34,501 bases of DNA from Caldimonas manganoxidans ATCC BAA-369 (GTDB lineage: Bacteria > Pseudomonadota > Gammaproteobacteria > Burkholderiales > Burkholderiaceae_C), in assembly GCF_000381125.1 (NCBI RefSeq), contig NZ_KB905958.1, positions 1 through 34,501 of the forward strand, in the 5' to 3' direction. The notes under the pieces are model-generated. The model did no database searches, was not told the origin of the DNA, and saw only the letters and a program-made list of their open reading frames with translations. Made by a program: the position numbers and the translations under genes. Positions 1-34,501 of this stretch are shown in pieces; the stretch's first letter is position 1, and each line of letters opens with the position of its first letter.

Positions 1-66
1 GGGCTTGCGAAAACGCTCGAATCCCGCGGACGCATCGGCCGCCGCTGCCAAGGTCATCTGCTTCAT
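1..66 (-). CDS. IS5-family transposase, N-terminal fragment
   Basis: An ATG at 66-64 opens a 22-codon frame that runs off the left edge and begins MKQMTLAAAADASAGFE. This resembles the N-terminus of IS5-group transposases, which usually start MKQMT or MRQMT followed by an F-E-x-Y/F-R-R/K-x-T segment. The DDE catalytic core is outside the window. The same fragment recurs at 34436-34501. Confidence 0.7.
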   Translation of the reverse strand, partial: MKQMTLAAAADASAGFERFRKP

Positions 67-142
67 GACCGTAATCATCGCCGCCCATCACCAGGGCGAC
101 AAGACGGACTACTGCCAGGCGCAGGACTTGATCAGCGTTTCC
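1..142 (-). mobile_element. 5' end of an IS5-family insertion sequence (left copy, truncated by window edge)
   Basis: These 142 bases are the exact reverse complement of 34360-34501. The shared block starts at its inner edge with GGAAACGCTGATCAAGTCC (read outward) and contains the first 22 codons of an IS5-family transposase. The flank at 143-146 is CTAG, which fits the 4-bp YTAR target typical of the IS5 subgroup. Only one end is visible, so target duplication cannot be shown. The identity ends sharply at base 142, which marks the IS boundary. Confidence 0.85.
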
Positions 143-640
143 CTAGAACTCTGCAGGCAGAACATTGCCCAGCGACCCCATCAATCGATGGTGTTGCACC
201 AAGAGCCCCTTCCAGCGTTGCCAGCTCGACCGCCTGCTTGGTTCTCCACGGGCCATGTCGGTGGATGATCTCGGCTTTGTACAAGCCGTTGGATGGTCTC
301 GGCCAGGACGTTGTCATAGCTGTCGCCCTGGAGCCCGCTGAGGGCTCGATCCCAGATCCGGCCAGGCGCTCGCTGTAGCAAATCGAGAGGTATTGCGAGC
401 CCCTGTCGGAATGATGAATCAGGACGTCGTCCTCGGAAGGCTTGCGGTCGTACAGCGCTTGCTCCAGCGCATCCAGCACGAAGTCGGCGTGCATGGAACT
501 GCTCTGGCGCCAGCCCACAACGCGGCGGCTGAACACGTCAATGACGAAGGCCACATAGATCCAGCCCTGCCAGGTCGAGACGTAGGTGAAGTGCGTGACC
601 CACGGCTGGTTGGGCCGACTTGGCGAACTTCTTCATGGCT
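143..640 (-). pseudogene. IS3-family transposase (orfB, rve integrase core), decayed remnant
   Basis: Read on the minus strand, this encodes recognisable pieces of an IS3-family OrfB: RPNQPWVTHFTYVSTWQGW, then AFVIDVFSRRVVGWR (first catalytic Asp), then HHSDRGSQYLS (second catalytic Asp). The coding then shifts frame: GDSYDNVLAETI, carrying the catalytic Glu, is in another frame, NGLYKAEIIHRHGPW is back in the first, and the end (HHRLMGSLGNVLPAEF, stop) is in a third. OrfA is absent. An ATGAAGAAGTTC at about 634 lies next to mid-OrfB sequence, which suggests an internal deletion. The TAG stop at 145-143 abuts the IS5 end. The right-hand limit near 640-700 is uncertain. It is not a working transposase. 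Confidence 0.8.
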
Positions 641-735
641 CCACGCCCCAGTGTTGGGGCCTCCGCAAAACCCTGGGTGCTTCAACCCCAACCAGCGTCG
701 CCCCGAACCCGGCGCCATGGCACTGGCGCGTGGAC

Positions 736-1224
736 TCAGTACGGTCGGCCGTCCTTGTGCGTGAACACCCACTGGCCATCCACCAGCGTGGCCTGCAGGT
801 CATCGTCCGGATAGCTCACCGCATCACCGACGGATCGGTCACCGACTTCCAGGTAAACCACGGTCTCATCGGTCTGATTCAGCAGATGATGCGCGTCGCC
901 GCTACCCGCGCGAAACCCCGCGCACATGCCAGGAGACAGCCGGGTATCACCGGCGTTGGTTCGCAGGGTGGGATGCCCTTGCAAGACGTAAATAAACTCA
1001 TCCTGACGGGTATGCGAATGCCGCAGCGCCGAGATGGCGCCCGGCGCCAGTTCGGTCAGGTTGACGCCAAAGTTCTTCAGACCAAACGCCTCACCCAGCG
1101 CGCGCTTGGTGCGCCCGGCCATGCGGGAGGCAAAGGGCTGCGGGTAGTTGGACGGTTTGGCGCGCGGCGCGATGTGCTCGGCGAACACGGCAACGGGATC
1201 AGCGGCAGCAGATGGATCAGACAT
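736..1224 (-). CDS. cupin-domain protein (small sugar/acid-binding or isomerase-like)
   Basis: This 162-residue protein is a single beta-barrel cupin. The motif RHSHTRQDEFIYVLQGHPTL matches cupin motif 1, G-x5-H-x-H-x3,4-E-x6-G, with two His and one Glu as metal ligands. A second motif around GSGDAHHLLNQTDETVVYLEVG supplies the third His. The chosen ATG has an AGGAG eight bases upstream, and the frame extends further upstream without a better start. It is on the same strand as the transketolase operon but 253 bp beyond its last gene, so it may have its own promoter. Small cupins of this type are annotated mostly as hypothetical, and the substrate cannot be read from the sequence. Confidence 0.75.
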   Translation of the reverse strand: MSDPSAAADPVAVFAEHIAPRAKPSNYPQPFASRMAGRTKRALGEAFGLKNFGVNLTELAPGAISALRHSHTRQDEFIYVLQGHPTLRTNAGDTRLSPGMCAGFRAGSGDAHHLLNQTDETVVYLEVGDRSVGDAVSYPDDDLQATLVDGQWVFTHKDGRPY

Positions 1225-1477
1225 GATCGGGGCTCCTGGGTTGAACGCAACGGCACTGCGGCCTTGCCAACCGATTCGGCACGCCACCACGCTAACCGAC
1301 ATGCCGCGCCGAACGTTTCCGACGGTCTCAGCCCGCGTGGGCGCGATGATCCTTGAACAAGCCGAACTGGACGCCTTCGAGCCAGGCCCTTGGGCGACGA
1401 GGGGCAAGAATTCCACCCGTCAGGGGCCGAGTCAGGACAGCCCCTTGCCATGCCGAAGCCTTGTTGGAGGAATGCGC

Positions 1478-2443
1478 TCAGCTCGATCCGACCTCGTTCA
1501 TCGGCCGCCCGGCGGCAAAGGCCTCCAGGACCTCGGTCAGCTGATCGGCCAAGCGCTGTTGCGCTTGCAGCGAGGCCCAGGCCACGTGCGGTGTCAGCAA
1601 GACCTCGGGCCGCTGGGCCAGGCGCAGCAGCGGGTGATCGGGCGGCGGCGGCTCGACACGGGCCACATCCAGCGCCGCCCCGCCGATGAGCCCCTGGTCC
1701 AAGGCGCGCGCCAGGGCCGCCTCGTCGATCAACGCGCCGCGGGCGGTGTTGATGATGAGCGGGCGGCGCCGCATCGCATGAAACTCGGCCTCGCCCAGCA
1801 AGCCGCGGGTTTCGGGCGTCAAGGGGCAATGCAGGCTGAGCACATCGCAACGCTGCAGCACCTCGTTCCAAGGGGTGTAAGGCGGCTCGACCCGAGCGAC
1901 CCCTTTGCGGCCGGCCCACAGCACCTGCATGCCAAAGGCTTGCGCCAGTTCCCCGACTCGCCGCCCCAGTTCGCCCCGGCCCACGATGCCCAGTGTGGCG
2001 CCGGCCAGGTCGGCGATCGGGTGGTCGTGGAAGCAAAACTGCCCACTGTCCCACCAGCGTCCGGCCAGCACCGACTCGCGGTAGGCCAGCAAGCGGCGGC
2101 GCAAGGCCAGCATCAGCGCCAGGGTGTGTTCCGGCACGGTATGCACCGCATAGCCTCGGATGTTGCACACCTTCACGCCATGACGCGCACAGGCAGCCAG
2201 GTCCACACAGTCGGTGCCGGTAGCGGCCACGGCCACCAAGCGCAGCTGCGGCAGTTGCGCCAGCGCGTCTTCCGTGATGGGCACCTTGTTGGTGATGGCC
2301 ATGGTGGCGCCTTGCAGCCGCTGCACCACCTGGTCGGCGCTGGTGCGCTCGTGCTCGATCCACACATGCTCGAACCCCGGCCGGCGCAAGCGCACTTGCG
2401 CCGCCAGGGTGGCCCGATCCAAAAACACGATGTGATGCATCAT
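1478..2443 (-). CDS. D-2-hydroxyacid dehydrogenase (hydroxypyruvate/glyoxylate reductase-like)
   Basis: This 321-residue protein is of the D-isomer-specific 2-hydroxyacid dehydrogenase family (SerA/HprA/GhrB type), which interconverts 2-keto acids and D-2-hydroxy acids with NAD(P)H in the cytosol. Visible features are the nucleotide fold GIVGRGELG (about 152-160) and the catalytic triad Arg235 (INTARGALID), Glu264 (DVARVEPP) and His286 (LTPHVAW). Its start overlaps the stop of the upstream transketolase in an ATGA, so the two are translationally coupled and it is the last tightly linked gene of the operon. Hydroxypyruvate or glyoxylate is a natural guess because transketolases can use hydroxypyruvate as a C2 donor, but this is inference. 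Confidence 0.88.
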   Translation of the reverse strand: MMHHIVFLDRATLAAQVRLRRPGFEHVWIEHERTSADQVVQRLQGATMAITNKVPITEDALAQLPQLRLVAVAATGTDCVDLAACARHGVKVCNIRGYAVHTVPEHTLALMLALRRRLLAYRESVLAGRWWDSGQFCFHDHPIADLAGATLGIVGRGELGRRVGELAQAFGMQVLWAGRKGVARVEPPYTPWNEVLQRCDVLSLHCPLTPETRGLLGEAEFHAMRRRPLIINTARGALIDEAALARALDQGLIGGAALDVARVEPPPPDHPLLRLAQRPEVLLTPHVAWASLQAQQRLADQLTEVLEAFAAGRPMNEVGSS

Positions 2444-4449
2444 CTCCCCTGCGTGCTGGCCTGCTGCAACGCGTCCAGCGCTTCTTGCACGATGCGCTGT
2501 GGCGTGATGCCGAAGTGTTCGTACAGCCGAGGTCCCGGCCCGCTGGCGCCGAAGCCGCGCATGCCCACGAAGCGCCCGCGCTCGCCCAACCAGCGGCACC
2601 AGCCGAAGTCCACCGCCGCCTCGCAGCCCACCCGCACGGTGCCAGGCCCCAGCACGGCGCGTTGGTAGGCCTCGTCCTGTTGTTCGAACAACTCCCAGCA
2701 CGGCATGGACACCACCGCCGTGCCGATGCCCTGGGCCTGCAAGTGCTGGCGGGCCTGCACCGCCAGCGCCACTTCCGAGCCCGTGGCCAGCAAGGTCACT
2801 TGCCGCGGGCCTTCGGCCTCCAGCAGCACATAGGCCCCGCGGGCGCTGCGGTTGTCCATCCCATCGTCCGCCGAGCGCACATGCGGCAGGCTCTGGCGGG
2901 CAAAGATCCAGCTGACCGGGCCATCGCGGCGCTGCAACGCCGCTTCCCAGCATTCGGCGGCTTCCACGGCATCGGCCGGCCGCATCACCCACATGCCAGG
3001 CAGGGCCCGCAGGCTGGCCAGCATTTCCACCGGCTGGTGGGTGGGGCCATTGCGCCCGATGCCGATCGAGTCGTGACTGAAGACGAAATGCACCGGCAGC
3101 CCCATCAGCGCCGCCATGCGCAAAGCCGGACGCTCGTAATCGCTGAAGGCCAGATAGGTCAGCGCCAGCGGCACGATGCCACCATGCGCAGCCATGCCCA
3201 CGGCCAAGGCGCCCATCGCATGCTCGCGCACTCCGCAATGCAAATAGGTGCCCGCGCGATGCTCGGCAGTGAAGGCCGCCTGGTCCCGCTTGTGCCCCAT
3301 CGGTGCTTCCAGGTCGGCGCAAGCGATCAAGCGCTCCGGCATCAACGGAGTCAGCCGCTGGTGCAGATCGGCGCAGATGAAGATGCCGCTGGACTGGGGC
3401 GCGGTCTGCACCGCCTCGCGGCGGTAGCGTCGCAGCACATCGCGCCAGCCCTCGCGCAGGCCGCCTTGCAGCACGCGCTCGAACTCGGCGCGCTCGCGCG
3501 CAGGCAAGGCTTGCACACGGTCTTGCCATGCCCGACGTGCCTGGCGGCCGCGCTGTCCGGCCTCGCGCCAAGCGCTCAGCACGTCCTCGGGCACGACGAA
3601 GGGCGGATGCGGCCAATCGAGGTCACGCCGCGCTTGCTCGGCATCCTGCTCGAACAGCTTGGCACTGTGGCCGCCGCGCTGGCCTTGCAGCCGCGCCAAG
3701 CCGCGCGCAATGATGGTTTTGCACGCGATCAAGGACGGCCGCGGGTCCTCATACACCGCGGCCATGGCCGCATCGAGCGCCTCCAGGTCGTGGCCGTCCA
3801 CCTCCTGCACATGCCAGCCGGCCACGCGAAAACGCTCGGCCACGTTCTCGCTGATCGACAACGCAGTGCTGCCATCATCGGTGATGGCGTTGTCGTCCCA
3901 CAGCAAGGTGAGCTTGCCCAGCCGCCAGTGCCCGGCCAGTTGGATCATTTCCTGCCCCACCCCTTCTTGCAAGCAGCCGTCGCCGACGAAGGCCCACGTG
4001 CGGTGGTTCACCAGCGCATCGCCAAAGCGCGCGTTCAAATAGGCTTCGGCCACGGCCATGCCCAAGGCGTTGGCAATGCCTTGTCCCAACGGGCCGGTGG
4101 TCACCTCGATGCCATGGGCCACGTTGCGCTCGGGGTGGCCTTCGCAGTGCGAACCCAATTCGCGGAAGGTTTTCAGCTGCTCGATGTCGAAGGCCGCATA
4201 GCCCGTCAGATGCAGCAAGGCATACAGCAGCATCGAGCCATGGCCGTTGGACAGCACCACGCGGTCTCGGTCGGGCCACTCGGGCGCCTGCGCATCGAAT
4301 TTCAAGCTCCGGGTGTACAGCGCGGTGGCGATCTCGGCCATGCCCAAGGGCACGCCCTGATGGCCTTCACCAGCGCGCACGATGGCATCGATGGCCAGCA
4401 TGCGGATCGCATGCGCCATGCGTTGCCGCAGCGTCGGATCGATCCTCAC
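2440..4449 (-). CDS. transketolase, full-length, possibly altered substrate range
   Basis: This 669-residue thiamine-diphosphate enzyme transfers a C2 ketol unit between sugars. The TPP/Mg motif is GDGCLQEG running to WDDN, followed by the pyrimidine-binding domain (GVREHAMG with the catalytic Glu; SHDSIGIGRNGPTHQPVE) and a C-terminal domain. The GTG at 4449 is preferred because GAGGGGG lies just upstream and it falls 11 bp after the previous stop. An in-frame TTG at 4473 would overlap that gene. Compared from memory with E. coli TktA, the S-R-K-A-S phosphate-contact segment reads P-Q-S-S-G here, the HGAPLG loop reads HSAKLF, and the Arg near TktA 358 appears to be Val. The HDSIG His and the RQ Arg remain. 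A second transketolase is encoded directly upstream. Confidence 0.92.
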   Translation of the reverse strand: MRIDPTLRQRMAHAIRMLAIDAIVRAGEGHQGVPLGMAEIATALYTRSLKFDAQAPEWPDRDRVVLSNGHGSMLLYALLHLTGYAAFDIEQLKTFRELGSHCEGHPERNVAHGIEVTTGPLGQGIANALGMAVAEAYLNARFGDALVNHRTWAFVGDGCLQEGVGQEMIQLAGHWRLGKLTLLWDDNAITDDGSTALSISENVAERFRVAGWHVQEVDGHDLEALDAAMAAVYEDPRPSLIACKTIIARGLARLQGQRGGHSAKLFEQDAEQARRDLDWPHPPFVVPEDVLSAWREAGQRGRQARRAWQDRVQALPARERAEFERVLQGGLREGWRDVLRRYRREAVQTAPQSSGIFICADLHQRLTPLMPERLIACADLEAPMGHKRDQAAFTAEHRAGTYLHCGVREHAMGALAVGMAAHGGIVPLALTYLAFSDYERPALRMAALMGLPVHFVFSHDSIGIGRNGPTHQPVEMLASLRALPGMWVMRPADAVEAAECWEAALQRRDGPVSWIFARQSLPHVRSADDGMDNRSARGAYVLLEAEGPRQVTLLATGSEVALAVQARQHLQAQGIGTAVVSMPCWELFEQQDEAYQRAVLGPGTVRVGCEAAVDFGWCRWLGERGRFVGMRGFGASGPGPRLYEHFGITPQRIVQEALDALQQASTQGR

Positions 4450-4460
4450 GGCCCGCCCCC

Positions 4461-5465
4461 TCAGCCCAGCCAACGACGGATGCGCCCGCCCAGCGCCTCG
4501 CGGCTGATGCCGTAGCGCTGGTGCAGCGTGGGCAAGGCACCGGCATCCAGGAACGCATCGGGCAGACCGGCCAGCTCGAAACGCGCCGGCTGCACCCGAT
4601 GGCGCAGCAGCACGCTGGCCACTGCCTCGCCCAGGCCGCCGACGATGCTGTGGTTCTCGGCCACGACCACCAAGCGGTGCTTGTAGCGCACCTGCTCGAC
4701 GATGGCGGCCTCATCCAGGGGTTTGAGGGTCGGACAGTGCAAAACGGCCACGCCGATGCGGTCGGCAGCCAAGTCTTGCGCCACTTCCAGCGCCCGCATG
4801 GTCATCAAGCCGCTGCTGATGATCAGCACATCCTGCCCATCGCGCAGCAACTTGGCGCGGCCCAGCTCGAAGCGATAGCCCTCGATCTCGTCGAGCACCA
4901 GCGGCACATTGCCGCGCAGCAGTCGCATGTACACCGGCCCCGGATGCGCGGCGATTTGCGGCACGGCTTGCTCGATGTCCAGCGCGTCACACGGATCGAC
5001 GATCGTCAGCCCCGGCACGGCGCGCATCATGGCCAGATCCTCGGTGGCCTGGTGGCTCGGGCCGTAGCCGGTGGTCAGCCCTGGCAGCGCACAGCAGATT
5101 TTGACGTTGAGGTTTTCCTCGGCGATCACTTGATGGATGAAGTCGTAAGCCCGCCGGGTGGCGAACACCGCATAGGTGGTGGCAAAGGGCAGCAAGCCCT
5201 CTTTGGCCATGCCGCCGGCGGCGGCCAGCAGCAATTGCTCGGCCATGCCCATCTGGAAATAGCGCTCGGGATGGGCCTGCGCCAAGAGATGCAAATCGGT
5301 GTACTTGGCCAGATCGGCCGTCAGGCCCACGACCTCTGGGCGTTGAAGGGCCAGCTCCACCAAGGCCTTGCCGAACGGGGCGGCGCGCACGCGCTGCCCT
5401 TCGGCCGCAATCGAGGCGATCATCGCCGAGGTTTTCAATCGAGGACGCTCGGTGGCGGTGTTCAT
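4461..5465 (-). CDS. split transketolase, C-terminal (pyrimidine-binding) subunit
   Basis: This 334-residue protein corresponds to the second half of a transketolase or DXS-like enzyme: the Pyr domain followed by the transketolase C-terminal domain (from about residue 200). The catalytic Glu that activates thiamine lies in QMGMAEQLL. TGYGPSHQATEDLAMMRAV is the equivalent of the THDSIG segment. It must pair with the N-terminal subunit encoded just upstream, whose stop overlaps this ATG (ATGA at 5465-5462). Split transketolases of this kind occur in sugar-degradation operons, for example the apulose-4-phosphate (AptAB) and sulfoquinovose (SqwGH) enzymes. The substrate here is unknown. Confidence 0.9.
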   Translation of the reverse strand: MNTATERPRLKTSAMIASIAAEGQRVRAAPFGKALVELALQRPEVVGLTADLAKYTDLHLLAQAHPERYFQMGMAEQLLLAAAGGMAKEGLLPFATTYAVFATRRAYDFIHQVIAEENLNVKICCALPGLTTGYGPSHQATEDLAMMRAVPGLTIVDPCDALDIEQAVPQIAAHPGPVYMRLLRGNVPLVLDEIEGYRFELGRAKLLRDGQDVLIISSGLMTMRALEVAQDLAADRIGVAVLHCPTLKPLDEAAIVEQVRYKHRLVVVAENHSIVGGLGEAVASVLLRHRVQPARFELAGLPDAFLDAGALPTLHQRYGISREALGGRIRRWLG

Positions 5466-6316
5466 GCGCGCGCTCCTTCGGGGGCGGTCTGATCGAGGAT
5501 GTCCAAAGCTTGCTGCCATTCGGGCGGATCGACCCGGATGAAATGGTTCTTGTCGCGCTGCTCCAGGAACGGCACCCCCTTGCCCATGAGGGTGTCGCAC
5601 AGGATCACGCGCGGCTGGGGCTGCGGCCAATGGCGCGCGGTGTCGAAGGCCTGCAGCACCTGGGCCAAGTCGTTGCCATCGATGCGCTGCACATGCCAGC
5701 CAAACGCACGCCACTTGTCCACCAAAGGCTCGAAATTGAGCACCTGCGTGGAAGGCCCGTCGGCCTGCTGATTGTTGAGATCGACCAAGCAGATCAAGTG
5801 ATCGAGCCGCCAGTGGCTGGCGCTCATCGCCGCCTCCCACACCGCGCCTTCGTCGAGCTCGCCGTCGCTCATCGACACATAGACACAGGCCGGGTTGCCG
5901 CGGTGCCGTAAGGCCAGCGCCATGCCCACGCCGATGGCCAAGCCCTGCCCGAGCGAGCCACCGGAGATCTCCATGCCAGGGGTGTAGGTCGCCATGCCCG
6001 ACATCGGCAGGCGGCTGTCGTCGCTGCCGTAGGTCTCCAGCTCGCTTTCGGGCAAGATGCCCGCCTCGATCAGCGCGGCATAGTGCGCAATCGCATAGTG
6101 CCCATGCGAGAGCAAGAAGCGGTCGCGCCCCTCCCAATGCGGGTCATCGGGACGCAACCGCAACGCATGTCGGTACGCCACGGCCAACACATCGGCCCAG
6201 CCCAGCGCCTGGCCCACATAGCCTTGGCCTTGCACTTCACCCATGCGCAGCGCATAGCGACGGATGCGCCAAGCCGCGGCAGCCAATTCGCGCAAACGCG
6301 CGTCCTCAACGGTCAT
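5462..6316 (-). CDS. split transketolase, N-terminal (TPP-binding) subunit
   Basis: This 284-residue protein contains the transketolase N-terminal domain: the FLLSHGHYAIAHYAAL segment near residue 68, the GGSLGQGLAIGVGMAL loop, and the TPP/Mg motif SDGELDEGAVWEAAM with DLNNQQADG. The first Gly of the usual GDG is Ser here. Length matches stand-alone transketolase N-subunits (about 270-290). The gene is followed immediately by the C-terminal subunit with a 4-bp overlap and preceded by the TRAP permease gene with a 24-bp gap. Together the pair should form an alpha2-beta2 enzyme with active sites at the subunit interfaces, as in the family. Confidence 0.9.
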   Translation of the reverse strand: MTVEDARLRELAAAAWRIRRYALRMGEVQGQGYVGQALGWADVLAVAYRHALRLRPDDPHWEGRDRFLLSHGHYAIAHYAALIEAGILPESELETYGSDDSRLPMSGMATYTPGMEISGGSLGQGLAIGVGMALALRHRGNPACVYVSMSDGELDEGAVWEAAMSASHWRLDHLICLVDLNNQQADGPSTQVLNFEPLVDKWRAFGWHVQRIDGNDLAQVLQAFDTARHWPQPQPRVILCDTLMGKGVPFLEQRDKNHFIRVDPPEWQQALDILDQTAPEGARA

Positions 6317-6340
6317 GCTTGGATCTCCACGAACGATGAA

Positions 6341-7600
6341 TCACTTCAAGATGCTGGCCGGCACATACGAGACGAGAACCAGCACCACGAAAGCCACGAG
6401 GTAGAACGGCGCCAGCTCGCGCACGGTCTGTGCAATGCCCGCGCGCGCCATGGCGCTGGTGATGAACAGCGTGGTGCCCATCGGCGGCGTGTACAAACCG
6501 ATGGCCAAATTGACCACCATCATCACGCCCAGTTGGATGGGGTCCATGCCGATGCTTTGCGCCAGCGGCAGAAACACCGGAGTCAGCAGCAACACCGCCG
6601 CTGGCAAATCGATGAACATGCCCAGAAATAGCATCAACACGTTCATCAGCGCCACCACGGCCCACGCCGCCGTGACGTGGCTTTGCACCCATTGGGCAAA
6701 GTGCTGCGGCATCTGGTCGAAGGTCAACAACCATCCAATGGCTGCCGAGGCCATGATCACGAACAGCACCACGCCACTGGTGACACCGGCTTCGATGACG
6801 GCCTCCAGCAAACGCCGCCAGCTCAGATCGCGGTAGATCACGGACGACACCACCGCGGCGTACAGCGTGGACAGCACCGCCACCTCGGTCGGCGTGGCAA
6901 AGCCAAAGCGCAACAGCACCACGATCAACACCGGCAACAGCAGGGCCGGGATCGAGTACACCAAGTCGCGCCGCACTTGTCCCAAGGAGGCTGCCGCTTC
7001 ACCGCGGGGCAGCCCGCGGCGCTTGCCTGCCCACCAGCACACGGCCAAGAACCCGCCGGCCAACAGCAGCCCCGGCAACACGCCAGCCAGAAACAGCGTG
7101 GCGATCGAGGCATTGGCCGTCACGGCATACAGGATGAGCGGGATCGAAGGCGGGATGAGGATGCTGATGGTGGCCGACGAGGCCAACGCGGCCGCGGAAA
7201 ACGCCGGCGGATAGCCCAGCCGACGCTGCCACGGCAGCAGCAAAGCGCCAATGGCCGTGGCATCGGCCACCGCCGAACCAGAAACCCCCCCGAACACCGT
7301 GGACGACAGCACGCTGACTTGCGCCGGCCCGCCGTGCCAACGCCCCACCAAGGCCGACAACAAGCCCACCAAGGCCTGCCCCAGCTTGCCCCCCATCATC
7401 AGCGAGCCGGTGAGCATGAAAAAGGGAATCGCGATGAGCGGAAAGCTCTGCACCTGGGCCACCATTTGCTGCACCAGCAGGTCCAGTGGTATGCGCTCAT
7501 TGCTGGCCGCCGCTGCCAAGGCTGCGGCCAGCAGCGCATGACCGATCGGCATGGCCAGCGCCAGCGCAGCCAAAAACACGCACAGGATCAGCAGACTCAT
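6341..7600 (-). CDS. TRAP transporter large permease (DctM family)
   Basis: This 419-residue, very hydrophobic inner-membrane protein has about 11-12 transmembrane segments and the DctM hallmarks GSAVADATAIG and SATISILIPPSIPLILYAV. DctM subunits carry the substrate path and couple uptake to the sodium gradient. The ATG at 7600 overlaps the stop of the small permease gene (ATGA), so an upstream in-frame extension is not used. It acts with the binding protein and DctQ subunit encoded just before it. The position between an SDR dehydrogenase and the transketolases implies that it imports the compound those enzymes degrade. Confidence 0.93.
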   Translation of the reverse strand: MSLLILCVFLAALALAMPIGHALLAAALAAAASNERIPLDLLVQQMVAQVQSFPLIAIPFFMLTGSLMMGGKLGQALVGLLSALVGRWHGGPAQVSVLSSTVFGGVSGSAVADATAIGALLLPWQRRLGYPPAFSAAALASSATISILIPPSIPLILYAVTANASIATLFLAGVLPGLLLAGGFLAVCWWAGKRRGLPRGEAAASLGQVRRDLVYSIPALLLPVLIVVLLRFGFATPTEVAVLSTLYAAVVSSVIYRDLSWRRLLEAVIEAGVTSGVVLFVIMASAAIGWLLTFDQMPQHFAQWVQSHVTAAWAVVALMNVLMLFLGMFIDLPAAVLLLTPVFLPLAQSIGMDPIQLGVMMVVNLAIGLYTPPMGTTLFITSAMARAGIAQTVRELAPFYLVAFVVLVLVSYVPASILK

Positions 7601-8121
7601 CGCGCGGCTCCAGCAGCATCGTCTGAAGCGGCTGCAGCGCGCCCGCCCCAGGCTTGCCAGGCCGATTGCACCGCCAGAAGCGCCATCAGCCACAAGCCGC
7701 CCATCACGCAGGCGTAGGTGACCGACCCTGGCACGCGCAGGATGGGTGAGCGTTCGTCATGCACGATGGGCAGCAACTGCCATGTGGCCACCCCGAGCGT
7801 GACATGCAGCCCGGCCACCGCCAGCCACACGCCAGAGCGCAGTGCTCGCAAGCCCCGCGCCGGTAGCACCTGGGTGAGAAAGTCGGTGGCGATGTGCGCG
7901 CCTCGGCGTGCAGCCAACACGATGCCGGCCATCACCAGCCAAGGGAACAGCAACTCCGGCACTTCATTGCCCCATGCCAAGCTGCTGCCGGTCAGATAGC
8001 GCAACACGGTGTTGGCGCACAGGATCACGAAGATCACGGCGGTGGCAGCAGCCAACACCGTCACACCCACCCCATCGACCAGACGGTCGAGCCACGTGCG
8101 GCCCTGGACATCCGCGTTCAT
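7597..8121 (-). CDS. TRAP transporter small permease (DctQ family)
   Basis: This 174-residue protein has four predicted membrane helices (about 18-40, 52-72, 92-112 and 134-156), with the DctQ-typical FPWLVMAGIVLAARRGAHIATDF segment between helices 2 and 3. DctQ subunits brace the large permease and are needed for TRAP uptake. The start ATG has a GGAG about nine bases upstream. The gene ends in a 4-bp overlap with the large-permease gene and lies 21 bp after the binding-protein gene, so all three are one transcriptional unit. Confidence 0.9.
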   Translation of the reverse strand: MNADVQGRTWLDRLVDGVGVTVLAAATAVIFVILCANTVLRYLTGSSLAWGNEVPELLFPWLVMAGIVLAARRGAHIATDFLTQVLPARGLRALRSGVWLAVAGLHVTLGVATWQLLPIVHDERSPILRVPGSVTYACVMGGLWLMALLAVQSAWQAWGGRAAAASDDAAGAAR

Positions 8122-8142
8122 CGCAACGGCTCCTGGAGCGGC

Positions 8143-9129
8143 TCAGTGCGCACGCGCGGCGGCCACGACCTTCTTGACGAACGGCCCGATCGGACCGTTG
8201 CTCCACTGTTCCGTCACCGCCGCGGTGGCGCGCTGGAAGGCTGCCGCATCGGCCGTGCTGACCTGCACGCCCTTGGACTTCAAGTCCTCCAGCAGCTTGG
8301 CATCGGCCTCGGCCGACAGGCGGCGCTGCAACGCGGTGGCCTCGGCGGCGGCTTGGCGCAACACCGTGCGGTCGGCTTCGGACAAGCGATCCCAACTGCG
8401 CTTGCTCATCAGGAACGGCGTCATCTCGTACTTGTGCCCGGTCAGCGCCAAGTGCTTTTGCACCTCGTAGAGCTTGCTGGCATGGATGTTCATCAAGGGG
8501 TTTTCCTGCCCATCGACCACGCCTTGCTGCAAGGCCACGTACAGCTCGCTGAACTTGATCTGCTGGGGCTCGGCGCCCAGGGATTTCATGATGTCCACCG
8601 TCACCGCATCCGGTGGGGTGCGCATCTTCAAGCCCTTGAGGTCTTCTGGCTTGGTGATCGGGCGCTTGCTGTTGGTCATGTGGCGGATGCCGTTGTCCCA
8701 ATAGCCCAGCACGATCAGGCCCTTCTCTGCGCTTTTGTCGGCCAGCTCTTGACCCAAGGGCCCGTCCAGCAGCTTCCAAGCCGCCGGCAGATCGGCAAAC
8801 AAGAACGGCATGCCAAAGGCCGCGTACTCGGGCACGACATTGGCCACCGCCCCCTGCGAGTTGGCGCTCAGATCCAAGGCGCCGCTGCGCAGCGCCGTGA
8901 CCATGGCCGCGTCATCACCCAACTGGGCCGAAGGCGCCACCTGCACCTCGATGCGCCCGCCGGATTTGGCTTTGGCCACTTCGGCGAACTTCACCGCCGC
9001 CTCGTGCCGCGGGTTTCCCGGCGCTGCGCCGTGACCCAACATCAGCTTGATGCTTTGCGCCTGCGCCCAGCCGCAGCCCAGCAGCACCGCGGCGGTGAGG
9101 GTGGCTTTCAAAAACGTTTTGCGTTGCAT
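8143..9129 (-). CDS. TRAP transporter substrate-binding protein (DctP family)
   Basis: This 328-residue periplasmic solute receptor has a Sec signal peptide of about 24 residues (basic MQRKTFLK, hydrophobic TAAVLLGCGW, cleavage near AQA). The mature part shows the DctP signature around 165-215: LKGLKMRTPPD with Arg170, the residue that clamps the ligand carboxylate in characterised members, and VDGQENPLMN with the conserved Asn/Gln-Glu stretch. Retention of this Arg suggests an acidic ligand such as a sugar acid or hydroxy acid, though polyol-binding exceptions exist. AGGAGA lies seven bases before the ATG. It follows the SDR gene by 46 bp. Confidence 0.93.
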   Translation of the reverse strand: MQRKTFLKATLTAAVLLGCGWAQAQSIKLMLGHGAAPGNPRHEAAVKFAEVAKAKSGGRIEVQVAPSAQLGDDAAMVTALRSGALDLSANSQGAVANVVPEYAAFGMPFLFADLPAAWKLLDGPLGQELADKSAEKGLIVLGYWDNGIRHMTNSKRPITKPEDLKGLKMRTPPDAVTVDIMKSLGAEPQQIKFSELYVALQQGVVDGQENPLMNIHASKLYEVQKHLALTGHKYEMTPFLMSKRSWDRLSEADRTVLRQAAAEATALQRRLSAEADAKLLEDLKSKGVQVSTADAAAFQRATAAVTEQWSNGPIGPFVKKVVAAARAH

Positions 9130-9175
9130 GGTATGTCTCCTCGGGTGAACGATGGCGCGCCTGCACGGCGCGGCG

Positions 9176-9931
9176 TCAGTGAATCAACATGCCTCCGTTG
9201 ACGTCGAGCGTCACGCCGGTCACGTACTTGGCCAAGTCGCTGGCCAAAAAGAGCACGCAGCCGGCCACATCGTTGGGCTCGCCGATGCGGTTGAGCGGGA
9301 TTTGTTCCAAGATGCCCTTCATCCGGTCGTCGGGGATGAGCCCCTTGTTGATGTCGGTGGCAATCAGCCCCGGCGTGACGCTGTTGACCCGAATGCCTTC
9401 GATCCCATACTCGCGCGCCATCGCGCGCGCCAAGCCCAGCACCCCGGCCTTGGCGGCCGAATAGTGCGGCCCGCCCAAGATGCCGCCCCCACGCTGAGCA
9501 CTGACGGAGGAGATGCAAACGATCGCACCGCCGCGCTGCGCCCGCATCGTCGGCAAGACGGCCTGCGACATGTACAAGGTGCCGCGCAGGTTCACGTCCA
9601 GCACGGCGTCATAGTCCTCGGGGCTGATGTCCAAGGTCTTGCGCGGTTGGGTGATCCCGGCGTTGTTCACCAGGATGTCGATGCGCCCGTAGCGCTCCAG
9701 TACGGCCTGCGCGGCGGCTTGGCAGGCGGCTTTGTCCGTCACATCGGCCACCACCCCCAGGTGGGCCTCCCCCAGGTGCGCGGCCGCGCGTTGCGGCTCG
9801 GCGCGCGCCAAATCGACCACCACCACACGCGCGCCGTGCTCGGCCATCGCCCGCGCGGTGGCAAAGCCCAGGCCATTGGGTCCGGCCGCACCGGTGATCA
9901 CGGCCACTTTGTCTTTCAGCAGCATGCTCAT
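9176..9931 (-). CDS. SDR-family NAD-dependent dehydrogenase/reductase
   Basis: This 251-residue classical short-chain dehydrogenase has a Rossmann motif TGAAGPNGLG (13-22), slightly expanded relative to TGxxxGxG. Asp40 at the end of beta-2 (VVVVDLARAE) favours NAD+ over NADP+. NNAG is at 89-92, the catalytic Ser is in SSVSA (about 142-144), and the catalytic pair is YSAAK (Tyr157, Lys161). The C-terminus ends in the family-typical TGVTLDVNGGMLIH. The ATG at 9931 follows GAGGAGAGC; a second Met two codons on is possible. It is the first gene of the operon, divergent from the LysR gene, and probably oxidises the imported alcohol or hydroxy acid to a ketone. Confidence 0.92.
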   Translation of the reverse strand: MSMLLKDKVAVITGAAGPNGLGFATARAMAEHGARVVVVDLARAEPQRAAAHLGEAHLGVVADVTDKAACQAAAQAVLERYGRIDILVNNAGITQPRKTLDISPEDYDAVLDVNLRGTLYMSQAVLPTMRAQRGGAIVCISSVSAQRGGGILGGPHYSAAKAGVLGLARAMAREYGIEGIRVNSVTPGLIATDINKGLIPDDRMKGILEQIPLNRIGEPNDVAGCVLFLASDLAKYVTGVTLDVNGGMLIH

Positions 9932-10057
9932 GCTCTCCTCACATGGAACGCAAGGGGCCGCAGCAACTGCGGCGCGCCTCTTGCGGCACCCAACACGGGT
10001 CACCGCCGCATGGTGGCCGCGACGGTGAATGAAGACAAGCGATGTTTTTTCACTCTA

Positions 10058-10076
10058 AGATGACGAATCGTCATCT
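10058..10076. promoter_or_regulatory. perfect 19-bp palindrome, candidate LysR operator
   Basis: AGATGACGAATCGTCATCT is a 9-bp perfect inverted repeat around one central base. It lies between the divergent SDR operon and the LysR gene, 20 bp before the chosen LysR start. LysR proteins typically bind interrupted dyads in such divergent spacers and control both directions. Binding by this particular regulator is inferred from position. Confidence 0.65.
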
Positions 10077-10095
10077 AACGTCCGGGGTAGCCCCG

Positions 10096-10995
10096 ATGCC
10101 GCACCTGCCGCCCATCCACGCCCTTCAGGCCTTCGAGGCCGTGGCCCGCCGGCGCAGCTTCGCCTTGGCGGCCATGGAGTTGCATCTGACCCCTTCGGCC
10201 GTGAGCCATCAGATCGCGCGTCTGGAGGCCCAACTGGGCGTGCGGCTGCTGGAACGCAGCGCCCACGGCGTGCGCTTGAGCGCTGCCGGCGAGTCCTATT
10301 TGTCGCGCGTGGCCGGCGCCTTGGCCGCCATTGCCTCGGCCACCGATGACGTGCAGCACGGGGTGTCCAACAGCCTGTACGTGCACAGCACGCCCAGCCT
10401 GGCCATGCTGTGGCTGATGCCGCGGCTGCCCACCTTCGCGCAGGCGCACCCGGAGGTTTCGCTCAACTTATCGGCCGCCCACACGCACAGCGATTTCGCG
10501 CTCGGGCAGGCCGATCTGGACATCCGCTACGGCGTGCCAAACTGGGGCGATCTGGTGGTGGAACCCTTGTTCGAAGAACCCATCGTCCCCATGGCCAGCC
10601 CGACGTTCATCCGGGCGCACCGCCTCAAGCGCATCGAACAATTGCTCGACGTCCCGCTCATCCAGAGCAATGTCAGCGTGGTGCAATGGAGCGATTGGTT
10701 CGCTGCACACAGCCGCTTGCGCGCGCCGCAGCGCTTTGCCTTGCGCTTCGACCGCGCTCAAATGGCCATGGAGGCGGCCATCTTGGGCCTGGGGGTGGCG
10801 CTGGAAAGCGCCGTGCTGGCTCAACCCCATTTGCGCGAAGGTCGTTTGCGCATGGTGTTCGGGCTGGATCGCTGCGTGCGAGTCAAGGCGCATTTCGTCG
10901 TCTATCCCGCCCGACATGCGCGACGCGCCCCCGTGGAGGCGTTCTTGACCTGGATCCACCGCGAAGCCGCGCGTTGCGCTCTCGCACCGGCATGA
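10096..10995 (+). CDS. LysR-family transcriptional regulator (GcvA-like)
   Basis: This 299-residue protein has an N-terminal winged helix-turn-helix: HALQAFEAVARRRSFALAAM, then LTPSAVSHQIARLEAQLGVRLLER (recognition helix around residues 30-50). A periplasmic-binding-like effector domain follows from about 90. The sequence is of the GcvA-like branch, often paired with amino-acid or organic-acid catabolic operons. The ATG at 10096 gives the canonical family N-terminus (LPPIHALQAFEA). Earlier ATGs at 10042 and 10060 would place coding sequence over the 19-bp palindrome. It is divergent from the SDR/TRAP/transketolase operon and is its likely regulator. Confidence 0.92.
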   Translation: MPHLPPIHALQAFEAVARRRSFALAAMELHLTPSAVSHQIARLEAQLGVRLLERSAHGVRLSAAGESYLSRVAGALAAIASATDDVQHGVSNSLYVHSTPSLAMLWLMPRLPTFAQAHPEVSLNLSAAHTHSDFALGQADLDIRYGVPNWGDLVVEPLFEEPIVPMASPTFIRAHRLKRIEQLLDVPLIQSNVSVVQWSDWFAAHSRLRAPQRFALRFDRAQMAMEAAILGLGVALESAVLAQPHLREGRLRMVFGLDRCVRVKAHFVVYPARHARRAPVEAFLTWIHREAARCALAPA

Positions 10996-11053
10996 CCGGC
11001 GCCACGCCCCAGCCTGCCCCCCAGACGCCGCAATCTCGGCGTAGCATGTGGGC

Positions 11054-11437
11054 ATGCGCACACTGGGCTGGATCACACTGGGGACCTTGGCCGCCGCCTT
11101 GCTTCTCGAACCTTGGGCCGTGGTGTCCGGGCTGATGCTGGGCCTGCTGTTACCCCGTCAGCGGCGCCCTGCCATGCGCGCGCCCCGGCCCACCCCCGGC
11201 CAGGCCACGGCGCCATTGACGCGCACGGCCGATGGGCGCTTTGCCGCGCTCCATGAAGACTGGGTGGGGCCACGGGTGTTGTCGATCGATGCGCCGCAAG
11301 TCCCCGGGTCGATCCGCCGCCATGCTGCACGCCTGCGACCGCCAGTGCATCACGTGATCGATCTGGGCGATGGCAGCTACCTGCTCTACGGCGCCCAAGG
11401 GCAGTGGCTCGACGCCTGCCATCTGCGGGTCCGTTGA
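11054..11437 (+). CDS. hypothetical small membrane-anchored protein
   Basis: This 127-residue protein is not a family I recognise. The first 35 residues are hydrophobic with a Trp/Leu/Val-rich stretch (about 5-33), probably a membrane anchor or two short helices. An Arg/Pro-rich linker (36-60) and a soluble C-terminal part with HHVIDLGDGSYLLYG follow. The ATG at 11054 is preferred to a GTG two codons earlier. It lies 58 bp after the LysR gene and 18 bp before the alcohol dehydrogenase gene, so it may be cotranscribed with the latter. Confidence 0.55.
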   Translation: MRTLGWITLGTLAAALLLEPWAVVSGLMLGLLLPRQRRPAMRAPRPTPGQATAPLTRTADGRFAALHEDWVGPRVLSIDAPQVPGSIRRHAARLRPPVHHVIDLGDGSYLLYGAQGQWLDACHLRVR

Positions 11438-11455
11438 GCCGCCGAGCAAGCACTC

Positions 11456-12484
11456 ATGGGGTCGCCGATGGATGCCACGCCCTCGATGCGCGCCATGGTC
11501 TGGCAGGCCGCCGGGCAGGCTTTGCAGATGGAGGAGCGCCCTGTGCCCGAGCCAGGGCCCGGACAGTTGCGCCTGCGCGTGCTGGCCTGCGCGGTCTGCC
11601 GCACCGATGTGCACTTGATCGACGGCGAGCTGCCCTTCGCCCGGCCGCCGGTGGTGCCCGGCCATGAGATCGTCGGCCGCATCGAGGCGCTGGGGCCGCT
11701 CGTGCAAGCCGGCGTGGGGGGCTGGCGGCTCGGCCAACGCGTCGGGGTGCCCTGGCTAGGCCACACCTGCGGCCATTGCGACTACTGCGCAGCGGGGCAA
11801 GAAAACCTGTGCGACCACCCGGGCTGGACCGGTTGCACGCGCGACGGCGGCTTTGCCACCCATGTGCTGGCCGAGGCCGACTACGTGTTCGACCTGGACG
11901 ACCTGCCGCTGGACGACGTGCATGCCGCTCCGCTGCTGTGTGCCGGGCTCATCGGTTATCGAGCCTATCGCCGGGCCGGCCGAGGCCAAAGGCTCGGGCT
12001 GTATGGCTTCGGTGCGGCGGCCCACTTGCTGGTCCAGCTGGCCCGCAGCGAAGGATGGCAGGTCTATGCCTTCACCCGCGCCGGCGACACCGCCGCCCAA
12101 GCCCACGCCCGTCGCCTGGGCGCGGTGTGGGCCGGCGCCTCGGAGGAACCCCCGCCGCACCTCTTGGATGCGGCCATTCTGTTCGCCCCGGTGGGGGCTT
12201 TGGTGCCGTTGGCCTTGCGAGCCGTGCGCAAGGGCGGCCGGGTGGTGTGCGCCGGCATCCAAATGAGCGACATCCCCGGCTTTCCCTACCGAGACCTATG
12301 GCAAGAGCGTCAACTCGTCTCGGTGGCCAACCTCACCCGGGCCGATGGCCAAGCCTACCTGCGCGCCGTGCGCCAAACGCCGCCGCAGGTGCACGTGCAG
12401 GTCTATCCGCTGGCGCAGGCCAACGAAGCCCTGGCCGACCTGCGTGCTGGCCGGGTGCTGGGGGCGGCGGTGCTGCGACCCTGA
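11456..12484 (+). CDS. zinc-dependent alcohol dehydrogenase (MDR family)
   Basis: This medium-chain dehydrogenase of about 342 residues oxidises alcohols or reduces aldehydes with NAD(P). Catalytic zinc ligands are visible in CAVCRTDVHLIDGE (Cys plus the adjacent Thr-Asp-x-His proton relay) and in PGHEIVG (His-Glu). The structural zinc site is the four-Cys cluster in CGHCDYCAAGQENLC. The nucleotide fold is GLYGFGAAAHLLVQLA. The closest style is the AdhA-like group of single-gene zinc ADHs seen in mycobacteria and betaproteobacteria. ATG 11456 or ATG 11468 could be the start; neither has a strong ribosome site. It converges on the downstream regulator gene with 16 bp between them. Confidence 0.9.
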   Translation: MGSPMDATPSMRAMVWQAAGQALQMEERPVPEPGPGQLRLRVLACAVCRTDVHLIDGELPFARPPVVPGHEIVGRIEALGPLVQAGVGGWRLGQRVGVPWLGHTCGHCDYCAAGQENLCDHPGWTGCTRDGGFATHVLAEADYVFDLDDLPLDDVHAAPLLCAGLIGYRAYRRAGRGQRLGLYGFGAAAHLLVQLARSEGWQVYAFTRAGDTAAQAHARRLGAVWAGASEEPPPHLLDAAILFAPVGALVPLALRAVRKGGRVVCAGIQMSDIPGFPYRDLWQERQLVSVANLTRADGQAYLRAVRQTPPQVHVQVYPLAQANEALADLRAGRVLGAAVLRP

Positions 12485-12500
12485 AGCCGCCCGGCCAGAC

Positions 12501-13565
12501 TCAACCGAAGGCTTCCTCCACGGTGAGCACCCGCCCGGTCTCGGCCGCGTCATAGCCGGGCAAGGCGGCCACGCGACGGCGATACCCTGCCGAGCCCAGC
12601 ACCTCCAGCACGGGGCGCAGGCGCGCGTCCTCCAGCGCTTGCACCGGGATGGCGAAGAAGTAGCGCTCCTTCAGCAAAGCAATGAAGTCCAGCCCGAAGC
12701 GTCGCGCGGCCGTCTCGACGCCCAGCCCCACATCGGCCATGCCGCTGGCCACATAGGCGGCCACCGCGGCATGGGTCAGCTCGGCATCGCCATGTCCGCT
12801 GAGCTGGGCCGGGGCGATGCCTTCGCGCTGCAACAGCAGGTCGATCAGGACCCGCGTGCCCGAACCTTCGGGGCGGTTGACGAAGCGCAAACCACGGCGT
12901 GCCACATCGGCCAGGCTGCCAATGCGGTGTGGATTGCCGCGCGCCACGAACAAGCCCTGGGTGCGCACGGCCAGCTGCACCAGCCGGTGCCGCTGCGGCT
13001 GCAGCCAGGGGCGGTAACGCTGCACCGCCGCAGCCTGGAACTCGCCCATGGGCACATGGAAGCCGGCCAAGTCGCAATCGCCTTGCGCCAGGGCGGCCAC
13101 GGCTTCCAGGCTGCTGCGATAGCGCCATTGCAGCTCGATGCGCCGCGCCAGCAGCAGCTCGCGCAACGCCGCCACCGCAAAGCCATGGCTGGCCTGCAGC
13201 CGCGGCATGCTCGGTGCGCGGTGGCCGTTGCGGCCCAGGTCCGCTTCGATCTCGCTGGCCAACGACTCCAACAACGGCTGCAGGCGCGCGTTGCTGCGCG
13301 CTTGGGCCCAGATCAAACGGCGGGCCATGTCGGTGAGCCGCGAGCCGCGGCCGCGCCCACGCTGCAGCAACGGCTGGCCCAGCAGCGCCTCGCCTTGGCG
13401 CAGCAGGCCCCAGGCATGTCGGTAAGACCAGCCCAGCGCACGCGCGGCCTGGGCAATGCCGCCACCGTCTTGCACGGCCTCCAGCAAGGCCAGCAGCGGA
13501 TCGGCCACGAAGCCGCCGTCGTTGGGGCCGAACTGCCATTGGAGCGAAACGCGCACCGACGTCAT
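12501..13565 (-). CDS. ModE-like HTH regulator with substrate-binding (PBP-like) domain
   Basis: This 354-residue protein has an N-terminal ModE/LysR-type winged HTH (about residues 20-90; GGIAQAARALGWSYRHAWGLL is the helix-turn-helix). From about 110 it carries a periplasmic-binding-protein-like domain (PF12727 type) containing RPEGSGTRVLIDLLLQREG, a phosphate- or oxyanion-loop signature of molybdate/tungstate-binding-like proteins. The ATG at 13565 follows GAGG; a GTG two codons earlier is less likely. It is divergent from the formate dehydrogenase genes across 96 bp with a palindrome, which suggests it adjusts that metalloenzyme to oxyanion (Mo/W) or cofactor supply. That role is inferred. 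Confidence 0.85.
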   Translation of the reverse strand: MTSVRVSLQWQFGPNDGGFVADPLLALLEAVQDGGGIAQAARALGWSYRHAWGLLRQGEALLGQPLLQRGRGRGSRLTDMARRLIWAQARSNARLQPLLESLASEIEADLGRNGHRAPSMPRLQASHGFAVAALRELLLARRIELQWRYRSSLEAVAALAQGDCDLAGFHVPMGEFQAAAVQRYRPWLQPQRHRLVQLAVRTQGLFVARGNPHRIGSLADVARRGLRFVNRPEGSGTRVLIDLLLQREGIAPAQLSGHGDAELTHAAVAAYVASGMADVGLGVETAARRFGLDFIALLKERYFFAIPVQALEDARLRPVLEVLGSAGYRRRVAALPGYDAAETGRVLTVEEAFG

Positions 13566-13583
13566 GGACACCTCGTCGCAACA

Positions 13584-13605
13584 AATATGCTAGCTCGTGC
13601 ATATT
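13584..13605. promoter_or_regulatory. inverted repeat, candidate operator between the ModE-like gene and FDH genes
   Basis: The repeat is AATATGC-N8-GCATATT, an exact 7-bp dyad. It is the only AT-rich block in the divergent spacer and starts 19 bp upstream of the regulator ATG and ends 56 bp before the FDH ATG. ModE proteins bind AT-rich dyads, although this one is not the E. coli consensus. Assignment to the adjacent regulator is by position. Confidence 0.6.
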
Positions 13606-13661
13606 AAAGGGCCCCGGACGCGCTAGGCTGCCTCTGCCCCCACGAACGAAGATCCCCGGCC

Positions 13662-15371
13662 ATGGATGCCAAGATCATCCCCCTGCACCCCGAGGGTGCT
13701 CCCAGCCGCCAACGTCGTCGGCAAGCCCCCCGCGGACGGCCCGTGAGCCCCGAAGCGCTGCGCGAGGTGCAAGCCACGCTGCAGGGCGTGCTGCCGCGGC
13801 GCGACCAGCTCATCGAGGCCCTGCATGCGCTGCAAGACCGCTTTCATCAGCTGCGCACCGACCACCTCGCCGCGCTGGCGCAATGGATGCGGCTGTCGCA
13901 GGTCGAGGTGTATGAAGTGGCCAGCTTCTACCACCACTTCGACGTGGTGCGCGAGCGGCCCGATGGCAGCTTCGAAGCGCCGCCAGCGCTGACCGTGCGG
14001 GTGTGCGACAGCCTGTCGTGCGAGCTGGCCGGCGCGCATGAGCTGTTGCAACGGCTGCCGGGTCTGCTGGGGACGCACGTGCGCGTCGTCCCCGCCCCCT
14101 GCCTGGGCCGCTGCCATGAGGCGCCGGTGGCCCTGGTGCATCAACGCCCGATCGGGCGGGCCACCGCCGCAGCCGTGCAAGCCACCATCGCCCAGGGCCT
14201 GCATCACGAGGACATGCCCGCGGCCTTGGGCTTGGACGCCTACCGCGCCCAAGGCGGCTATGCCACGCTGCAGGCCTGCGTGAGCGGCCAGCGCCCGGTG
14301 GAAGCCGTGCTGCAGGCCCTGGACGACTCGGGCCTGCGTGGCCTGGGCGGCGCGGGGTTTGCGGCCGGGCGCAAATGGCGCATCGTGCGCGCGCAGCCAG
14401 CACCGCGGCTGATGGCCGTCAACATCGACGAAGGCGAGCCCGGCACGTTCAAAGACCGGCACTATCTGGAGCGCGACCCACACCGCTTCCTCGAAGGCAT
14501 GCTGATCGCGGCCTGGGCCGTGGGGGTGGAAGCCATTTACATCTACCTGCGCGACGAATACCACGGCTGCCGCGCGATGCTGGCCCGTGAACTCGCCGCT
14601 TTGCAAGCCGCTGCCCCCGTGCCGCTGCCGCACATCGAGTTGCGCCGCGGCGCCGGCGCGTACATCTGCGGCGAAGAGTCGGCCATGATCGAATCCATCG
14701 AAGGCAAGCGGGGCCTGCCCCGGCTGCGCCCGCCGTATCTGGCCGAAGCGGGCTTGTTCGGTCGGCCCACGCTGGAGCACAACTTCGAGACGCTCTACTG
14801 GGTGCGCGACATCGTCGAGCGCGGGCCACAGTGGTTCGCCTCGCACGGCCGGCGCGGCCGCAAGGGCCTGCGCTCGTTTTCCGTGTCGGGCCGCGTGAAG
14901 CAGCCCGGCGTCAAGCTCGCCCCGGCGGGCATCACGCTGCGCGAGCTGATCGACGAGCATTGCGGCGGCATGCTCGACGGTCACCAGCTGTACGCCTACC
15001 TGCCCGGCGGGGCCTCGGGCGGCATTCTGCCGGCCCGCTTGGCCGACCTGCCGCTGGACTTCGACACCTTGCAGCCCTATGGAGCCTTCATCGGTTCGGC
15101 CGCCATCATCGTGCTGTCGCAACATGACCGCGCAGTGCAGGCCGCGCGCAACCTGATGCGCTTCTTCGAGGCCGAATCCTGTGGTCAGTGCACGCCCTGC
15201 CGCGTCGGCACGAGCAAGGCGCGTGCGCTGATCGAGCAGCCGCGCTGGGACACCGCCTTGCTGGCGGAGTTGTCGCAAGTGATGCGCGAGGCATCCATCT
15301 GCGGCTTGGGACAAGCCGCCCCCAACCCGGTGGACTGCGTGATCAAGTACTTTGCCGAGGAGCTCGCATGA
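13662..15371 (+). CDS. NAD-dependent formate dehydrogenase beta subunit, NuoE-NuoF fusion type
   Basis: This 569-residue cytosolic subunit carries electrons from the alpha subunit to NAD+. Residues about 30-170 are NuoE-like with a [2Fe-2S] cluster at Cys115, Cys120, Cys147 and Cys151. Residues about 220-500 are NuoF-like: FMN loop GLGGAGFAAGRKW and NAD loop RGAGAYICGEESAMIESIEG. A [4Fe-4S] cluster follows at Cys507, Cys510, Cys513 and Cys547 (SCGQCTPCRVG). The same fused layout is known from Methylorubrum FDH1 and the tungsten enzyme FdwAB of Cupriavidus, in contrast to separate FdsG and FdsB. The stop overlaps the alpha ATG. Confidence 0.93.
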   Translation: MDAKIIPLHPEGAPSRQRRRQAPRGRPVSPEALREVQATLQGVLPRRDQLIEALHALQDRFHQLRTDHLAALAQWMRLSQVEVYEVASFYHHFDVVRERPDGSFEAPPALTVRVCDSLSCELAGAHELLQRLPGLLGTHVRVVPAPCLGRCHEAPVALVHQRPIGRATAAAVQATIAQGLHHEDMPAALGLDAYRAQGGYATLQACVSGQRPVEAVLQALDDSGLRGLGGAGFAAGRKWRIVRAQPAPRLMAVNIDEGEPGTFKDRHYLERDPHRFLEGMLIAAWAVGVEAIYIYLRDEYHGCRAMLARELAALQAAAPVPLPHIELRRGAGAYICGEESAMIESIEGKRGLPRLRPPYLAEAGLFGRPTLEHNFETLYWVRDIVERGPQWFASHGRRGRKGLRSFSVSGRVKQPGVKLAPAGITLRELIDEHCGGMLDGHQLYAYLPGGASGGILPARLADLPLDFDTLQPYGAFIGSAAIIVLSQHDRAVQAARNLMRFFEAESCGQCTPCRVGTSKARALIEQPRWDTALLAELSQVMREASICGLGQAAPNPVDCVIKYFAEELA

Positions 15372-18145
15372 ATGCGGTGATGTCGCCCGAGGTCGTCATC
15401 GACTTCACCCTGAACGGGCAGCCGGTGCAAGCCCGTGCGGGCGAAACCCTGTGGACCGTGGCCCGGCGTCACGGCATCGAAATCCCCCACCTGTGTCATG
15501 ACCAGGGCCTGCGCCCGGCCGGCAACTGCCGCGCCTGCGTGGTCGAGATCGAAGGCGAGCGGGTGCTGGCGCCCTCGTGCTGCCGCAGCCCCACGCCCGG
15601 CATGGTGGTGCGCAGCGACAGCGCACGTGCGGTGGCGGCGCAGAAGATGGTGATCGAGCTGCTGCTGTCGGACCAGCCGGCCACCCCGCGCACCGGTCGC
15701 AACGAGCTGACCGAATGGGCCGCCAAGCTCGGGGTGGGCCAGCCGCGCTTTGCCCCGCGCACGCAACCCGCACCCGATGTCTCGCACCCGGCCATCGCGG
15801 TGCACCTGGACGCCTGCATCCATTGCACCCGCTGCCTGCGCGCCTGCCGCGAGGTGCAAGTCAACGACGTGATCGGCCTGGCCGGCCGCGGCGCGCGCAC
15901 CACCATCGTCTTCGACATGGGCGATGCGATGGGCGCCTCCACCTGCGTGGGCTGCGGTGAATGCGTGCAAGCCTGCCCCACCGGCGCCCTCAGCCCCGCG
16001 CAAGGCGCGGCCTTGCAGCAGGCCGATCGACGCGTGGAGTCGATCTGCCCCTACTGCGGCGTGGGCTGTCAGCTCACCTACCACATCAAGGACGAGCGCA
16101 TCCTGCGCGTCGAAGGCCGCCACGGCCCGGCCAACCAGGGTCGTCTGTGCGTCAAAGGGCGCTATGGCTTCGACTACGTGCATCACCCCCAGCGCCTGAC
16201 CGTGCCATTGCTGCGCCGCGAAGGCGTCCCCAAGCACACCCCGGTCGATCCCGAGCGCTGGCACGAAGTCTTCCGCGCAGCCAGCTGGGACGAGGCCCTG
16301 GCGCGCGCCAGCGAGGGCTTGCGCCGCATCCGCGACACGCTGGGGCCGCGCGCGCTGGCCGGCTTCGGCTCGGCCAAGGGCAGCAACGAGGAGGCCTACC
16401 TCTTTCAGAAGCTGGTGCGCACCGGCTTTCGCAGCCACAACGTCGATCATTGCACGCGTCTGTGTCATGCCTCGTCGGTGGCCGCGCTGCTCGAAGGCAT
16501 TGGCTCCGGCGCGGTGTCCAACCCGGTGCGCGATGTCGCACAGGCCGAGTTCGTGCTCCTGATCGGCGCCAATCCCACGGTCAATCACCCGGTGGCCGCC
16601 ACCTGGATCAAGAACGCGGTGCGGCAAGGCACCAAGCTCGTCGTGGCCGACCCGAGGCGCACCGAACTCGCCCGCCACGCCTGGCGCATGCTGCAGTTCC
16701 GCCCCGACACCGACGTGGCGCTGCTCAACGCGATGATGCACACGATCATCGCCGAAGACCTGATCGACTCCGCCTTCATCGAGGCGCGCACGACCGGTTT
16801 CGACGCCCTCAAGGCCCATCTCGCAGCCTACCGCCCCGAGGCCATGGCCCCGCTGTGCGGCATCGACGCCGACACGATCCGTGAAGTGGCGCGCGCCTAT
16901 GCCACCGCGCGCGCCTCGATGATCCTGTGGGGCATGGGCATCAGCCAGCATGTCCATGGCACCGACAATGCCCGCTGCCTGATCGCGCTGGCGCTGATGA
17001 CCGGCCAGATCGGCCGGCCCGGCACCGGGCTGCATCCCTTGCGCGGACAAAACAATGTGCAAGGCGCGTCGGACGCCGGCTTGATCCCGATGATGTTCCC
17101 GGACTACCAGCGCGTCACCGATGCGGCCGCGCGCGCCAAGTTCGAACGGCTCTGGGGCGTGCCGCTGGACGACCAGCCCGGCCTCACCGTGGTGGAAGTG
17201 ATGGACGCCGCCTTGCGCGGCGAGGTGCGCGGCATGTACATCGTGGGCGAGAACCCGGCGATGAGCGACCCCGATGCCGAGCATGCGCGCCAAGCCTTGG
17301 CCGCGCTGGACCACCTGGTGGTGCAAGACATCTTCCTCACCGAAACCGCCGCGCTGGCCGACGTGGTGCTGCCGGCCTCGGCCTTCCCGGAGAAAACCGG
17401 CAGCTTCACCAACACCGACCGGCTCGTGCAGCTTGGCCGTCAAGCCCTGCAGCCGCCGGGTCAGGCGCGCCAGGACTGGGAGATCATCCAGTCCATCGCC
17501 CAAGGCCTGGGGCTGCCTTGGCACTACACCGACATTGGCCAGGTCTATGAAGAAATGCGTCAGTGCATGCCCAGCCTGGCCGGCCTGAGCTGGGCCCGCC
17601 TGCAACGCGAAGGCGCCGTCGTGCACCCCTGCCCGGATGAGGACGCGCCGGGGCAGGCCGTGGTGTTCACCGACCACTTCCCCACGCCCGACGGCCGCGG
17701 CCGCTTCGTGCCAGTCGATCTCGTGTCGGCCGACGAACGCCCCGATGCCGACCATCCCTTCGTGCTCATCACCGGCCGCCAGCTCGAACACTGGCACACC
17801 GGCAGCATGACCCGGCGCAGCCGGGTGCTCGATGCCCTGGAGCCAGACCCGGTGGGCCTGATGCACCCGCAAGACTTGCAACGCCTGGGCGTGGCCCCCG
17901 GGGGCCTGGTCACGCTGCGCTCGCGCCGTGGTGAAGTGGCTCTGTACGCCCGCGCCGACGAAGGCACCCCCGTGGGCACCGTCTTCGTGCCCTTCTGTTA
18001 TGCCGAAGCCGCCATCAACAAACTCACCAACCCCGCGCTGGATCCCTACGGCAAGATCCCCGAGTTCAAGTACTGCGCCGTCAGCGTGCGCGCCGGCGGC
18101 TCGGTGCCCGGCCCCCATCCGACCCGCGGCCCCACGAAGATGTGA
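15368..18145 (+). CDS. formate dehydrogenase alpha subunit (Mo/W-bis-MGD, Cys-type)
   Basis: This 925-residue catalytic subunit oxidises formate to CO2. In order it has: a plant-type [2Fe-2S] domain (Cys43, Cys54, Cys57, Cys71); a His/Cys-liganded segment; two ferredoxin [4Fe-4S] motifs (CIHCTRCLRAC and CVGCGECVQAC); the molybdopterin [4Fe-4S] motif CPYCGVGC; and the bis-MGD domains. The metal ligand is Cys366 in TRLCHAS, followed by the proton-handling His367. A selenocysteine occupies this site in E. coli FdhF. RQLEHWHTGSMTRRS and the C-terminal dinucleotide-binding domain are intact. No FdsD-like chaperone or FdhD sulfurtransferase is encoded in the window. Whether the metal is Mo or W cannot be read from the sequence. 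Confidence 0.94.
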   Translation: MNAVMSPEVVIDFTLNGQPVQARAGETLWTVARRHGIEIPHLCHDQGLRPAGNCRACVVEIEGERVLAPSCCRSPTPGMVVRSDSARAVAAQKMVIELLLSDQPATPRTGRNELTEWAAKLGVGQPRFAPRTQPAPDVSHPAIAVHLDACIHCTRCLRACREVQVNDVIGLAGRGARTTIVFDMGDAMGASTCVGCGECVQACPTGALSPAQGAALQQADRRVESICPYCGVGCQLTYHIKDERILRVEGRHGPANQGRLCVKGRYGFDYVHHPQRLTVPLLRREGVPKHTPVDPERWHEVFRAASWDEALARASEGLRRIRDTLGPRALAGFGSAKGSNEEAYLFQKLVRTGFRSHNVDHCTRLCHASSVAALLEGIGSGAVSNPVRDVAQAEFVLLIGANPTVNHPVAATWIKNAVRQGTKLVVADPRRTELARHAWRMLQFRPDTDVALLNAMMHTIIAEDLIDSAFIEARTTGFDALKAHLAAYRPEAMAPLCGIDADTIREVARAYATARASMILWGMGISQHVHGTDNARCLIALALMTGQIGRPGTGLHPLRGQNNVQGASDAGLIPMMFPDYQRVTDAAARAKFERLWGVPLDDQPGLTVVEVMDAALRGEVRGMYIVGENPAMSDPDAEHARQALAALDHLVVQDIFLTETAALADVVLPASAFPEKTGSFTNTDRLVQLGRQALQPPGQARQDWEIIQSIAQGLGLPWHYTDIGQVYEEMRQCMPSLAGLSWARLQREGAVVHPCPDEDAPGQAVVFTDHFPTPDGRGRFVPVDLVSADERPDADHPFVLITGRQLEHWHTGSMTRRSRVLDALEPDPVGLMHPQDLQRLGVAPGGLVTLRSRRGEVALYARADEGTPVGTVFVPFCYAEAAINKLTNPALDPYGKIPEFKYCAVSVRAGGSVPGPHPTRGPTKM

Positions 18146-18311
18146 CCAGATGTAAGGCGAGCCCTCCTCGGGCGTCCCGTTTGCTTCGTCCAAGCCACGC
18201 CAGTGCCACGGCGTGCAGCCGCGCGGCAGAACCGCCACACCGTGACGTTTTCTGACACAGCGCGTCACACCGCGGGTGACACTTTGGCGCCCGACACCGG
18301 AGAGCTTGCCC

Positions 18312-20063
18312 TTGGACATCCGCCACCTGGACACGCCCCTGACGCGCGCGCGACGTCTGGCGCGGGGTGCCGCCTCATCGGCCGTGATGTGGGTGGCCTT
18401 GTTGGGCTTGGCCGCCTGTGGCGGCGGTGCGAGCGGCCCGAAGACCGGCTCGGAGCCGACCGCACCGCCGGCATCCAGCCTGCCCGACCAACCCACCACC
18501 CAGCGCGACGCCGTGCGTCTGGCCGATCAGGCCACCTTCGGCCCCACCGAAGCCTTGATTGCCACCATCCGCACCCAAGGCCCGGCCAAATGGATCGCCG
18601 AGCAAATGAACCTGCCCATGTCGCGCTACACCAGCGGCGGCACCGGCGCCGTGCACCAGCACACCGGCAGCGGCAACTTCTGCGACGGCCGCGGCGCGAA
18701 CTGCTGGCGCGATTGGTGGTCTGCCACTCCGTTGGTGTGGGACTTCTACCGCAATGCCGTCCACAATCCCGACCAACTGCGCCAACGCGTGGCGCTGGCG
18801 CTGCAGCAAATCCTCGTGGTGTCCAACCTCGAGGTCGAAGGCACCTATGGCTTGCGCAACTACCACAACATGTTGCTGGAACAGGCCTTCGGCAACTACC
18901 GCGAGGTGCTGCGCAAAGTGAGCCTGTCGCCGGTGATGGGCGACTATCTGAACAATGCCAACAACGACCGCGCCGCGCCGAACGAGAACTTCGCGCGCGA
19001 ACTGCTGCAACTCTTTTCGATCGGCACCTGCGAGCTCAACCCCGACGGCACGCTCAAAAGCGGCAAATGCATTCCCACCTACGACAATGACACCGTACGC
19101 GCCTACGCCTACGCCTTGACGGGCTGGACCTATCCCCCCGGTGGCGCCACCGCCTGGGGCTGCTGGCCGCAGGGCACCCACTGCCGCTATTACGGCGGCG
19201 ACATGGTGCCCGCGGCGGCCTACCACGACACCGGTGCGCGCACGCTGCTGTCGGGGGTGAGCCTGGCCGCCGGCCACACGGCGCCCCAAGCCCTGGAGGC
19301 CGTGCTCGACAGCCTGATGAACCACCCCAACATCGGTCCGTTCATCGGCAAACAGCTCATCCAGCACCTGGTCACCAGCAACCCCTCTGCGGCCTATGTG
19401 CAAAGGGTCAGCACCGCCTTCAACACCGGCCGTTTCGACAGCTTCGGCACCGGTCAGCGCGGCGACCTGCGCGCCACCATCGCGGCCATCTTGCTCGACC
19501 CGGAAGCCCGCAACGCCAACCCCGGGCCCGAATTCGGCCGCCTGCGCGAGCCGGTGCAAGTCTTCACCGGCGTGTTGCGTGCGCTCAACGGCCTCACCGA
19601 CGGCGATGCCCTGGGTTGGTGGTGGGGTGAACAGTTGCGACAGCACCTCTTCCGCGCCCCGTCGGTGTTCAATTTCTACCCCCCGGACTACCCCGTGGCC
19701 GGCACCGCGCTGGTGGGCCCGGCTTTCGGCATCCACAATGCCAACACCGCCTTGCAGCGCATCAATTACGTGAACTACTTGGTGTTTTGGGGCGGCTCGG
19801 CCCCGGCATCCCAAGTGCCCAATGCCGTGGGCACCCGTGTGGACCTCAGCGCCTTTGCATCCGATGCCGACGACCCCGCCAAGCTGGTCGATCGGCTGTC
19901 GATGCTGGTGCTGGGCGAGCAGCTACCGGCCGGCCCGCGCAGACTGGTGATCGACGCCGTCTCGGCCTTTGGCCCTGGCAGCAACGAGACCGTGCGACTG
20001 AACCGGGTGCGTCAAGCCGCCTACCTGATCTTTGCCTCGCCGCAATACCAGATCATCCGATGA
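18312..20063 (+). CDS. DUF1800-family lipoprotein
   Basis: This protein of about 583 residues matches the DUF1800 family (VRLADQATFGPT near the start; RFDPxxR-like and PNENFARELLQLFSIG motifs; FxAPSVFNFYPPDY near the end). The N-terminus is a lipoprotein signal: Arg-rich head, hydrophobic VMWVALLGLAAC with the lipobox Cys at about residue 36, then a Gly/Ser/Pro linker. It should be exported and lipidated. The TTG at 18312 has GGAG nine bases upstream. A GTG at 18276 is in frame and adds 12 residues. DUF1800 genes are regularly followed by DUF1501 genes, as here. The biochemical role of the pair is not established. Confidence 0.85.
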   Translation: MDIRHLDTPLTRARRLARGAASSAVMWVALLGLAACGGGASGPKTGSEPTAPPASSLPDQPTTQRDAVRLADQATFGPTEALIATIRTQGPAKWIAEQMNLPMSRYTSGGTGAVHQHTGSGNFCDGRGANCWRDWWSATPLVWDFYRNAVHNPDQLRQRVALALQQILVVSNLEVEGTYGLRNYHNMLLEQAFGNYREVLRKVSLSPVMGDYLNNANNDRAAPNENFARELLQLFSIGTCELNPDGTLKSGKCIPTYDNDTVRAYAYALTGWTYPPGGATAWGCWPQGTHCRYYGGDMVPAAAYHDTGARTLLSGVSLAAGHTAPQALEAVLDSLMNHPNIGPFIGKQLIQHLVTSNPSAAYVQRVSTAFNTGRFDSFGTGQRGDLRATIAAILLDPEARNANPGPEFGRLREPVQVFTGVLRALNGLTDGDALGWWWGEQLRQHLFRAPSVFNFYPPDYPVAGTALVGPAFGIHNANTALQRINYVNYLVFWGGSAPASQVPNAVGTRVDLSAFASDADDPAKLVDRLSMLVLGEQLPAGPRRLVIDAVSAFGPGSNETVRLNRVRQAAYLIFASPQYQIIR

Positions 20064-20071
20064 GGCCGCCC

Positions 20072-21508
20072 ATGAAACCACCCACTGCCGCCGAAGCCTG
20101 GGTCATGCCGCGCCGCCAATGGCTCAAGTTCACCGGCCGCACCCTGGCCGGCGCGCTGGGCCTGGGCGGCCTGGCGAGCTTGCTGCACACCCCCGTGCAA
20201 GCACAGTCCGGCTACAAAGCGCTGGTTTGCGTCTTTCTGTACGGTGGCAACGATGGGCTCAACACCATCGTGCCCACCGACGCCACGCGCTATCAACAAT
20301 ATGCCAGCGTGCGGGGCCCGCTGGCGCTGCCGCGCAGCGCGCTGATTCCCTTGGGTGGCAGCGATTACGGCCTGCACCCGGCCATGGCCGCGCTGGCACC
20401 GGTCTGGAGCCAAGGGCACCTGGCTGCGGTGTTCAACGTGGGCCCGCTGTACGCCCCCTTGACCAAAGCCGAATACCGCAATGCGCCGGCCAACTCGCCG
20501 CTCATCCCTGATGCGCTGTTCTCGCACTCCGACCAACAACTGCTGTGGGAAGCCGCCAGCACCAGCGCCATGGTGCGCACCGGCTGGGGCGGCCGCGCCG
20601 CCGACGCCCTGGCCACGGCCAACCCGGTGATCTCGGTAGGAGGCAACAGCCGCTTCGGCTTGTCCACACTGACCGCTCCCCTGGTGCTGCCCGGCCCTGG
20701 CGCCACCTTCGGGCTGGAAGGGCTGAGCGACACCTCCTGGGCACCGGTGGCCGCTCGCAAAGCCGCCGTTCAAGCCCTGTACGCCGGCAACCACCCCCAT
20801 GCCCTGCTCGACGCCTACATGCGCCAACAGCGTGATGCGCTGGCCGTGTCCGAGCGACTGGGCGCCTTGGTGAAGACCACCCCGTCAGACCCCCAAGCCT
20901 CGACCGCGATCAACCAGGCCTTCGCCCCGCTGATCAGCGACGGCAACATCTCCTCCAGCCTCGGCCAGCAGCTCTACCAGGTGGCCAAGCTCATCGAAAG
21001 CCGAGCCACGGTGCAAGGCGAACGCCAGATCTTCTTCGCCTCGCTGGGCGGCTTCGACACCCACGGCAACCAAATCGGCAGCAGCAGCACCACCGGCGAG
21101 CATGCCCGCTTGCTCGGCATCCTTGCCCAAGCCCTGGCCTGTTTTCACCAAGCCATGCTCAACCTCGGCTTGGCCCAGAACGTCACGCTCTTCACCCAAA
21201 GCGACTTCGGCCGCACCTTCAAGCCCAACAACAGCGCCGGCACCGACCACGCCTGGGGCAACCACCATCTCGTGATGGGCGGCGCGGTGGCCGGCGGCAC
21301 CTACGGCCGCTACCCCGAACTGGTGCTCGGCGGGCCGGACGACGTGGGCGTGCATGGCTGGGAACAGCACGGCCGCTGGATTCCGACCCTCTCGGTGGAC
21401 CAATACGCCGCCACCTTGCTGCGATGGTTCGGCGCCAGCGATGCCCAGCTCGACACCATCTTGCCCAACCTGCGCCACTTCAGCCAGCGCCAGATCGGCT
21501 TCCTCTGA
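20072..21508 (+). CDS. DUF1501-family exported protein (Tat substrate)
   Basis: This 478-residue protein is of the DUF1501 family, related to the alkaline phosphatase/sulfatase fold. It has a twin-arginine signal: PRRQWLKFTG at residues 13-22, then a hydrophobic GALGLGGLASLL and cleavage near VQA. Family landmarks are CVFLYGGNDGLNTIVP near the mature N-terminus, LGGFDTHGNQ, FTQSDFGRT and GTDHAWGNHHLVMGG, which in related folds supply metal-binding Asp/His residues. The ATG at 20072 has GAGG upstream. An ATG at 20060 overlaps the DUF1800 stop. The function of the DUF1800/DUF1501 pair is unknown; Tat export suggests folding or cofactor binding before transport. Confidence 0.87.
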   Translation: MKPPTAAEAWVMPRRQWLKFTGRTLAGALGLGGLASLLHTPVQAQSGYKALVCVFLYGGNDGLNTIVPTDATRYQQYASVRGPLALPRSALIPLGGSDYGLHPAMAALAPVWSQGHLAAVFNVGPLYAPLTKAEYRNAPANSPLIPDALFSHSDQQLLWEAASTSAMVRTGWGGRAADALATANPVISVGGNSRFGLSTLTAPLVLPGPGATFGLEGLSDTSWAPVAARKAAVQALYAGNHPHALLDAYMRQQRDALAVSERLGALVKTTPSDPQASTAINQAFAPLISDGNISSSLGQQLYQVAKLIESRATVQGERQIFFASLGGFDTHGNQIGSSSTTGEHARLLGILAQALACFHQAMLNLGLAQNVTLFTQSDFGRTFKPNNSAGTDHAWGNHHLVMGGAVAGGTYGRYPELVLGGPDDVGVHGWEQHGRWIPTLSVDQYAATLLRWFGASDAQLDTILPNLRHFSQRQIGFL

Positions 21509-21873
21509 AGAATCCGACCTCGATCGCCGCACGCGGCTGCGAGCCCATGGTTTGACCGTGACACGGCGGCTTGCCCACAACCTGCCGGATGCACGCGTTC
21601 CGTCCCCGGCCCGGACCGCCTGCCTCCCCCTTCGGTACCCCCGATCAAGAGGAATGACCAGCGCTTACATCTTCTGGCAAGGTTTGGTGGCAAACCACCC
21701 GCCGGTTCGAGACGACCGTCGGCCACGGCACAGGCCCAAGCTCATCAGCCGCGTTCGCGGCTGCGGTCACTGCCGCTCGAGCGCCCACCGATCGACCGGC
21801 CGCAAGGTCAAAACAGCCGTCACTTCGACAATCAGACGCCGAAAAGCCGGTAGCGAAAATCGGAACCACTGCT
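21509..21873. other. 365-bp convergent intergenic region, no gene seen
   Basis: I see no protein motif, tRNA or IS end here. It holds two small inverted repeats: GGTTTG-GTGG-CAAACC at 21681-21696 and a GC-rich hairpin at 21746-21763. Its base composition is slightly less GC-rich toward 21800-21870 than in the neighbouring genes. Confidence 0.6.
21746..21763. terminator. GC-rich hairpin between convergent genes, possible terminator
   Basis: CAGCCGC and GCGGCTG form a 7-bp perfect stem around GTTC. It lies between the end of the DUF1501 gene and the end of the minus-strand YhhN gene. There is no T-run on either side, so it is at best a weak or Rho-assisted terminator. Confidence 0.3.
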
Positions 21874-22569
21874 TCAACGCCGCCCCGGCGCGGCCAGTGA
21901 CGACGCAATGCACCACTGCGCCGCCCAATAGGTGGACAGCACCCACAACGATGCCTGCGGCAGCGGATCCAGGAACATGTTGATGGCCAACAGGGCGTCG
22001 GAGCACACGAAGAGCAAGCCCCCCAGCGCCGCGCAACCCGCCTCGCGCGAGGCCGGGGCCCCGGCCGCGTGCAGCCACCAGGTGGCCGCCTGCGCGGCCA
22101 TGGCGGCCAAACAGATCACATAGGCCACCACCGGGAGCTGCAATGCCGCCGGCACGCCCGGCCACAACTGCGCCAGCAGGGCCACGCTGGCCACCCCATA
22201 AAACACCCAGGGCTGCCAGACCGCGGCCAGCCGCGTGGTGGACGTGAAGGCCACGAGATACGCCAGATGGGCCAGCAAGAAGGCCGCCAGCCCGGCCACA
22301 AAACCGCCCGGCCACATCAACGCGATGTCTCCGGCCAGCGAGAACACCAGCCCCACCAGCACCCCAGTGCGACGCCGCGGCCCATCGCCAGCCCGGGACC
22401 AGGCATACGCAATGATGAGCACGGTGGTCAGCGGCTTGAAGACGAAGCGCAACACCTCGGCATCGAGCGCATGCGGCCCGCTGAAGATGGCCAGCAGGGC
22501 GCTGGCCACCAGCACCCACGGCAGGGTGTAGCGCCAGGCGGTGGCCCAGGGGATGGCAGTGTGTGTCAT
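21874..22569 (-). CDS. lysoplasmalogenase-like membrane protein (YhhN family)
   Basis: This 231-residue, strongly hydrophobic protein has about eight membrane helices and the YhhN/TMEM86 layout: FKPLTTVLIIAYAW near residue 45, GLVFSLAGDIALMW near 75 and GGLLFVCSDALLAIN near 185. The two S/G-D segments contain the family's conserved Asp residues. Animal members hydrolyse lysoplasmalogen; the bacterial substrate is usually unknown. The gene follows rep on the same strand with a 53-bp gap, which could allow cotranscription. It is clearly a full-length member. Confidence 0.85.
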   Translation of the reverse strand: MTHTAIPWATAWRYTLPWVLVASALLAIFSGPHALDAEVLRFVFKPLTTVLIIAYAWSRAGDGPRRRTGVLVGLVFSLAGDIALMWPGGFVAGLAAFLLAHLAYLVAFTSTTRLAAVWQPWVFYGVASVALLAQLWPGVPAALQLPVVAYVICLAAMAAQAATWWLHAAGAPASREAGCAALGGLLFVCSDALLAINMFLDPLPQASLWVLSTYWAAQWCIASSLAAPGRR

Positions 22570-22622
22570 GGGCGCCGATTGTGGGTGGCCCCCCCAGCGC
22601 CGTCATCGGGAGTGGCCCGGGG

Positions 22623-24674
22623 TCAGCCCTGCTGCCCCGCCCGCTGTGCGGCTCGCAGCGCAAATTCCGCGCGCAGGGCCTTGAGTTTCTCGCGTGGGTC
22701 TTCCTTCATGGTCTTTTCGTCCAGCTTCATCTCGCCGATGAAGCGGCTGGGAATGCCTGCCACGAACTCGCGGCCTTTCTTGCGGCGCTTGAGGGTGCTG
22801 ACCACCAGCGTGGTGCGCGCGCGCGTGATGCCCACGTACATCAGCCGACGCTCCTCCTCCAAGCGCTGCGGGGTCATGTCCTCGTCTTCGCTCTTGAAGG
22901 GCAGCAAGCCCTCGTTCACCCCGGCGAGGAAGACATGCGGCCACTCCAGGCCCTTGGCGGCATGCAGCGTAGACAGCGTCACCACGTTGGTGTCGCCGCC
23001 GCGCTCGGCCAGGCTCAAGATGACCGAGATCGTCTGCGCCACGTCCAACACGCTGTGGCGCTCGGTCTCGGTGGTGACGCCCCCTTCGGTGTGCAGCTCG
23101 CCGCCACAGCGCCGCGCAATCCAGTCGATGAAGTCCAGCACGTTTTGCCAACGGCTGGCGGCGAGCTTTTCGTTGTCTTCCGCCTCGTAGAGATGCTGCT
23201 CGTAGCCGATGTCCTTGAGCCAGTCCATCAGCGCGGGCTTGGCCGCCTCGGCGCCCACGGCATGGCCGAAACGGTACGCCAGGTCGTTCACATAGCGGCC
23301 AAACTCATGCAGCGCGCCCACGGCGCGCGCGCTGACGGCGCTGCCCAGCGACTCGGCAAACAAGGCCTCGAACAGACTCACGCGCCACTTGCCGGCAAAC
23401 TCGCCCAGCTGCGCCAGCGTCTGGTGACCGATGCCACGCTTGGGCGTGGTCACCGCGCGCAAAAAGGCAGGGTCGTCATCGTTGTTGACCAACAGGCGCA
23501 ACCACGCGCACAGGTCTTTGATCTCGGCGCGGTCGAAGAAGCTTTGGCCGCCCGAGACTTTGTAGGGAATGTTGGCCTTGCGCAAGGCTTGCTCGAACAC
23601 GCGCGCTTGGTGGTTGGCGCGGTAGAGTATGGCGAAGTCACTCCACTGAACCTGCCCCCCTTGGGCCCTGAGCCCCTGGATGCGGGCCACCGCGCGCTCG
23701 GCCTCGTGCTCCTCGTTGTCGCACTCCAGCACGCGCACCGGCTCGCCCTCGCCGAATTCGCTCCAGAGCTTCTTTTCGAAGATCTTGGGGTTGGCGGCGA
23801 TCACGTGGTTGGCCGCGCGCAGGATGGCGCCGGTGGAGCGGTAGTTCTGCTCCAGTGGAATGACCTTGAGCTGCGGGTAGTCCTGCGGCAAGCGTTTGAG
23901 GTTTTCGATGGTGGCCCCGCGCCAGCCGTAGATGGACTGGTCGTCATCGCCCACGGCGGTGAACATGGCGCGCTCGCCCACCAGGGCCTTGAGCAGCTCG
24001 TACTGCACGGCATTGGTGTCTTGGTATTCGTCCACCAGCACGTAGCGCAGGGTGTCTTGCCACTTGGCGCGGGCCTCGGCGTCACGCTGCAGCAGCTTCA
24101 GCGGCAAGCCGATCAGGTCGTCGAAGTCCACCGCCTGGTAGGCCACCAAGCGTTCCTCATAGCGCTGCATCACGCGGGCGGCCACACGCTCGTCCTCGTC
24201 TTTGGCGGCCCGGGCGGCCTGCTGGCTGTCGAGCCCTTGGTTCTTCCACAGGCTGATGGTCCATTGCCAGCGCCGCGCCGTGGCCGCATCGGTGGTGCCG
24301 CCAGCCTCGCGCAGGATGGACAGCACATCGTCGCTGTCGAGGATGGAGAACTTTTCCTTCAGGCCCAGTCGGGGGCCATCGGCGCGCAAGATGCGCACCC
24401 CCAGGCTGTGGAAGGTGCTGATCACCAAGTGCTGCGCGGCCTTGGCGCCCACCAGGCCACGGGCGCGCTCGCGCATTTCCTCGGCCGCTTTGTTGGTGAA
24501 GGTGATGGCCGCGATCTGGCACGGGGCGTAGCCGGCCTGCAACAGCCGCGCGATTTTGTGGGTGATCACCCGGGTTTTGCCCGAGCCGGCGCCAGCCAGC
24601 ACCAGGCAAGGCCCTTGCAGGTAATGAACGGCTTCGAGTTGCGCAGGATTGAGGGATGGAGGCTGGGTCGACAC
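22623..24674 (-). CDS. rep: ATP-dependent DNA helicase Rep (UvrD/PcrA superfamily 1A)
   Basis: This 683-residue protein unwinds DNA 3' to 5' and in bacteria helps replication forks pass protein roadblocks. SF1 motifs in order: Q-motif LNPAQLEAV (8-16); Walker A GAGSGKT (28-34); motif Ia AITFTNKAAEEM; Walker B VDEYQDTN; motif III GDDDQSIYGWRGA; motif IV EQNYRST; motif V TLHAAKGLEW; motif VI EEERRLMYVGITRAR. The length matches Rep (about 670-690). The N-terminus LNPAQLEAV and the absence of a long C-terminal tail favour Rep over UvrD. It is divergent from the carrier gene at 24753. Confidence 0.93.
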   Translation of the reverse strand: MSTQPPSLNPAQLEAVHYLQGPCLVLAGAGSGKTRVITHKIARLLQAGYAPCQIAAITFTNKAAEEMRERARGLVGAKAAQHLVISTFHSLGVRILRADGPRLGLKEKFSILDSDDVLSILREAGGTTDAATARRWQWTISLWKNQGLDSQQAARAAKDEDERVAARVMQRYEERLVAYQAVDFDDLIGLPLKLLQRDAEARAKWQDTLRYVLVDEYQDTNAVQYELLKALVGERAMFTAVGDDDQSIYGWRGATIENLKRLPQDYPQLKVIPLEQNYRSTGAILRAANHVIAANPKIFEKKLWSEFGEGEPVRVLECDNEEHEAERAVARIQGLRAQGGQVQWSDFAILYRANHQARVFEQALRKANIPYKVSGGQSFFDRAEIKDLCAWLRLLVNNDDDPAFLRAVTTPKRGIGHQTLAQLGEFAGKWRVSLFEALFAESLGSAVSARAVGALHEFGRYVNDLAYRFGHAVGAEAAKPALMDWLKDIGYEQHLYEAEDNEKLAASRWQNVLDFIDWIARRCGGELHTEGGVTTETERHSVLDVAQTISVILSLAERGGDTNVVTLSTLHAAKGLEWPHVFLAGVNEGLLPFKSEDEDMTPQRLEEERRLMYVGITRARTTLVVSTLKRRKKGREFVAGIPSRFIGEMKLDEKTMKEDPREKLKALRAEFALRAAQRAGQQG

Positions 24675-24752
24675 GGGGCGAGATGATACCGGCGGCGTTT
24701 TTCAGGCCGTCGTCAGGCAGAGTTCGCGCCGGCTTGCGATACTGCGCGCCGC

Positions 24753-25715
24753 ATGCAAGCGATCTTTCAAGTCACTTTCCCGTTTTTCGCCTTGGTGCTG
24801 TGCGGCTATGTGGCAGCACGCCGGGGGCTGTTGCCCGAGTCGGCCATCCCCGGGCTGAACATGTTCGTGCTGTTCTTCGCCTTGCCTTGCATGTTGTTTC
24901 GCTTCGGGGCGAGCACGCCCTTTGCCCAGTTGGTCAACCCCGTGTGGCTGGGTCTGTACATCGCCTGCGCGCTGCTGATCGTCTTCGTCACCGTGGCGCA
25001 TTCGCGGGCCCAGGGCATCAGTCTCAAGGACAGCGCCTTCGGCGCCTTGGTGGCCGCGTTTCCGAATACCGGCTTCATGGGCGTGCCGCTGATCGTGGCG
25101 TTGATGGGCGAGCGTGCAGCCGGGCCGGTGATCGTCACCATCTTGGCCGATCTGTTCGTGACCAGCTCGATATGCTTGGCCTTGGCGCAAAGTGGTGGCG
25201 GCCACTGGCGTGAGAGCCTGGGCAAGGCCCTGCGCGGTGCGTTGAGCAACCCGCTGCCCTGGTCGATTGCCGCCGGCGCGGCGGTTTCGCTGCTGCAAAT
25301 GACCTTGCCCGGCCCGCTGGAGCGCATGATCGCGATGCTGGGCCAAGCCGCCTCGCCCGTGGCACTGTTCACCATCGGCGCGGTGCTGTGGCGCTCGCAA
25401 AAGAATCTGCAGCGGCCCACCCCGGTGTCGGACTACGCGCCCATCGTTTTCATCAAGCTGGTCGTGCACCCCCTGCTGGTGCTGGCCGCCGGCCTGGCGG
25501 CGCTACGCCTCGGGCTGCCGCTGGAGCCTCTGGCGCTCACCGCCTTGGTCTTGGCGGCAGCCTTGCCGTCGGCCAGCAATGTATCCCTGTTGGCAGAACG
25601 GTTTCAGGCCGACAACGGACGCATCGCGCGCATCATTTTGTGGTCGACCGCCTTGGCCTTTCTCAGCTTTTCCGGGGCGGTGCGCGTGTTCGGGATTGCC
25701 CCGACGGCTGCTTGA
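24753..25715 (+). CDS. AEC-family transporter (auxin efflux carrier type permease)
   Basis: This 320-residue inner-membrane protein has about ten helices in two halves, typical of the AEC (PF03547) family. Landmarks are GYVAARRGLLPESAIPGLNMFVLFFALPCMLF near the start, AAFPNTGFMGVPLIVALMG (the conserved N-x-G-F/Y-x-G-x-P crossover) and AALPSASNVSLLAERF near the end. Bacterial members move malate, malonate or other small acids; the substrate cannot be told here. The start ATG is 78 bp from the divergent rep start. The next gene downstream is katG, with its own promoter region. Confidence 0.88.
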   Translation: MQAIFQVTFPFFALVLCGYVAARRGLLPESAIPGLNMFVLFFALPCMLFRFGASTPFAQLVNPVWLGLYIACALLIVFVTVAHSRAQGISLKDSAFGALVAAFPNTGFMGVPLIVALMGERAAGPVIVTILADLFVTSSICLALAQSGGGHWRESLGKALRGALSNPLPWSIAAGAAVSLLQMTLPGPLERMIAMLGQAASPVALFTIGAVLWRSQKNLQRPTPVSDYAPIVFIKLVVHPLLVLAAGLAALRLGLPLEPLALTALVLAAALPSASNVSLLAERFQADNGRIARIILWSTALAFLSFSGAVRVFGIAPTAA

Positions 25716-25720
25716 GCTCG

Positions 25721-25757
25721 ATAGTCTTACGCTATCTGTCATATCGATAGGTTCCAT
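25721..25757 (+). promoter_or_regulatory. OxyR-type binding site upstream of katG
   Basis: Four tetranucleotides lie exactly seven bases apart: ATAG-N7-CTAT-N7-ATCG-N7-CCAT. The OxyR consensus is ATAG-N7-CTAT-N7-ATAG-N7-CTAT, so 14 of 16 positions match. The downstream gene is a peroxide-detoxifying enzyme, the classic OxyR target. The site ends just before a possible promoter, as expected for an activator that contacts RNA polymerase. No oxyR gene lies in the window. Confidence 0.7.
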
Positions 25758-25786
25758 TTCCCATCGTCCTCTCCAGCGCCTATCCT
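25758..25786 (+). promoter_or_regulatory. possible sigma-70 promoter for katG
   Basis: TTCCCA at 25758-25763 and TATCCT at 25781-25786 are 17 bp apart, and the weak -35 abuts the OxyR-type site. A weak -35 next to an activator site is typical of OxyR targets. A transcript would start near 25793, leaving a leader of about 160 nt before katG. Further CTATC and GATAG words at 25801-25824 form a loose dyad of unknown role. Confidence 0.4.
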
Positions 25787-25837
25787 TTCATTGCCGATGC
25801 CTATCACTTGATCGGTATCGATAGAAAGGAGCCTGTC

Positions 25838-25888
25838 ATGTTCGACGCCGTCCTGGAAGTTCTGGCTGCGTTGGCGCAGGCCATGTGA
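25838..25888 (+). CDS. 16-codon mini-ORF in the katG leader
   Basis: ATG to TGA encodes MFDAVLEVLAALAQAM. It has an unusually good ribosome site (AAAGGAG eight bases upstream) and would be translated from the same transcript as katG, which starts 66 bp after its stop. It may be a leader peptide, a very small amphipathic protein or chance. There is no run of one amino acid and no obvious stem-loop typical of attenuation. Confidence 0.4.
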   Translation: MFDAVLEVLAALAQAM

Positions 25889-25945
25889 GCACGCGGGCCG
25901 CCCCTTTGGGTGCGACCGCCTCTCGTCGAACTCCAACCCCACTAG

Positions 25946-28093
<2,148 letters not shown>

Positions 28094-28107
28094 GCTTTTG
28101 CCCAGTG

Positions 28108-28136
28108 CAACGCGGGGCCTTTGCGGCCCTGCGTTG
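28108..28136 (+). terminator. strong hairpin after katG, likely terminator
   Basis: CAACGCGGGGCC and GGCCCTGCGTTG form a 12-bp stem with one G-U pair around TTTGC, beginning 15 bp after the katG stop. No T-run follows, so it may act with Rho or protect the 3' end of the message. It separates katG from the leucine leader. Confidence 0.55.
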
Positions 28137-28171
28137 ACAGCGGGCTCCTGCATCGCCAACACTTGACACCG

Positions 28172-28297
28172 ATGTTCACCGCCACGACCACTTTGCTACT
28201 ACTAGCCCTACTGGCCACCCCCGTGCTGGCTGGTATGGGTCGTGCCCGGTCCTTCGAGCCGCGTCGAGTCCGCATCCAGGACACTCCGCGCCGCTGA
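28172..28297 (+). CDS. leuL: leuA leader peptide (leucine attenuation)
   Basis: A 41-codon frame between katG and leuA starts ATG-TTC and reads M-F-T-A-T-T-T followed by four consecutive leucines, Ala and two more leucines. The Leu codons TTG-CTA-CTA-CTA and CTA-CTG lie at 28193-28213. CTA is rare in this GC-rich sequence, which makes the run sensitive to charged tRNA-Leu supply. The frame ends 26 bp before an intrinsic terminator. This is the standard architecture of a transcription attenuator, and the peptide has no role beyond being translated. Confidence 0.85.
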   Translation: MFTATTTLLLLALLATPVLAGMGRARSFEPRRVRIQDTPRR

Positions 28298-28323
28298 ACA
28301 TTCCGGTTCTCCTCCCACCTCCA

Positions 28324-28353
28324 GGCCAGCGTCCCCGCTGGCCTTTTTGTTTT
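28324..28353 (+). terminator. intrinsic terminator of the leuA attenuator
   Basis: GGCCAGC-GTCCCC-GCTGGCC followed by TTTTTGTTTT is a textbook Rho-independent terminator placed 32 bp before the leuA ATG. The 5' arm (28321-28330) can alternatively pair with GCTGGCTGG at 28225-28233 inside the leader frame, with one bulged base. A ribosome stalled on the Leu codons at 28193-28204 would leave that segment free, so leucine starvation should favour the antiterminator. Confidence 0.85.
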
Positions 28354-28384
28354 CCGTCGATCGATCTGCCATTCGAGGCCCGTC

Positions 28385-30091
28385 ATGCTCCAGCATCCCG
28401 AACGCAAATACCGCCCCTTCACCCCGGTGAACCTGCCCGACCGCACCTGGCCCAACCAGGTCATCACCCGGCCGCCCATCTGGATGAGCACCGACCTGCG
28501 CGACGGCAACCAAGCCCTGTTCGAGCCAATGAACGTGGCGACCAAGCTGCGGCTGTTCCAGCTGCTGGTGCGCATCGGCTTCAAGGAGATCGAGGTGGGC
28601 TTCCCCTCGGCTTCGCAGACCGACTTCGACTTCGTGCGCAAGCTCATCGAAGACGACCTCATTCCCGAGGACGTGACGATCGAAGTGCTCACCCAGGCGC
28701 GTGAAGACCTGATCGCGCGCACGTTCGAGTCGCTGCGCGGCGCGCGCCGCGCCATCGTCCACCTGTACAACGCCACGGCGCCGACATTTCGCCGCATCGT
28801 CTTTGACATGAGCGTGGACCAGGTGCGCGAACTGGCGGTCCACCATGCCCGACTGGTGCAGCAGTACGCCCAGCGGCAGCCGCAAACGCATTGGACCTTC
28901 CAATACAGCCCGGAAGTGTTCAGCGGCACCGAGCTGGAAGTGGCCAAAGACGTGGTCGATGCGGTCATGGACGTGTGGCAGCCCACGCCGCAGCACAAAG
29001 CCATCGTCAACCTGCCGGCCACGGTGGAGATGAGCACGCCCAATGTCTATGCCGACCAGATCGAGTGGATGCACCGGCACCTGAAGCGCCGCGACAGCCT
29101 CGTGCTGAGCGTGCACCCGCACAACGACCGTGGCACCGCCGTGGCCGCGGCCGAGCTGGCGGTGATGGCCGGCGCCGAGCGGGTGGAAGGCTGTCTGTTT
29201 GGCAACGGCGAGCGCACCGGCAACGTCGACCTGGTCACGCTGGCGCTCAATCTCTACAGCCAAGGCGTGCACCCGGGGCTGGACTTCTCGCAGATCAACG
29301 AAGTGGCTCGCACCGTGGAAGACTGCACCCAGCTGCCGATCCACCCGCGTCATCCTTACGTGGGCGACTTGGTCTTCACCGCGTTTTCCGGCTCCCACCA
29401 GGACGCCATCAAAAAAGGCTTTGCCGCCCAGCGACCCGATGCGATCTGGGAAGTGCCCTATCTGCCGATCGACCCGGCCGACCTGGGCCGCAGCTATGAC
29501 TCGGTGGTGCGCGTCAACAGCCAATCCGGCAAAGGCGGCATCGCCTTCTTGCTGGAAACCGCCTACGGCCTGGTGCTGCCGCGGCGCGCGCAGATCGAGT
29601 TCAGCGCCGTGGTGCAAAAAGTGGCCGACGACACCGGCGGCGAGCTCAGCGCACAACAACTGTGGGAACTGTTCGAACGCGAATACCTGCGCCGCGAGCA
29701 GCCGCTGAAGCTGCTGGCCCACCATGGCATGGAAGACGGGGCGCGTGTGGGCCTGCAGCTCGAGGTGGAATTCCAAGGCCAACGCCTGCGCCTGGAAGGC
29801 TGGGGCAACGGCCCCTTGGATGCGGCCGTGCACGCCCTGGGCCTGCCGCTGCGGCTGGACAGCTACGAAGAACGCGCCATCGGCTCGGGGTCGGATGCCC
29901 GCGCGATCGCCTTCGTGGAGCTGGCCCATCCGGATGTCGCCGGCACCCGCTTCGGCGTGGGGCAAGACACCCACATCGTCACGGCCAGCCTGCGCGCGCT
30001 CATCAGTGCGCTCAATCGCATGCCCCTGCCGCTGGAGATGCTGAGCCGGGCTTGGCGCGGGGCCGCCGCTCAAGAACTGCTTCACGCCTGA
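28385..30091 (+). CDS. leuA: 2-isopropylmalate synthase LeuA (long type)
   Basis: This 568-residue enzyme condenses acetyl-CoA and 2-ketoisovalerate, the first committed step of leucine synthesis. The catalytic/metal motif [15 protein letters not shown] is at residues 35-49. The metal-binding SVHPHNDRG and [15 protein letters not shown] follow. The C-terminal regulatory LeuA domain, which binds leucine for feedback inhibition, spans about 430-555. The length and DLRDGNQ form place it in the long (type 2) group found in actinobacteria and many proteobacteria. GAGG precedes the ATG. Expression is controlled by the attenuator immediately upstream. Confidence 0.96.
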
Positions 30092-30227
30092 GCCAGTCCG
30101 CAGGCTGAAAGATTCAAGGCATTGGCGCGCTGCGTGCCGGCCGCCGCGGCGCGAGGCTCTACACTGCGCGCTGCATGCGCGCAGGCTTGCGCGGGCCAGC
30201 CTGCCAGCGCATGCGCGAATTCGCGCC

Positions 30228-30689
30228 ATGCCGATGCAGCCTGACGACCCCCTGTCCATCCAGCTCTACGACCAGCCCGGCCACCTGATCCGCCGGGCGC
30301 ACCAGATCGCCGTGGCCCAATTCCACGAGGCCTTGGGCCGCGACATCACGCCCGTGCAGTACGCCGTGCTGCGCGTGCTGCACGAGCATCCCGGCATCGA
30401 CCAGGTCACCGCAGCGCAGATGGTGGCCCTGGACACCTCCACCACCGCCGACATCGCCGCCCGACTGGAAGCCAAGGGCTGGATCGTGCGCGAGCTGCTG
30501 CCACGCCGCCAGCGGCGCTTGCTGCTCACCCCGGCCGGGCAAGCCCTGTTGGCCGACCTCACCCCCAAGATGCACCGCATGCAGCACACGCTGATGAGCC
30601 GCTTGGCCCCCGCCGAGCAGGCCGAATTCATGCGCCTGTTGCGCAAATTCGTGCACCTCGACGCCGACGATCCAGCACCGCGAACCTAG
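30228..30689 (+). CDS. MarR-family transcriptional regulator
   Basis: This 153-residue winged-helix repressor has the recognition region around residues 60-85 (VTAAQMVALDTSTTADIAARLEAKGWIVRE) and the beta-wing LLPRRQRRLLLTPAGQALL, both typical of MarR. The N- and C-terminal helices form the dimer interface. It lies 96 bp upstream of vanA on the same strand, with a 26-bp palindrome in that gap. It probably represses vanAB and responds to an aromatic acid such as vanillate, as MarR proteins often do. The better-known VanR repressors are GntR-type, so this would be a different arrangement. Effector and target are inferred. Confidence 0.88.
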   Translation: MPMQPDDPLSIQLYDQPGHLIRRAHQIAVAQFHEALGRDITPVQYAVLRVLHEHPGIDQVTAAQMVALDTSTTADIAARLEAKGWIVRELLPRRQRRLLLTPAGQALLADLTPKMHRMQHTLMSRLAPAEQAEFMRLLRKFVHLDADDPAPRT

Positions 30690-30733
30690 GTCAAACCCTC
30701 TCCCTCGGCCGCTCCTTCGAGGAGTAGTATCGC

Positions 30734-30759
30734 CTGACATTCAGCATACTGAATGTCAG
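30734..30759. promoter_or_regulatory. 26-bp palindrome, candidate MarR operator of vanAB
   Basis: Two perfect 11-bp arms, CTGACATTCAG and CTGAATGTCAG, are separated by CATA. The centre is about 40 bp upstream of the vanA start and 57 bp after the MarR gene. The size and symmetry fit a MarR dimer site. Its placement would block transcription of vanAB. An in-frame ATG at 30753 lies inside it, which argues against that codon as the vanA start. Confidence 0.75.
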
Positions 30760-30785
30760 ATTTTATCCCCGCCAGAGGTCGCCCC

Positions 30786-31832
30786 ATGTTCCTCAAAAAC
30801 ACCTGGTACGTCGCCTGCACTCCCGACGAGATCGCCGACAAGCCCCTGGGCCGCACCATCGCGGGCGAGCCGATGGTGATCTACCGCGCCGCCGACGGGG
30901 TGGCCGCCCTCGAAGACTTCTGCCCCCACCGCGGCGCGCCCTTGTCGCAGGGCCGCGTCTGCGAAGGTCGCCTGGTGTGCGGCTACCATGGCCTGGAAAT
31001 GGGCCGCGACGGCAAAACCCTGGCCATGCCCAAGCAGCGCGTGGCCGGCTTTCCGGCCATCCGCGCCTACCCGGCCGTGGAGCGGCACGGCTTCATCTGG
31101 GTGTGGCCGGGCGACGCGGCCCGGGCCGATGCAGCCCTGATCCCTGACCTGCACTGGGCGAACCACCCCGACTGGGCCTATGGTGGCGGCCTCTACCACA
31201 TCCGCTGCGATTACCGGCTGATGATCGACAACCTGATGGATCTGACGCATGAAACCTATGTGCATGCCAACAGCATCGGCCAGAAGGAGATCGACGAAGC
31301 CACGCCCGTGACCAAAGTGGACGGCGAACACGTGACCACCAGCCGCTTCATGCAGGGCATCATCGCCCCGCCGTTCTGGCAGATGGCCCTGCGCGGCCAT
31401 GGCTTGCCGGTGGACCAGCCGGTGGACCGCTGGCAAATCTGCCACTTCACCCCGCCCAGCCATGTGATGATCGAAGTCGGCGTGGCCCTGGCTGGCCGGG
31501 GCGGTCTCCACGCCGACCCCAAAGACAAGGTCTATGCCATCGTGGTGGACTTCCTCACCCCCGAAACCGAAACCACCATGTGGTACTTCTGGGGCATGGC
31601 GCGGCATTTCCAGCCGCAGGATGCCGCCCTGACGGCCAAGATCCGTGAAGGCCAGGGCAAGATCTTCTCCGAGGACCTGGCCATGTTGGAAGGGCAGCAA
31701 GCCAACCTCTCGCGCCACCCGGGACGCAAGCTGCTGAGCCTCAACACCGATGCCGGCGGCGTGCAGGCGCGGCGCATCCTCGATCGCCTGATCGCCGCCG
31801 AACGCGGCGAGTCGGTGGCGGCGGCCGCGTGA
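30786..31832 (+). CDS. vanA: vanillate O-demethylase oxygenase subunit VanA (Rieske)
   Basis: This 348-residue terminal oxygenase removes the methyl group of vanillate to give protocatechuate and formaldehyde. The Rieske [2Fe-2S] motif is Cys46-x-His48 and Cys65-x2-His68 ([11 protein letters not shown] and LVCGYHGLE). Mononuclear iron ligands are in [13 protein letters not shown] (His155 and His160, bridging Asp152). The start [16 protein letters not shown] is the usual VanA N-terminus and has AGG eight bases upstream. The reductase gene follows after 7 bp. Related methoxybenzoate demethylases cannot be excluded without activity data. Confidence 0.92.
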
Positions 31833-31839
31833 GCACACG

Positions 31840-32811
31840 ATGAGCACCGCCCCTGCGTCGCTGCGCGTGAGGGTCGCGCGCAAGGCCGTCGAGGCCGAAG
31901 GCATTTGCAGCTTCGAACTCGTGTCGGCCGACGGCCGCCCGCTGCCGGCGTTTTCCGCCGGCTCGCACATCGATGTGCACCTGAGCGGCGGCCTGGTGCG
32001 CCAGTACTCGCTGTGCAACGACCCGGCCGAGACCCATCGCTACCTCATCGCCGTGCTGAACGATCCGGCCAGCCGCGGCGGCTCGCGCGCCATGCACGAG
32101 CAGGTGGCCGAAGGCGACGAGCTCACCATCAGCCCGCCGCGCAACCACTTCGCGCTGGCGCATGACGCCAAACGCCACCTGCTGCTGGCCGGGGGCATCG
32201 GCGTGACCCCTCTGCTGTGCATGGCCGAGCGCCTGGCCGCCACCGGTGCGGCCTTCACGATGCACTACTGCACCCGTTCGCGCGCGCGCACGGCCTTCGC
32301 CTCGCGCATCGAAGCCTCGGCCTTCGCCGCGCAGGTGCAGTTCCACCACGACGATGGTCCGCCCGAACAGCAGTTCCAGCTCGACGCCGTGCTGGCAGGG
32401 GCCGACGAGCACACCCATCTCTATGTCTGCGGCCCGCAGGGCTTCATGGACGCGGTGCTGGGCGCAGCGCGGGCGCGCGGCTGGCCCGAATCACGGCTGC
32501 ATTACGAGTTCTTCTCGGCCGAGCCGGTGTCCACCGAAGGCGACCGCCCTTTCGAAGTGGTGCTGGCCAGCAGCGGCCGCGTGGTGCCGGTGGCCGCCGG
32601 GCAGACGGTCGTGCAGGCCTTGGCCGCCTGCGGTGTGGACGTGATGGTCTCGTGCGAGCAAGGGGTGTGCGGCACGTGCCTGACCCGCGTGCTCGAAGGC
32701 GAGATCGACCACCGCGACGTCTATCTCACCCCCGAGGAGCAGGCTGCAGGCGACCAGTTCACGCCCTGCTGTTCCCGCGCGAAGTCGGCGAGGTTGGTGC
32801 TGGATCTGTGA
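31840..32811 (+). CDS. vanB: vanillate O-demethylase reductase subunit VanB
   Basis: This 323-residue electron-transfer partner of VanA is built as flavin domain, NAD domain and C-terminal plant-type ferredoxin (phthalate dioxygenase reductase order). The flavin motif RQYSLCND is at 54-61. NAD-binding GGIGVTP is at 118-124 and CGPQGFM near 197. The [2Fe-2S] cysteines are Cys272, Cys277, Cys280 and Cys310. It passes electrons from NADH to the Rieske cluster. The 7-bp spacing after vanA shows one operon. Confidence 0.93.
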
Positions 32812-32898
32812 CATTGGACACATCCCGACCGGACGTTGCGATAACTGGGGGCCATCCTCCCCTTGATGGGCGCAAGCGGCAGCCATGCCGGCGGCACA

Positions 32899-34359
32899 AT
32901 GCCAGCCGTGAAACTGTCGCTCAAACTCAAAGTGGCCTTGATCGCCACCACCGCCGTGGTGGCCTTGGCCGCGCTCGTGGGTTGGCAGCAGGATCGCCGG
33001 CTGGCCGAGGACTTCCGTGCGGTGTTGGCCGAGCAGCAAGACGCCCTGGCCGAATCGATGGCCGACCATTTGGGCGACAAACTCCATACCTATGTCACCG
33101 TGCTGGAGGCGGCCGCCACGCAACTGGACGACACGGTATTGGCCGATCCGGCGGCGCGACAAGCGTTTCTGTCCGGCCCTTCGCCCTTGAAGTCCTTGTT
33201 CGATGGGCTGGCCATCGTCGATCTGCACGGCGACTTGATCAGCAACGAGCCCCCGCTGCCCAGTGGGCGCCGCATCAACGTGGCCGACCGGGAGTATTTC
33301 CGCCGCGCGCTGGCCGAGCAACGCAGCCTGGTGTCCGAACCGGTGCAAGCCCGCACCGGTGCCGGCCCGGCCGTGCTGCTGGTGGTGCCCGTGAAAGACC
33401 GGCAGCAGCGTGTGCAAGCCTTGCTGGTGGGCGGCCTGCGCCTGCTGCGCTCGAATCTGCTGGGCCTGATGGCCCAGGCGCCGGTGGGGCGCACCGGGCA
33501 TTTCGAGATCGTCACCCGCAGCGCACAGCCGGTGTACGTCATTCACCCCGATCCGGCACGCATCCTGCAGCCGGCCGACGCCTCGGCCTCGACGTCTGAC
33601 GGCGCCGTGATCACCCGCAAGCTCATTGCCTTGGCCGACTGGGAACTGCGCGTGATCCTGCCCGGCTGGGAGGTGGCCGCGCCGGTGCGCGAAGCACAGC
33701 GCACCCTGTTGAAAGAACTGGGACTGTTCGCGCTGGGGGCCGCTGCCCTGAGCTGGCTGCTGCTGCGCTGGCTGCTGCAGCCCCTGACCACCCTGCACCG
33801 GGCCATCCACACGCTGCGGCGCGACCCGCAGGCCCAAGTCCGTCTGGACACCCGCAGCCGCGACGAACGCGGCGACCTGGCGCGCGATTTCAAAGCCTTG
33901 CTCGACGAGCTGCGCATGCGCCAGCAGGAACTGCACGTGCTGATGCAAGCCGCCCCGCTGGGCTTGTTCCGCGCCAACACGCAAGGCGACATCGTCTACG
34001 CCAATGAGGCCTATCTGCGCATCCATCGGCTGCAGGCGCAAGACATGGCCCGCGGCTGGCTGAGCCTGTTGCCCGAATCGCAGCGCGAAGCGGCCTGGAC
34101 GGCTTGGCAGCGCATCGTCCAGGCGGCCCAGGCATGGCACATGGTGCGCACCCTGCAAGGGCCCGATGGCCGGCCGCTGATGTTGTCCGTGCATTGCGCG
34201 CCGCTGTTCGAGGATGGCCAGCCTGCGGGCATGGTGGGCACGGTGGAAGACATCACCGAGCAGGTGCAGGCCCAAGACGCCTTGCGCACGCTGACCTCGA
34301 TTTTTGATCACACCGCCGACTACGTGCTGCAAACCAATCCGCAAGGGCAGATCACTTAT
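32899..34359 (+). pseudogene. Cache-HAMP-PAS membrane sensor, interrupted by IS5
   Basis: 487 native codons are visible. A first transmembrane helix (about 8-28) is followed by a periplasmic Cache-type sensor domain (about 35-260; ADREYFRRAL and VSEPVQARTGAGP are typical). A second helix (about 270-295), HAMP linker (about 295-345) and PAS domain (about 345-460; GLFRANTQGDIVYANEAYLRIH, closing with GTVEDITE) follow. A second PAS begins (SIFDHTADYVLQTNPQGQITY) and stops exactly where the IS5 end starts at 34360. The frame stays open through the IS to the window edge. The output domain (histidine kinase or GGDEF/EAL) is lost or beyond the IS. A GTG at 32908 is an alternative start. Confidence 0.85.
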
Positions 34360-34501
34360 GGAAACGCTGATCAAGTCCTGCGCCTGGCAGTAGTCCGTCT
34401 TGTCGCCCTGGTGATGGGCGGCGATGATTACGGTCATGAAGCAGATGACCTTGGCAGCGGCGGCCGATGCGTCCGCGGGATTCGAGCGTTTTCGCAAGCC
34501 C
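34360..34501 (+). mobile_element. 5' end of an IS5-family insertion sequence (right copy, truncated by window edge)
   Basis: This is an exact inverted copy of 1-142. It begins GGAAACGCTGATCAAGTCC directly after TTAT (34356-34359) and interrupts the sensor gene at a codon boundary. TTAT is close to, but not exactly, the YTAR target expected for the IS5 subgroup. The element continues beyond the window. Confidence 0.85.
34436..34501 (+). CDS. IS5-family transposase, N-terminal fragment
   Basis: Twenty-two codons beginning MKQMTLAAAADASAGFE run off the right edge, identical to the minus-strand frame at 66-1. The catalytic domain lies outside the window. Confidence 0.7.
   Translation, partial: MKQMTLAAAADASAGFERFRKP

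Follow-up and report, generated by a model that had tools for sequence, protein, structure and literature searches.

A candidate sugar-acid catabolic operon with two divergent transketolases in Caldimonas manganoxidans

What might an operon do that combines a TRAP transporter and an NAD-type SDR with two different transketolase systems, and contains no kinase, isomerase or aldolase? This question is raised by a locus of Caldimonas manganoxidans ATCC BAA-369. The window analysed here is a stretch of 34,501 nucleotides comprising an entire contig (NZ_KB905958.1), the left end of which carries a transposase remnant in the ORF list. A preliminary description had proposed a catabolic operon of eight tightly packed genes, all on the strand opposite to a divergently read LysR gene, for uptake of a hydroxylated acid, its oxidation by the SDR and C2 transfer by a split transketolase. 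All eight genes and the divergent regulator were recovered, with families as named, from the ORFs, Pfam and NCBIfam (Table 1). The lack of a sugar kinase, isomerase or aldolase likewise holds for the window operon itself. We give an even chance to the operon serving catabolism of a non-phosphorylated sugar acid, by SDR oxidation and subsequent C2 removal by the split transketolase.

Table 1. Genes of the operon and its divergent regulator (window coordinates).
Feature	Position	Strand	Family models
LysR-family regulator (GcvA-like)	10042..10995	+	Pfam HTH_1, LysR_substrate
SDR, NAD-type	9176..9931	-	Pfam adh_short_C2
DctP, TRAP receptor for hydroxy-carboxylate (predicted)	8143..9129	-	Pfam DctP
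DctQ, TRAP small permease	7597..8121	-	Pfam DctQ
DctM, TRAP large permease	6341..7600	-	Pfam DctM, TIGR00786
TKN, split transketolase N-terminal (ThDP diphosphate-binding) chain	5462..6316	-	Pfam Transketolase_N
TKC, split transketolase C-terminal (pyrimidine-binding + C-terminal) chain	4461..5465	-	Pfam Transket_pyr, Transketolase_C
TKT, second, full-length transketolase, divergent subfamily	2440..4449	-	Pfam
HDH, D-2-hydroxyacid dehydrogenase, glyoxylate/hydroxypyruvate reductase type	1478..2440 or 2443	-	Pfam 2-Hacid_dh

The coordinates bear out the tight packing. Overlaps of 4 bases were found for DctQ/DctM, TKN/TKC and TKT/HDH (the last with the HDH ATG at 2443), and the gaps measured 46 bases (SDR-DctP), 21 (DctP-DctQ), 24 (DctM-TKN) and 11 (TKC-TKT, with TKT read from the GTG at 4449; an alternative TTG lies at 4473). 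The match of HDH to NCBIfam PRK06487 (360 bits; cut-off 448) serves for family assignment only. A possible later start of the LysR gene is the ATG at 10096.

An Arg-Arg-Asn clamp receptor was found together with DctQ and DctM, as in a DctPQM TRAP system. The carboxylate clamp of DctP comprises R149, R170 and N210, invariant in 30/30 aligned DctPs, so that the carboxylate-clamping Arg noted earlier is present. The protein also has F193 and D73; these five residues correspond to the positions that part of PMC11668362 gives for the clamp, the aromatic residue and the acidic residue that binds hydroxyls. The DctP model had a pLDDT of 92 and its top Foldseek match was 4pdh (TM 0.88, 40% identity); in sequence the receptor is 43-44% identical to 4pdd, 4pdh and 4p9k. 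Among its closest solved relatives are a sugar-acid receptor and, according to the same part of PMC11668362, complexes with erythronate or pantoate. The SDR, whose nearest PDB chain is 7krk (337 bits), reads with Asp at the end of beta-2 and a YSAAK motif, which supports the NAD-type assignment. A catabolic-type operon with a carboxylate-type receptor is supported.

Relatives were taken as the best 80 of at least 591, using the split transketolase as query; its constancy across the 80 loci follows from that choice. Identity to the window's chains was 67-84% for TKN and 66-88% for TKC, and the gene order is repeated in many Burkholderiales. Together these argue that the arrangement is not due to chance. 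An SDR orthologue (59-84% identity) lies near the split transketolase in 67 of these 80 loci, and in 64 a LysR gene with 35% or more identity to the window's is present within 10.5 kb. The transporter is of TRAP type in 51, MFS in 20 and ABC in 4. TKT was present in 18 of the 80 loci and HDH in 12, always accompanied by TKT (12/12). The conserved unit is thus regulator, dehydrogenase, transporter and split transketolase, with TKT and HDH as a detachable, optional module. The eight genes, for which a search for conserved synteny had been suggested, do recur in order among Burkholderiales, but they are not a single conserved unit.

The accompanying genes point to an aldonic acid, since some relatives carry lactonases, a glycerate kinase or a threonate-dehydrogenase-like enzyme. 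An SGL lactonase-type gene lies near the split transketolase in L046 and L089 and, by clustering, in L091; an Amidohydro_2 lactonase-type gene does so in L059 and L099 and, by clustering, in L101. SGL and Amidohydro_2 are two unrelated lactonase-type families. Loci on Aminobacter and Rhizobium plasmids have an annotated amidohydrolase and both sugar ABC and TRAP transporters. Clustering placed a MOFRL glycerate kinase in 4 of the 80 loci; in L056 a glycerate kinase follows HDH, and the host genome has its own MOFRL copy. A DHA-kinase-family gene was found in 5 of the 80 (rhizobia, Paracoccus) and a TIM-barrel (isomerase-type) protein in 6. The absence of kinase and isomerase therefore stands for the window operon but does not extend to all relatives, where those present do not form the set of any pathway known to us. 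The SDR orthologue is missing from 13 of the 80 loci; in 7 of these the sequence extends beyond 9 kb to either side. An L-threonate-dehydrogenase-like enzyme takes its place in three Pantoea/Pseudomonas loci (L079, L081, L084) and on a Klebsiella plasmid, where the operon is short (L158). The SDR is thus not always the first enzyme.

The catalytic core of the split transketolase is kept. The ThDP motif is present as TKN D151, E156 and N181 (equivalent to D155-G, E160 and N185; 80/80), and catalytic Glu411 as TKC E76 (81/81). Among the substrate histidines, H66, H261 (79/80, with one X) and H473 are retained. H26 is replaced by Tyr and H100 by Ser in 80/80 called operon N-chains; in alignments both are still His in TktA, the host housekeeping enzyme, AptA, 6yak and human TK. 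TKC forms its own clade and has no R358, H461 or D469; Ala126 occupies the H461 position and Tyr134 the D469 position in 81/81. The loss of these three residues does not imply a non-phosphorylated substrate, because AptB, which handles a phosphorylated donor, is without them too. Yeast His103, the H100 counterpart, is said to be needed in substrate recognition (work attributed to Wikner in 1995), and we take it to contact the C1 hydroxyl of the donor. With H100 lost, the enzyme might transfer something other than a hydroxyacetyl unit. Parts of PMC3657141 describe a D469/R520/H461 network in TK and report that H26Y (88% R) and D469Y (68% R) invert the stereoselectivity of the E. coli enzyme. 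Judged by alignment, the split transketolase naturally carries the changes that engineers used for this inversion. Since Tyr stands at both the H26 and D469 positions, TKN and TKC are predicted to work on 3R-type ketones, of opposite configuration to classical transketolase donors. Action of a TK on sugar acids is described in part of PMC8317047.

The split enzyme of Carboxydothermus hydrogenoformans (6yak/6yaj) has the same two-chain architecture but keeps the equivalents of H26, H100, H461 and D469, all four of which are replaced in the operon enzyme. The active site thus sets the latter apart from the solved split enzyme.

TKT retains H26, H66, H100, H261, H461, H473, E411 and R520, and its C-terminal part shares 44% identity with E. 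coli TktA. Of the classical pentose-phosphate transketolase anchors, H461 and R520 are present in it and R358, S385 and D469 are changed. R358I, S385P, D469N and F434Y were found in 18/18 operon copies (the window and 17 loci); R358, S385 and D469 are all kept in 25/25 housekeeping-type transketolases. R358 and S385 are, on our assumption, phosphate-anchoring residues in the classical enzyme. Judged by alignment, both transketolases have thus lost substrate-binding residues of the classical enzymes, and it should not be taken for granted that they carry out ordinary ketol transfer. SDR oxidation followed by C2 transfer is still the best model, now qualified by these losses in both enzymes.

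The substrate is most likely an aldonic acid of at least five carbons that can also reach the cell as its lactone. The TRAP transporter would import the sugar acid, and the SDR would oxidise the carbinol adjoining the terminal CH2OH to give a hydroxymethyl ketone. The split transketolase would cleave this ketone and hand on the two-carbon unit to a putative acceptor, leaving a shorter aldehydo- or keto-acid. A C5 acid would leave tartronate semialdehyde or hydroxypyruvate, and a C6 acid a C4 semialdehyde. In the window variant TKT and HDH may process this remainder jointly, with HDH reducing hydroxypyruvate to D-glycerate or glyoxylate to glycolate.

A more specific form of this scheme, unlikely in our estimate, would make the operon the carboxylate counterpart of sulfo-TK. 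Two transketolases would dismantle the unphosphorylated sugar acid by C2 steps, the split enzyme being stereo-inverted (H26Y, D469Y-type), TKT being freed from phosphate binding and HDH serving as the reductase for the final glyoxylate or hydroxypyruvate. As described in parts of PMC9594981, the sulfo-TK transketolase (SqwGH) removes C2 units from an acidic sugar in two successive rounds, and the aldehyde left at the end is reduced in Clostridia. That pathway, which is defined by action on 6-deoxy-6-sulfofructose with SqvD and SqwI as partners, differs in its sulfonate substrate and proposed isomerase SqwI, a comparison drawn from its description; in the window operon the receptor is of carboxylate type, the SDR is of NAD type and the two transketolases differ from each other, and SqwI (PF02502) is absent among the Pfam families assigned to it.

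It is quite unlikely that the split enzyme is a ThDP lyase for another acyloin (e.g. a 1-deoxy ketone), moving acetyl instead of hydroxyacetyl. The invariant Ser at the H100 position would fit this, although such a Ser could still bind a hydroxyl. TKC scores 180 bits against the DXS model but 224 against the transketolase model, and TKN falls clearly in the transketolase N family of Pfam. In L059 the sole NCBIfam match of the Amidohydro_2 protein is a weak one to L-fuconolactonase (111 bits, cut-off 400), and a 6-deoxy sugar acid would agree with this. On the other side, the operon showed no recognisable gene for the handling of acetyl units.

It is distinctly unlikely that the operon is a variant of the apulose (D-apiose) pathway or serves some other route for branched-chain sugar acids, with dihydroxyacetone or hydroxypyruvate as the ketone set free by the transketolase. 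Like the window operon, the AptA/AptB system joins a catabolic split transketolase to SDRs and a sugar transporter, and part of PMC13001218 describes a similar set in E. coli SE15, where split AptA/AptB go with a sugar ABC transporter and two SDRs. The DHA-kinase-family genes of some relatives would suit released DHA, and HDH with glycerate kinase would suit released hydroxypyruvate; DRL-family oxidoreductases are neighbours in 4 of the 80 best loci by clustering, and one more lies in L099. Against this, the window SDR is only 33-37% identical to both E. coli SDRs, the window receptor is of carboxylate type, and AptA retains H26 and H100, unlike TKN. The AptA/AptB cluster has the FGGY kinase AplK; none was found in the window operon, nor among two sets of 10 neighbour proteins from relatives that were run through Pfam. 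The split transketolase itself as AptAB was ruled out: TKN is 34% identical to AptA and TKC 27% to AptB, the clades are separate, and AptB falls outside the operon clade. This agrees with the earlier separation of the operon from the AptAB pathway.

A C4 substrate is very unlikely. D-erythronate or L-threonate would be oxidised by the SDR at C3 to 3-oxo-tetronate, cleaved to glyoxylate and a C2 unit, and the glyoxylate reduced by HDH to glycolate. Such a route is consistent with the erythronate or pantoate ligands of related receptors, with a host malate synthase G that could use glyoxylate, and with the companion HIBDH-type enzyme, which scores highest as L-threonate dehydrogenase in 3/3 proteins (286-327 bits, below the cut-off of 350). 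However, host contig C17 carries a canonical tetronate operon, with DenD, OtnI, OtnK and LtnD above cut-off and OtnC just under, and this argues against a C4 acid here. Its own TRAP receptor is 86% identical to 4pdd (Bpro_0088), as against 43-44% for the window DctP, and no glyoxylate carboligase scored above cut-off in the host genome. The DenD/LtnD-OtnI-OtnK-OtnC pathway resembles the window operon in TRAP uptake and sugar-acid oxidation but uses a kinase and a phospho-decarboxylase; the DUF1537 kinase OtnK and decarboxylase OtnC are absent from the window operon by Pfam, and the genes called in the neighbourhood of the C17 operon showed no transketolase. Tetronates, suggested earlier as DctP ligands, are already served there. 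For TKT, the idea of a second pentose-phosphate transketolase channelling C2 units into that pathway is highly improbable: its identity to TktA and retained residues suit it, but the invariant changes at R358, S385 and D469 do not, and the host already has a normal housekeeping copy adjoining a GAPDH-like gene (L181, by eye).

If the preferred sugar-acid model is true, the operon would represent an ability that is common in soil, plant and freshwater settings and still has no name, and two transketolase subfamilies would have shifted away from sugar phosphates. With the natural Tyr pair, an enzyme for (3R)-ketols of the kind that engineers reached by mutation of transketolase would already be at hand for biocatalysis. 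TKN relatives are common, being found in at least 591 of 595 candidate stretches from one genome collection. Among plasmid records 251 matched, 63 of these with less than 60% identity; among the 60 of 251 plasmid matches listed, the annotated genes under the match bore transketolase names only. Sister split transketolases sharing Tyr26 occur in quite different gene surroundings, which, like the varied transporter types and the loci that lack the SDR orthologue, counts against the preferred model.

The window comprised one whole contig (G000:C30, 34,501 bases) of the 3.53 Mb host genome. ORF calls and Pfam/NCBIfam searches confirmed the coordinates and families of the eight operon genes in the preliminary description, including the split transketolase N- and C-chains (TKN, TKC), the full-length transketolase (TKT) and the D-2-hydroxyacid dehydrogenase (HDH). 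GC content was 65-71% across the window, giving no sign of an island. In a TKN search of the host genome, contig C24 yielded a full-length transketolase that neighbours a GAPDH-like gene, and contig C3 a weak match. Classical active-site residues were present in the aligned C24 enzyme, and TKT is therefore an extra copy. The three other sampled genomes of the same genus yielded no hit within the E-value limit applied (0/3). Reading of the ORFs at window positions 13662-21508 and 30786-32811 gave genes resembling formate dehydrogenase and a pair resembling vanillate O-demethylase, a possible formaldehyde/formate-handling neighbourhood.

Features of the window and of the host tetronate operon
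Feature	Position	Strand	Basis
SDR, DctP, DctQ, DctM, TKN, TKC, TKT, HDH, in that order	9931 down to 1478	-	ORFs, Pfam, NCBIfam
LysR gene, pointing away from operon	10042-10995	+	Pfam
Cupin gene, just downstream of operon, left side	736-1224		
IS3-type transposase remnant, left contig end	1-554		read by eye
Canonical tetronate operon: DenD, OtnI, OtnC, OtnK, LtnD, GntR-like regulator	host contig C17, L182:3389-9826		NCBIfam; regulator by eye

TKN was used as the query against 84,980 species genomes and had at least 591 relatives. All synteny counts refer to the best 80 of these (TKN identity 67-84%), and TKN was present in 80/80 loci by construction. Gene calling in the 80 loci relied on a simple codon model and was followed by clustering. 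Presence of TKC, SDR, LysR, TKT, HDH and the HIBDH-type enzyme (an L-threonate-dehydrogenase-like companion) was counted by comparing the proteins encoded within 10.5 kb with a fixed reference set. TKC was found in 80/80 loci, an SDR orthologue (identity 59-84%) in 67/80 and LysR at 35% identity or above in 64/80. Transporters were of the TRAP (51), MFS (20) and ABC (4) types, with none recognised in 8 loci. TKT was found in 18/80 loci, the L050 copy being partial and at the locus edge, and HDH in 12/80, with TKT every time. At loci L040, L042, L047, L057 and L098, TKT or TKT-HDH lay on the other side of LysR. From these counts and this placement, the constant core therefore consists of regulator, dehydrogenase, transporter and split transketolase, with TKT-HDH forming a module of its own. 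The set SDR, DctP, DctM, TKN, TKC, TKT and HDH was complete in 12/80 loci, L066, L095 and L106 of these having a more distant, fused-type TRAP. The proposed eight-gene operon thus held as a gene set that recurs across relatives, and not as a single conserved unit of eight genes. The system is real, modular and of catabolic type, with relatives across Proteobacteria; its transketolases belong to a known superfamily and have altered active sites. Searches of an open-access library, from which most subscription papers are absent, turned up no account of this operon.

An SDR orthologue was missing from 13/80 loci. In seven of these the flanking sequence exceeds 9 kb on each side (L076, L078, L079, L081, L084, L085, L087); in the other six the sequence is short on at least one side. 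The HIBDH-type dehydrogenase was present at 40% identity or above in 20/80 loci (23 by clustering). Of the 20, 16 also had the SDR and 4 lacked it (L079, L081, L084, L085). The enzyme co-occurred with TKT in 2/80 at the same 40% threshold. A role for this enzyme as tartronate semialdehyde reductase only was weakened, its best model being L-threonate dehydrogenase, and it replaces the SDR in short operons.

The operon had been set apart from the AptAB pathway, and this was borne out. TKN was 34% identical to AptA and TKC 27% identical to AptB, the apulose-4-phosphate transketolase chains of D-apiose use in E. coli SE15. Maximum-likelihood analysis of 37 rows, 21 of them operon C-chains, placed the operon enzymes in a supported clade (99/96) adjoining the split transketolases L114-L116 and separate from AptB and the Carboxydothermus enzyme, long branches, mainly that of AptB, blurring the deep placement. 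According to PMC13001218, the E. coli apiose cluster contains an FGGY kinase, whereas the window operon contains none. Identity, clade and kinase absence together rule out membership of an AptAB-type apulose-4-phosphate pathway. A likeness is offered by the sulfo-TK pathway, in which, according to PMC9594981, the SqwGH transketolase cleaves two C2 units off a sulfo-sugar; these can go to glyceraldehyde 3-phosphate, and in Clostridia sulfoacetaldehyde is reduced. Purely by analogy with this pathway description, the window operon resembles a carboxylate form of sulfo-TK in which two distinct transketolases are joined by a hydroxyacid dehydrogenase.

Active-site residues were numbered as in E. 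coli TktA. In TKN, H26 was replaced by Tyr and H100 by Ser in 80/80 called chains (the L079 chain being absent from the calls), and H66, H261 (79 plus one X) and the ThDP-binding residues were retained. Both H26 and H100 were present in the controls AptA, TktA, the C24 enzyme, TKT, the Carboxydothermus split enzyme and human TK. Among 12 other split transketolases of the same bacterial family, seven had H26 and five had Tyr (L114-L118), the latter with Ser or Asn at position 100. By eye, L114 and L115 are surrounded by branched-chain ABC, Fe-ADH-like, acyl-CoA ligase and acyl-CoA dehydrogenase-like genes, and L117 and L118 by an HIBDH-type gene, a nitrate/sulfonate-type ABC and a histidinol-dehydrogenase-like gene. 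Given such unrelated surroundings of the Tyr26 sisters (L114-L116, L117-L118), the subfamily seems to serve several substrates.

In TKC, E411, H473 and R520 were retained, F434 was replaced by Tyr and H461 by Ala, and R358 was Ala, Ser or Pro in at least 77/81. The loop preceding the conserved GPSHQ was one residue shorter, with Tyr at the D469 position (81/81; 79/81 by strict motif). Equivalents of R358, H461, D469 and R520 are missing from aligned AptB, which acts on a phosphorylated ketose. The TKC residues alone therefore do not show an unphosphorylated substrate, and the loss of R358, H461 and D469 was dropped as proof of one. The natural split enzyme carries Tyr at both the H26 and D469 positions. 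In E. coli TK, according to PMC3657141, D469 hydrogen-bonds to H26; with propanal, D469Y turns a 58% S preference into one of 68% R, or of 85% R in combination with R520V, and H26Y gives 88% R. Taken with this published inversion, the two Tyr residues are most simply read as predicting that the split enzyme uses or makes alpha-hydroxyketones of opposite C3 configuration. For the H26Y/D469Y changes, that paper was the only one found in the open-access literature searched, and our impression is that natural enzymes with these changes had previously gone unnoticed.

In TKT, R358I, S385P, D469N, F434Y and H258R were invariant in 18/18 operon copies (window plus 17 loci). The control alignment comprised 36 further transketolase rows, among which 25/25 housekeeping-type enzymes (47-51% identity to TKT) retained R358, S385 and D469. 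The evidence for TKT is stronger than that for the C-chain because these three residues are invariant in the 25 full-length controls. TKT copies in five more genomes with a split transketolase operon (L128/L161, L129/L162, L167, L168, L170) had I358, P385 and N469. The enzymes at L130/L163 and L131/L164 (58-59% identity) had I358, A385 and N469 with F434, and no split transketolase in the 19 kb examined. At L164:2006-10207, and in the same genus at L163, the I358/A385/N469 transketolase lay directly downstream of an NqrABCDEF set, with two DctP-like receptors and a gene pair of the molybdopterin aldehyde-dehydrogenase type as neighbours.

The receptor DctP was modelled with confidence (pLDDT 92). 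Its best solved relatives by Foldseek were 4pdh, 7bbr, 4pdd, 4pak/4p9k, 4nq8 and 4p47 (identity 33-40%), of which 7bbr is a sugar-acid receptor and 4pdh and 4pdd are taken by us to hold erythronate. For a set of related receptors including 4P47 and 7BBR, PMC11668362 describes a carboxylate clamped by Arg152, Arg173 and Asn213, an aromatic residue 196 closing the site and an acidic residue 76 usually binding a hydroxyl (4P47 numbering). The closed structures described there hold pantoate or erythronate, often co-purified, except for three sugar-acid complexes and one with orotate. By alignment, the window equivalents are R149, R170 and N210 (clamp), F193 (aromatic) and D73 (acidic). The clamp residues were invariant in 30/30 aligned DctPs (30 of the 51 clustered), upholding the claim that the receptor retains its carboxylate-clamping Arg. 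With the clamp, aromatic and acidic positions present, DctP is expected to bind a carboxylate that bears hydroxyl groups.

The canonical tetronate pathway was found on C17 and not in the window operon. The contiguous C17 genes scored (bits/cut-off) 372/325 for D-erythronate dehydrogenase, 414/325 for 2-oxo-tetronate isomerase, 653/350 for 3-oxo-tetronate kinase, 448/350 for L-threonate dehydrogenase and 236/250, just under, for the decarboxylase. They adjoin TRAP genes, and the receptor of this operon was 86% identical to 4pdd (Bpro_0088), compared with 43% for the window DctP. Since the tetronate operon has its own receptor, the window operon most likely serves an acid other than tetronate, and a C4 substrate is less likely.

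In the proposed mechanism, the TRAP transporter would take up a sugar acid, as the receptor supports, and the SDR would oxidise it to a hydroxymethyl ketone. The split transketolase, its ThDP site intact, would perform ketol cleavage; TKT and HDH, judging by their strict pairing, would process the remainder, and D-glycerate or glycolate would enter central metabolism. The host has a MOFRL glycerate kinase on contig C13 and malate synthase G. No host protein scored over the cut-off for glyoxylate carboligase (best 350 of 711 bits) or tartronate semialdehyde reductase (best 283 of 341), and no separate hydroxypyruvate isomerase was found in the host, the single match being the tetronate isomerase. 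In relatives without TKT-HDH, the HIBDH-type enzyme, a glycerate kinase or a TIM-barrel/DHA-kinase pair may act downstream.

Lactonase-type genes of two unrelated families occurred near the split transketolase: the SMP-30/gluconolactonase type at L046 (immediately before the SDR) and L089, with L091 by clustering, and Amidohydro_2 at L059 (immediately before TKN) and L099, with L101 by clustering, about 7 kb off. Annotated amidohydrolases followed a sugar ABC transporter in Aminobacter and Rhizobium plasmid loci, which also had TRAP genes; in the Aminobacter locus one lay immediately before the SDR. A PQQ dehydrogenase of the glucose/quinate/shikimate group was near 2/80 loci (L078 by NCBIfam, L076 by clustering). 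A MOFRL glycerate-kinase-type gene lay within the cluster in 4/80 (L042, L047, L056, L067; the L056 protein checked by NCBIfam/Pfam). A TIM-barrel protein (PF01261; the single protein searched against NCBIfam gave nothing at 1e-10) was found in 6/80 loci and a DHA-kinase-family gene in 5/80, all alphaproteobacterial. DRL-family oxidoreductases were also near the operon (assigned to PF21135 by Pfam at L035 and L099, and through clustering at L038, L050 and L075), one such protein giving no NCBIfam match at 1e-10. The DRL enzymes aside, these companions suggest a sugar acid that can enter in lactone form and a product that is a C3 or C4 acid or ketone, and leave the chain length unfixed. The presence of glycerate kinase and HDH speaks for a C5 acid, with tartronate semialdehyde or hydroxypyruvate as product; two consecutive transketolases would suit a C6 acid. 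Given the general model, a C5 aldonate is a tentative choice of substrate, a C6 acid is rather unlikely, a branched or deoxy acid slightly more so, and a C4 acid improbable.

By annotation, Skermanella (L187) carries consecutive genes for an SDR, TKN, TKC, TRAP, an NAD(P)-dependent oxidoreductase, a D-2-hydroxyacid dehydrogenase and tkt. The Klebsiella aerogenes plasmid L158 was annotated with LysR, TKN, TKC, an NAD(P)-dependent oxidoreductase (a match to the HIBDH cluster) and an MFS transporter; it has no SDR. This short operon sits on a conjugative plasmid. In another Klebsiella locus (L190), a short operon lay between cecR and rhlE-dinG-ybiB, its SDR being annotated as glucose 1-dehydrogenase.
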